Below, in pieces: positions 1-64,000 of a stretch of 64,000 nt of DNA. The notes under the pieces are model-generated. The model searched no databases. It was not told the origin of the DNA and was given only the letters and a program-made list of their open reading frames with translations. The DNA lies in assembly GCA_902728285.1 (NCBI GenBank), contig CACVBU010000391.1, forward strand, positions 434,001 to 498,000, read 5' to 3'. A program made the translations under genes and the position numbers. This DNA comes from Clytia hemisphaerica (lineage: Eukaryota > Cnidaria > Hydrozoa > Leptothecata > Clytiidae). Numbering within the stretch: the stretch's first letter is position 1; every line of letters starts with the position of its first letter.

Positions 1-283
1 TTTACATATATCCCTATTCTTAAAGTCTACCATCATAGCTTTACAGTCACTATCCACAGACAAGTTTAAAATATCCCGATCAAAGGGTCTGACAATTGTG
101 AGATCAGCCAATCTCCGAACTCTGCTCAATGGCACATAAACAAAACTCAAATTGATTCTTTTCATTCCTTTTGGAGGGATTAAATCAATTATTATTTTGT
201 TTAATGTTTGTCCTTGACTCTTATGGGCAGTGCAGGAAAAAGCAGGAACAAGCGGAAAGTGGTTTCGTTTCAGCCAAATCGGA
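1..283 (-). pseudogene. Pif1/Helitron-type helicase, C-terminal fragment
   Basis: Read on the minus strand, an open frame gives FPLVPAFSCTAHKSQGQTL, then FVYVPLSRVRRLADLTIVRP and PFDRDILNL. This is the C-terminal signature of superfamily 1B Pif1-like helicases, where the HKSQGQTL and LSRV blocks form part of the ATP and DNA binding core. Such genes are carried by Helitrons and other large mobile elements as well as by host PIF1. The fragment has no upstream helicase motifs: toward its N-terminal side it runs straight into a satellite, and it leaves the window at base 1. It lies in what should be the RPL32 intron, so a decayed mobile element is the likeliest source. Whether the frame continues to a stop outside the window cannot be seen. 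Confidence 0.75.
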
Positions 284-768
284 CCGTTTTTAAAGTCTCC
301 AAGCTGCCAGCCTCGTTTTGGTGAAAAACTCATCCCCAGGCCCCAAAAATCAAAATTTTTAAAAAATGAAAAAAACACCCCCAGATATTCACCCAAGGAA
401 CAAGTGTGCCAAATTTCAGCCAAATCCGACCTTTTTTGAAGTGTCCAGGCTGCCAGCCTCGTTTTGGTGAAAAACTCGTCCCCAGGCCCCAAAAATCAAA
501 ATTTTCAAAAAATGAAAAAAACACCCCCAGAAATTCACCCAAGGAACAAGTGTGCCAAATTTCAGCCAAATCCGACCTTTTTTGAAGTGTCCAGGCTGCC
601 CCAAAGTTTTAGCCTCGTTTTGGCAAAAAACTCGTCCCCGGGCCCCAAAAATCAAAATTTTCAAAAAATGAAAAAAACACCCCCAGATATTCACCCAAGG
701 AACAAGTGTGCCAAATTTCAGCCAAATCCGACCTTTTTTGAAGTGTCCAGCCTGCCCTAAAGTTTTCG
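262..768. repeat. Short satellite, about 3.3 units of 146-156 bp
   Basis: The landmark AAATTTCAGCCAAATCCGAC recurs at about 411, 557 and 713, with a degenerate first unit at about 265. Units carry the phrase CAAGGAACAAGTGTGCC and a (G)AAAAAAACACCCCCAGA block. The last unit has about 10 extra bases. The long open frames across it on both strands only reflect the repeat. It abuts the helicase fragment directly, and a (ACAT)n-like run follows at about 772-790. Confidence 0.85.
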
Positions 769-872
769 GACGGACATACATACATACAGACATTCTCAGA
801 TTATAACTCAACTGAAGTTGAGAAAAGAAAATCAGCTGGCCAAATCAGAAACAATTACAATAAATAACTTAC

Positions 873-1115
873 TTTTTGGTTGTGAACGACAAATTTCTTG
901 AAGCCATCAGGCATACAATGTCTGGTTTTAGCGTTAGTTCCATAACCGATGTTTGGCATCAAATATTGCCCCTTGAATCGTCGTCTGACTCTGTTATCAA
1001 TACCCTTTGGTTTTCTCCAGCTTTCTGCGACCTTAACATATCGGTCAGATTGATGACGAATAAATCTTTTGGTTCGCTTTTTGATGAGCTTCCTCTTTTG
1101 TGTTGGAACGACCAT
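873..1115 (-). CDS. RPL32: 60S ribosomal protein L32 (eL32), first coding exon
   Basis: The exon encodes 81 residues starting MVVPTQKRK and containing [44 protein letters not shown] and FKKFVVHN, which are diagnostic of eukaryotic eL32. The protein is part of the large ribosomal subunit. The exon ends in a clean donor (K, then GTAAGT on the minus strand, 867-872). Eight bases upstream of the ATG is a 3' splice site (TTGCAG then AGTCAACATGG), so an untranslated 5' exon probably lies above 1200. The roughly 50 C-terminal residues expected (ELEV... in other eL32 proteins) are not found between base 1 and 873, so the next exon should lie outside the window. Intact splice signals and no frame damage argue for a live gene over a pseudogene. 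Confidence 0.93.
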
Positions 1116-1543
1116 GTTGACTCTGCAATGAAGTAAATCGGAAAATAAATATACCTGGGTTTGATGTATTAATAGAGAAAACCTATAATACATCAACAAG
1201 TTTAGATTTTAAGTTTCGTTACAGCTTAACACGTCGTTACTCTTTCAAAATATAAATCGGATTCTCAATTTGAAAACGCAAAGTACCTGAACAGTGGTGA
1301 AAAAGAATGTGGCTATGGACTATTTTAATTAGTTTTTTCTTTTGAAAACTCTATCTATTTTAGGCTGTGCTGCAAATCAACCCATCATTTTTAAAGGTCT
1401 AATTTTACTTTTGTCATTGAAGCTTGAGATTCCTTGTCGAAAAATGTAACGAATCAATTTTTGTCCATGCTCTGTTTTATTTATTATTTGTTATATCTTC
1501 CTATCATCATAAGGAGCTTTTTCTCACTACACTTATCTCAATT
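1116..1543. other. Upstream flank of RPL32; no coding signal
   Basis: This stretch should contain the 5' untranslated exon, intron end and possibly the promoter of the minus-strand RPL32 gene. I see the acceptor next to the start codon but cannot place the first exon or a promoter element. Confidence 0.4.
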
Positions 1544-2505
1544 CCTTATCTGCTTTTACGGATGCTGAATAAAGAAAAGACATCAAAGTCATAAGTGTTT
1601 ACTCCATAATTGCTGTTCATAGCTACTACAGTAAGCCAGACCACACCCATGAAGCAATTTATCTCCTTCATTTGACGACCTTGTATATAATTGCAAGTCT
1701 TGCATAAAGAAGGTGCTTTACAGAAGGGTTAACAAAACTGAGGTAAACTGAAAATATGAGCCTCTTTAATTTCATTTAAATCTATTTATCCCAGGGACAT
1801 AATTACCATGGTAATTGTTTGAATACGAGGCAAGTGATGTTCGTGCAGGTTTGTGACGTAATTTTTGAAAAGGTCTATTCCTTATCTGCAGCACTGCTTT
1901 TAGGGAAGCTGAATAAAGAAAACTTGGAAGACAGCAAAGCTTAAGTCATAAGTGTTTACTCCATAATTGCTGTTCATAGCTACTATAGTAAGCCAGACCA
2001 CACCCATGAAGCAATTTATCTCCTTCATTTGACGACCTTGTATATAATTGCAAGTCTTGCATAAAGAAGGTGCTTTACAGAAGGGTTAACAAAACTGAGG
2101 TAGACTGAAAATATGAGCCTCGTTAATTTCATTTAAATCTGTTTATCCCAGGGACATAATTACCATGGTAATTGTTTGAATACGAGGCAAGTGATGTTCG
2201 TGCAGGTTTGTGATGTAATTTTTGAAAAGGTCTATTCCTTATCTGCAGCACTGCTTTTAGGGAAGCTGAATAAAGAAAATTTGGAAGACAGCAAAGCTTA
2301 AGTCATAAGTGTTTACTCCATAATTGCTGTTCATAGCTACTATAGTAAGCCAGACCACACCCATGAAGCAATTTATCTCCTTCATTTGACGACCTTGTAT
2401 ATAATTGCAAGTCTTGCATAAAGAAGGTGCTTTCCAGACGGGTTAACAAATTAAGGTAAACTGAAGATATGAGCCTCATTAATTTCATTTAAATCTCTGT
2501 TTATC
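1544..2505. repeat. 357-bp direct repeat, three tandem copies
   Basis: The word GTGTTTACTCCATAATTGC occurs at 1595, 1952 and 2309, exactly 357 bp apart each time, and long flanking blocks agree closely. The first copy has a shorter left part and the third ends near 2505. Each unit contains a half-palindrome (CATAATTACCATGGTAATT) that recurs in inverted arrangement near 59.9-60.06 kb, so the unit was probably built from a dispersed foldback element. No coding capacity is seen. Confidence 0.9.
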
Positions 2506-2602
2506 GCATCTGTCATTAAGACAGAGATCAACATTAGGGGCACTACAGATTTTAAGTTCAAAATCAATCTAAATTTCATTTGAGAGGAAAAATCTTTTGT
2601 CA

Positions 2603-2725
2603 AACTCTTTACTTTTATATCACCTATTAAGAAGGTGTAATAAAATGGGAGAGTGCAACTGATCTCCTTTCACGGTTCAACACAGTAGAGCATTGAGATG
2701 CAATACCATGTGCGATTCAGAAAGG
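2603..2725. repeat. 123-bp repeat, copy 1
   Basis: This block is almost identical to 3428-3550 (same length, only small changes near CACCTATTAAGAAGGTG), while the DNA between the two copies is unrelated. It starts AACTCTTTACTTTTATATCA and ends GCGATTCAGAAAGG. Its function is unknown. Size and position near a ribosomal protein gene leave a small RNA possible, but I see no convincing C/D or H/ACA boxes. Confidence 0.7.
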
Positions 2726-3427
2726 AGACCTATCAATCATCAAGCTTAAACAGACTTTGACATAATTTGGCATGCGAATTTAAACATAATCCAAGCATAG
2801 CTATCATAGAGAGAATTTTAAAGATTCAAATCAAAGTTGTCAAAAATGTTTCTATCAAATGGTATCAACATCCATCTAAAGATTCATCTAGAAATCCTGA
2901 AATGCAATCTGAAATTACAGGCTGTCTTCTCGTTACTCTTGAAGAAAATCTTTACGTTGAATTCTCATTTGAGCCATGTTATATTGATAAATACTAAACG
3001 TTCAACCAAGCCCGTAGTGAATATCAAAAGAAAATAAGTTACCGTTGATTGTGAAGGTAATGTTAGCTTGTGAGGTCCTCCACTCTTTTTCTAATAGAGA
3101 AAGATTGAAAAAAATATAGAAAATGCAGTTACATTTTACATTGTCAGTTCTTAAAAAAAGCCACGGAAAAAATTCAAAAACAATTCTGCAATTCATGGAA
3201 CAAAGGAGGCCTTAAACTTAAAGGATCTAAAATCTAGTAAATTTCCTCAAATCCGTTCAAAGCATTAAGTCTGTAAAATAATCAACATTCCCTCATATTC
3301 AAGGCACTAGCTTTACTAGATATCTGACGTCCCATAGAGAAAATCGACCAACTTGACAATCTTGAATATAAAAAAGCTTGAGACTAATTTTCATTCAATT
3401 TGAAAGAAAAAAAAAACAATTTTGTTG

Positions 3428-3550
3428 AACTCTTTACTTTTATATCACCTATTAGAAAGGTGTAATAAAATGGGAGAGTGCAACTGATCTCCTTTCACGG
3501 TTCAACACAGTAGAGCATTGAGATGCAATACCATGTGCGATTCAGAAAGG
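3428..3550. repeat. 123-bp repeat, copy 2
   Basis: Second copy of the block at 2603-2725, in the same orientation about 825 bp away. Sharp ends suggest a dispersed element over a long segmental duplication. Confidence 0.7.
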
Positions 3551-4341
3551 GAAAGTTGAAACTATTCCTAAAATTTATTCACATTTGTTACAATAAGAAA
3601 CCTTATACTGATTTGGTTCTTTTCCCAGAGATTCTGATAAGGAGTGACATCAATACTCATTGTACCACAAAAAACACCAACAACATCAATTTGACATTTA
3701 AGGGGTCACTCGCATATCGATTTTTCCTGCAATTAACGTCATTGTGACGCTATCTGAAGAACCCCACCCCCCTTTCTTAGCATTATTTACATAAATATAA
3801 CAAAAATCGATGAAAGTAATTTTTCTTCTCTATTACAGATATTGATATTCCAGTCACATTGATTTTTGTGCTTTGTTTCGCACGGTTTTAAAACAAATGG
3901 TTTTGACTTGTGACTTTCACATTTGTTTGTCCCCAGACAAAGGGCTCGTTGTTTCGTCATATCTATGTAGATGGTCTGTCAGCGCGGCCCTTGTATATCA
4001 AAATACGGCCCATCTATTTTTTATTGCGGTATCTCTGTTTTTATGATTAGGGAGATAATAACATATTCCTACAAACGTAACGGAAGGGTATTGGATATCA
4101 TCTGTTATATTTTATGCATTTGAATTAAGATGGCAGGTGTAGCGAAGGATGGAATACAAAATGTTACAGGTTTGCAAATCGATATTCTGTTGAAATTTCT
4201 TAGCGTCATGGGCTCTGACCCCCCGTCCCCTCGCATCACTCACAATGACGTTAGTTGCAGGAAACATTGATATGTGGGTGACCCCTCCCTAATGGGATAG
4301 GGTTTTATGTTTGATGTTTTTAAAATCTGTGGCTAAATGTT

Positions 4342-4844
4342 ACACATGTCCAGACGGTGTCAATCCAACGAATCGAACGTCGAATCAATTGAACGCAATC
4401 GAATTGCAATCGAATATAACCCAGGATTTGCTTTTCGATTGCTTCGATTACGTTCGATTGTATTCGATTACGTTCGATTGATTCAATTATATTAGATTTC
4501 ATTCGCTTTGCTACGGTACTTTTAGCACTCGGTCACCCGCTAAACCCTAAAAAGCCCTAACAGAGTGATCCAATTTAATTCAATCAAACTCATCAAACAG
4601 AATCCTCTAGTCTAATCAATCGAAATCAAATGCAAATGACAATCGAAAATAGTTCAACTATTAATCGAACCAATCTACCTTATTCAAACGCAATCGAACA
4701 CAATCGAATATTACCCAGGATTCGGCCGTTCGATTGAGATTCGATTACGTTCGACCATCGAATTGCAATTATTCGATCGCGTTCGATTACGTTCGATTGG
4801 TTCGATTGCGATTTTTGTTCGATTGACACTGTCTGGACATGTAC
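4342..4844. mobile_element. Foldback element rich in TTCGATTG words
   Basis: The ends are inverted copies: ACATGTCCAGACGGTGTCAA on the left and the reverse complement of ACATGTCCAGACAGTGTCAA on the right, one mismatch apart. The interior is built from short alternating CGATTG/CAATCG words, so the whole element can fold on itself. No open frame of interest. A clean target duplication is not visible. Probably a non-autonomous DNA element. Confidence 0.65.
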
Positions 4845-6237
4845 ACAGGTCTTAAACCTAAAACCCCTTAACCTGGCTTTGTTTTGTCACATGATTATTT
4901 TAATTATTTTGGATGTACATTTCATATTTATAATTTAACACGAAAAAAACAAACTGAATGATATTCACAAATTTCTTTCTAATTTTCTATTTCGTAATTT
5001 CCAGCTTTAATCTTTGTTGTCCAACTTTGTCCAACATTTAATTTATTATAGAATTTGTAATTGAACTCTGTTGAACATAGTTTTTGCTGAATGTGATGAA
5101 CATTGTATGTTTGGTCGAACTTAAATCATCCACTTTCTTAGGGGTCTCTCACAAATTGATTTTAGGTTAGAAAAACATCAATTGATGTTTTAAAAGCGAA
5201 TTTCCGATGTATTTTGCAAAAATACATGGATTTTCATCGGAATTTCGGACCACCACTGGAAAAGAAAAATTATTTTTGAGGCTAAAAAAATTTTTAAATG
5301 GACGTCTTCCAATGGGGGGTAACAAAAATTTTCTGGGATGACCCAATGACTACAACAGTGAGCTTTTCCCCCTCCTTTAGCCTTGTTTATCTTTGACTTA
5401 ACAGTGAGAACATGAAACAAAAAACCCAAGCAATCTGTTAAATTCGTTGATAGATCATCAAGAATAATACAGTAAAATACCACTGAGAACAGAATCCCAA
5501 TCAACAAAAAAAATGCTGTTAAAGATCAAACAACCAACTCAATCAGCCTTTGACAGGCTCAGTAACAATTTACTTGGAGAAGTAGAAGAGCAATTTCTCA
5601 AACCGAAGCTGAAATTCATTCCTTTCAAAACCAAACATTCATATACCAAAATTATACACTATCAGTCTCCATTACAGAAAATATGCCAACTCCAATGTGA
5701 TGTAAACAAAGCTGCATAACAATGCCAATAGCATTAAGTAAGCCAAAATTTTTCATCCATAAGGACCTTCAACTATTCTACAATGCATATGATACTCATC
5801 CAGCATACAAAATCATGAGATTATCCAGAATTTCGACGATAAACTTACATGGTATAATTCCAGTAACCAAATTTCTTGAACAAGTTTGTAAAGGAATCAC
5901 TGAAATTGCGGGTCAAGTTTACGGGTCCTTTGCAGCCATTTTTGTTTGTAATTTGCGGAACCGAACAAATACAATTAATTTCCAACCGCCCGTCGCCCCC
6001 TTACTTTTTCTTTTCTGAATTCGATTCACCCTATTTTTTTCTCCACCTCTCTTCTCTAGCTCGCGAGTGAGTTTACATCATTGAGGATTGAGGTTTTTCT
6101 CGCACTTGATGTAAGATTTTATGCCAACTAAGCACTACAGCTCTAGATTTTCAACATCCAAAGGTTTGTGGATTATTTACGGAATTCCATCAGCCCCGAG
6201 AGCGCGAGTTTTTTTTTTGTATTTGTTTGTGACTGTG
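4845..6237. other. Intergenic, no gene recognised
   Basis: AT-rich DNA with a few short open frames (about 5513-5719 and 5722-6018) that match nothing I recognise, and no splice-flanked exon I can support. Confidence 0.4.
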
Positions 6238-6420
6238 AGAGCTTTTGAGGACGGTAAAATGACTGAAGCGATTTAGAATAACACGCCGTTTTGACCCGCA
6301 AAATCGAGAACGGTAAAAGTGCTGATTTACCGTCGTCCTCGGTTCAATCAGAATCTAGTCAAATCAGAAAGCTAACCGTCTCCGCTCCATCCGTAGCAGA
6401 AAAACACAGTACCTACTACT
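6238..6420. repeat. Left arm of an inverted-repeat element split by the LINE
   Basis: It contains GACTGAAGCGATTTAGAATA, a CCCGCAAAATCGAG block, TTTACCGTCGTCCTCGG and CCGTAGCAGAAAAACACAG. The reverse complement of 10878-11040 carries the same series in the same order. Together they look like terminal inverted repeats of a roughly 1.3-kb element into which the LINE inserted. Related single arms occur near 19.03-19.18, 21.45-21.54, 24.0-24.12, 36.8-36.92 and 46.6-46.67 kb. Confidence 0.6.
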
Positions 6421-6610
6421 GAGCAACGGTGGCATGCGCCTCGCTCTCAACCTGGACTCAGACCCCTTGTTTTGAGGGATCGACGATTTAAACAGTAATT
6501 CTTTTTCGCTTTTTAGGCAAGGAATCAGATACTGAAAAACAACACTGACTGATTTTTGCCGATTTCTCATGTTTAATATGACACTATTATTATTGTCTCT
6601 CTATCGTGTG

Positions 6611-9600
6611 TGGACAAATAAAAAGAAACACCATAATTCCAAATTTGAGTCAAAGTTGTTCTTATAGATCAAAAAACAACAAAAGGGTGTGGTGGTGGAA
6701 AGAAAATCCTCCTCAATTAAATGGGGGTGAGCCACCACACCTATACACGCAACAACGAATGAAGTGAAGACAATCGACATTCAAGCTGAGTGGTCAATCC
6801 AAGAGGCTGTACTCCTCGCGAATCCAATTGGATTACCGGATACGGTGGGATTTGGCAATCAACACTCGTAGCACCCCATAGCCTCACAAGCATGGTTGCT
6901 AAAAAGCTTATGAAGAACATTTGCTTCATTTCGCAGAATGTACGTGGAATCAAATCTGCCTCGAGACTCGAAGAGTTGTTCAACTCGCTATCATTACGTA
7001 AAAATGTTTGGGGTATGTGTCTTCAGGAAACATGGAGATTCGGACATGAGACTCTTGACTGTGACAAGTTCAAACTAATAACAAACGGACTTGAAAAAAC
7101 AAACGATGCATGTAATCGTGGCTCGCAAGGAGTCGGCATTGTATTAAACCACGAAGGAATATCCGCATGGAAAGCAGCAGGATACGAAAAGCATATCGAT
7201 TATGGTGCTCGAATTATTGCTATAAGACTTTGTGTTAAAGACAAACACAAAAGAGACGTTTGTTTATTTCTTGTATCAGCGTACGCTCCTGTCGGTAATG
7301 CACCAGACCAAGAGTGGGATGACTATCTTGAAAAATTCTCAAATTGTATCAATAAGAGACGCAACGGCGATATTCTGATCATTGGGTCGGACTGCAATGC
7401 AAGCGTCGGTTGTGCTTCAGATAATGATAATGGCCCACTCGGAAAGTACGGCTTGAGTCACAGAAACAATGCTGGTTTACGTTTTCTCACTCATCTTGCC
7501 ATACACGAACTTAAAGTGAGTACAACATGTTTTACAAAGAGACTCTATGCAACCTGGACACACCCAAGGAGTAAAAACAAACACCAAATTGATCATTTCC
7601 TAGTAAACGCTGAAATGTTTCATCGTATTGTTGACGCAGGTACGTGTAAACAAGTCATTGACAGTGATCATGGTGCAATCATGATCAGACTTCGTATTAT
7701 GAAACGTTTGAAAAAGAAAACTACCCCTCGAAATCGCTTAATAAATCTTGATTACACTGTTTTAAATGACAGAACTGTATGTTACAACTTTTGCGAACAT
7801 GTGAAGCTGAACACTCCAAATACAGTAACCCATACAGAGATTATCAAATCTGTATCCTCGGCTTGTCATTCGATTTTACCAACCAAACCCAGAGCACAGC
7901 CAGGCTGGTTTGAAGCAAATAAAGAAACTTTGATCCCGTTGATAAACAATCGTAATGAAGCAATGCAAAGAGTGCTACGAAGGAGGACGAGAAATAGCAG
8001 CGAGAAATTGAAACATGCACGAAAGAAGCTGAAACGTGAAGTCAAAATTGCTAAAAACAAGTGGATAGAGTTCCATTGCAATAACATTAATGACTTTGGT
8101 ACCAAGAAAGCTTGGGAATCTATTAAAATACTAAGAGGTTCTCTGGCAAAAATTCGTCCATCTGTACAAAAACAAATGAAAAAACCAGATGGCTCTACAT
8201 GTCAAACACCCGAGGAAAACGACACCGTTTTCTATAACCACTTCAAGAATCTTTTTGATCAAGAAGGCACGTACGATCCCACAGTGCTTGACGAAATTTC
8301 CCAACACCCTGTCCACAAAGAATATGACCACCCTCCGACAGATGAAGAAATCCAAAAAACTACGCTCAAGCTCAAAAATAATGCACCAGGTGAAACAGGA
8401 ATCATGTCCCAACCCCTAAAAGCGTTGTTAAATCATCCGGATACTCGTATCATCTTACGACAGATCATTATAAATTTTTGGAATACAGAAATTGTTCCTG
8501 ATGAATGGAACATCGGTCGACTGATTGTACTCCCAAAGAAAGGTGACTTATCACTACCCAAAAACTATCGTGGGATAATGTTGTTAGAAATTACATACAA
8601 AATCATTGCTAACATTTTACACGCCCGATTGCTTCCGATAGAAGAGCAGCTAGATCATGAGCAACAATGCGGCTTCCGACCAAAACGTGGCTGCATTGAC
8701 GCTGTCTTCACAATCAAATCCGCAATTAAGAAAAGGAGTGAGCATGGACTTGAGTCGTGGGTGTTATTTCTTGACTTAGTCAAAGCGTTTGACAGAGTGC
8801 CCAGAAAATTGTTATGGGGCATTTTACTGAAGTACGGTGTGCCACCTAAACTTGTGAACCTCCTAACTGCTTTACACAAGACATTTGCTGTTAAAATCGA
8901 CAACAACTTCATCACTGATCCCATCAACAATAGTATCGGTGTTAAACAAGGGGATGTCCTAGGCCCCATTCTCTTCACGTTCTTCATCACAGCAACCATC
9001 AGTAGTTGGAGAATAAAATGTTCTGCCACTCCTTGTGTATTCATGACAAAAAATGATGCTCAAATGACAGGTAGATCGTTCAAAGCACGTGGAGAACCAA
9101 TTTCGTTGCTTGATTCAGAATATGCAGATGATACTGCAGTCGTATTCGATAATCGTCATGATGCTGTTGTTGAGACGCAATCACTAGTTCACCACTTTTC
9201 TCGCTTTGGTACAGAAATCCACACCGGAGTAACAGAGCCTCGTCAAAGCTCAAAAACTGAATTGCTCTTCTGTGCCAAGGCACCTTCTCTTTACGAATCG
9301 CGAGAAGATTACGATAAAGCTGATTTCTCTGACATCATTTTAACCAATAACCGATACATCCCAATCGTTAGCCAGTTCGCATATTTAGGAAGTATCATTA
9401 CAACAAATGGTACGGATGACCTCGAGATTGAAACACGTATTCGTAAAGCGGGAAATGCGTTCGGCGCACTGAGAAAATCGATTTTCAGCTCCTGTAGTGT
9501 CGATTATGTCACAAAGGGAAAAGTTTATTCTTCTTTTGTTTTACCCATACTCTTGTATGGTGCTGAATGTTGGTGTGTTACAGAAAAGTTATTTAAGTTA

Positions 9601-10112
9601 TTATCGAGATTTCATCATCAATGTGTTCGTGTTATGTGCCACACCAATCGCTTTCGGGCTTGGCAGGAAAGGCTTACGATGTTATCTATGTTCGAAAAGT
9701 TATCTTTGAAATCGATTGATTTGTATGTTGTAAAAAAGCAATTACAATGGGCTGGGCATGTAATGCGTATGTCGTGGGAAAGGTTACCGAGAAAAATGAT
9801 ATCTTGTTGGGTTCGATCTAAAAGGCCCAGAGGTTGTCCAAAGTTTACATATGGTAGATCTATTTCTAAATGTTTGAAAAAAGCTGGTATTGATAAATGT
9901 AATTGGTATGTGATTGCCTCTGATAGACTGAGATGGTGGAAGTTGATTAACAATATTTCGTAGATTTTTATTTTAATAGCACTCATTTATTCTTTAGTTA
10001 TTTATTTCCATTATTTATTTTTATAATTTATGTAGTATATTGTGCAGTGATCTCTGACTTAGGTTAGGGCCTATTCCCATTTTTGGGAAGGTGTATGTCT
10101 TGTCTTGTCTTG
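6611..10112 (+). mobile_element. Apparently full-length APE-type LINE (RTE-like)
   Basis: The element is flanked by a perfect 13-bp target duplication, TCTCTATCGTGTG, at 6598-6610 and 10113-10125. It has a roughly 280-bp 5' leader, one long intact reading frame, a short 3' untranslated region and a 3' tail of TTGTC pentamers (about 10096-10112) where many LINEs have poly-A. The intact frame and perfect duplication indicate a recent insertion. Clade assignment to the RTE-like group rests on the single frame, endonuclease-RT order, small size and microsatellite tail, and needs a phylogeny. Confidence 0.92.
6892..9963 (+). CDS. LINE endonuclease / reverse transcriptase polyprotein
   Basis: The frame stays open from a stop at 6787, but the first ATG is 6892, giving 1023 residues. 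N-terminal apurinic-like endonuclease: Asn16 (QNVRG), Glu46 (LQET), Asp167 and Asn169 (SDCNA), Asp234 (IDHFLV) and Ser258-Asp259-His260 are all present, so the nuclease looks intact. Reverse transcriptase: YRGI, QQCGFRPKRGC, motif A FLDLVKAFDRVP (about residue 626), GVKQGDVLGP, and catalytic YADD at about residues 744-747. The C-terminal part has LLYGAECW and QWAGHVMRM, blocks often seen at the end of RTE-like proteins. The protein would nick target DNA and prime cDNA synthesis there. No frameshift or internal stop. Confidence 0.95.
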   Translation: MVAKKLMKNICFISQNVRGIKSASRLEELFNSLSLRKNVWGMCLQETWRFGHETLDCDKFKLITNGLEKTNDACNRGSQGVGIVLNHEGISAWKAAGYEKHIDYGARIIAIRLCVKDKHKRDVCLFLVSAYAPVGNAPDQEWDDYLEKFSNCINKRRNGDILIIGSDCNASVGCASDNDNGPLGKYGLSHRNNAGLRFLTHLAIHELKVSTTCFTKRLYATWTHPRSKNKHQIDHFLVNAEMFHRIVDAGTCKQVIDSDHGAIMIRLRIMKRLKKKTTPRNRLINLDYTVLNDRTVCYNFCEHVKLNTPNTVTHTEIIKSVSSACHSILPTKPRAQPGWFEANKETLIPLINNRNEAMQRVLRRRTRNSSEKLKHARKKLKREVKIAKNKWIEFHCNNINDFGTKKAWESIKILRGSLAKIRPSVQKQMKKPDGSTCQTPEENDTVFYNHFKNLFDQEGTYDPTVLDEISQHPVHKEYDHPPTDEEIQKTTLKLKNNAPGETGIMSQPLKALLNHPDTRIILRQIIINFWNTEIVPDEWNIGRLIVLPKKGDLSLPKNYRGIMLLEITYKIIANILHARLLPIEEQLDHEQQCGFRPKRGCIDAVFTIKSAIKKRSEHGLESWVLFLDLVKAFDRVPRKLLWGILLKYGVPPKLVNLLTALHKTFAVKIDNNFITDPINNSIGVKQGDVLGPILFTFFITATISSWRIKCSATPCVFMTKNDAQMTGRSFKARGEPISLLDSEYADDTAVVFDNRHDAVVETQSLVHHFSRFGTEIHTGVTEPRQSSKTELLFCAKAPSLYESREDYDKADFSDIILTNNRYIPIVSQFAYLGSIITTNGTDDLEIETRIRKAGNAFGALRKSIFSSCSVDYVTKGKVYSSFVLPILLYGAECWCVTEKLFKLLSRFHHQCVRVMCHTNRFRAWQERLTMLSMFEKLSLKSIDLYVVKKQLQWAGHVMRMSWERLPRKMISCWVRSKRPRGCPKFTYGRSISKCLKKAGIDKCNWYVIASDRLRWWKLINNIS

Positions 10113-10877
10113 TCTCTATCGTGTGAATATTACACATCAAGCTGTGGAGACAGAGATCCCAATTTGATTCAACGCACACTACTCAGCGAAAACAAAAGTA
10201 ATCATGGTTATCTCCAGGATCTTGGAGTTGGATAAAGCCATGCTAATCAAATTACAAGTGGAAAACGTTAGAGTAGAAAAATTGAACAACAAATAGTGTA
10301 GTAATCTCAAAACACAACATAAATATTTTTGTAATTTACATAGGAATCGATAGTAACTTATTTAGAATTGAATAAAAATTATTATTAATGAGTGGGTAAT
10401 GACTGTTACAGACGAGTAGGTTACACAATTGGCGGAGTCAGAAAAAAGAAATATTTTGAACTTGAAGGAAACTTGTTTCGCTGATGATAATAAATATCAT
10501 AAAAATTACTTGAGTTTGATAACATGGGGATACATTCTCTTCATTTTCGCATTATTTAAACTTTAATGTGATTGAGACGCAATAAAATTCTTGTAGTCTG
10601 TCTCCACAGGTCAAACTTTAGAGAAAGCTCAGCTGTGGTGCTCACCACGGTATATCAATACCCCCTCCTTCCACCATTAAATGGTTTTCATAGCATTTTG
10701 ATTGCATTTTTCATCAAAACGCACTCATCCAATACCCAAACGAGACTTTTAAGTTCCTCCGAGTGTCAAGCTCAGCTATGAGCCCCCGATAAGAAATTTC
10801 CTCCCTGAGCTTCAGCAGCACCGGTGGCCACCACTCCACCATCGGAATATCAATGACCAGTTTAGAAATGTGTGTTT

Positions 10878-11040
10878 TTTTGTGACAGAGACGGGCTAGC
10901 TTTTGAATTTTCCAGATTCCTGAGTATAGCTAAATCGAGCACTTTTATACCGCGCGTCCTCGATTTTGTGCGGGTCAGAACTCCGGGTTGTTCCAAATCG
11001 TTTCAACAGACACTCTGTCGTCCCCTTAATTAAGTGTAGA
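10878..11040. repeat. Right arm of the LINE-split inverted-repeat element
   Basis: Reverse-complement counterpart of 6238-6420: it reads GCGCGTCCTCGATTTTGTGC, then AATCGTTTCAACAGACACTC and TGTCGTCCCC. Divergence between the arms is substantial, so the host element is older than the LINE inside it. Confidence 0.6.
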
Positions 11041-11094
11041 TTAGATTTAGAGTAACTATTCGTATTTTTAGGACGCTTTTGGATCCGGGGGGGG

Positions 11095-11395
11095 CAGTGG
11101 GTTTACCAACTGACGGTATGTGCGGCGAAAAAATTGGCTTTTAGAATCGCACCCCTTACAGTGCAGAAAAAAATCGGTGAAATTCATACCCTTACAGTGC
11201 ATTTTTTCAAATTTTAAACTCTTTTAGAGCAAACAAAATCAACATTTTCGAGCAGATTTGCTGAAATTTGCACCCTTACAGCGCATTTATCAAAAGTCCA
11301 CCTTTACAGTGCATTTCTGATATTTTGAAAAACATACCCTCTTAACCGCCACACATACCCGTCGGTCAATTTGCCTGACTGCCTCCCCCCCCGGG
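11095..11395. mobile_element. G-run-capped non-autonomous element with 8-bp TSD
   Basis: It begins CCGGGGGGGGCAG and ends with the inverted counterpart CTGCCTCCCCCCCCCGGG. An exact 8-bp target duplication TTTTGGAT flanks it (11087-11094 and 11096-... to 11103). Subterminal inverted blocks ACTGACGGTATGTGCGGC and GCCACACATACCCGTCGGTC agree. The interior repeats CTTACAGTGCA several times. Same family as 57120-57463. Confidence 0.85.
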
Positions 11396-13094
11396 TTTTG
11401 GATATAGCTTATCACTAATATTCCCCGTGGTGTATGTGCTATGTAGTGCGATCACATGAACTCCATCTTTTCTTTCATCTTTCTTTTGAAATAGTATTGT
11501 TGGTTAAGATGACGGAGGACTCGAGAATATAACCATGTGCCACATCTGACTCTAGGCTCTATTTTCATTACCATGTGTTTAAATGTTGGCATCTTTTTTG
11601 AATCCAATGTTTCTATTTGTGTCTTCTTCTCGGTTACGCATGTTTATCGAGCGTACGAGATTGTCAACCCATCCAACATATGTGGTAACTCAGTTATAAC
11701 AGTTCCTATTAGCCAATCCTAAACTTTGGTTCTCAACGGAATTGATTAAGGGTTAATCCACACCAAGAGAGAGGAAAGCATATTACTGTTTAACAAGGTG
11801 TACGATATGACAATGTTTACACAAGTGATATCCTTCTAAAATGAAGCGGGAAGACCATGCGGTACCACAAATAATGTAAGTGTTTCCGCATTTATAAAAG
11901 AGGGAGAAATCTTTTCGGACCATTTCCAATTGTACCGCGCGTGAAATTTAAATATCTGATTCATTGGTGTCATGGGAATCGAATGTTTTGGTAATAGTTT
12001 GGTTCACTTGATAGACTGGAGTTGCGAATCATGGAATAAAGTAATATAGTTGTTATATGATATCAGATATCGAAACCATGGAAAAAGTACATTCTCAGTG
12101 GATTTTCACTGAGGCTTGGCGGTTCTTATTTAACTTCTTAACTTCTGTTCTTATCTTGTTCTCATGATTTTACAGCAAGTATTGTGGCATTTTAGATTTC
12201 GTAGCCTATTTACACCTCTTCGACTCTCAATTTTTGCTAAAAGTTGAATCATTCCAGGCTTAGCATTGTACGTAACTTGTGTTTATTTTCGGTATTTTGT
12301 TCTTATGAGCCTCATTGTTCTTATGAAATCTTTCTTATAAATAAATTTCTTATTGAGCCTCTCGTAGGATACCTATTCCTACGGCACGGCACTGCTTTCT
12401 TGGACACTAAAAAGGTAGATTTCGTTTCGAACTGTCAAAATTCATGGAATGGGAACATTGTTTTTGACCTTTTTGACAGAGAGTCGTACCAGGTTGCAAT
12501 AACATCAATCATCTGATTCAGACATATATTTGCAGGTTTTCAAAACAAAAATCTTCATGATAAATTGGATCTTATAAGCTCTTGAAGTTAGATTTTGTGA
12601 GCTTTGCTTGTAGGTGAACAGCTTGAAAGTTTGGAGAAAAGTCAGATTGTGGAACTCTTTTTGAATGATTTGCCCGATCAAAAGTTATAGAATTTATTAT
12701 GGTAATCTTTTTTGCATTTTTTAAGTGTATGATTTTAGTTAAAAGACCTAATGGTTAGAGAGGAATCTTCAAATCTTTCCCGGGCAAGAAAACAGTTACT
12801 TTATTGTCCATCCAAGAGGTTTGACTCTAGTCTCTTCAGGACTTTTAACTCAATGGTGCGAGTCTTTAACTCGCAGGATGATCCATGTTTCTGTTAGAGA
12901 GACTTAGCAACCATTGCCAAGATTATGACCGTAGGACCAGAAGCAGAACATCTTGATAGTATATTACACATTTTGTAGAACAACGCACAGAGACATAGGC
13001 AAGTTCCACAAAAGTGTACTAGAGAATTTGTGTAGTAGAGCAGATTTTTATTACATTGTAGTTATTTATTCACATTATAAAAAGATAACTACTG
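11396..13094. other. Intergenic, no gene recognised
   Basis: AT-rich sequence with only short unconvincing open frames; no domain, splice-framed exon or bounded element seen. Confidence 0.4.
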
Positions 13095-13393
13095 TACCCC
13101 CTGTGTCACAGACCCGCTGGGACCCCAGCCCGCTGGAAAATTTGGCGAGAATTTGGTCCCTGTTAGGAAAATACCCGGGAATTTCATCCCCACTGGAAAA
13201 TTGACTTTGATTTCATCCCCATCCGAAAATCAATGTTTAAAAACTGCACTTCAAAACCATCCCCACTGGATTTTTTTACCTTAGAACAATAGAATTTTGA
13301 TCACCTCACTTCATCCTCACTTGAATTTTGATAGAAATTTTTATCCCCACTGAGGAAAAGTTTCAACCGGAGCTGTGAGACAGGGGTGTTACT
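13095..13393. mobile_element. CCCCACTGG-type MITE, near-complete copy
   Basis: It starts CCCCTGTGTCACAGACC and ends GCTGTGAGACAGGGG, inverted copies of each other. The interior repeats CATCCCCACTGG-like words. Other copies or fragments: 16545-16790, 18585-18690, 20650-20780 (reverse), 23010-23320 (reverse, rearranged), 25820-26107, 61461-61600, 63880-64000. One of the most frequent repeats in the window. Non-coding. Confidence 0.7.
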
Positions 13394-13538
13394 GTGTCAT
13401 ACCATACTGTAAAGTTCGTCTAAGATTATCCCTTTGAAATGATCGTCCGACCCCTGTATGGAAATGGAATGACCCAATAACTAAGCTTGTTCTGAATAGC
13501 AAGATTTTGTTTCCGTTTTACTTGGACTGCTGGATATA

Positions 13539-13718
13539 CAGTTGACTCTCTCTAATTCGATCTTCAAGGGACCAATAATTTTCTTCGAAAAAGAGAAAGA
13601 TTCGAAATACGTACATAAAATATTTTATACTAATTTCTAGCTGAGGGGACCAATATTTTAATTCAAACTATATAGAAAGATTCGAATAGTAGTGGTTCGA
13701 ATTAGAGATAGTTGACTG
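13539..13718. mobile_element. TA-flanked pogo/mariner-like MITE
   Basis: The ends are CAGTTGACTCTCTCTAATTC and the inverted GAATTAGAGATAGTTGACTG, each flanked by TA (13537-13538, 13719-13720). TA duplication and CAGT termini fit the Tc1/mariner-pogo superfamily. A sister copy is at 46877-47050, and a right end ends at 57021. Confidence 0.75.
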
Positions 13719-14091
13719 TATTTGTAAACTTTGCTGATGCATTTCCAATGTTACAGAAAATGGGAAACTGCAATCCCCACCGTAATATTTGGCACTAAAG
13801 GGGAATTCCCTCAGATTTGAAAACTGCAAGTGATTTTTAAGTGCTTTAAAGTACGGTTGGAAAGTAGAGTTTTAACTCTGAGTTTTAACATGAGACTTAA
13901 CACTTAGGACCTTAGGATCTCAAGATCTAAAAGCTCAAAAATGTTCCAATGGGGCTGAGAATATAGCCTGGAAGCCACTTAACCCCTACCAAATCGAAAA
14001 ATCCGATGAATCAAAGTGGAAGTACTGAAACAGCGATTCTCGCCCGATCTTTAAATTCTGAAGTACGTTAAAATACCTGAAAGTGCCAATA

Positions 14092-14316
14092 CCTTAAGGG
14101 AACTTATATTGGCGGGAACTAATTTGACGAGCCGCGGCAAAAATACTGAAAATTTTTAATTTTGGCGAGAACTTATTTTGGCGATTTATGATTTTTTTTA
14201 ATTTCGGCGGGAACTAATTTTGGCGAATGACAGCGTAAATGTGTTCCTATCTATTCTATGTCTAAATTCGCCAAATTCGCAAAAATTAGTTCCTGCAAAA
14301 ATAAGTTCCCTTAAGG
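14092..14316. mobile_element. TA-flanked MITE with CCTTAAGGGAACTTAT ends
   Basis: The left end CCTTAAGGGAACTTAT and right end ATAAGTTCCCTTAAGG are inverted repeats, flanked by TA on both sides. The interior has repeated GGCGGGAACTAATTTTGGCG words. Non-coding. Confidence 0.75.
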
Positions 14317-14766
14317 TATAATTCGGCGCCAATTGTGTGTAATTTACTAGCCTATTTACTAACCTATCAAACAACATGATTCATCTTACGACATTTTAAA
14401 TACTCGAGCAATTAAATCATATTTTATTGATGGCAATTTAATGATCCCGCATAGCAATTAAACGATGAAAAGAGACAAACTAAATTATACTCATCATTCC
14501 AAATTGTTGAAATTGCATTTTATTCGAAACTTTGTGTGGGTTTGTGCAGTATTTATTGATATGCAGAATCTTGTTAACTTGGTGGCACGTGGCTTTATGA
14601 AGGCGTGTATTAGAGAACCCTGCATACAGTGATATATTACTTGATTTTGGTTTGGAATTGCAAAGCAAAAATATTTGATATGAAATTTTCTTTGGCATAA
14701 TTTTGATTTAGAACTTTTTCAATAACATGTGGGCGTTGTTTCGAATGTTTTGTGTATTATTCCTTC

Positions 14767-14864
14767 CCCAGCTGGCACACAACGTTGTTTCAACGTTCAT
14801 CTAATGTTCACAACGTCCATATAACGTTAGATAAACGTTGAAACAACGTTGTGTGCCAGCTGGG
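14767..14864. mobile_element. 98-bp AACGTT palindromic MITE
   Basis: CCCAGCTGGCACACAACGTT at the left is matched by its reverse complement at the right, and the pairing extends about 30 bp per arm, so the element is nearly one hairpin. A longer relative is at 24218-24325, and a half copy sits at 36461-36492 beside a splice site of gene A. Confidence 0.85.
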
Positions 14865-15001
14865 TCCTGTTAAACTGGTGAGGAAGGAAATCAGATCATT
14901 CTCGCTAAACTTAAAGTTGTGGTTCAAACTTTAGCTAACTTCCGTCCACCGGAAAATTTACGCGGAATAGAAACAAAAAAATAAAAGTGCAGAATTCTAT
15001 G

Positions 15002-15500
15002 TAGCCTGGATATCCAGACCGTAAACTCTTTTACCATCTAGTTTTTTTTAATATTTTGTCTCTGGTTTACGGTCCGTCCCAACTAACTCGTCTGCAGGGA
15101 TATTTGTCCCTGCATATGTGAGTGCATCTAATTGGTTAAAACGCGCCCAGTCAATTTAATAAAAATATGGATATTGTAAAGATTAAACAAATGAAAATGA
15201 AAACACAGGTTCATTGGCTAAACAAAACGACTAATGGAAAGGAGCCTTTATGAATGTGGCTGACGTTTGGATGTAGTTTAAAGTAGCTTTGAAAGACTTT
15301 TGAGTTTGTAAAAGAGGTTTTATGGTGTGTCTGCATGGGTTTCCAAAGTTGAGATTCTGTAAACAAGGGTTTACTCACAGACTGTGTCATTCAAACTGTA
15401 CCAGACTTTTTTTAGTTGCACCATACTCTAAAATTTTAGAACTTTGTATTTTGAGGTAAAAGTTTTTTTACTGAAATTTTAAGTCTGGATACCCAGGCTA
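15002..15500. mobile_element. Non-autonomous element with TAGCCTGGATATCCAGAC ends
   Basis: The left end reads TAGCCTGGATATCCAGAC and the right end is its reverse complement with one change. The left 140 bp recurs at 63172-63310 (GTTTACnGTC and CCTGCATATGTGAGTGCA blocks). No coding frame. Confidence 0.65.
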
Positions 15501-15686
15501 AATTGAAACTAGATATTTTCCTTATCAGACAGACACTTAAGTTTTAAACTTTATTGTTATGACTTTTTCGGACTTCGTGTCTTGTTTTTTGAAACGCAAC
15601 GAAATTTAATTTACGCATTGAAGTTGTCAGACAGTTGTAATCTTATTTCTGTCAGTTTCGCATCGAAAGGATTATATAATCACGGG

Positions 15687-16296
15687 CAGTAGCGGCCTGG
15701 CTTAATTTTCTTGGTGGTGCAAACTATGAAATTGGCGCCCCTGATATTTTTGTCCTTATTTGCGCCCTATACCATTAAGTGAAACTATTAAACTGGTAAG
15801 AGCAGTGACTGGTTGAAAGTAACGCCCGGAATCTCTGAGTAAACAAAGTTTTATTTATACGTTCGAAAGTTAGCAAGAATAAGGGTTCTTTGTAATTCTG
15901 GCGCCGCAGGCAAAAAAATTTGGTGTAAAAAGGTCAAAAGTTAGTCCGCATAAGACCACAAAAACCACAGCGAGCAGTTTCAATCTCTCATTTTGGGGGT
16001 GAGCATCCTCTTTAACCCCTGGTGGATACAAAACACTTCTCTTGCTTTGACTTTTCGCAATTCAATGTTGATAGTAGTTTTGAAAAATTCGTAAAATAAA
16101 ACGAAGCGCCGCAGGCGTGAAAAAAATTTACATCGCACTTATAGAAGGCGCTAAAAACGAGTCAAAGGGCGCAAAATCGCCCAACCAAACATCAAAAGAA
16201 TTTTTGGCGCCCCCTTGAAAAGCTTTTTTGGCGCCCCTCTCAGGTCTTTCTGGGTGGTGCACTGCACACCCTGCACCCCCTGCCAGGCCGCCACTG
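15687..16296. mobile_element. Non-autonomous hAT-type transposon, 610 bp
   Basis: A perfect 8-bp target duplication ATCACGGG flanks the element (15679-15686 and 16297-16304). Terminal inverted repeats are CAGTAGCGGCCTGGC and GCCAGGCCGCCACTG, one mismatch apart. Eight-bp duplications and CAGTGGCGG-type ends are typical of the hAT superfamily. No transposase is encoded; a short open frame on the minus strand (about 16128-16382) is probably fortuitous. It must be mobilised by an enzyme from elsewhere. Confidence 0.88.
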
Positions 16297-16544
16297 ATCA
16301 CGGGGAGTACAGTTAGTCCTGACACATACCACCTGGAGACACATTCACACCCTAAATCTCTCTCTTGGAAATTTGAATCCATGGCATATGTATGTAAATC
16401 ATTTTATAAAACATTCTCTTAGGTTAGAATCAAGTCTGATAATCAAGGCAGGTGTGTGAATGAAAAAAAGAGAATTTGGTAAGAAATGTAAATTGAATCA
16501 AGAATATATGAACGTAGTTACGGTAAGACCTTTGATGTAAACAC

Positions 16545-16790
16545 ACCCATGTCACTTGATGGGATCCCCGTCCTACTGAAAAATTCGATCGCGGAGATTT
16601 GGCCAAAATTTTGTCTCCGATGGATGAATACCCTATAATTTCAACCCCACTAGAAAATTGACTTTGTTTTTATCCCCATTTAAAATTCAATTAAAAAAAT
16701 CGAACCGTCCAACTGGAATTTTGACCTGAGAACAGTAGATTTCCTTTCACCCTGACTGTGGGAAGAAATTCCACCGGGGCAGGAGTGTAG
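16545..16790. mobile_element. CCCCACTGG-type MITE, decayed copy
   Basis: Shares the CCCACTAGAAAATTGACTTTG and TTTTGACCTGAGAACAGTAG regions with the copy at 13095, but both ends are degraded. Confidence 0.6.
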
Positions 16791-17570
16791 GATTTGAAAC
16801 AGGTAATAGATTATCGTATATACGAATCTTCCAAAAAGTTTGCTCAGCTTTCAAACATGCAAAAGTCGCACAAATATTTCATCGTACAACAATAAAGCCG
16901 CTTCTGAAATAAATTTTGAAAAAGCTAGCCGGCACAATGACGTGACTTTTCTTTGCAAGGTTTTTTCCAAGGTTTTTCACGTTTATGACTGTTACCAGGA
17001 GAATCTGAACTATTTCAAACTATTTCCGATTGCAAGAATATTTTTCAATTTTTTTTTAACATTTTACTTCAGCTAATATTGAAGTTTTCCGTATGTGAAA
17101 GTGATGTCCATAGCATAAATAGACAAGAAGTTGTTCTTTCTTTTTCATTTTCGATATTTCATCGTTTTTGTTATCAAAATGATATCTCACTCCCGATAAT
17201 CTTTCCAACAAGCACAAAATCACCCCTTAATACATAAGTTGCAAAATCAAAGTCTGAAGACAAATCATGCTTTTACTCGAAATTTTTATGCGCTTGTTAC
17301 ATGACATTTATTTCTGATTGGTTCGAAATTATTGACACTAATAAAGTTATCAGCTGTAAGTTGTAAAGCAAGTAACATGGGAGTAAAATCACGTGAACTT
17401 TTTCGAGTAATCACATGTTTTGACTGTTCTGATATAATTTTGCAACCCGTGTATTCAAATTCTATCAAAAGTTATTGAGTTTTGAAAAAACACTGCCAGC
17501 TAATTTGAAATAGACTTCAGTTCAGTCAAATACAGCCTCTCACATTTCACGTTTCACTAAGTTATGAAGT

Positions 17571-17822
17571 TACACGCTTTATTATAAGAACATCAAAAAT
17601 GTTTGAAGTCTTCAGATGTTCTTGACTTTTTGAGTTTCAAGCCTAAAAATGTTCTTAACATGTTCTTATTTTCGCCATTTTTTGAGTATCTTTGTCCATT
17701 TTCCTAAGAAATTGGGTGTTTTAGAGTCTACAAAGCCTTAATATGTTCTTAACTTGTTTTTAACATTTTGGTCATCGAAGCTTTATGTTCTTATATAGTT
17801 TTTTCTTATAAAAAAATGTGTA
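17571..17822. mobile_element. TA-flanked TATAAGAAC MITE
   Basis: The left end is TACACGCTTTATTATAAGAA and the right end CTTATAAAAAAATGTGTA is its inverted version; TA is the likely duplication. The interior repeats ATGTTCTTAAC words. Sister copies: 40346-40596 and 48839-49084, with decayed copies near 17956-18235, 42337-42420, 43196-43260 and 61005-61215. Confidence 0.75.
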
Positions 17823-18584
17823 TTCGAATGACAGGTACAAGAAATACGATTATGAAACAAATCCCAGCCTTATATACTATTCAATTCCTCAATCGTTCAT
17901 TTGAAATGTGCAATATATCTTGTTAAGCGATTAAATTTCTACTAATAAATCTCATACGTGCTTTTTTTATAAGACAAAGTAAAGAGTACATTTTGACTGA
18001 TTTTTGGCCGTTCCTAATGTAAATATTCGTGATTTTCAACTTTAAATGTTCTAAAGATGCTTACTTATTGACTTATTGACTCGAGAAGGGCTTAAAATCC
18101 CTTTAGAAACTAAATAATTTTTTTTAGCCTTTTCTGATATAATTTAAGACTGGGATTGTTCTTAATTTGTTCTTAGGATTTGGCCAATATCGAGTCTCGT
18201 GTTTTTATGAAATTGTTCTTACAAAAAAAAGCACAGATTTAATTGAAATGACCTCCATGTCATATCCATGCTATAAACACAAAGATGAAGGGTGTTAAGG
18301 CTTGGGGACACGAGAAGTTTTTTTTCGCGTTGGTGCAATGCAACATGCTCCATCTCACCAACACAATAAAAAAGTGTGTCCCATGGTTTCTTTTTTTGTT
18401 TCATAGGACAAAAAGTGAAGGGAAATACCCAAAAGACACTCTGATTTTGTCCCAGGAATACAAGTGAGATTTCACTTTTATAGAATACAAGTGAGATTTC
18501 ACTTTTATAGAATAAACAAAATTTTCTTTGGGTATCTCCCTGAGAGACTAAATGAGAATCCCCTTCTTTTGTTTTCGCAGACCC

Positions 18585-18690
18585 AGTTGTGAAAAATTAG
18601 GTCGTGATTTCGTCCCTGGTGGGGAAATACCTTACAATTTTACCCCCCTATGCTGGAAAAAAATTCCACCTGGGCTGTGAGACAGGGCTT
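18585..18690. mobile_element. CCCCACTGG-type MITE, internally deleted
   Basis: Has CGCAGACCCAGTTGTGAAAA at one side and GGCTGTGAGACAGGGC at the other, with most of the interior missing. Confidence 0.5.
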
Positions 18691-19011
18691 GTACTTCCTG
18701 ATAAAGAAAGGTAAAATGATAAATTTTATCCCTGCTGTATCACTGAAGCAATAACCCTTAAAGCTGTAACTGTATGACTTTATCATCTGTTTGCAAAGAA
18801 CCCGATCTGTATTTTATTGGAAAAAGATCCTTGAAAGGCTACTGGAAATACTGCCCCCTTTTTTCCTATATTTACAAAGCCCCTCCCTCCACTTCAAAAA
18901 ACTCTAAACCTGGCACAAAGCGTCAAAACAATGACCCCATAACGTTAAATGTACGTTGAAAAGACGCTTTGGACAGGGTTAGATGATATAAATGATTACA
19001 GTTAGCAAACT

Positions 19012-19180
19012 TATGTATTTACACTTTTGAGAGTGGCGGAGTGACTGAAGCAATTTTGAAAAACCTGAAGTTTTGACACACAAAATCGAAGTGCTCATTT
19101 ACCGTCGTCCTCAGTCAATCAGGATGATATAGACAAACTAGAACCTTACCGTTTCCGTTGCTGAAAAACACAGATACATA
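19012..19180. repeat. Solo arm of the 6238/11040 inverted-repeat family
   Basis: Contains GGAGTGACTGAAGCAATTTT, ACAAAATCGAAGTGC, TTTACCGTCGTCCTCAG and CCGTTTCCGTTGCTGAAAAA in the same order as 6238-6420. No partner arm nearby. Confidence 0.6.
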
Positions 19181-19193
19181 AAAGTGAGGTTAA

Positions 19194-19903
19194 GGGCTCT
19201 GACCATAGTCAGAAAATTGATTTTAGTTTCTGAACATAAAAGTTATGTTTTAGATTCTTTAATATTTTTAACAAAGAATCGCCTTTATGAATTGCTCTTT
19301 AATCAAACCCCTTAAGAGTAATTAAAAACTTATTTGCAAAAATGACGTTATGAACTTTAAAAAGACGTTGCATTATGTTGCATCACCTTCTTTTATAAAA
19401 AGTGCTAAGTTTTAATGGGTAATTAACCTTTTTGTTTCGAACTTTTTTCAAACTGTCCGCAAAGAATTGAACTATTTTAAATTTTGCGGAAAATTTTTCT
19501 AAAAAGATGTGTCAAAAGTTATGACTGTTTTTTTAAGCAAAATTCAGATTAAAAATTGATGAAACACCACTATTTTGAAGATTTTGAGACAAAGAAGCAT
19601 TTACAAAAATTTTCCGCAAAAATTTTTATTGTTCGGTAAAAGATACACCATCTACTGCGAAAACTTTTTCAAAATGTTTTTTCTTCGCCGAAACTAAGCT
19701 CTTCAAAGTTGAAATACTCTTCCTCGCAAAAGTCTTCATTTTCTTCTTCATCAAATTTTTTCAATGCAATGTTTAAATTTTCAGATTCAAGAATAGTTGG
19801 CCTAACAGAAAATGTATAACATGCCATAGTTTTGTTGATGTAACCAGTCAGAAAACACATTTTAAACACGGCAATTATGAAAAATTCACTATGGTCAGAG
19901 CCC
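19194..19903. mobile_element. TTAA-flanked element with 16-bp perfect TIRs
   Basis: GGGCTCTGACCATAGT at the left and its exact reverse complement at the right are each flanked by TTAA (19190-19193, 19904-19907). TTAA duplication is the mark of piggyBac-type transposition, but canonical piggyBac ends begin CCC, so assignment stays tentative. The interior is AT-rich with further inverted blocks. A 66-codon minus-strand frame at 19669-19869 encodes a very acidic C-terminal half (runs such as FDEEENEDFCEEE); it resembles no transposase I know. Confidence 0.75.
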
Positions 19904-20430
19904 TTAAGTATACCGGGATAATCACGACGACGGACGAAAATCGTAATAGACTAGTGGAAATACGAAATTTGATTGGTTGAAACTCACTAACCTGTTAAAT
20001 TTTCGTTCGTCGTCATGATTTTGCCGATTTACTCAACCTCACTAAAGTCGCTAGTTTTAGAACTCAAAATATAGAAAAGTCAAACTATCTACAGTATAAA
20101 ATTTCCGCTTGAGGCTGTATCAAACCAGACAACGTCCGCAAAACGCTGTGCGAAAGCCCCTCCTCCGCTGTGAGGATTCAGAATCTCTTTATTAATAAAT
20201 CCTTAGTGGAATTCTCTGAAGTTATGATCTTGTAATTAATTCACGTTTTTTTGACAAATCGAAATTTTGATGATGGGATGGTGATGCATGTTTGAAGGTA
20301 ACTGAGTATGCTGGAGTATGCAACATAATGTTCAGTTTTACGTGTGAAGAATTTGTTGTAACGTTTATGTTGGAGCTAAACCTAAATATATTGTTGATAC
20401 CGTAACCTTGTGCAATGCCGACACATACCG

Positions 20431-20567
20431 TGTCTAATTCCGCCATAGCAACTATCTGGTCTTTAAAATGTTCATAGATAAAACCTCCTGAATAAGCTGT
20501 TTCAAAAAATCTCTAACCACTCGTAACTACTTTGCAGACCAGATAGTTGCTATGGCGGAATTAGACA
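20431..20567. mobile_element. Hairpin with perfect 32-bp inverted repeat
   Basis: TGTCTAATTCCGCCATAGCA and the following 12 bases at 20431-20462 are matched exactly by the reverse complement ending at 20567, with a 73-bp loop. Perfect arms imply either recent insertion or selection. No target duplication seen. Confidence 0.75.
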
Positions 20568-21158
20568 AGATATCTCAACATTACACGAAGCTACGGTAAT
20601 ACGATGGTTTATCAGACTAGCTGGATTTACAAACATTCAGGAGGTTTAACACCCCTGTCTCAGTACTTCGATAAAATCTTTTACCACAGCGGGGATAAAA
20701 ATTTCTATCAAAAACCCAATATTGTTAGAAAATCTATTTTTCCCAGCTAAAAAAGTCCAGTTTGGATGTTTCCGGGGTGCAGTTTCTTTCCATTGAATTT
20801 CATTATGAATATAATAAAAGCAGTTTACACCATGGATATCCAGGCTAACACAATTAACATGGCCATTTATAAGATGGATGGTTTACTTCAAAGCTCCATC
20901 TAGCTGTTCTGTTGAAAAATATATATTTTAATTTTCCACTTCGAGTACAAGAGTGAGGATCTGTTGAAATCTATCTAGTACCAGTTGACTGTCTCTTTAA
21001 CTCGAATGTCTCCTTAACTCGAACAAGCTTTCTCAGTAAAAAAAGCCCTGTAAACCTTACTACATTATCTCGAAATTTCCAAAACTTGAAGAACAAATTT
21101 GTGTTCCTTGTGCGCATTCGACTTATGGAGACTCCACTGTTCAACGTTATACGGGAAA
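20568..21158. other. Intergenic with repeat fragments only
   Basis: Holds a reverse, decayed CCCCACTGG-type fragment (about 20650-20780) and a TTAACTCGAA-type mariner-like fragment near 20985-21030. No gene recognised. Confidence 0.4.
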
Positions 21159-21327
21159 ATTCATGATATGCACCATTGTAATGTCTTCCACAGCCGATTG
21201 GTTGAAAGTGACGTATTGATTTCACGTCAATTACGACCAATCAGCTGTTTTGGATCCGTGATATTATGTCAGAAGACATATTGCAAATTATGTCAGAAGA
21301 CATATTGCAATGGGTCATATCATGAAT
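21159..21327. mobile_element. Foldback element with ATTCATGATATG ends
   Basis: The left end ATTCATGATATGCACCATTG is repeated inverted at the right (CATATCATGAAT). A near-perfect direct repeat ATTATGTCAGAAGACATATT lies inside. Relatives at 48019-48131 and, partially, 43490-43590. Confidence 0.65.
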
Positions 21328-22331
21328 ATTGACGACTGTATCTACACTTTTAAGGAGGGCGGAGTAACTAAGCTGCTTGCATCATCTAACGTATACAATT
21401 GAAATCATGATTCTTATACTACCTACCTTTGTAGAGGTATGTGGTTCAAACTACACGGAGTGACTGAAACGATTTTGAGCAACCTGCAGTTCTTGCTCAC
21501 TCAAAGATAGTAAAAGTTCCGATTTATTGTCATCTTCAGCAGTTCATAGGCCATCTCACAGTCAAAATGGATCATGGGTAATCAGGACTGACTTCGGCTA
21601 CATACCGGCTTGCTGTTGGCTAGACGCGATAATCTTCAACATTTTTCAAAACTTCAGACCAATAGTAAGTCGTCATTAGTGCGCAATGGTCCTGATACCC
21701 AATACACTTTGCAAATGTGAAATGGCCTATTCAATCTGGGTTTTAAAAAAATCGAACACATCAGTTTCCATCGCAGAAAACAGAGATAAACAGAGATAAA
21801 CGGACTTGCTTTTACAGAGCTTTATGAAATGCACTTTAAAATTTTTCCAAAACAAAAATAAAGTACGTGAGACATGTTGAAACATCCCATTTTGAAAATA
21901 TTATTACGTTTAACAAAAACCACAATCTATCGAAAAAGGCTGACTCGTTATTGTAAGTCTGTTAATACATGACACGCGAAATTGTCCTAATGTTTTGTAA
22001 ATACTGCAGACTGTAGATTATCTAATAACAAATTTTCAGGATCGGTTAGTATGATGATGTCAGATGAGATGGAGTTTTTATAAGATACTTTAATAATTGG
22101 TCATTTGAAGTAATAGAAATGACGGGTTCTTTAGAAAAAAGAAGTGTGAGTTCTCTTTTTTCATGATGTGGAAACCATGCTAGTGTTATGAGAATACTTC
22201 TCGGGATAGTGGTATAGAACTCTTACTCAGGGGTTTTGGTTTGTTTCTGGTAGGCTGGCAATTTCTAAAATCTAGGCCGGCGAATTCTTAGCATGCGCAG
22301 TGTATTGATTAGCGTAAATAAGTACTTGAGG

Positions 22332-22623
22332 CCCGGGGGGGGGTACTAGGGTTGCGAGCTGACGGGGGGTGCCGCCCGACTTTCGAACTTTGGACCCTTA
22401 CCGGGACTGAAAATGAGAAAACAAAGGGAAAAATTTGACCAATTTTGACCAAATTTCGATCTTTCAGGGGGTAAAAAGTTAAAATTTTCCTATTTTTCCG
22501 ACCCTTAGTGGGACTGAAATTTGATTTTCTGATTTTTCCGACCCTTAGCGGGACTTTGGAAGTCCAGAAAAGGTACCCACATACCGTACCCTCCATTTGC
22601 CTAAATACCCTCCCCCCCCCGGG
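22332..22623. mobile_element. G-run-capped element with 8-bp TSD ACTTGAGG
   Basis: Begins CCCGGGGGGGGG and ends CCCCCCCCCCGGG, with ACTTGAGG repeated exactly at 22324-22331 and 22624-22631. The interior has CCGACCCTTAGnGGGACT repeats, different from the 11095 element, so this is a separate family with the same end design. The long minus-strand open frame across it is not considered a gene. Confidence 0.85.
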
Positions 22624-22948
22624 ACTTGAGGCTGCGAAACAAACTTTTCGAACGGTGGATTGCAATTTTTTTATTGCCTTGGACCGGCGAAATTCACTGC
22701 TCGCCGGGTATAAATGAGACTTCTGCAAAGCGAATGGACTTTAGTAATGCACACATGAGCATCAGTGGAGTGACTTGTTTTAACTCAGATTGATTACACT
22801 GGTTACTGGGAAACTGAGATATGAAAAGTTTTTTCATTTTATCGTCCGTATGAATGGCTATCTAACAAGATTATCCTACTATTATCGTACAGTGAAAAAA
22901 AAACAAAAAAAAAATCGACAAAAGCAAAAGAACTGAAGAAAAAGAAAA

Positions 22949-25659
22949 ATGTTTCAGAAGAAGAAAGGAGACCAAGAATTGATGATCTCAACGCCAAAGG
23001 TAATAATGACATCCCTGTCTCACAGCTCTGGTGGAAATCCCATTGTTCTAAGCTTTTGGTCTGTGACACAGGAGTGTGGTAATGACAGCTCACAGCTCTG
23101 GTGGAAATTTTTCTTGCAATTAGGCTGTTGGCATCCACTAAGGGATTCGTGCTCCTTATAGATACTACCTGGGGTTTTGTAGAGGTCTGTGATTCAGACT
23201 ATCTTGCAATGGGAAGAAAAGTTTCTACCGAAATCCCATTGGGGAAAGAAATTCTATTGCTCCATTGCTTGGTTGGCAGGGGTTCCACCGGGTCTGTGAC
23301 ACAGGGTTCTGGTAATACCAGTTAGCCTTGATTCAACAAATACCAAAATGTAGCACTTATCGTTTACTCAGACAAAATTCATCAACTAAGCAGTCGCTAT
23401 GTGGCGAAAATAGATCCTGTCGGCCTGCTTGTTCGATAATTTGTTTTTAAATGGATGTTTATCTATCTGGAGGCTGTGAAAGGGTCTTGTTCTCTCTCTT
23501 GCACTCTATTTACACTTGATTGTTTACTAGATTTAGAAATAAATTGAGGTGCAGCCTTCGTTAAAAGATTTCTTTCTATTTTTTAGCCAGAATTCAGTAC
23601 GATCAAGATAGTATTTTTACGAACGTTCTGCGTTTTATACCTCTTGATATCCGCCATTTTATTGCACATGGTTGCCATGTTCCGCCCATGGAAACAGGAA
23701 TGGGTTGGGAAGCCAAGTAATTTGTTTGAGATTTCGATATGGAAGATATGCAGGAAGTCGAGAAAATCAACAAAATGTTATGAAGGTGAACTGGATGATG
23801 CCCCAGGTGAAAATAATCTTATTTTGGCATTTTCAATGATGTACTGTACTGATCACGAAGGAAATCATCTACAGTGGATTCCCTTTAACACGATCCTTTA
23901 TAACTCAAAATTACCTTTACTCCAAATAAATTGTGCTCCATATGTGTGTTCGAGTTATGGAGACTGTATGTATTAAGTTAACAGCTTCTGAATTGTCTAG
24001 ATCCTAATCAGCTGAAGACGGCGGTATACGAGCACTTTTACCATCCTCGATTTTGCGGTGCAGAATAATTGTTTTTCTGAATTACTTCCAGTCACTCTGT
24101 CGTCCTCAAAAGTGCAAATTAAACTCAAGCTAAACTAATTAAAACTCGTTATTGTTAACAAATGTTAGCTCAGTCCTTTTACAAATACAATAGGCTGACC
24201 AGAATGACTGGACACAACCCAGCTGGCACACAACGTTGTTTTAACAACGTTCAAATAACGTTATATGGACGTTATGAACGTCACATGGACGTTGTTTTAA
24301 CGTTGTGTGACGTTTGGGAACGTTATCTGGACAAAGATGCACGTTAGCGTGTCATATGGAGGCGATTATCAAAGTACAATTTTTTTAATTTTCTTTCATT
24401 GTCTTATAGGTTGGTTTATGGCACTTCGATGGTTTATCATGTTATCAGTATTCATGCAGTACATCTCCTTGTTGTTCACATTGGCTAAAATCACTTTCAC
24501 CAAAAACTCAACTAGTCGACAGTTCTGGATACCCGCTTTCTTATGCTTGTTCTCAGGTAAGCGTTTTCAATTATGAATCAAGTTTTATGAAAACCAGTAG
24601 CGTAGACAAGGGGACGCAAAATTTGTTTTGGAGAGCAGATTTCTATGACACAGTAATTACTCTTTATATTACGAATAGATAATTACTGTTTCATAAAATT
24701 CTGCTCGCCTACACAAATTTTGCGCCTCTCTTCTACGCTACGCTACTGAAAGCAGTAAAACCTTTTGAGCGTCTTGTTGAATAATAGGTGAGTCTTTTGT
24801 ATGCTGCATTTTCCAGCAGAGAAGGTCAGTTTTCATTTTGTCTTGATTTTGATTGACTGTGGACGTGTTTTAACCACAGATTTCTGTAAAAGATAAAAGT
24901 GAATATCGCAAAAAAAATGCTGCTTTTGTTTTCGAAAACACGGGAGACTTCTTATTGGTCAAGTGCTGATATTCTATTGTAATGTTACGTGACCTAGGTA
25001 GGATTTCCTACTACTAATCGATCAGTCACTCTATTATTATCGAAAGGCTAGACACATAAATGGGGGGGGGGGTTTGTACTTTTACGGTGTGACGGGATTG
25101 GCCCTTTTTTAGTACGGTATTACGGGATTTGACGAAAAAAGAGACGGGAAAACGGTATTTTAAAATCAGACGGTGACGGGATTTAGGTACATTTTTGCCC
25201 TGTACAAGCCGGTGTGACGGTGTTGTTATTTTTTCAATTTTCGGGATTCCGGGATTCATCAAAAATTTTGACGGGAAAACGGTATTTCGAACCCTTACAA
25301 ACCCCCCCATAAATCCACTCTCTCGGTCTTCATCCATTTATACTCTTTTGAGTTATTTCACTGTAGTATTTTTTTCTCTTTTCATAGCTATATTCATACT
25401 ATGTGGAATGTTGATGTTAGTCGGTTACCGTGAGTTTGACTTCTTAGAAGAATCCAGAATGTATCGCATGGGGTGGCGATTTGAAGAAGTCCGAATTGAC
25501 GAGGCATGGGGCTGGCCTTACTACCTAAGTTGGGGTAATTTTGCAATTTGTTTGGTCGGCTTTTTAGTATGTATGTACACGCATGTCACAGATACAAAAT
25601 GGAGTAAAAGTTATGAAATGTTTAACATGAGAAATAAAGCCAAGAAACTTTTGAGGTAA
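22949..25659 (+). CDS. Claudin/PMP22-like four-transmembrane protein, 4 exons
   Basis: Exons 22949-22999, 23587-23806, 24410-24556 and 25388-25659 join in phase with GT-AG junctions to give 229 residues. A Lys-rich cytoplasmic N-terminus (MFQKKKGDQELM) precedes TM1 (about 22-44). The first extracellular loop has Trp69-x-x-Cys72 and Cys81, eight residues between the cysteines, matching the W-x2-C-x8-10-C signature of the claudin/PMP22/TARP superfamily; the usual G-L-W is S-I-W here. AP then WFMALRW leads into TM2 (95-116); TM3 is 130-152, TM4 184-205, with a charged C-terminal tail. Family members act in cell contacts or as channel partners at the plasma membrane; which subfamily cannot be told. 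The first exon was chosen because its donor is phase 0, matching exon 2; it is the least certain part. Introns hold several MITEs. Confidence 0.82.
24218..24325. mobile_element. AACGTT palindromic MITE in claudin-like intron 2
   Basis: Starts CCCAGCTGGCACACAACGTT as at 14767, then a series of AACGTT words. The right arm is diverged. Confidence 0.65.
24595..24748. mobile_element. 154-bp foldback element in claudin-like intron 3
   Basis: CAGTAGCGTAGACAAGGGGA at the left pairs with the right arm ending CTACGCTACGCTACTG; CAAAATTTG / CAAATTTTG blocks also pair. Non-coding. Confidence 0.7.
25062..25308. mobile_element. G-run-capped element in claudin-like intron 3
   Basis: Begins with a run of about ten G and ends ACAAACCCCCCC, flanked by CATAAAT on both sides. 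The interior repeats ACGGTATTACGGGATT and GACGGGAAAACGG words. Its internal family matches the inverted copy at about 43690-43960. It ends about 80 bp before the last exon of the gene. Confidence 0.7.
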
Positions 25660-25819
25660 TTTCTGATTGGAGGAACGAAGGATATTGTGCGACTTAAACG
25701 AGAATCTTTAATGGAGTTTCCGAAGAAAAGGAATACGTTTGTAAATAATTGAACACTGGAGAAGTTATTATTTTTTTGAAATCATTTGGTAAAGGCATTA
25801 CACGGAGTGGGCACTCACA

Positions 25820-26107
25820 CCCGTGTGTCTCAGACTTACTGGGATTCCAGCCCCTGGAAAATTTGGCCAAAATTTAGTCCTGGTGGAAAAAATACCCTAC
25901 ATTTTTAGACCCCTTCTTTGAAATTGACTTTGACTTCATCTCTATTTAAAATTCAATAGAAAAAATTGCACTCTAAAACCATTCCAAACTGGATTTCTTA
26001 ACCTGAGAACGATAACATTTCTATCCCCACTGGGATTTCGAAAGAAATTTTTAACCACACTGTGGGAAGTTCCACCACCCGGGGCCCGGGGGTGTGAGAC
26101 AGGGGTC
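25820..26107. mobile_element. CCCCACTGG-type MITE
   Basis: Starts CCCGTGTGTCTCAGAC and ends GTGTGAGACAGGGG; the interior follows the 13095 copy closely. Lies just downstream of the claudin-like gene. Confidence 0.65.
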
Positions 26108-26821
26108 TGTTTCTTATGACATTTTTTGGTGAAAAACTAATCTCCTTGTAAAATATTTTTTAATTACTCAAATTCTTGAAACTACCCATTATTTTCAATT
26201 TTTTAATTTTTCTTGAAAAGCGAATTTTTAATAAAAACGGGAGGCTCAATTTTTCCAAAAACCTTTAGTTTTGACTGTTTTGGGATGGTAATGTAACGAG
26301 TTTTAAAAACTAGCCAGTTTATATGTTTGGCTGTAGTAGCCAATCGCCAATCGATCAATTTATTTTTTCGGTCTCACCAGAAAATTAAGTTGTTCGCCGT
26401 GATCAATTCCAAAAAGGCTTAAAAGATTTAAAAGTTGAAAGCATCTGAAAGGTTGGTAAGTGTTCAGAGCAATCAACGAAAGTCTTTTGGCTTTTTCGAA
26501 AATATATTTTTCATGTCAGATAATTAGAGAGAAATTTATACAGTGTTCTTGTATTTACAATAATATTTATGGTGGACACAGAAGGTACTCTTAGCAAGGA
26601 ATATAACAAAGATTGCAGATTATTTTGCTTCGCCTGCCGTTGCTTGGAAAATACAGAGTGGCTCCATAATGGGATATCTGTGGATAATGTGCATGGTAAC
26701 CAGCTGATATTACGTATTTATATACAAAATCATTGTGTGCAATCTTGGGTGGCACAAATTTAATTTTTAAATTTTCAAAGAAAACGTAACTTTTTCCAGT
26801 GCTGAAACTTGAAATTATGTT
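26108..26821. other. Short intergenic gap between convergent genes
   Basis: Separates the plus-strand claudin-like gene from the minus-strand vWA-FAS1 gene A. A 64-codon frame at 26569-26763 has no recognisable domain and no splice context I trust. Confidence 0.4.
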
Positions 26822-26827
26822 TTTATT
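26822..26827 (-). terminator. Candidate poly-A signal of gene A
   Basis: AATAAA on the minus strand, about 155 bp beyond the gene A stop codon. A weak motif in AT-rich DNA; position is plausible. Confidence 0.45.
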
Positions 26828-26981
26828 CAGTCGACCTTTATTGCAGTCTTTTTAGCAGAAATGGAAGAAGCAACATGCTGCCAATTCTTATGGATTAATG
26901 GTATATTTAAAAGTTTTTGCTGTTGTGTATATGGTCTGTTCAATTTTCGAAATGTATGAAGAAGTTGAATGGTGTTCTGAT

Positions 26982-29900
26982 TCACTCTACATTTCTCAAA
27001 ACTTGAACCAATCCTTCTTTAACTCTCATCTGACGATCTATAGCATAAACCGATTCGTCCGGTCGGGAAACAATCGGTTTGCCATCACTCCATAACCATT
27101 CCGAAACGGGTTGTTGTTGTTGTGCCGAAGCAGCGATTAATCTTGAGTTGTTGTCTTGATCGTTGTGTTGTAAGATGCCAAGGAAAATATGTTGTAACAA
27201 AAATTCATCTCTCAACTTCTTGTTAACTTCGAGCTCGTTGACTTTTTCAAAGCCCATTTGGTGGAACACGTCATCATGTAAGACTTGTATAGTGAATTGC
27301 TTAGCCTTGAGAAGCTCCTTGAAATGTTGTTGAACATCACCAGTGACTTTAACGCATAATCCTTTGACGAAGCAAACTTTATCAACAACCATTTTGCGAT
27401 TTTGTAACAAACCTCTGATTGGACTCTTCTTAAAAAGCGAGTACATGACAGACAAATCTTCGTTGCTCTTCAATGTTTGCATGAGTTTGATAGCAGAGTG
27501 CTTGATGAGGTCATCGATTACAGTGATAGTGAGGTTAGGCCCATAACTTAAGGCTACTTTTACATGGGCATCGTTGATCTTGTGTGAAACCTATGGAAAA
27601 GACGAGAAAATGTGGGTAAAGAGATGAGTGCGTATTGTATTGTAATCGATCTACTCTATAGGAATAGACGATATCGGCTTAACGAAATTCTCCCCGAATG
27701 ATTACCCATGATACATTGCGCAAAAAATTCAGTGAGTCAATATTGTCCGTGAATTTTTTTGCGCAATGCATCATGGGTAATCATTCGGGGAGAATTCGGA
27801 AAGCTGATATCGTCTATTGTAACTCCTTCAGACTCCATCGGCAATTTCCCAATATATATAATGCTGCTAATTTTCGCTGTGGCTAATTTTGATTTTAAGC
27901 GCTAAAGTGAAGAAAAAAGCAGCTTAAATCAACTTATAAAGAAGTCCAATAGTAGATCAGGGATGTCACTTGAAAAATGTTGCGTTGTCAAATTTTTTTA
28001 ATTTTCTTAAAAATACTCTCCCAGGACCTCGCAGTGCACTTTCAGAAAACCTGAAAAGTCCTCCAGAGTCAAACCTAAGTAGCCTACCTGTCCGTTGGGT
28101 TGGATGAAAGGTTGTAAGACAAAATTCTTTTGTTTATTTCCATAGGTGAATGGCTTAAAAGTCATTCGTCCGGTTTTTTTGGTGACATGTCCCAGTATCA
28201 TGTTCTGTAAACTCCTAGGACCAGAGTTCCTGGTGGATTGAAGGTACGTTTTAAATGTGTTGTCTTGTGGACAGAAAATGTTGATAGTGTTTCGAGTTGA
28301 TTTTTTGATGATGGATTTCAAGAGATTCAGATTGTCGAGGTATTTCAAGAAGAGGTTGCAACCAGCTGATTTAGCAATGTTGATAACATCTGTGATCCCA
28401 GAAGCAAGTGGCTCTAAATAATTGTAGAAAAAAAGATATATTTATATAGAGCCTAGCATCAATAACTTAGCAGAAAATTTATAAAACCCATTCCTGAAAA
28501 CATTATTGGGGGACAAAGCCCCCCTCTTAGCCCCCTAACCCCCCGGTAGCTAGCGGCACTATACAAAAGCTACTTTACTCGCGAGTTTGCGATTTAGATT
28601 TCCTTTTACATCTTCCCTTACTGCAGTAAGAATCATCGTTCGTCCCTCTCTTTTGAGATGTCTAATGGTTGGAGGGGGGATAACGGTTCAGTATACAAAA
28701 TACCCTATCTACAATCTGTGACTAAATATTGTGGCAAGAATTCCTTCCCCCCTAGTATCAATGTTGATGGGTGGAAAGGCTGCCAGCATGCTCAGAAAAA
28801 GCTCACATCAACACTGATATTAGTGGGGAGGGGTTTTTCAAGAAAATACCACATATTTTGTCAAGTTGAATGGATTGAAATCTGTGTACGAGGGCAATCT
28901 GTTTTCGATTATTAATACGACCCCCTACCATTCTTACCTTCTTTCACATTAACCGATCGTCTGACTCTCTTTGATTGGTCGAAAGCTGTTCGCAATGCAT
29001 CGATGACTTCTGCGTTGCCTGGCAATAATTTCTAAATGAAAAATTATATTCATTAATTTCTTAATCGAAAAAATAGTGCTATTATTGTCTCTTTCCTTTT
29101 TTTTGAGAAAGAAATACAATTATTACCTTAAAAAAAGAGTATCTTGTTGACCTTTTTTATGCCGGCCCTTATTGGCGTTTTTTTTTTCGTCGTTGGCGTA
29201 ATAAGGGCCAGTGTAAGGGATCGGAATTAAATTAGGGCTGGACTAAATATGGAAAACTTGAGTTTTGGTGTTATAAGGGCCGAAGTAAAAGGGGCCAGTG
29301 CTAAATTAGGTACTGCGTAGGACAGATAAGGAATTTTATGCTTTGGAGCAGCAATCACTGAGTGATCCAAGGTGTCAGTTACTGATATCTATACTTTTAT
29401 TCTACTGCCAACATATCAAATGACAGTGTTTGCATGAGTGAAAAATGTATGCTAATCTGAGATTTAAGGGCCCAAAATATCTATAATACCTCCATTCTCT
29501 TGATAACTTCTTCGTTATTTTCACCAATTTTCTCTTGCATGTTAACATCAGGTTTCAAAGCTTTGAGGTTGGATAACACGTCATTACCATTGTTTTTTCC
29601 CAAAGGTGCTCCTTGCAATAAGTAGTATGGTCCCTGTTGGTGTTTGAGAATGAAAGAAAGTCACTAAACATTAAGTCAACAACGTATATCAAAACGCCTT
29701 CACTCATATAGCTAGAAAAACGTTTATCTGATAGTCCGATGGCGGATTGGCGGCCACCCACGCTAAAGCTTTAAAGATGCGGGCCAATTTTCCATCAGAG
29801 AGGAATGATACAATCACGGACAAAACATTTGAGACAAAGGGGACTTCCCGGCGAAATGCGTTAAACTACAATTGTAAAGTAGAGTTTTAACTCTGAGTTT

Positions 29901-32900
29901 TAAGACTTAGGACCTTAGGATCTTAGGATTTAAAACCTCAAATTTGCTTCAATAAGGCTTGGAATATAGCCTAGAAGCCACCGAACCCCTCCAAAATCGA
30001 AATATTCAATGAAAGAAAGTGGAAGTGCTAAAATAGCAATTCTCGCCCGAACTTGAAATTCTGAAAAACGTTAAAATACACTAAAATGTTAATATGTTTC
30101 GACCATAATTGCAGTCAGCCTTTGATGTGCGGAGAATATTGGAGAAATCAGGGAATTTGAAACCTCCCCTGTCTCGCTGGAAATGCCGGGGCTGTATGGA
30201 AAGAGTGATAACGGTAAAAGAGACTTACATCGCCAGACTTGAAGATATTGATGTAGACATTTTGTTTTGGACAACATTGACTGCATTTTGGAACTACAAA
30301 AACATTAACAAAATCTAGTTGAATTCTTATCAATAAATGAAAGAGTGTCATAAGTCATTGCTAGGTCTAAATAGAATAAATATGAAACTAGACGAAAAAT
30401 ACCTGCAATTTTGGCTTTGGCTTTTTCTAACTAATTTAATTCAATGTTCTAAAATTCGATACCCTCCATTATTCGGTAATATTTGAAAGTCACCGTTAAC
30501 AAGAAACTGTCAAAAACGACGCTCTACTATTTGATACACTGAGAGCCCTTATTAGATGAAAATAAATCCAATTCCTCTAGAAAATCAAATTTGAGAGTGT
30601 CAATTATTACTTGGAAACAATGCTAAGAATATGACTATTTCAGTATATTATTTAGAGTTCATTGGCTTTGAATTATACCTCCACATGGTGCTTTGGTTGT
30701 CAGACATTCAGTGGTCGTTGTTGGTGGCTCTGTGGTCGTTGTAGTTGTAGGGGTGGTCGTAGTGGTAGTTGTAGTAGGGGTGGTCGTTGTTGTGGTTGTA
30801 GTTGTTGGGGCTGAAGAAATTTAAATAAGGAAGTATAGTAAGGGTAAAAACTAAACCAAAAGGGGATCAAATATCATTTTTAAAGCGAGGGTGTGTACTG
30901 GGATGCTTTTCCCTGTATAAATCGAATAATTTTTATGAAATCATTGAAAATTATTGAGAAAATGAGGATAAACTTTTTCTTACTAGTCGTTGTTGTTGTG
31001 GTGGTAGTTGTTGTAGTAGCTATAAATCAAAAAAAAAACTGTCCCCTTTAAACGTATTCGGGAAAGGAGGTTTATAGGGAGTTCGGTTAAGTCAAAGACA
31101 AATTTGGTTGAGTGCTTATGAACAAAGAATCGTTGCAGAAATATCTCGTTAAGATATTACCCCCTGAAGTGGCACCGTCATCGTCATTTTTTTCAGAGTA
31201 CACCTTTCTAACTTCCATCACTCTTATCATGTCAACTCCTGTTGACATATGATTTATGGTGTATTTCTTGCCACTCTATTGGCATGGTGTATTAAATCAA
31301 CCGGTAGAAATTTTCCATTATGCCAAAGTTATGAAAAAGTCATAGCACAATTTCAAGATTCTAAGGGTGCCCTCTGCCAAACTCCCCTAAGGTGCTTCCC
31401 CTACTAAGAAGATACAAGAAGAAATTTCTCACTTGTAGTCGTAGTAGTGCCGTAGTAGTGCCCTCCTAGGGTGCCCTCTGACGAATCCCCACCCCCACCC
31501 TAAAGTGCTTCCCTACTAAGAAGATGCATGAAGTTTTAAGCATTTGAATTTCTCACTCGTCGTAGTTGTAGTGACTTTCTTGCAAGTGTTTCGTGTGACT
31601 TGTTTCATGAAGACATCACTTTTCAAAGAGGCGGCATCCTTTGAAGTAAAGACACGTTCTGGATCACGTGTGATGGCGGATAAATCGGCTTCGGATGCTT
31701 TGTCTCCAACAGCGATGGCGAAAATGTCAATTCCTGTAATGAAAAAGAGTTGACAAAAGCCGACTTAATATAAAAAACTTGAGGACGGACCGTGTCCGAA
31801 ACGAAATAAGTGGGAGGACTGTATATTTCTATTAGATGCTTCTTCTTCTCTTTCTGGTTTCGTACTAATCATAAATTACAAATGTCGCGCTATTTATATA
31901 TCCACGTGACCCTACTGGTCACGTGGTCAAACTGTCAATCATAATTTCTATTCCACGACATTCCCCCCGAAATATAAATCACAACATTCCGATACAATCT
32001 AAATGTCAAAAGTTTTCAAATTCAAATCTCAAATCAATGTGTGACGATATATTCCCCCAAATGACGGATAGGAATTATTCGTAAATTTGTATCCTCAAAT
32101 CTCAAATCAAATGTCTGACGATATATTCCCCCAATGACGGATAGGAATTATTCGTAAATGTGTATCCTCAAATCTCAAATCAAATGTGTGACGATATATC
32201 CCCCCAATGACGGATAGGAATTATTCGTAAATTTGTATCCAAAGTTTTCCAATTTTCGATACAATCTATAAGGTTTTCAATTCAAATGTAAATCCATAAA
32301 TCTTATCCGTGTGAGTTCCAAGCTCAACATCATAAGTTCAATCAATAAATGTTTCATTAAATTTCCAATCAAATCCATAAATCAGTGTCCAATAAGTTCA
32401 GGTTCAGCAGCACAAGTTCAATAATTATTTATTCAAATCAATTCCAAAATCATTCCAAGCCGGTCAAGTTCAACAACGATAATTCAATAAAAGTTCTTTA
32501 AAAAAACTTTTATACCAGATTCATATCCGGTTCGTTTGGACCAAATGTCCGAAACGAAATAAGTGGGAGGACTGTATATTTCTATTAGATGCTTCTTCTT
32601 CTCTTTCTGGTTTCGTACTAATCATAAATTACAAATGTCGCGCTATTTATGTATCCACGTGACCCTACTGGTCACGTGGTCAAACTGTCAATCATAATTT
32701 CTATTCCACGACAGACCGAGTCCGAAACATGTCGGAAACAATTAAATAATAATCGCCGCAATCTCAATATATAGAAACAATAGTATGCTGCGAAAAATTT
32801 GAAAGAAATCATTAAACAAAGGCAAACAATATTCTCACCGAGTTAGTGTTCATACTTTGCTACCCGGCTTTTAGTTTTAAAGAGGGAAGGATCTTTTAAC

Positions 32901-35900
32901 TGATTATTTGTGAGCCATTCAAAGATACGCCACTCAACATGGCATTCCCATTAGCAGCTAAAACCAGGGGAAGAAAGAGGTCACCGCTATTTACAGACAT
33001 CATATTATCAAACTTCAGACAAACCTCTATCAACCATGGGTTGTGATGCGACAACAGGGTCGTATTGGACTTTTCCATCAGGGCTTTGTTTGGGGTTTTG
33101 ATTACCATCGGTGATCAAGAAGACAATCTTCGATACTCCATCACGTTCACCTGAAAATAAAATCAAATGAAGGATAAACTCCCTTCTGTTCTGCTTGAAA
33201 AAAGCCAAATACCAGTTCGATCAAATAACTACGGAAATTTCAAAATTCATTTACAAGTTATACGTTATACCTGGCTAGTACAGAGTAATCCAATAAAAGG
33301 CAACCTCTCCGAAATTTCCAAAAACGATTGCTTACACGGTTAGTTAATTTATAAAAGCCTTTAAAATCGTCCGTTGAGTTTCAAGCCGGGCTAAAGGTAA
33401 ATCCTCAGCATCAACCTGTTGCTTTAAATCCTACATAAGGAGATTTGAACCTATTCAGCTATATGTTATTGCACATAAGTCTCTATTTTACACTCAAAAA
33501 TAGATTTATTAAGAAGGAGTGTCTGATTCAAATACCTGATGCGCGTGTGAACAATTTCTCATTAGCTAACTTGAAAGCCAAATCGATTCTAGTTCTGTAT
33601 CCTTTAAAAGGAAGACGTTCGATTGTTCTTGCCATTTCTTCAAGATCAAAAACTTGATTAAAATTCAATCGGACGGATGAGAATTCACCAGAGTCGCTAA
33701 ATATGATAACTCCATAATTCGATGCTTCCCTTGAGACATTGAAGCTGAAAAAAAACAATACGGCATTTTTGACTTGATAAATAGATACGGTCCATAAAAC
33801 CAGTTTGAGTATATATGCACGCTGCCTTTATAGAAATAATCAAGATTTCAAATCGTATTTACCTTTATTTTGGTAAATGTGTCAGACGCTTTTCAAACAT
33901 TTCACCTGTTATCCACTGACCTCTATAATCCCTGGACCAAGCTATATTTGCTTCCTTTGATCGGAATTTTAAAAGTGGTACCAGCAAAAAAATCATTATA
34001 GTGTTTAATCTATACCTAACGACAAACGGCGCTACATCACTAGTGTGCATGCAAAAAGTAGATCAAGCGCTCTCGATGCGTGTACCACGTTCAAAATAAC
34101 TCCAATCAAAATAATTGCTTTGCGGAGATTAAGAAACTGTCTCCAAGGTTTATATGAAGTCAAAAGATTTTATTCCTACAGTGGAACCTCTAATTAGCGG
34201 ACATCATCGGGGAATCGGATTAGTGTCCGCTAATTAGAGGTGTCCGCCTTTTGGAGACTTTTTTTATAAGGATTTGACCAGGAAAATCGGATTAGTGTCC
34301 GCTAATTAGAGGTGTCCGCCTTTTGGAGACTTTTTTATAAGGATTTGACCAGGAAAAGGTCGGGGAAAAATATTTTGTCCGCTAATCAGGTGTCCGCATT
34401 TTAGAGTGTCTGCTAATTGGAGGTTCTACTGTACCTGGCAATGATATACTGAACGAATTGCAATTGCGACAAATACTCTTCTCGGATACTTCCTGATGCA
34501 TCAATTAAAAATGCTACGTCAGCAATAATCTCACAACCTGGGTCTGAGCGTTGTAAATTCTCCGGTGAAAAACGATCTAAAAGATAAGAAATTGATTGAA
34601 ATTGACTAACCGTCTGGATTTACCTAACGCTTTGTTTATAAAAAAAACAAGACTATTCCTTGAGTGCCAATACTGAAGCTAGTTTAACTGAATACGATTC
34701 TCGGTGAGTACTACGTTAGCCGAATAACAGATAGGTGCCGCGTGATTTGTGAAAATCTGAGATTTTGGTTAAAAAATTGAAGTAATTTATTTGATTCTTG
34801 AAGTCATATTCATAAAACACGGCCGAAAAATTTAGAGCTTTTGCGACCCTTATCGGGAGTTTTTCCTCCATTATCCTCGCCACCCCTACGAATATAATTC
34901 CAGTATACAGAATAAGGAAGGAAAGACCTCAAAGAGACGAAAATATCCGTTATTAAATAACAACAATTGACATCTAAGCCTCCTTCACGTAGTTTATTTT
35001 AAGTAAAATTTAGGATAACGAGAGTGTTTTATCAAAACATTAGATTAAAATTCCGATGTTGTGTAGGCTTCCCGCTTATAATAACAAATCAATGTTTCCG
35101 CAAATTTTTGCGCGTATCGAAGAAAAATATTTTTTCTAGCGCGAAAATAGGGACGCGTTAAAAAGAAAATAGGCGTTACAAGGCGGAAATGAAAATAACT
35201 TTTTTTAAACGCGGATGGTAAACTTTGAAAATTAGTATAGTGGAGTCTTCAAAGCTCAAACACGCACTGGGAACGCAAATTTGTTCCAGTTAAGGAAATT
35301 TCTAGGGTAAGGTTTATTGTTAACTGAAGGGACCATATAAAACTTGTCCAAGTTAAGAAGACATTCGAGTTATACAGGTTCGAGTTAAAGAGACTCTACT
35401 GTACAAACAAGGAACACTAGACCTTGTATATAAAAAGCATTACAGCTTTCACAAGATATCCCTCCAACGTTTATAGTCCACCAAAAACTAAAATGAATGA
35501 AACAAAAAATACTGGCTTGGACCTATGAAAATTGTACGCCTTTTTGTTAGAATTAACGTACATAAGATTTGAACGCATGTAAGAAATTTGGCGAAAATCT
35601 TAAAATACACCTTTTCGATCGTAGCCGCCAATTGCCACGCGTTCTTTTTTTTGTCCGTTTTACCACCCTAAAACCGTCCAAGCCTTTTTTAGCACCTATA
35701 GACTATAGAAAAAGGTGTAAAAAAAAGGATTGAATCGAGTTTAGGTTGGTAAAACGGACAAAAAAATTTCCGCGCGGCAATTGACGGCTACGGTCGAAAA
35801 GATGTATTTGTCAAACTTAACAAAAATCGGATGACGCTGATCCTTGGCCAATGTTAGCCAATGGCAGATCTGAAGAGGGTCCAAAATTTATAGAAAGTTT

Positions 35901-38900
35901 TTTTAGCCATACTCCCTATAAGGTGGAGACATTCCCTCACAATTTTTAACCCTCATAAATCTGCAGCTGTCAGCCTAATTCACTGCTACTTTTTCTTATG
36001 TAAAAAGTGTATATAGGATGTCAACTTGTTCTACTTTCTTACTATATGTAGAGTCAGAAATCATATCAACAACAACTTCGTGTCCAGCCTTCCCCGCAAA
36101 CATTTCTTCCAGAGCTCGGACCATCAAATAATGGTGTTGGTTATTCTCCCCTACCAAAATTTCAGCTTCGTCTGTCGCTCCTTTGTCAATGCCAATAACA
36201 TACAGATAATTTCTGGAAAATACAGTTGAAACAGCAGGTTTAAATTTTAATTGTTCCCTCTTAAGATTGAAGATATGTTATCAAGTAAAGACAAAAAGAC
36301 AGGCGGCTAACTACTGAGTATTAAGTTTGGGAATAAAAAGTCCCAAACTGAAGGTACCAATTGTCTAAACTATATAAGTATGAAGTTTGATACTAAGTAA
36401 CATTTTTGCTTTTAGAATAAAATAAATTCAAAAAAGCTATTTATGAGGCAATTATCACCATAGATAGCTGGCAAACAACGTTGTTTCAACGATACCTTGG
36501 ATTATCTTCTAACCCAGCAACAACACTAGTCAGATCTTCATCCAAAGGAGTTGTCAAAAGTAAGATGATCTTCTTTCTGGCATCCTCGCGACCTCCTACT
36601 TGTGATCCAATGATTTCTTGTTGATTCTTCAAAATATCTGCAATCTTGCCTTGGTAAACTCTAAAATGAAACAAAAATATTCGACATAACAATAATGAAA
36701 TATTGTGAGTATCTGAGAGTTGAAATACAGTATTATGCTTTTGCAGACAAAACTCCAGATAATCAAATAATCAGATTCAATAAACTTTTGGATGACTTTT
36801 TTTATTTAAAGTAAAGGACCTTGGATATCTTCTATTGTCTCTTTTACCGCCGCCCTAATTCAATCAGCATTTAGAAAAAATAAAAAATCAATCATTTCTG
36901 CAGCATAAAATACAGGGCACTTGCCAAAGACACCCCTTTCCTAGTCTGAATCACAGACCTCTACAAAGTAACACATATCTATAAGGAGCACGAATCTGTT
37001 AGTGGATGCGAGCAGCCTAACCCTACCTGGAATTCAAAGTAAAAGGTTTTAAAAGTCTTTTAAGCCCTCTTGAAAGCTCTTACTCTTTGGACCGTTTGAA
37101 ATTGTCGACAAAAGTAGACAGTTTTCTTTGCACGGTCGTCGTGCAAGCATCATCACATTGGAAAGGTTTGACATAGTCGATCGATTCGCGTGCTAACGTC
37201 AAGCTGTACTGGTCACAGGGATCGTTCTTGAAGCCTTGAAATGTGGTAAAGAAAACTGAAGTTTAGTTTTTTTATGTAAACAATCTTAATGATCATCACC
37301 TTCCTTTGTGCCATAATTGTGAAAAAGAGATTATACTTAACGAAAGATTTTTCATTTTTCCAGGGGGTAAACATTCTTTTTTTTAAACTTCCAGGGGGTA
37401 AAAGACTGGTTTTAGTTCGTCCACCCTAACTTTCAAGGTGTGAGGAAGTATTTTTCCAAGGTTTCTTTGCAAATTTTGCCATTTTCCAAGGGGTAACTAT
37501 CCACATACATATTTTAAAGAATTATTTCTTTGCTTGAAAAGGTTCGTAACCCCACCTGTATGGATGTTGAATGGAAAAGCCCATTCGAATTTACAAGGGC
37601 CAAATAGCATCAAATGTACCCGAGACGACAATTTTGAGATACAGAATATCATTGAATAATAGAGTTTAGTATGGATTAGTAGAATGTGGAATTAAAGCCG
37701 GTCTGCACTTTCGCGCGACATGAGCAAAACTATTTGACGTTTTTGTAAGGTCATTGGTCGGTTGAAAAATGAAGCAATTCTATTAGTAGAAATTGACGTA
37801 AGGGTTTTTAAAAAGTAGAACTTCCTTCAACTTTTTTTTTGTTCGCGCGACTGCGCGTGAAACTTTTTTATGACGTACTTTAAGGTCCCGAATAATAGGG
37901 GGAGAGTCTGAATAAAAGGAAGGGGTCTGAAATTTTTGCAAAATATAATAAACGGGAGGGTCTGAATAAACGGGGGGAGGCCTGATAATCATCATCATTT
38001 GACACGTATTTGACCTGGTTTACAGTACTCTAAGGTCGTTTGAAATAGATTAAGCCTGATTTACACTTCAACTCAAAAACAAAAAAACAAAACCTTTAAA
38101 AGGAGCAAATAAATGTTTTCGAGTTAAGGAGAATCTATGGCTCGTCGGAAAGAAGTGACATTCTACACGACTAAGTTCAACCCTCTCACCTACATCGTTC
38201 GCGGCCAAATACTTACCATCAATGAACTTTTGCAGGGCACTAACTTGTTTTTTACCACGTCTGTCGCTCCCAGGGACTTCATAAATGAAAGCTACATCTC
38301 TCTTCACGATGCAATCTTGCGCTAAGGTTATTGTCGCACCTGGAAAAAAAAATAAACAGAAATAATATATGCAGTTTCATTTTGTACGGTACGGTTAATT
38401 TTGAGGTACCGTGAAGGTTATACAAAAATATCAATGCACCGTACATAAGGGCAAAATATCTCAAATAAGCGACCCTGGGTTTGTTTTCAAGCATTTCAAA
38501 AGTACCACTTTTCGAAAATGTCTCAGACAGGATGTTGCCTAACCGTGAACAAATCGTATGCTTGGCGTTTATTTCTCGCGATGGTATAGTCCATAGATTT
38601 AAAAAGCCATCGCAGGCAAAACAAAGTGAATATCGGAAAAAATATTATGTTGCTATTGTTTTCGAAAACCTGCGAAGCTTCTGATTGGTCAAGCGCTGAA
38701 TTCTATTGTAATGTCACGTTACTTAGGTAGGATTTTCTACCTAACCACGGCACACTTTTCAGCAAAAGCTTAAATCTAAGTACAGTCTAGCATGTCCAAA
38801 AGAAAAACATTCCTCCCTTTTGACACGGTGCTTCTAGACTCAACCAATTAGATACAGAACAGAAAACATGTCCCCATTATTGCTTTAAAAAGATTCTCAA

Positions 38901-39058
38901 AAACAAATTACAGTTATTTCTATCTAACTTTAAATCCATCAAAAAAAGTGTTTGGTGTATTAAAAGCCATAATCAAAAACAAGATAAATTCCAATAAAAT
39001 CTAGAAGTAAAATCTTACCTAATGACAAAAACAGCAGAAACCATATGACATTTTCCAT
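26982..39058 (-). CDS. Gene A: secreted vWA-vWA-mucin-FAS1 protein, 16 exons
   Basis: Exons from 5' to 3': 39019-39058, 38217-38339, 37084-37234, 36496-36660, 36043-36212, 34435-34576, 33536-33744, 33025-33150, 31557-31733, 30984-31019, 30679-30810, 30229-30293, 29490-29633, 28938-29031, 28088-28413, 26982-27590. All junctions are GT-AG and every phase fits, giving 902 residues. A signal peptide (MENVIWFLLFLSLG) is followed by vWA1 (about 27-216) whose metal site is degenerate, and vWA2 (about 235-425) with intact DASGS, Thr and Asp metal ligands. A short Thr/Pro stalk, a KCSQCC motif, a linker with RVRR-S (581-586, furin-like) and two FAS1-like domains (about 592-902) follow. vWA and FAS1 domains mediate adhesion and matrix assembly, so a secreted matrix or mucus component is inferred. 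Paralogue of gene B. Confidence 0.9.
27663..27818. mobile_element. 156-bp near-perfect foldback in gene A last intron
   Basis: AATAGACGATATCGGCTTAA at the left mirrors the right end CTGATATCGTCTATT. Arms of about 65 bp match closely (ATTCTCCCCGAATGATTACC and its complement), leaving a short loop. Confidence 0.8.
31793..32713 (-). mobile_element. TRIM: miniature LTR retrotransposon, 921 bp
   Basis: Two 168-bp LTRs (31793-31960 and 32546-32713) differ at one position that I can see, and begin TG and end CA. The target duplication GACCG is exact (31788-31792, 32714-32718). On the minus strand the 5' LTR is followed at once by TTTGGTCCAAACGAACCGG, a tRNA 3'-end primer-binding site, and GGGGGGAA lies directly before the 3' LTR as polypurine tract. 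The LTR has a TATA-like TATATAAATA in one copy and a perfect hairpin CCACGTGACC / GGTCACGTGG. The interior holds three copies of a ~73-bp repeat (about 32024-32240) and no gag or pol. It lies in the intron between exons 8 and 9 of gene A, in the sense direction of that gene. Confidence 0.93.
34179..34431. mobile_element. TA-flanked pogo-like MITE abutting a splice donor
   Basis: Ends CAGTGGAACCTCTAATTAGC and the inverted GCTAATTGGAGGTTCTACTG, flanked by TA at 34177-34178 and 34432-34433. A ~75-bp internal direct repeat with CGGATTAGTGTCCGCTAATT occurs twice. Its right TA duplication supplies intron bases 2 and 3 of the intron after gene A exon 6. Confidence 0.88.
35605..35807. mobile_element. 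203-bp foldback element in gene A intron 5
   Basis: ATACACCTTTTCGATCGTAG at the left pairs with the right arm ending TCGAAAAGATGTAT; inner blocks GTCCGTTTTACCACC / GGTTGGTAAAACGGAC also pair. A half copy lies at about 47310-47402. Confidence 0.75.
36461..36492. mobile_element. Half AACGTT MITE at a gene A splice donor
   Basis: The block from GATAGCTGGCAAACAACGTT through TTTCAACGA is one arm of the 14767 palindrome. On the minus strand it starts about five bases after the donor of exon 4 (AG, then GTATC). Confidence 0.7.
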
Positions 39059-39737
39059 CTTTGTCCTCAAAAAACACACCCGATAAAATAAACGCCTTTT
39101 ATGTTTCCGTGACCTACCCTAGCAGTGTCTGATCTGCTAAATAGTTGATCCTTGATATAAGTCTATTAGATTAAAGTCATTAGTAAACACGTGTCAAATT
39201 TGGCGACATATTGTTGATTGTTTCATTCCGAAAATTGGGTAAAATCAAAGACACCAAAGGGTGTTGAGCGGCCCGAACGGTATATCAAATACAATAATTG
39301 AACTCCATCACGGAGGTTCTTTTATTCACCTGTTTCAAGTGATACCGCCTTTCTAGGCAAAACATACAATGTGACGGAGAGCTATTCTTTTCTTATAAGG
39401 CATATCAGTAATTATCAACTACACTCCAGTGGGTTGTTCGTTTTTTCTAACTGGGTCAACACTGTTCCTGTTGATGAGACTTTGGATAAACAAATAACGT
39501 TAACGTGTTAAATAAAAATAAGTTACATTATATCACTCAAAGGTGGAGAAGTCTATGACAGCCGAAAATATTGTTTTATAAGAAACGTTCGCCATGTAAA
39601 TAAATTTTAATCTCTACTATTCGATACGCTCCCTTATACGATGAAAACCCGATTCCCTTTTATACAATACAAGAAGCCGGAGCGGCGTGAAGGTCCAGCT
39701 GAAGTGGCAATAACCGAATGTCGTTCGTACCGGGTTC
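39059..39737. other. Upstream flank of gene A
   Basis: Should hold the promoter and 5' untranslated region of gene A on the minus strand. I see no certain TATA box or other motif, and no gene. Confidence 0.35.
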
Positions 39738-39946
39738 CTTAAGTGATGCAAAAAAAATTTCCTTCCCATCCTCCACTCTGAGCTTCTATTCTTTGACACT
39801 TTCTTTGTATTGCTAAGTTTTGAAAGTTTTTGATGCATCTCCCGAAATTTCGAAACTTTTGCCGCTTAGGGGATTCGAACCCACTATATACAAAGCACCT
39901 ATGATTAGAACACCAGCACCTTAACCACTCAGCCATCGAGTCGCAA
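39738..39946 (-). mobile_element. tRNA-derived SINE candidate
   Basis: On the minus strand the head has a perfect pol III box A (TGGCTGAGTGG, 39925-39935) and box B (GGGTTCGAATCCC, 39870-39882) at tRNA spacing, but the anticodon stem does not pair and the acceptor stem fails, so it is not a working tRNA gene. An unrelated body follows toward lower coordinates. The 3' boundary of the SINE is uncertain. Confidence 0.6.
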
Positions 39947-40345
39947 CTGCATTAAGGAGTTCAAAGTTGGTTATAAACATGGTATTTACTCCAAACTCTA
40001 CCTGGGGGCTAAAACCCTAACCCTACCTGACCCTACCTGAAACAACCCTTTAATCTAACAGGGAAATTTGACTCTACTACCAATTCAATCCAAAACATAG
40101 GTCAAACATCGCACGGGTAAGCGGGGCAAAAATTCTAGATCGGCGGTTGGTTTAGCCTGGACTTGTTAATTTATTGCGCGCACAGGCCCGACAAAGACAA
40201 AATCTTTTTGATCAGTTACTTTTTAAAGGTCCATTCTGCAGCGCGCTGGACCAATTAGACGTTCAAACTTTTTATCACAAATTTCTCATCATAACACAAT
40301 CATTATAAGCATATCGGAATATCGACAAAGTGTTGTTACGTAGTA

Positions 40346-40596
40346 CACGTTTTTTATTTTAATAAGAACGTCAAAAATTTTCGAAGCCTTCGGATGTTCT
40401 TAGTTTTTTGGATTTGAAACCTAAAAATGTTCTTAAAATGTTCTTATTTTCAGCATTTTTTGAGCATTTTGATGTAATTTCTTAAGAAATTGCATGTTTT
40501 TAAGTCTCTAAGTTCTCCTTCTTAGAATGTTCTTAAATTTTTGGGCCTCGAAGCTTTATGTTCTTATATAGTTTGTTCTTATAAAAAAAAAATGTG
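40346..40596. mobile_element. TA-flanked TATAAGAAC MITE
   Basis: CACGTTTTTTATTTTAATAA at the left and CTTATAAAAAAAAAATGTG at the right, TA on both sides. Interior as in 17571-17822. Confidence 0.75.
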
Positions 40597-41772
40597 TAAT
40601 GGTTTTGGCAAATACAGGAGAAGAAACTGTTAAATCCACTTGACATTATTAAACATTATAAGGAAGCCGTCCTTTAAAGTTTGTGCCTGAGAATAAGATG
40701 ATTTTTTATGCAGTGTAGTCATGGTTGTGTCATCAAGAAAGGTTCTACCCTTAGCAAATTCAAGGGGCCTCAGACTCCGACTTTGTATAGTGATTAAAGA
40801 GGCGCCACCATGGCTGGCGCCGACGGTATATAGAGCATAAGGCCTAATCAAACTCATGATATTCAATATTTTTAAAGAGTTAATGGTCAGTTTTAGAAGA
40901 ATATCTAAAACAAACCCATCTTTTCCCAGTGAGGACAAAATATAGAAAACAAATTCCAAGCAGAATGAGAATGTAATGGGTGTTTTTTTGTCAGAGATAA
41001 AATTTCAGGGATTCTCAACATTAGAAAATCAATAGTGTGACTCTGTGACACGCGGTGTTTAAATAGATTTAACTCTCTAGCGATTTTTTCTTACAAAAAC
41101 CCGAAACTCGATGGATGAATGATAGTTTAATCTCCTTCTTTGGACCTTATGACTAAAATTCATTGTTTTCAGAAAACAACAAAAAAAGGGTGCTGGCCCA
41201 AATTTTGCTTGATCGTTAAAGTCAATATTATTATACTTTTGCTATTTCGCGAATTGGAGTCTTTAAATAGTCAATATAGTCAAATTATCTTTGGTTGCAA
41301 AATTTGAAAAGATCACTCAAAGTCTGCAATGTACTTTGCATTTTCATTTACACTTAGGGAAATTGGTGACCCAGACAAAAAAATTTTCTATAGTAGGGAG
41401 AAGTGAATCAATTGAGGTTGAAAATTACTTACAACAAACTTTTTTTGATGAGCAAACTGCTTTTGTTTTGCCCAAAATATACAGCATTTTCTATTTTATT
41501 GCTTCTATGCTGAATTCTGTCAGGAAAAATAAAAGCAAAACTTACATTGCCATTGGTTATGGGTTTTTGTTTTAGTCTTGATTGATCAATTTCCATGATT
41601 GCAAGAGATGTACTGTACTGTACCTAAAATATAGTAAGAGGTCACATGAGAAGACGGGAAAAAACGGTGCATGGCGTCCACAACACATTTGAGAAAGTTG
41701 TGTATCAGCAAGCGTAAAAGGGTGAACAAGGGCTCTTTGATTCATGACAAGGATGACGGCCTGTAAATGGTC

Positions 41773-41989
41773 AGCTCTAGTTTGGACGGCCGACTTTCTG
41801 CCCTACCTATTCTAATTGTATGAGTAGGCAGAAAGTGGACACAAAGTTGGCTGTTAAAATCTATGCTTGGAAAAGATTGAAAGAAGACATTGCATTGACG
41901 TCAAAAGAGGGCAATGCATTGACTTTATGCCAACTTTTATTCATAATTAGAATAGACAGGGCGAAAAGTGGGCCGTCTAAACTAGAGCT
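41773..41989. mobile_element. 217-bp foldback element
   Basis: AGCTCTAGTTTGGACGGCCG at the left mirrors the right arm GGCCGTCTAAACTAGAGCT; CCTATTCTAATT / AATTAGAATAG blocks also pair. The interior has an imperfect GCATTGAC repeat. Confidence 0.75.
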
Positions 41990-43689
41990 TCTATTTCTAA
42001 CACATAATATGATAAAGCTCCTAAATTATAGTATAGATAACAATCCTTAATTTTTTAATAAAATGCTTTAGACCAGCTTCCAAGTTTTAGGACTAAGGTT
42101 GCTAAGGCTGATCCCTTTCATAACAACTCGGCTAAGTCGATGAAAATGTTTACAGAACTTGTCTACTTACTACACCTAAAATTTTTCTTTGAAACTATTT
42201 CGAGCATTGTTACATAGTCTTCTCGAGTCAATAACTCTCCGATTTTAGGACATCTTTGGAATTACTTGAATACACGTAAGCCTAAAATAAAGCATAGATG
42301 AGATAAAATCTGGTTGAACCTCTCTAGGTCACGGAATACACGCTTTTTTTATAAGAATATACTTAATAAGAATGTTCATGATGAAATTGGTCAAAAATTT
42401 AAGAAAATGCTAAGAATATGACCATCATGGAATTTGGCAACAGAACCTAAGAATACTATTTTTAAAGCAATTTTAACTGTAAATTTGGGTTGAATTTGGA
42501 TCCGAGCCTAAGGATACCGTAAGAATATCTCAGGGTGATTATTGGCAAAATGCTAAGAATATCCATGATGGAATGAAAAAACACTTGATTCTTTAAAAGT
42601 CCTTCTCATTGTAGACAAAATATTGACATTTTCAAAAAGTAAAACGTCCTATCTACCAAAACATGTTATTTTGTCCAAATGAAGGAAGGAATTTGAAGTG
42701 TTTATTTGGGGGTAAATTAGTGATAAGGAAGTAACGGATGGATATGATTGACATTTTATGATTGACAGATCTCTTTTTCATATCTCTCTGAATGTTACGG
42801 TTTTTTAAAGAGATTATCAGATAAATTTTGATATCTGGCTTAAGGCCGGTCTCTACTTTCGCGCGACATGAGCGAAAACTTTTTGTAAGGTCATTGGTTG
42901 GTTGAAAAATGAAGCAAATCCATCGGTAGAAATTGACGTAACAGATGAAAAAAGTAGAAACTTTCTTCAAAATATTTTTTGTTCGCGCGAAACTTTTTTA
43001 TGATGTAATCTTTTCTTCAGGCAAAAAAGGTTAGGAAAAAAACTGTCGCCCATTTCGCGCGAAAGTGGAGTCCGGACTCATTTTTAGAGATTTCGAAAGT
43101 CAAATATCTTAGTTTTGGAAAAAAATTGGATCGAAAGATTTTGAGGTGTCTCTCTGGACCATAAACGGTATCTCTAAGCCAAATATCAAAAATCATCTTT
43201 TAATATAAGAACAAAGTATATAGGAGCATCTAAGACTTCGATGGCCAAAATATCAAGAACAAGAAGACTTTATGGGAAAAAAAGTTATTGAAAAAAAGAA
43301 ATTAATACTCTTACGAGTGCATCTGAAAAACTCATTTGCAGAATATTTGAGCAGCAGTGTTATACCAGTACTTTTTTCCTGTTTCATGTTTTTTGCTCTA
43401 AAATGAAATAAACCCAGGAAAGGTATTAGGTGCTACACACCCTCCGTGAGGGGTTTTCATGAGTGGGAATGCCAAAATATAAAACTTTTCAGGCCATCAA
43501 ATAAATCAGACCCAACAGCTTGCAACCCATGGGACCAATCAGCTGTTGGGCCCGTGATGTAACGTCAGAAGACATTGAATTGTGATACATAATTAAATTA
43601 CGTGTATATGTGTATGTGAAGCGTTGCAATATTACATGAATATAAGATAATATGTACAAAATGGTTATAAAAATCACTAAAATTGTGTA
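41990..43689. other. Intergenic between genes A and B, repeat fragments
   Basis: Holds fragments of the TATAAGAAC family (about 42337-42420 and 43196-43260), a CTTTCGCGCGACATGAGC block at about 42850 also seen near 37705, and a partial AGCTGTTGGG-type foldback near 43510-43570. No gene recognised. Confidence 0.4.
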
Positions 43690-43960
43690 GGTTGGGGGTT
43701 GTAGGTATTAGAAATACCGTTTTCCCGTCAAAATTGTGGTTGAATCTTGAAATCTTGAAAATTGAAAAAAATAATAACACCGTCACGCCGGTTTGTAGAG
43801 GTTAAAATACCGGAATACTGACAAAGAAAAGGGCTAATCACCGTCACCGTTTGATTTTGTAATACCGTTTTCCCGTCTCTTTTTTTCGTCAAATCTCGTG
43901 ATACTGCACTTAAAAAATAGACCAATCCCGTTACACCGTAAAAAGAAGACAACCCCCTAC
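43690..43960. mobile_element. G-run-capped element, ACGGGAAAACGG family
   Basis: Left GGTTGGGGGTTGTAGG and right ACAACCCCCTAC are inverted. The interior (AATACCGTTTTCCCGTC, CACCGTCACGCCGG) is the reverse-oriented relative of 25062-25308. The exact duplication is unclear. Confidence 0.6.
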
Positions 43961-44631
43961 ATAACTATGCTCCTATGCAAAACATGCAACAAAAAAATTT
44001 TTGAAAGTATTTCAGTTCTTAGATTCACTTTTAACAAGAGTGTACTGTAAAATTGGGGATAAAAATTGTAAAATTGTGAATAAAACTATTTATTATAAAT
44101 CAATTAAACAAACTTTTTGAGAAAACTCATAAGAAGAAAGTCATGCGTCAAAAAAACGATTTAACATCCGTAACAACCAATATAACGATATTTGAGCATC
44201 AAAAAAAAATTCGACGTTCATATAACGGTGAACAAGGCTACAGTGAAGAAGGCTAGAGGGTCACCATCTTGAAATCTTTCACTTTCGTTTTCAAAAATTA
44301 TATAAAAAATATAAATTATGATTATAAATAAAATGAATAAAATAAGAAATTAAATAAGTATAAATCACCCAGGCTAAACAGTGCTTACGTAACGTTATGT
44401 TCATAACATCAAAATAACGTTATATGAACGTCGTAAGTGATAGGGCAACGAAAAACATTTATCTTCGCCACTTGTATTATCTTTCAATGCATAACTTCTG
44501 TAACGCAGCTTGAAAGATTTTTTGGTCATATAATATTTGGTCTGGTTTTTCAAATTGCTGTCCATAACATCTAGTATTGCTTTGGGTACATTGTTTTAAT
44601 TTAGGTGATATTGTGATGTGTAACTAGGGCT

Positions 44632-47600
44632 TTACTCAAGTCTTCTCAAAACTTGGACTAGTCCTTCTTTAACCCTAATTTGACGGTCGATGACAAAAAC
44701 CGAATTTCCCGATTTTACTACAATCGGTTTGCCATCACTCCATAACCATTCCGAAACAGGTTGTCGTTGTTGTGCCGAAGTAGCGATTAATCTTGAGTTG
44801 TTGTCTTGATCGTTGTGTTGTAATATGCCAAGGAAAATATGTTGTAACAAAAATTCATCTCTTAGCTTTCTGTTTGTCTTCAAGGCAAGGAACTGCAACG
44901 GGTTCATTTTTCCAAAGAAATTATTTTCAACAAGTTGGATGGTGTATTGCTTAGCTTTCAACAAATCATTGAAAAGCTTTCTTAATTTGCCTACGATTGG
45001 TAAACAGATTTTGTCAGTGAAACACACACGATTTACGAATCGATTGCGATGTAGCAGCTTCTGGAGAGGGCTTTTACGGACTAATTCATTCATGACTGAA
45101 AGATTTTTGTTGTTTTCCAAGATTCCTTTTACAGTAGAGGTGATTGGCTGAAGAACTTTGTCGATGATACAGATATTGATGACTCCTTGAGATAAACAGA
45201 TTTTGATGTTGGCATCTTCGATCTTGAATTCAGCCTATTGAGAAATTGGAAGGAAGTAAATGACCTCTCCACATTGACTAAATCTAAGGATAGTTTTGAC
45301 CTATCCCTTGAATAGTGATCGCGTGCTTATGAAGCATTGATAATCCTCTGTTCGGTGACGCTACCTAAACCTGATTAGGTCAAGACGTTTACTCTCCAAC
45401 ATTTTTGCAAGAGGGAAATTCATTTACCAAGTGAATGGCAGCAACAAGGAGGTGAATTGAGACAATAGAGAGAAGAATAAAACTACAAGACCTCTCATTA
45501 TTATCATATCATGTCAAAGATGAAATTTGAAAAGAAAACATAAAAGAATTTTGAAATGAAAAAAAACTAACATTTGCTTTCGCAGACTTTGGTTGAGCAG
45601 CATGCAACATCATTTTACTTCCATCCATCAATGATTTAAACATCATTCCATTTCGGCCAAACTTTTTCGTCAAATGGTGCAATAACACGTCGGGCGCCAA
45701 TTGTGATTTCTCCATAGAAATGTCTTGTGGGCAGAACAATGTCAATGGTTTATGATGTGTGGTCATAGAGTTCATAACCTGCTTCCAGAGATTGTTTTGC
45801 TTCAATTGTTGGATGAACAAATGACAGCCAGACGCTACTACGATTGGTAGGATTTCTTCGAACGGATCTAAAACAAAATGAGCATTATTTATATTGAACC
45901 ATTTCAAACCAGCGAGTAGTTTGCGTCGAATAAAGATGGGCTCTTCCAGAAAAAGATAAACCGTATACACCCTATTGAGGAAGTACATTTCCGTTCCAAG
46001 GGGGTAAGGTTTGATATGTGGAGGAATTCCATAGGAAGATACAAAAATCTGTCAGAAATAACTGGAATTCCATGGAAGTAAATTTTTAAATCAGAGGGGT
46101 TTAAACCTAAAATTACCTGGAATTCCAGGGGGTTAGAGCATTTCTAGCCACAGAGGGATAGACCTCCTCAACAGGGGTATACGGTTTTTTCTGGAAAATC
46201 CCGATATTATAGTCTTCGAAATCAATCAAACAAAGAGGATAAAAGAAATTAAATTACTAGCTCAGAAACCTGGCAACGAAAATCTGTATGCTGAAACCCA
46301 TCTTTCTAATTTTCATGACGGCGATGGCTTCAGCAACGGGTTTCGTCGCCGGGGAGATCTAGCACAGTTTTCTTTTTTGAAGCTTCGAATCTTGATCATC
46401 GGCTTCGCGACAATGACAATCCTAATTACCGTAGCAATCAGGTTTACAAGAACTCGCGAATTTGATACACGTACCTTTGTTAAGCGACCTCCTTGCTCTT
46501 TTGGTCACAATATTATTGGCAGAAGCCAGAGCTTTCTTGATTGATTGCAATAAGGCAGATTGACCATTCAAACGTTTCTGAAATCAGAGAAGATAAACGT
46601 TTAGCGGTAAAGTGACTGAAGCGATTTTGAATAACCCGCAGTTTTGATCCGCGAAATCGAGGACGGCATAATTGATGACTTGAGGCCAAAAAGTTTTTCG
46701 AAGATCAAACGGTATTTTGCCTAATGTCAATATATTAAAGGGGAAAACTTTTCACCGGGGAAACTTGGTAACAACTCCCTTGAAGTTAACCAGAAAGGTT
46801 TTTCGCTGGGAAAAACTTTGTCACTTGCCTAAAGAATTTCGTCACTTTTCCACAACAAAGTTTCCCCTATAAAGTACAGTTGACGCTCTCTAATTCGATC
46901 TTCAAGGGGAATCGGATTTTCATCGAGTAAGGGAGCTTATTGAATGAGGGAGCGTCGTTTATGAGAGTTTCTTGTTGACGGCGACTTTAAATTTCATCGA
47001 ATAAGGGAGCCTATCGAATAGTAGAACGTCGAATTAGAGAGCATCAACTGTATACCAAAAGAATTATTAAGGAAGTAACCTCGATGGTGCTGAGAAGATC
47101 ATCGTTACTGAGTGATTTCAAATTCAACGTTGGTTCCATCTTTGGGAAAACCAAACCTTTGGAGAATCCTTGATTTTCACTGGTGTTCGATGGTAACCTC
47201 ATTCCTTGCATCAGATAAGTGGGACCCTATAATATTCAAAAGACGACATTTTTCCGTTGAAGTGAAAAGACAAAAAAAAAACAGAGTTTCGACTCTAACT
47301 AATTGTCTATAGGTGCAAAAAAGACTGGGACGGTTTTAGGGTGGTAACACGGACAAAAATATGCCCACGCGGCAATTGGCGGCTAAGGTCGAAAAGATGT
47401 ATTGTATTATAGCTGAGGAATTCATAAAAAAAGTGAACTCTTTACAAAAAAGGCACATAAAGTGTAGTATATGCAAAGTTCAAGGACTTCCATCATGAAG
47501 GAAAACAAAAAAATCCTACCGATCCAGCTTGGAAGATATTGATGTAAGTTTGTTGCGGTTGACAACACGCACTGCATTTGTCGATGCCTGCAAATCAAAC

Positions 47601-50600
47601 AAACACATTATATTTATGACCAAATCATATCAATATTTTTAGAATCATCTCAGGTCTACCAAACTGTTCAACCTAGTCAAGTAAATAATATCTCTTAAGA
47701 ACTAAGAGGCAAAATTTTCAACAAATTTTGCTTTAGAGTGTATTATTTGGGCTTTGAAAGCATAACCTTAAAATATATTCTTTTCTATGATATAGTAACG
47801 AGGCGAGGGAGAAAATTGTTCTTTCTTTGTGTTTAAAGAGGCTGTGCAAACAAATGGTGAAAGATACGTTAAATAATGTCCTTCAAGGCACAAAAAGTGT
47901 AATTGAAAGGTGAATTACCTGGACACTTTGGAGCAGGCGTGATACACGGCGTGGTCTGTGGTTTGGGTGCTGAAAAAACGATAATCGAACATAGACTTTT
48001 ATTGTTGTTGATTCTTTCTATTCATGGTATGCATCACTGCAATGTCCTTGACATCACACCTTAGTCCCAACAGCTGATTGACTCAGCTGTTGGGTCCGTT
48101 GAAGACATTGCAATGGTGCATATCATGAATATAGTAAGTAAGTAGTAAAGTTTGCGACTGCGGCCGAGGGCGACCCAAAGGTTCTCATCTCTAGCTGTAA
48201 CTCGAAGGTAGGGGAGGCCGCCACTTCTTTCCCTGGATTGCTCTACTCTTTCTATATATCATAGATGGTTGGTAAAAGTTAAAAAAAATCTTATTCGAAA
48301 TTCAAGTTTGGAGTGAATTATGTTGTTATCAGAAACTACAAAACTGAAGCAGCTTATAAGGTAAAATATTTAGTACTTGTCGTGTGTAAGGTCGTCGTAG
48401 GGATAGTCATTGTCGTTGTCGTAGTCGGGAAAGTCATTGTCATTGTCGTTGTCATTGTCGTTGTGGTAGGGGAAGTGGTGGTAGGGGTGGTGGTGGTAGG
48501 GATGGTTGTGTTAGGGGTGGTGGTGGCTGTGGTAGTTGTGGTAGGGGTGGTTGTGATAGTGGTAGGGGTGGTGGTTGTAGTAGTGGTAGGGGTGGTTGTG
48601 GTGGTAGGGGTGGTTGTAGTAATGGTAGGGGTGGTTGTGGTGGTAGGGGTGGTTGTAGTAGTGGTAAGGGTGGTTGTGGTGGTAGGGGTGGTGGTAGTTG
48701 TCGTAGGGGTCGTTGTTGTAGGGGTGGTAGTCGTTGTCGTTGTAGTTTCTAAGTAATTGGGTGAAAAGCCGTCTCAGTTGTGTTGATTTTCCTTTCAATA
48801 AGGTCTCTTTCACACTTTTTCATATTATTCACAACCTACACGTTTTTTTATAAGAACATCCAAAATTTTTGAAGCCTTCGTATGTTCTTAACTTTTTTAG
48901 TTTTAAGCCTAAAAATCTTCGTAACATGTTCTTATTTTCACCATTTTTTGAGTATTTCTGTCCATTTTCCTAAGAAAATAGGTGTTTGAGGGTGCAAAAA
49001 GCTTTAAAATGTTCTGAACTTGTTCTTAACATTGTGGCCATCGAAGCTATGATCTTATGTAGCTTGTTCTGATAAAAAAACGTGTATAAGTGCCGTTTTA
49101 GAGAAAACATTTAATTTTTCTTTACTTTTCTTTACCACCACATTTATAATTTATGCCCTAAATTTTAGGAGGAAAATTTAGTCAAAACTTTGAGGGAGAC
49201 TTTAAATTTACCTTAATAAAATTAAAAGAAATAAAGCTATGTAAGAAAAGACGAGCACTACTTACTTGTGGTTGTAGTAGTCGAAGTCGTCGTGGAGGTT
49301 GTTGTGATTATCAAATTTGCTGAAAATATCAAAACATGAACGGATCAAAAATATCTTCATGGTTTGTGTTTTGAAATCTAAAACGCATATTAATCTACAA
49401 AGAATGCAAAAGCTGTGAAGAATTAAAATATTTGAATGAATTTCATTTCAGGTGTTGAATAAAAAAAAAATACATCAAAAGAGTACCCCATGAAAAGATT
49501 AAAAGATTTTTCGAAAAGTTCACATCAAATGTAAAGATAGAAATTAAATGTTTACCTAATTTACAGGAAGCATCTGTAACGGTTTTTAAAAACTGTGGTT
49601 GTATCAATTCATCAAACGAAGAGGAAATGTAAATATTGTCAATAGAACCTGCAATCCCTTGCAGTTCAACAGCCTTGATTCCATCTCCTATACCGACGGC
49701 CAACACTTTGTAGCCTTGTGATCGAAGTTCTTCAGCCACAACTGCAGGATTTTCAGCACCAGCGTCTTGAGTTTGTGAGCCGTCTGTCAACAAAACCACA
49801 ACTTTGCTCACACCAGGTCTGCCTCCATTTGCGATGGAAAACATTTGGCTCTGAGTCAGACGAAGAGCTTTATCGATTCTTGTCGTGTATCCCATCAGTG
49901 GAATGTTGTCAACAGCATCATTGAAGCTCGCCAAATCGTAATGGTCGTTCAGTTTGACGCTGTGTTCTGCGTCAAAACTGAATGTCACCACTCCTGCTCT
50001 CGCACCTTGTTCGCTGACACCAAAAGTCGCTGCCAAAGCCTTCAAGAAGCTCTTTTCTTTGCCGTAATCGTCTTTCAAACTGCCTGATGAGTCGAGCACG
50101 AATCCAACATCAACTTTGACGTCACAGCTTGGTTTCACTTCCCTCTTAGCTAAAATAGAAAGAACATTCGAAAATCTTCATTCTAAAGCTGTTCAAATGG
50201 TACGGTATGTGATTCACCTGCTCTTCTCTGGTGGAAGAAAATCTTGTAGAGTGAGAATCGAATCCAAAATACAATATTCCCCTTTTTTGAAGACTACAAA
50301 ACAACAGTCATCCGTGAAAACCAAAACACAGTATAACAAAAGGAGATCTTTCTAAAAAGATTCCACCCAACCTACCTTCTTTGCATCCAGCTTGGTTGAG
50401 TTTGTCCAAAAATTCTTGACTGATAAGCTCGTCGAAAGTCGCTGCAGAAAACACATTTGATTGAGCACCAGTAATGTGAGCCAACTCTGTACTGTTGACG
50501 CCACCTCCGATACCGACGGCCAACACTTTGTAGCCCTGTGATCGAAGTTCTTCAGCCACAACTGCAGGATTTTCAGCACCAGCGTCTTGAGTTTGTGAGC

Positions 50601-53600
50601 CGTCTGTCAACAAAACCACAACTTTGCTCACACCAGGTCTGCCTCCATTTGCGATGGAAAACATTTGGCTCTGAGTCAGACGAAGAGCTTTATCGATTCT
50701 TGTCGTGTATCCCATCAGTGGAATGTTGTCAACAGCATCATTGAAGCTCGCCAAATCGTAAACGGTCGTTCAGTTTGACGCTGTGTTCTGCGTCAAAACT
50801 GAATGTCACCACTCCTGCTCTCGCACCTTGTTCGCTGACACCGAAAGTCGCTGCCAAAGCCTTCAAGAAGCTCTTTTCTTTGCCGTAATCGTCTTTCAAA
50901 CTGCCTGATGAGTCGAGCACGAATCCAACATCAACTTTGACGTCACAGCTTGGTTTCACTTCCCTCTTGGCTAAAATAGAAAGAACATTCGAAAATCTTC
51001 ATTCTAAAGCTGTTCAAATGGTACGGTATGTGATTCACCTGCTCTTCTCTGGTGGAAGAAAATCTTGTAGAGTGAGAATCGAATCCAAAATACAATATTC
51101 CCCTTTTTGAAGACTACAAACAACAGTCATCCGTGAAAACCAAAACACAGTATAACAAAAGGAGATCTTTCTAAAAAGATTCCACTCAACCTACCTTCTT
51201 TGCATCCAGCTTTGGTTGAGTTTGTCCAAAAATTCTTGACTGATAAGCTCGTCGAAAAGTCGCTGCAGAAAACACATTTGATTGAGCACCAGTAATGTGA
51301 GCCAACTCTGTACTGTTGACGCCACCCTCCGATACCGACGGCCAACACTTTGTAGCCCTGTGATCGAAGTTCTTCAGCCACAACTGCAGGATTTTCAGCA
51401 CCAGCGTCTTGAGTTTGTGAGCCGTCTGTCAACAAAACCACAACTTTGCTCACACCAGGTCTGCCTCCATTTGCGATGGAAAACATTTGGCTCTGAGTCA
51501 GACGAAGAGCTTTATCGATTCTTGTCGTGTATCCCATCAGTGGAATGTTGTCAACAGCATCATTGAATCTCGCCAAATCGTAATGGTCGTTCAGTTTGAC
51601 GCTGTGTTCTGCGTCAAAACTGAATGTCACCACTCCTGCTCTCGCACCTTGTTCGCTGACACCGAAAGTCGCTGCCAAAGCCTTCAAGAAGCTCTTTTTC
51701 TTTGCCGTAATCGTCTTTCAAACTGCCTGATGAGTCGAGCACGAATCCAACATCAACTTTGACGTCACAGCTTGGTTCACTTCCCTCTTGGCTAAAATAG
51801 AAAGAACATTCGAAAATCTTCATTCTAAAGCTGTTCAAATGGTACGGTATGTGATTCACCTGCTCTTCTCTGGTGGAAGAAAATCTTGTAGAGTGAGAAT
51901 CGAATCCAAAATACAATATTCCCCTTTTTGAAGACTACAAACAACAGTCATCCGTGAAAACCAAAACACAGTATAACAAAAGGAGATCTTTCTAAAAAGA
52001 TTCCACCCAACCTACCTTCTTTGCATCCAGCTTGGTTGAGTTTGTCCAAAAATTCTTGACTGATAAGCTCGTCAAAAGTCGCTGCAGAAAACACATTTGA
52101 TTGAGCACCAGTAATTGGAGCCAACTCTGTACTGTTGACGCCACCTCCGATACCGACGGCCAACACTTTGTAGCCCTGTGATCGAAGTTCTTCAGCCACA
52201 ACTGCAGGATTTTCAGCACCAGCGTCTTGAGTTTGTGAGCCGTCTGTCAACAAAACCACAACTTTGCTCACACCAGGTCTGCCTCCATTTGCGATGGAAA
52301 ACATTTGGCTCTGAGTCAGACGAAGAGCTTTATCGATTCTTGTCGTGTATCCCATCAGTGGAATGTTGTCAACAGCATCATTGAAGCTCGCCAAATCGTA
52401 ATGGTCGTTCAGTTTGACGCTGTGTTCTGCGTCAAAACTGAATGTCACCACTCCTGCTCTCGCACCTTGTTCGCTGACACCGAAAGTCGCTGCCAAAGCC
52501 TTCAAGAAGCTCTTTTCTTTGCCGTAATCGTCTTTCAAACTGCCTGATGAGTCGAGCACGAATCCAACATCAACTTTGACGTCACAGCTTGGTTTCACTT
52601 CCCTCTTGGCTAAAATAGAAAGAACATTCGAAAATCTTCATTCTAAAGCTGTTCAAATGGTAACGGTATGTGATTCACCTGCTCTTCTCTGGTGGAAGAA
52701 AATCTTGTAGAGTGAGAATCGAATCCAAAATACAATATTCCCCTTTTTGAAGACTACAAACAACAGTCATCCGTGAAAACCAAAACACAGTATAACAAAA
52801 GGAGATCTTTCTAAAAAGATTCCACACAACCTACCTTCTTTGCATCCAGCTTGGTTGAGTTTGTCCAAAAATTCTTGACTGATAAGCTCGTCGAAAGTCG
52901 CTGCAGAAAACACATTTGATTGAGCACCAGTAATGTGAGCCAACTCTGTACTGTTGACGCCACCTCCGATACCGACGGCCAACACTTTGTAGCCCTGTGA
53001 TCGAAGTTCTTCAGCCACAACTGCAGGATTTTCAGCACCAGCGTCTTGAGTTTGTGAGCCGTCTGTCAACAAAAACCACAACTTTGCTCACACCAGGTCT
53101 GCCTCCATTTGCGATGGAAAACATTTGGCTCTGAGTCAGACGAAGAGCTTTATCGATTCTTGTCGTGTATCCCATCAGTGGAATGTTGTCAACAGCATCA
53201 TTGAAGCTCGCCAAATCGTAATGGTCGTTCAGTTTGACGCTGTGTTCTGCGTCAAAACTGAATGTCACGACTCCTGCTCTCGCACCTTGTTCGCTGACAC
53301 CGAAAGTCGCTGCCAAAGCCTTCAAGAAGCTCTTTTCTTTGCCGTAATCGTCTTTCAAACTGCCTGATGAGTCGAGCACGAATCCAACATCAACTTTGAC
53401 GTCACAGCTTGGTTTCACTTCCCTCTTGGCTAAAATAGAAAGAACATTCGAAAATCTTCATTCTAAAGCTGTTCAAATGGTACGGTATGTGATTCACCTG
53501 CTCTTCTCTGGTGGAAGAAAATCTTGTAGAGTGAGAATCGAATCCAAAATACAATATTCCCCTTTTTGAAGACTACAAACAACAGTCATCCGTGAAAACC

Positions 53601-56600
53601 AAAACACAGTATAACAAAAGGAGATCTTTCTAAAAAGATTCCACCCAACCTACCTTCTTTGCATCCAGCTTGGTTGAGTTTGTCCAAAAATTCTTGACTG
53701 ATAAGCTCGTCGAAAGTCGCTGCAGAAAACACATTTGATTGAGCACCAGTAATGTGAGCCAACTCTGTGCTGTTGACGCCACCTCCGATACCGACGGCCA
53801 ACACTTTGTAGCCCTGTGATCGAAGTTCTTCAGCCACAACTGCAGGATTTTCAGCACCAGCGTCTTGAGTTTGTGAGCCGTCTGTCAACAAAACCACAAC
53901 TTTGCTCACACCAGGTCTGCCTCCATTTGCGATGGAAAACATTTGGCTCTGAGTCAGACGAAGAGCTTTATCGATTCTTGTCGTGTATCCCATCAGTGGA
54001 ATGTTGTCAACAGCATCATTGAAGCTCGCCAAATCGTAATGGTCGTTCAGTTTGACGCTGTGTTCTGCGTCAAAACTGAATGTCACCACTCCTGCTCTCG
54101 CACCTTGTTCGCTGACACCGAAAGTCGCTGCCAAAGCCTTCAAGAAGCTCTTTCTTTGCCGTAATCGTCTTTCAAACTGCCTGATGAGTCGAGCACGAAT
54201 CCAACATCAACTTTGACGTCACAGCTTGGTTTCACTTCCCTCTTGGCTAAAATAGAAAGAACATTCGAAAATCTTCATTCTAAAGCTGTTCAAATGGTAC
54301 GGTATGTGACTCACCTGCTCTTCTCTGGTGGAAGAAAATCTTGTAGAGTGAGAATTGAATCCAAAATACAATATTCCCCTTTTTGAAGACTACAAACAAC
54401 AGTCATCCGTGAAAACCAAAACACAGTATAACAAAAGGAGATCTTTCTAAAAAGATTCCACCCAACCTACCTTCTTTGCATCCAGCTTGGTTGAGTTTGT
54501 CCAAAAATTCTTGACTGATAAGCTCGTCGAAAGTCGCTGCAGAAAACACATTTGATTGAGCACCAGTAATGTGAGCCAACTCTGTACTGTTGTGACGCCA
54601 CCTCCGATACCGACGGCCAACACTTTGTAGCCCTGTGATCGAAGTTCTTCAGCCACAACTGCAGGATTTTCAGCACCAGCGTCTTGAGTTTGTGAGCCGT
54701 CTGTCAACAAAACCACAACTTTACTCACACCAGGTCTGCCTCCATTTGCGATGGAAAACATTTGGCTCTGAGTCAGACGAAGAGCTTTATCGATTCTTGT
54801 CGTGTATCCCATCAGTGGAATGTTGTCAACAGCATCATTGAAGCTCGCCAAATCGTAATGGTCGTTCAGTTTGACGCTGTGTTCTGCGTCAAAACTGAAT
54901 GTCACCACTCCTGCTCTCGCACCTTGTTCGCTGACACCGAAAGTCGCTGCCAAAGCCTTCAAGAAGCTCTTTTCTTTGCCGTAATCGTCTTTCAAACTGC
55001 CTGATGAGTCGAGCACGAATCCAACATCAACTCTGACATGACAGGTTGGTTTAGGTATTGGCGTTGCTGTTTAAAAGAGTTTATTCAAGATAAGCAAATG
55101 AATTATTATGAGTTCCCCATAGCTCTTTGTGGTAGCGTATTTTGGAATTGTTGTCATTGGAAAAAATAATTTGGTTTCATTGCTAATAAAGGCCTATTTT
55201 ACTGTTTGGTAAATTCCGTATTATGCTTGTGACGAGTGAATAAGACTGTATTTACAACCTTCTTTGCAATTATTTTGGTGAGTTTGTGATCTTATTGAGA
55301 GCATAACATAAGTGTCGTTTTATTTTACCACTGGTTGCTTTTTAAAAAAGATAATAGGGGAAAAATCCATTTCAAGTCTCTTGTATAGAGGGAGAAATGC
55401 ATAGTTAATTATGTGTTTAAACTGGAATTCTTCAATGGTTAAAATATTAGAAGTTTCTGACACTTTAAGACACTTTCCTGATATGAAATGTGTGTCTGAT
55501 AAGAAACGGGAACATTTATGTAAAAATAAAACTTTTAAGCAGGATCAAACATTTAAATAATATTCTACTTGTTGTAGTTGTTGTAGTTGTTGTAGTTGTA
55601 GTGACTTTCTTGCACGTGTTTCTGGTGACTTGTTTCATGAAGACATCGCTTTTCAAAGAGGCGGCATCCTTTGAAGTGAAGACACGTTCTGGATCACGTG
55701 TGATGGCTGATAAATCGGCTTCGGATGCTTTGTCTCCAACAGCGATGGCAAAAATGTCGATTCCTATTGGTAGATATAAGAACAATAATACATAAAATCT
55801 TACTTATGGTAATTCTTGATATTCACGACGTTATCTTTTATACGGAAACACTTGAAATTGCCGGGCGTTTGCCACCAGTTTAATCTTAATGCCCAGTGTT
55901 TTTCGGGTGTTTCCGTTTAAAAGATTACGTCATGGATACCAAGAGTATCTAGTTTTTAAAGATGGCGAAAAAGAAAGATGGTTACATAGAACTAGGACAA
56001 TAACCTTGGGGGGGCCTTAAGGTTCCTTTTTCCAAGTTCACAAAGTGCACCGTAAGGGTTGAAATGAACAAAGATGAGAAAATGTTCACTCTAAGGGTGT
56101 AAACTCTGACCATATTTTGCCTTAAAATGGTCAAAATGTTCAAGAAATTACACCGACAGGGTCGATTTTTTGCCCAAATTTGGCTAAAATTTCTCTGAAC
56201 TGTAAGGATCCGATTTCAAAGGCCTGATTCTGTTCTGCACACATGGTCGTTTTTTTAATAAACTTTCCCCTCCCCTGGAAACAGCAGTAGTTCACATAAT
56301 TCTTCACATATATGGTCCCTGGGACCAGCAATGTTAACAGTTTTCTTCCGTATTTTTGGAGACATATCAACAGCTTCCACGAAACATGAATCATGAAATC
56401 ATCATACCTCTATCAACCATTGGTTGTGATGCAACGACAGGGTCGTATTGGACTTTTCCATCAGGGCTTTGTTTGGGGTTTTGATTACCATCGGTGATCA
56501 AGAAGACAATCTTAGATACTCCATCACGTTCGCCTGAAAAGATGGATAAAGATTTAGAGATTATCTAAAATTCTACCGCTGTCTTATGCTTATCAAAGGT

Positions 56601-59600
56601 GGCTTGTTTCTTATAACAATATTTGTTAGTTTGAAAACAAACTACTAAACTAAGGTCTGGAATATAATTTGAACTCCCGACATTCGCATTGGAAGCACAT
56701 TCGCGAACATCATCGGCTTTCGCAAAGTTTTGCTAAGAGTCATTTAAGGACTGAGCAATCGTAAAATATATTGGCATTTTTTGTGTATTTTAACATTTTT
56801 CAGAATTTAAAGCTCGGGCGAAAATTGCAATTTTAGTACTTTTACTTTGTTCCATCGAATTTTTTTATTTGGGAGGGGTTCAAGGGACCAACAATTTTAT
56901 AGAAACATTCAGATTAAACGGTTAGTAATTAAACGACTTTCCAACCAAGGGGACCAATCTTTAAGTTCGAACTACAGGGAAATTCGAATAATGGAGATTC
57001 GATTTTAGAGAAAGTTGACTGTATAACGAAGAGAAAAAGTTTGCCTATCTAGCTTAGTACAATGCTGGACAAAAGGTTGTAGACAAATGAAATTTCAGTA
57101 AAAAATGATGAGAAATAGACCCGGGGGGGGGGGGCAGCTGGGCAAAAGGACCGACGGGTATGTGCGGGCCCTAAGGGTACCTTTTCCAATATGTTTAAAA
57201 TGCACTGTAAGGGTCGGAAAAACTAGAGATGCACTGTAAGGGTAGAAATTTCAGAAAATTCTTGAAAAACCTAGATATTTTGACCAAAAATGCTAGAATT
57301 TTGACCATTTTTTGCACGAAAGGAATCGAAAATTTGGGGGAAAATGCACTCTAAGGGTATGATTTTCACTGACTTTTGCTGCACTGTAAGGGTGCAATTT
57401 TAAAAGCCAATTTTTGGCCCGCACATACCGTCAGTCCGCAAACCCAGTGCCCCCCCCCCCGGGGAAATAGAGCAAAATGACTCTTCAATGTGTCTGAAAG
57501 GGGATGGAAGTTAAGAAAAACACCTTTGAAGTCGTTGCATTGCTTTTGAATTGCTTTTGAGGAAACCACAAGCAAAAAATCAGCCTTTTGATACTGGTGT
57601 AAGCCAGTTAATCAAGCCCTTGTGAATTGCCCTTCCGGTTAGACTGCAGTGGGTGACTTTGAAAGACTTTGGTTTGGAAAGCACCCAGAACTTGTTTTTG
57701 ATCGATATTGAAGTATTTTGCAAATATTGCAGAAGTCTACGAACCTTTTGTCCAGCATTGTACCATGATTTTAATTTGAAAGTTATACCAATCTATTTAA
57801 CGTCTAGTTAAGTGGGTGAGCTACTTTAATGGGATATCTTTTCGCTGGGATTAAATTTAGCAGATTTCGCGTATTCGGGTCTCATCAGGTCTCATCTGCG
57901 AAATTTAGTCTGAGTGGAAGTTTGGAAAGGCCTTATCTGCGAAATATTTTTTGTCAAAACATAAAAAAATGTCACAATGTTTACTGGTATCAAAGAAAGC
58001 TTATTTCAACGACCAAAATGCATAGTTTGGTACAAAATTATAAAAATATTGTCTCCAAATAGTGTCATCCACGAAATTAAGTTCCCGCAAAATCTTAAAA
58101 TTTCGCTGATGAGCTCAACCGCATAATAAAATCCCCATCAAAATTTATCCTATTAAAGTAGACATTGATAACAATAACGTTTCTCTTGACGGTTGAAAAA
58201 GAAACAGCGAGGTTCACATACCTGATTGTTTCGTAAACAATTTCTCATTGGCTAATTGGAAAGCCAAATCGATTCTCGTTCTGTACCCTTTGAAAGGAAG
58301 ACGTTCAATTCTTCTTGCCATCTCTTGAAGATCAAAAACTTCATTGAACTTAAGCTGTACCGAAGAGAACTCGGCAGAATCACTGAAAATGATAGCCCCA
58401 TAATTCGATGCTTCCCTTGAGACATTGAAACTGAAAAAGAATAAAGAAAATTTATAATAGCATTAGGAACGTTATTGATGGTGGAAATTCCTAGCATCTA
58501 ATGGTATTTTTTTCTAGAAAAAATCAAAGTGTCATGTATCATTGTATTGTGGAAAAGAACACTAGATCCCCACCTTTATTGGGAGAAAAAGAAACTTTGA
58601 GAAAATTTACGAAGGTTTGAGGTAGAATAAATAACAATTCCCGTTTTACCTAGCAATAATATATTTCACAAATTGCAATTGTGACAAATATTCATTTCGT
58701 ATACTCCCGGAAGCATCAATCAAAAACGCAACATCAGCAATAATCTCACAGCCTGGGTCGGTGCGTTGCAAATTGTCAGGTGCAAAACGATCTATAGAAG
58801 TAAAAAAGAAAAATAGTGTTTTTTAAAAGACGGTAGTCCTGAGGTCACTCAGGGCCCTCTATAGTTTGAATGTATTAGTTTTTGGTGTATTTTCCAGCAA
58901 TGTAGAGGCCTTAGCTTTCAAATTTTCCCATGGCTGGCCCCACAGATTTATAAAGCCATATGTCTATATGTCGTGCTTTAAGCTCTTCCAAGCAAAAAAA
59001 AGTGAATATCGCAAAAAATATTGCTGCTATTGTTTTAGAAAATCGCGGGTTTCTGATTGGTCAAGCGCTGCAATTCTATTGTAATGTCACGTGACCTAGG
59101 TAGGATTTCCGACCTAGGTAGGATTTCCTACCTAGCCCCGACACACTTTTCAGCCAAAGCTTAACATCTAGCCCTTCGGGTTTTATAAATCTATGGTTGA
59201 CCCTCGCGGTGTCACTAAAGTTCAACCCCCATGCCCTAATGTCATAATGGCAATGGCTTGGAAGCATATATAAAATTATGATGCACACAGGTATCACTAC
59301 CACTACGCTTCTATCAGAAAGCACCCTGTTATCAGCCTTCTTATTGCTTTATTGTTTCAGGGCTAAAAGTGTTTTGAAAATCATAAGTTTACCATCGTAA
59401 AAAATGTTACAAGTTGCCTTAAACACTCTTTCCACTCTTTTTGATAATCTTGCCCTTAGCTATACAAAATAAGTGTTTTTTTCTTCTTTTAGTGTACACA
59501 TTTTTTTCTTTATAAGTAACAAGGTTGCCAAGGCTCCAGCCCTGAAAATAGCCAAATTTTTTTACTATCTCGTAAAGTAAAAGCTTTCTAGATATGACAA

Positions 59601-60979
59601 ACGATAGCCCTAAACCAAAAAGGCATAAACATGGTATAATATCATGGTAGGTCAAAGTAAATTTTTCTAAAAATGAGCTAGGATGCTAAGCAACCCCAGG
59701 GCTGACCCGAAAATTGGAGTTGCTTATAAAAAAGAAATTGTAATTTAGCAAGGCTCTACTTCTCCATATCTTGATAGATATATTATGAAAATTCAATAAA
59801 TATGACAGGATCAATATTGATAAAGGTAAGACCTAGGAGATTTAGCTGAAGAAGATCAATACTGCAGACATTTTTTATAAATTACGTCACGAACATAACT
59901 AGCCTCGTATTCAAAAAATTACCGTGGTGATTATGTCCCTTGAGACATTAAATGATTTTTTTATAAATAGAAAGTAGTTTTAATAAAATCCGCTGGGAGT
60001 TAATCACCATGGCAATAATTTCAAAACGAGACAAGTGATGTTCGTAACGTAATTTATGAAAAGGTCAATTATTTCTTTGATAAGTTTGAGTCAGTTGTGA
60101 GTCAAAGAATGTTTTATGTAAACATTGGATTAAATCAAAACTCACAAAATTGTCTGAGTTTTTGTTAAACTAAACAAACGCTGTTTCGCTATCACAATTT
60201 TGAGCCGATTAAGATAATTCCTTTCGCGAAAAAAATATGACACAAACAATCTATTTTTGACGCGCAAAGAAAAAAAGGTGTAATCCACAAAAATAGAAGG
60301 ACTTTTCAATGTCTTAGGGACTTTTCTTAGTTATCCTTACTCCTCAAGATAAATTGACAACAGCCTTCTGACAACAGCCTCTCGATAGGCACCCAGGGGG
60401 TCACTCGGTTTCTAAACGACGTCATGTGCCGCCAAAATCGCTTTCAAAGTCAGACTCTTACAGTGCAGCCCTTGAGCAGTGAAAAGGTACCCTTACAGTG
60501 CATTTTACCAAAAGTTTTTTACCCTTACAGTGGGGTTTGATGTCATAACTTTTTTTGCTAAAGCCACTTGAAAATGAGCCTGATATGTCAACACAATGTG
60601 CAAAACAAATTAAATTGAGTGCGAGTCAAAACTATAAAGATACATCAGATTTCAGATTTTCACTGTAGCTGAAATCTTTTGTAGTTCACTCCATCAAACC
60701 CTTACAGTGCATTTTGAGGGTCTCGAAAAACCTACCCTTAAGGGCGGCACCGTATTACCCCCCCCCCGCGATAGACAACAGAGCTGGGTTCAGATTAAAT
60801 GTCGCTTACTATAAGATGCATCAGCAATCATATCAACAATAACTTCGTATCCAGCCTTCCCCGCAAACATTTCTTCCAGAGCTCTGACCATCAAATAATG
60901 ATGTTGATTATTCTCTCCGACCAAAACTGCAGCTTCGTTTGTCGCTCCTTTGTCAATGCCGATCACATAAAGGTAGTTT
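44632..60979 (-). CDS. Gene B: multi-vWA mucin-FAS1 protein, 5' end outside window
   Basis: Exons in the window: 60810-60979, 58650-58791, 58222-58430, 56408-56533, 55569-55763, seven vWA exons between 55066 and 49556, then 49266-49319, 48377-48748, 47919-47969, 47520-47587, 47080-47226, 46475-46577, 45572-45867, 44632-45234. The first four (170, 142, 209, 126 bp) have exactly the lengths and phases of their gene A counterparts. Order: end of vWA1, vWA2 (DASGS intact), seven vWA modules, Thr/Pro stalk of about 140 residues, KCSACC motif, RARR-S furin-like site, two FAS1-like domains, stop. The signal peptide and first exons of the A model are not found up to 64000. Predicted role as for A, with a far longer adhesive region. 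Five vWA copies contain frame breaks as sequenced. Confidence 0.85.
46877..47050. mobile_element. TA-flanked CAGTTGAC MITE in gene B intron
   Basis: CAGTTGACGCTCTCTAATTC at the left and GAATTAGAGAGCATCAACTG at the right, flanked by TA at 46875-46876 and 47051-47052. Same family as 13539-13718. Confidence 0.75.
48019..48131. mobile_element. Short foldback, ATTCATGATATG family
   Basis: TATTCATGGTATGCATCACT mirrors the right end GCATATCATGAATA. CAACAGCTGA / TCAGCTGTTG form the inner hairpin. Confidence 0.65.
48377..48748 (-). CDS. Gene B exon: Thr/Pro mucin-like stalk, 124 codons
   Basis: Read on the minus strand, the exon is almost pure ACN codons with regularly placed CCT, giving PTTTTTTP-like repeats, a pattern of dense O-glycosylation. 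The exon is phase 1-1 and 372 bp long, against 36 plus 132 bp for the two stalk exons of gene A, so the stalk has expanded in B. The plus-strand frame of Val/Gly over the same bases is its antisense shadow. Minisatellite-like DNA makes length variation between individuals likely. Confidence 0.85.
48839..49084. mobile_element. TA-flanked TATAAGAAC MITE in gene B intron
   Basis: CACGTTTTTTTATAAGAACA at the left and GATAAAAAAACGTG at the right, with TA on both sides. Third well-preserved member of the 17571 family. Confidence 0.75.
49556..50149 (-). CDS. vWA exon copy 7 (3'-most), intact, divergent C-terminus
   Basis: 594 bp, open throughout. It carries DVGFVLDSSGS (metal site DxSxS), YTTRIDKA (Thr ligand) and LLTDGSQTQD (Asp ligand), so metal binding looks intact. 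The last ~45 residues (GIAGSIDNIYISSSFDELIQ region) differ strongly from the other copies, while the first ~150 are nearly identical to them. Confidence 0.92.
50376..50970 (-). CDS. vWA exon copy 6, one frame break
   Basis: 595 bp. The sequence AAATCGTAAACGGTCG near 50755 replaces AAATCGTAATGGTCG of the other copies, adding one base and splitting the frame in two. All metal-ligand motifs are present on one side or the other of the break. Confidence 0.85.
51195..51791 (-). CDS. vWA exon copy 5, five indels
   Basis: 597 bp with single-base gains near 51211 (GCTTTGG), 51253 (GAAAAG), 51326 (ACCCTCC) and 51697 (CTTTTTC), and a loss near 51776 (TTGGTTCAC). Four of the five lie in homopolymers. 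This copy also has ATCTCGCC where others have AGCTCGCC (Ser to Arg in DLASF). Confidence 0.85.
52016..52609 (-). CDS. vWA exon copy 4, intact
   Basis: 594 bp with an open frame from acceptor to donor, 198 codons equivalent: the reference copy for the array. DSSGS, TRIDKA and LTDGSQ metal-site motifs are intact. A local change (AATTGGAG for AATGTGAG) turns His to Pro in the AHITGAQ stretch. Confidence 0.93.
52835..53429 (-). CDS. vWA exon copy 3, one-base insertion
   Basis: 595 bp; an extra A in AACAAAAACC near 53073 breaks the frame just at the LLTDG metal-ligand stretch. Otherwise matches copy 4. Confidence 0.85.
53654..54246 (-). CDS. vWA exon copy 2, one-base deletion
   Basis: 593 bp; CTCTTTCTTTGCC near 54152 lacks one T of the other copies, breaking the frame after DDYGKEK. 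The remaining 185 codons are open. Confidence 0.85.
54471..55066 (-). CDS. vWA exon copy 1 (5'-most), two-base insertion
   Basis: 596 bp; TGTTGTGACGCC near 54590 has an extra GT, shifting the last ~45 codons out of frame. The exon start is unique, reading TPIPKPTCHVRVDVGF where other copies read KREVKPSCDVKVDVGF. It follows the exon ending vWA2 (55569-55763), phase 1 to phase 1. Confidence 0.85.
55823..55935. mobile_element. Small hairpin in gene B intron
   Basis: ACGACGTTATCTTTTATACG and CGTTTAAAAGATTACGTC pair, as do CGGAAACAC / GTGTTTCCG. Origin unclear. Confidence 0.5.
57120..57463. mobile_element. G-run-capped element with 8-bp TSD GAAATAGA
   Basis: CCCGGGGGGGGGGGGCAG at the left and its inverted partner at the right, with GAAATAGA at 57112-57119 and 57464-57471. 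The interior has CACTGTAAGGGT repeats, the reverse orientation of the 11095 family. A truncated relative is at about 56008-56160. It lies in the gene B intron between the exons at 58222 and 56533. Confidence 0.88.
59876..60058. mobile_element. Foldback element, ACGTCACGAACAT family
   Basis: TTATAAATTACGTCACGAAC at the left pairs with the right arm GTTCGTAACGTAATTTATG; inner ATTACCGTGGTGATTATG / TTAATCACCATGGCAAT also pair. One half matches the unit repeated at 1544-2505. Confidence 0.65.
60391..60768. mobile_element. G-run-capped element, imperfect 8-bp TSD
   Basis: ACCCAGGGGGTC at the left and a run of ten or more C at the right, flanked by CGATAGGC (60383-60390) and CGATAGAC (60769-60776). 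The interior repeats CTTACAGTGCA. It lies next to the gene B exon at 60810. Confidence 0.72.
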
Positions 60980-62374
60980 CTACAAAGAGAGGAGTACAAA
61001 CTGTATTTAAGAACATAAGGTCTCGATTGCAAAAATATTAAGAACAAGTTAAGAACATTTTAAGGCTCTATGGACTCTCAGACACCAAATTTCTCAAGAA
61101 ATTACACAAAAACACTCATGAGAATGGTGAAATTAATTAAGAACAGATTGAGAACATTTTTAGGCTCCATAGAGCACCCAATCTCTTAGGAAATTGCACA
61201 AAATTACTCACAAAATATCAAAATTATCAAGAGTTTTTGAGGTTGGTGCTGCTTCTGAGGATTGAACCGTGCGCTTTTCTTTGTCTTCATGTGGTACATT
61301 TTTTCGAAACCCGGCGTAGATTTTATTTTCATTCCGGAGTTTGTGTGAAAACCATGCTGGCCACGTGTTTTGGATGGGAAATAAGTGGCTCCTCTGGCCT
61401 CCAGGAATTTCTAGTCCCTCCTGGGGCTATAAATTCAACGAAAAGAACCGCAGTAATCACACCACTGTGGCACAGACCCGCTGGGACTCAACCCCAGTAA
61501 AAAATTTCGTCCCCGCAGGGAAAATTACCTTACAATTTTAGTCCCACTGAGAAATTCAATGTAAAAAATTGTACTCCAAAACCACCCCACTACCTAGAAA
61601 AACACAGGTCGAAATCATATCGACGCTGTGCCGACCAATCTAAATTCTATTCAGCGCACAATCAACGCAGAGAAAAGTAACCATGACGACCATCCAAGAT
61701 CTTGAATAAAGTTCAAAGTTGATACCTTTATTCGTTGAAAACACAATTCAAAAATGTCATCAATGCTTTTTAAAAAGAGTCAGTGATAGAGAATCATAAC
61801 ATAAAGTCTGTCTATTATTTCGATTCAATCAAAATGGCATTTCCATAATTAATAGTTTAGTAACTACTGTTATACATTTGGGAATCATGTATAAGATTTC
61901 TTTCGAAAGAAACTCATTGGCCCAGCGCTAGCGATAGGGCCTTTCATTTGCAACTTTCCGTCCTCATCCTTCCGCTGTCTGTCCGTCCGTTTTGGTAGAA
62001 ACGGCACTTAAAACCAGTAACACACTTTTTAATTTTGCCGTCTGAAGAGGGAAAAGCTTGCTAAAGTCGGATACTGGCTATAAAAGATATATTTTCTGAT
62101 TCCGCGCTCCTTCAAAACAATTTTCAAAACAAAACAAGATGGCGGTCGAAGCGAGGAGGTTGATTCATACTTTCTTGAACATTTTCTTTGCTTTAGTGGT
62201 CAAGAGACTTTCAAACCAAAGAAATTTTGTAATGATTTTTCTTTATAAACCTTTTTCAACATTCTGTCATATCTTATAGTCTTTGCTCAAGTTTTAATAA
62301 AGTTTTATGAGTGAAAATTCTACCTAAAAATCACCTTCATTTTTTAGCTTCTTGTTTTCAAAAAGATTTTATTT
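60980..62374. other. Presumed gene B intron or flank
   Basis: In gene A the matching intron is only 283 bp; here no counterpart of gene A exons 1-4 is found up to 64000. Contains a TATAAGAAC-type fragment (about 61005-61215), a CCCCACTGG-type fragment (61461-61600) and otherwise unrecognised DNA. Confidence 0.4.
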
Positions 62375-63130
62375 TTAGGAAATAATGGCTTCCGATATAG
62401 AAATAAATAAACTGAAATGCAGCTGATGTGTAAAATTGAATAAGATTGGAACTTTTTTCTTGATGCGACACAAGAAAACAGTCACTTTTGGATATGTCGC
62501 TGTTTTACCAAAACAACAGTCAGTGGTGGGACGTGTGCGTGGTATGATTTTCAAACTCAACACATAATTATTACAAGTTAACTGATTCTGGAATTTGGTA
62601 ATGGACACTAAAATGGAGCTCGTGTGTAAATTCGAACAAGATTGGAACTTTTTCCATGATGTTACGCGTGAAAATGGTTATTTCTGGTTCTGTCTCGTTT
62701 GACGATTGGTGGCTTGATTTTTCAAACTCGACACAGAATTATTTCAAGTAAGCTGATTATGGAATTAAGTTATTGGAGACTAAAATGCAGCTCAATGTGT
62801 AAATTTGAACAAGATTGGGACTTTTTTCATGATTCTACGTATATTAAATAAAATGGTCTTTTCAAAAATGGTCTCGACTGCGGTCGAGCAATGATGATGA
62901 TGATGAAATAAAATGGCCATATCTGTTCTGGATCTGTCGCATTAAACGATCGGTGGCTTGATTTTTCAAACTCGACTCACATAATTATTTATTGTTTAAA
63001 AAGTATAAACTGATTCTGGAATTTGTTAATGGACACGAAAATGCAGCTCATGGGTAAATTTGAACTATATTGAAACATTTTTCATGGTTGCAACGCATGA
63101 ACAGTGAAAATGATCATTTCTGGATCCGTC
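62375..63130. repeat. Degenerate tandem repeat, about four units
   Basis: The phrase GAACAAGATTGGAAC or a close variant occurs at 62438, 62634, 62807 and 63062, each followed by TTTTTCATGAT-like sequence and preceded by TGGACACTAAAATGCAGCTC. Spacing is irregular (173-255 bp), with an insertion near 62870-62900. Confidence 0.65.
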
Positions 63131-63171
63131 CAATAAACTGTTAACTCACATTAACCACATGAATTTTATTG

Positions 63172-63310
63172 GCCTGGATATGCAGACTGTAAACTATTTC
63201 ACCGTCTAGTTTTTTAAAGATTATTTTTCTGGTTTACAGTCTGGTCCAACTAACATGCCTGCATGGATATTTCTCCCTGCATATGTGAGTGCACCTAATT
63301 GGTTAAAAAG
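63172..63310. repeat. Fragment of the 15002-15500 element
   Basis: Matches the left part of that element through GGCCTGGATATGCAGAC, GTTTACAGTC and CCTGCATATGTGAGTGCACC. Confidence 0.6.
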
Positions 63311-63879
63311 CGCCCACTCACTATATATTTGCGGGTATTTTTTATATTTTCTATGGGCGCGCATAATTTATGGAAATTTTCCACCTAGGACATTTTTATT
63401 CCAACCCCCTGCCGCTTATTAAGTTTTGAGATTTTTTCCAACCTCCCCCCCGCTTATTCCAAACCCCCCCCGCTATTAGGTACCCGAGAGTATTCAACCG
63501 TGAACCTGCGCCTGTAGACCCGGTTGGAATGGAGACCATTCAATAAAGTTTCAAGCGTCTAACTATTGAGAAGTACCGCAGTGACTTTGAAAATATTTTT
63601 CCTGTCTTTGATCAACATGGTCATACATTTGCTGTTTTGCACGCTCGTTTTCAACACGTTACTTTTCGCTGGGCCTTCACGCCCAACGGGCTTCTTGTTT
63701 CAATTACACTTGGAGGTTTCTGGGGAATTCGTAAATAGTAAACTACATACTGATGCAGTCTGCTAGACATTAATATGATAATATTTACTCTTCATCTTTG
63801 ATTCTTTCTACAGTGATTAGATTGACACATGCGCGATAAAATTTCTATTATTGGTCTTCAGATGTTGAAATATTCTTTG

Positions 63880-64000
63880 AAAACTCAACCTCTGATACTT
63901 AAGGTTGAGTTGGAACAATAGAATTTCTATCCCCATTGGGGTTTCGATGGAAATCTTCATCCCCACTGTGGGAAAAATTCTCAACGGGGATGTGAGACAG
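63880..64000. mobile_element. CCCCACTGG-type MITE, cut by window end
   Basis: GGAACAATAGAATTTCTATC, CATCCCCACTGTGGGAAAAA and the terminal ATGTGAGACAG match the right half of the 13095 copy. Confidence 0.6.

Follow-up and report, generated by a model that had tools for sequence, protein, structure and literature searches.

Gene B of Clytia hemisphaerica probably carries a genuine array of recently homogenised, single-exon vWA domains of phase 1-1, which would have a hybrid origin and whose frame breaks would be caused by errors. The gene belongs to a tandemly arranged family of matrix/adhesion genes of the vWA-Thr stalk-fasciclin type and lies in the window, the whole stretch of 64,000 nucleotides analysed here. 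The evidence base is one assembly from one individual.

A seven-unit vWA exon array in gene B

The initial annotation had placed seven units at 49556..55066, and the array indeed runs on the minus strand from the start of unit 1 at 55066 to the end of unit 7 at 49556. Start-to-start distances in the assembly are 817–822 bp, matching the spacing of about 819 bp given earlier. The units are:

54471..55066, minus strand: exon of unit 1; 5´ end unique; 2-base insertion, frame shifts near the 3´ end
53654..54246, minus strand: exon of unit 2; frame shifted by a 1-base deletion
52835..53429, minus strand: exon of unit 3; T run with a 1-base insertion, frame shifted
52016..52609, minus strand: exon of unit 4; 594 bp, fully in frame; Pfam VWA 2.5e-35
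51195..51791, minus strand: exon of unit 5; five 1-base indels, net +3
50376..50970, minus strand: exon of unit 6; frame shifted by a 1-base insertion
49556..50149, minus strand: exon of unit 7; 594 bp, fully in frame; 3´ end unique; Pfam VWA 1.4e-35

The exon length of 594 bp assigned earlier to every unit is correct for the consensus, which is phase 1-1, but from unit 1 to unit 7 the exons actually measure 596, 593, 595, 594, 597, 595 and 594 bp, and five of them are off-frame, which had been missed. Their description as single phase 1-1 exons is confirmed, since AG acceptor and GT donor are intact and in phase 1 in all seven. The two exons that flank the array are likewise phase 1 at both ends, and whole units keep the frame through symmetric exon phase. 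Compared with itself shifted by one unit, the array is 98.8% identical over 4569 aligned columns, so that a chance origin is no issue; units 2–6 are 99.5% identical when gaps are left aside.

MIDAS-type vWA domains are recognised by the DxSxS, Thr and Asp metal-site motifs. All seven units contain these three motifs, a predicted metal site, together with two flanking Cys codons. The protein scan, which took in units 4 and 7 only, found a near-full Pfam VWA domain (PF00092, cut-off 23.8 bits) in both, with 122.7 and 123.5 bits, respectively. In viral contigs and prokaryote genomes, tblastn detected no relatives.

Arrays in related genes

The gene order on the contig is C-B-A, an arrangement that fits a single unequal crossover. 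Gene C, located just past the window, has nine array-type vWA exons; most are frame-broken in the assembly, the consensus exon is open, and groups of units have intron markers in common. At a further locus, C508, a 1572-bp two-exon repeat occurs five times with copies 99.8–100% identical, 15 of the 16 matched exon stretches are without stops, and two FAS1 domains score above the cut-off (58.6 and 78.5 bits; 9.2e-16 and 6.3e-22). As annotated initially, gene A passes straight from vWA2 to the Thr stalk: tblastn with unit 4 found no array-type exon between its last vWA2 exon and the stalk. Unit searches found no array in genes D and E. The earlier contrast between genes A and B was incomplete, because the tandem paralogue C and C508 also carry arrays. 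No haplotig or second copy of the region was present among the candidates scored (6; 40 of 11614).

In the unit tree, most units group with the others of their own locus (support 100/99 for B, 98/98 for eight C units and 100/99 for B and C together); the exception is the first unit of C, X, which adjoins the B units weakly (83/68). Seven near-identical copies in B and the arrays in related genes suggest that the family seems to lengthen its proteins through repeated uneven recombination, a mechanism that is itself already known. The earlier proposal that modules can be added or removed in frame is supported, as is recent amplification or homogenisation, by the identity of units 2–6 and by arrays of seven, nine and five times two exons at the three loci.

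It might also be that the number of units is an artefact of assembly, the assembler having looped on noisy reads and copied one or two real units. The unit count comes from the assembly, and not a single substitution is common to at least two B units against the majority, which would favour such copying. However, the outer ends of the array are unique (unit 1 at the 5´ side, unit 7 at the 3´ side), the C unit groups carry their common intron markers, and period and composition differ among the three array loci, making an artefact quite improbable.

Mosaic structure of gene B and source of the array

Judged by nucleotide identity, gene B looks like a mosaic: its 5´ vWA exons match gene A, and its 3´ half, comprising the array and the fasciclin-like exons, matches gene C. 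Over the seven segments compared, the 5´ exons are 82–95% identical to A versus 56–69% to C, and the 3´ exons 89–99% identical to C versus 59–71% to A. Outside the array, the following exons and segments were located:

60802..61032, minus strand: putative vWA1-end exon, placed by position and by eye; without Pfam match; A-like
58649..58795 (match bounds), minus strand: vWA2 exon a, containing a DASGS motif; A-like, with nt identity of 82% to A and 69% to C
58217..58444 (match bounds), minus strand: vWA2 exon b, with a Pfam VWA match (1.6e-5); A-like, with nt identity of 83% to A and 61% to C
56403..56549 (match bounds, not exon bounds), minus strand: vWA2 exon c; A-like, with nt identity of 95% to A and 63% to C
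55569..55763, minus strand: last exon of the multi-exon vWA2, with a short run of Thr; both ends in phase 1; A-like (94.9% nt over 177 bp)
49266..49319, minus strand: short exon rich in Thr that follows the array; both ends in phase 1
48377..48748, minus strand: exon of the Thr-rich stalk; open; both ends in phase 1
47520..47588, minus strand: conserved segment that contains Cys and follows the stalk; C-like, with nt identity of 99% to C and 71% to A
45569..45868, minus strand: 3´-half segment a; C-like, with nt identity of 92% to C and 59% to A
44635..45228, minus strand: segment b, fasciclin-like, with a Pfam FAS1 match (0.0055) that falls short of the cut-off; C-like, with nt identity of 89% to C and 69% to A

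Segment a gave no fasciclin match and is termed fasciclin-like solely through its counterparts in A and C. The FAS1 scan (cut-off 22 bits), which covered A, B, C, D and C508, yielded 17.4 bits for segment b of gene B, 19.1 and 16.0 for C, 15.2 for D and 18.9 and 15.4 for A. A search of solved structures with segment b returned no match.

The tree of the 5´ part groups A with B (100/100) and rejects B with C (p-AU 0.002). With DNA, the 3´ tree did not resolve the grouping of B with C, and A with B was not rejected (p-AU 0.287; protein p-AU 0.041). A stretch of 232 bp in the fasciclin-like exon of B is 87% A-like, meaning that conversion has blurred the mosaic.

Since gene B is A-like in its 5´ part and C-like in its 3´ part, and since an array is already present in C, the simpler and most likely source of the array is recombination with a C-type gene, rather than insertion at the junction found in A. 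An A-type gene would thus have recombined with a C-type gene, and subsequent unequal crossing-over and gene conversion among the units would have changed their number and kept their likeness. The addition of modules at an A-type junction, as put forward in the initial annotation, was not supported, given the C-like 3´ half of B and the array of C.

De novo insertion into an A-like gene B, between vWA2 and the stalk, with C obtaining the array from B, would be consistent with the phase 1 found on either side of this junction and with the failure of the unit searches to find an array in A, D or E. We nevertheless consider it very improbable, because the C-likeness extends beyond the array over the whole 3´ half of B, the reason for which this candidate was set aside. 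In addition, the first unit of C, X, is distinct and does not group with its remaining eight, and C508, with its clear FAS1 domains, shares the exon type, so that the module looks older than gene B.

Frame breaks: read errors or decay

The reading frame is kept throughout only in units 4 and 7 and is lost in units 1, 2, 3, 5 and 6 through indels of 1–2 bases. Unit 1 is free of stops, yet its end is out of frame, and the five indels of unit 5 are accompanied by one stop. The gene B array contains 12 indel events (13 bases) versus 14 substitutions. Ten of the 12 events touch a run of at least two identical bases, whereas random insertions would do so in 16%, and indel bases are about as frequent in exons (2.5/kb) as in introns (2.3/kb). 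Seven of the 11 exon substitutions are synonymous (P 0.004–0.016 if neutral); 11 is the full count, of which eight stand clear of other changes. The Polypolish abstract (PMC8812927) states that homopolymer-length errors often stay in repeats after short-read polishing. On account of the homopolymer slips, the similar rate in exons and introns and the synonymous share, we take the B indels to be residual long-read errors. The near-identical copies at C508 are almost free of such errors, which a reading as errors explains poorly.

Alternatively, the indels could be real and the arrays of B (and C) decaying, with only two in-frame units left in B and the rest being non-coding debris that is spliced around or degraded. 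The sole assembly shows broken frames in five of the seven B exons and in most of those of C, C508 emerged from it almost clean, and 21 of 32 private C exon substitutions change the protein; most adjoin indels, which fits read errors and also decay. The full count of 11 B substitutions together with this proportion in C weakens the case against decay. Yet indels in the B array are nearly as numerous as substitutions, whereas paralogue matches outside the arrays show 0.11–0.29 gaps per mismatch, a rough yardstick in which matches from exons, introns and the low-complexity stalk are pooled. Furthermore, all five C exon substitution sites common to at least two of eight units are synonymous, against 11 such sites within the intron, which is shorter (Fisher P 0.0007), while the indel events in C exons are nearly all private (27 of 29), and every splice site and MIDAS-type codon of the B array is intact. 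Less in keeping with errors, private changes in C have a higher density in exons than in introns. The paralogue exons are free of stops, but they were chosen from BLAST matches and are thus not an unbiased control. Taking the indel and substitution patterns together, we set pseudogene decay aside as unlikely.

If the frame breaks are leftover errors of long-read assembly, the true array would be an in-frame string of vWA beads. Borne on a Thr-rich stalk, such a string would present many identical predicted ligand sites that depend on metal, and it could grow or shrink in whole-domain steps.

Comparison with known proteins

The nearest known kinds are vWA strings of the collagen VI type and mussel PTMP1. 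Single-exon vWA domains probably also occur in collagen VI; the literature searched yielded no source for this. The vWA strings of collagen VI alpha-3 (and alpha-4 to alpha-6) were the best match among solved structures (whole-chain E 1.9e-39). Parts of a published account of collagen VI describe ten consecutive N-terminal vWA domains resembling beads on a string, most vWA domains being without a conserved MIDAS (PMC3919171). The gene B units, in contrast, are near-identical and have complete MIDAS-type motifs. Within the stretches scanned, C276:424-538 kb and C508:620-700 kb, no triple-helix Gly-X-Y stretch as in collagen VI was found, the scan being for runs of at least six triplets (X and Y not Gly); it misses runs with Gly at X or Y, and gene ends may fall outside these stretches.

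The second-best solved match was mussel proximal thread matrix protein 1 (PTMP1; two stretches, E 3.7e-38), for which we know of no identical-exon array and no fasciclin part. C508, with two clear domains, is similar to FAS1 adhesion proteins, whereas the matches in the 3´ halves of A, B, C and D are weak and below the cut-off. Tandem exon arrays under concerted evolution are a known general kind, and like these, the gene B array shows symmetric phase and unique outer ends, with units alike within a locus. Titles and abstract openings in the open-access literature searched revealed no comparable vWA-fasciclin array.

Implications

The same exon type has been amplified at three loci in one genome, and it is plausible that the number of units varies between individuals. 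More tentatively, and with considerable doubt, the genes may form a secreted vWA-stalk-fasciclin family in which frequent unequal exchange within and between genes generates individual bead counts and hybrid genes, resulting in a length-variable adhesion or recognition system. The arrays also serve as a warning that frame-broken exons in near-identical arrays assembled from long reads can be errors, and patterns at silent sites can be of help in telling. Should the arrays prove to be in frame and to differ from one individual to the next, the family could be used to measure how domain number alone tunes adhesion.

Arrays of vWA exons

In the genome assembly searched (417 Mb, 951 contigs), vWA exon arrays were found in gene B, in its tandem paralogue gene C beyond the window, and on a second contig, C508:

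Window 55066 to 49556, minus strand: gene B vWA array, seven units with a start spacing of 817-822 bp
C276:508-528 kb (the contig holding the window, which covers C276:434001-498000): gene C, nine vWA exons, comprising a more distinct first unit X followed by eight units at intervals of 818-832 bp
C508:656-672 kb: vWA locus with at least 16 vWA exon stretches
C508:660510-668178: five copies, 99.8-100% identical, of a 1572-bp repeat that holds two different vWA exons

Alignment of the seven gene B units and comparison with their majority gave a 594-bp consensus exon and a short intron. Each of the seven units has an AG acceptor, a GT donor and phase 1, and the exons flanking the array on both sides are also of phase 1. 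Every unit (7/7) carries the MIDAS-type codons and the two flanking Cys codons, and Pfam VWA matched unit 4 at 2.5e-35 and unit 7 at 1.4e-35. The initial annotation had described seven 594-bp phase 1-1 exons; the seven units, their spacing, phase and splice sites were confirmed, but the uniform exon length was not, and five units leave the frame. Unit 1 differs from the other units at its 5' end and unit 7 at its 3' end, as is expected if the array grew by exchange between units.

Elsewhere in the window, a 1057-aa open frame (6790-9960, plus strand) resembles, as judged by eye, a LINE endonuclease/reverse transcriptase, and a tandem repeat with a 357-bp period (2.6 copies, 97% matches) lies at 1586-2505. 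Two further multi-vWA loci were seen: C577:214610-227125, a giant one-exon coding stretch with a single 6677-aa open frame and ten vWA matches, and C939:508450-597275, where 21 vWA exon matches cluster, all of them on the same strand.

Frame breaks

The exons of gene B units 1-7 measure 596, 593, 595, 594, 597, 595 and 594 bp, and the consensus frame is lost in units 1, 2, 3, 5 and 6, which had been overlooked. The array departs from the majority in 27 cells, of which 14 are substitutions and 13 are indel bases that make up 12 events. Of these indel events, ten touch a run of at least two same bases (16% expected for random insertion), and the indel bases (10/13 exonic, 3/13 intronic) amount to 2.5 versus 2.3 per kb compared. 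There is nearly one gap per mismatch in the array versus 0.11-0.29 between paralogues outside the arrays, which is a rough yardstick. Read by hand, seven of the 11 exon substitutions are synonymous, and three of the four others adjoin another change (two are neighbours in unit 4, and the one in unit 6 adjoins an insertion). With expected synonymous fractions taken from the gene C consensus exon, at least 7/11 synonymous has a P of 0.004-0.016 under neutrality, and 7/8 among the clear-standing substitutions a P of 0.0002-0.001. Selection that tolerates frameshifts yet removes replacements is implausible; residual sequencing error is the more sensible reading of the gene B indels. The Polypolish abstract (PMC8812927) describes homopolymer-length errors persisting in repeats after short-read polishing.

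Of the substitution sites common to at least two of the eight gene C units, five (every one synonymous) fall in the exon against eleven in the intron, which is shorter (Fisher P 0.0007), and 27/29 exon indel events are private to a single unit. Most of the private exon substitutions (n=32) are clustered next to indels, like read errors; however, 21/32 alter the protein by our own count, which counts against a simple error reading. At C508, where two clear fasciclin domains lie downstream of the vWA exons on the same strand, 15 of the 16 exon stretches taken are without stops. That the C508 copies are clean is not explained by the sequencing-error reading of the frame breaks.

Relationships among units and genes

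In a tree of vWA exons (31 rows, 25 different; gene B, gene C and 14 C508 rows), the seven B units grouped together (100/99), as did 8/9 C units (98/98), with unit X weakly beside the B units (83/68). B and C units formed a joint cluster (100/99), and 12/14 C508 rows grouped separately (90/96). The clusters by locus seen in this tree reflect either concerted evolution within each locus or recent amplification that took place separately in each.

Seven segments were compared between gene B and its paralogues. Nucleotide identity over the vWA1 end and vWA2 is 82-95% with A against 56-69% with C; over the post-stalk and 3' segments it is 89-99% with C against 59-71% with A. Among five paralogues, the 5' tree (four segments) grouped A with B (100/100 DNA, 99/98 protein) and rejected B with C (p-AU 0.002 DNA, 0.008 protein). 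In the 3' tree (post-stalk and segment b, segment a omitted), B, C and D formed one group that excluded A and E (89/97 DNA, 94/98 protein), B with C being obtained with protein only (91/92); A with B was weakly rejected by protein (p-AU 0.041) but not by DNA (0.287). On sequence grounds, gene B is thus a mosaic of an A-like 5' half and a C-like 3' half, and the array sits right at the switch. The gene order along the transcribed strand is C-B-A, the expected outcome of one unequal crossover between C and A that leaves the hybrid between its parents; gene conversion of the 5' half of gene B by A would give the same mosaic picture. Paralogues D and E (contig C687) gave no array match by tblastn, though vWA2 and fasciclin-like exons are present. 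Taking mosaic, gene order and the lack of an array match in D and E together, the array would most simply have arisen in a C-type gene and passed to B by recombination. The earlier interpretation is supported in part; addition of the modules at the A-type junction is not supported.

A 220-bp stretch of a fasciclin-like exon (window 44643-44862 versus 26993-27212) is 88% identical between B and A, as after gene conversion, the whole exon being 69% identical.

Proposed protein and significance

Gene B probably encodes a protein that is secreted or exposed at the surface. In it, identical vWA domains, each with a MIDAS and a closing disulphide, would form a string on a stalk that is rich in Thr and probably glycosylated, and fasciclin-like domains would come after the stalk. 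Among solved structures, collagen VI alpha-3 and mussel PTMP1 are the nearest in sequence; both are extracellular matrix proteins. vWA domains arranged like beads on a string are described in a section of PMC3919171. A scan of the regions around the array loci turned up no collagen repeat, and the protein was therefore not classed as collagen VI.

The mechanism, with symmetric exons, unequal exchange and concerted evolution, is already well known. The value of this case is that the same mechanism is visible at three loci within one genome.
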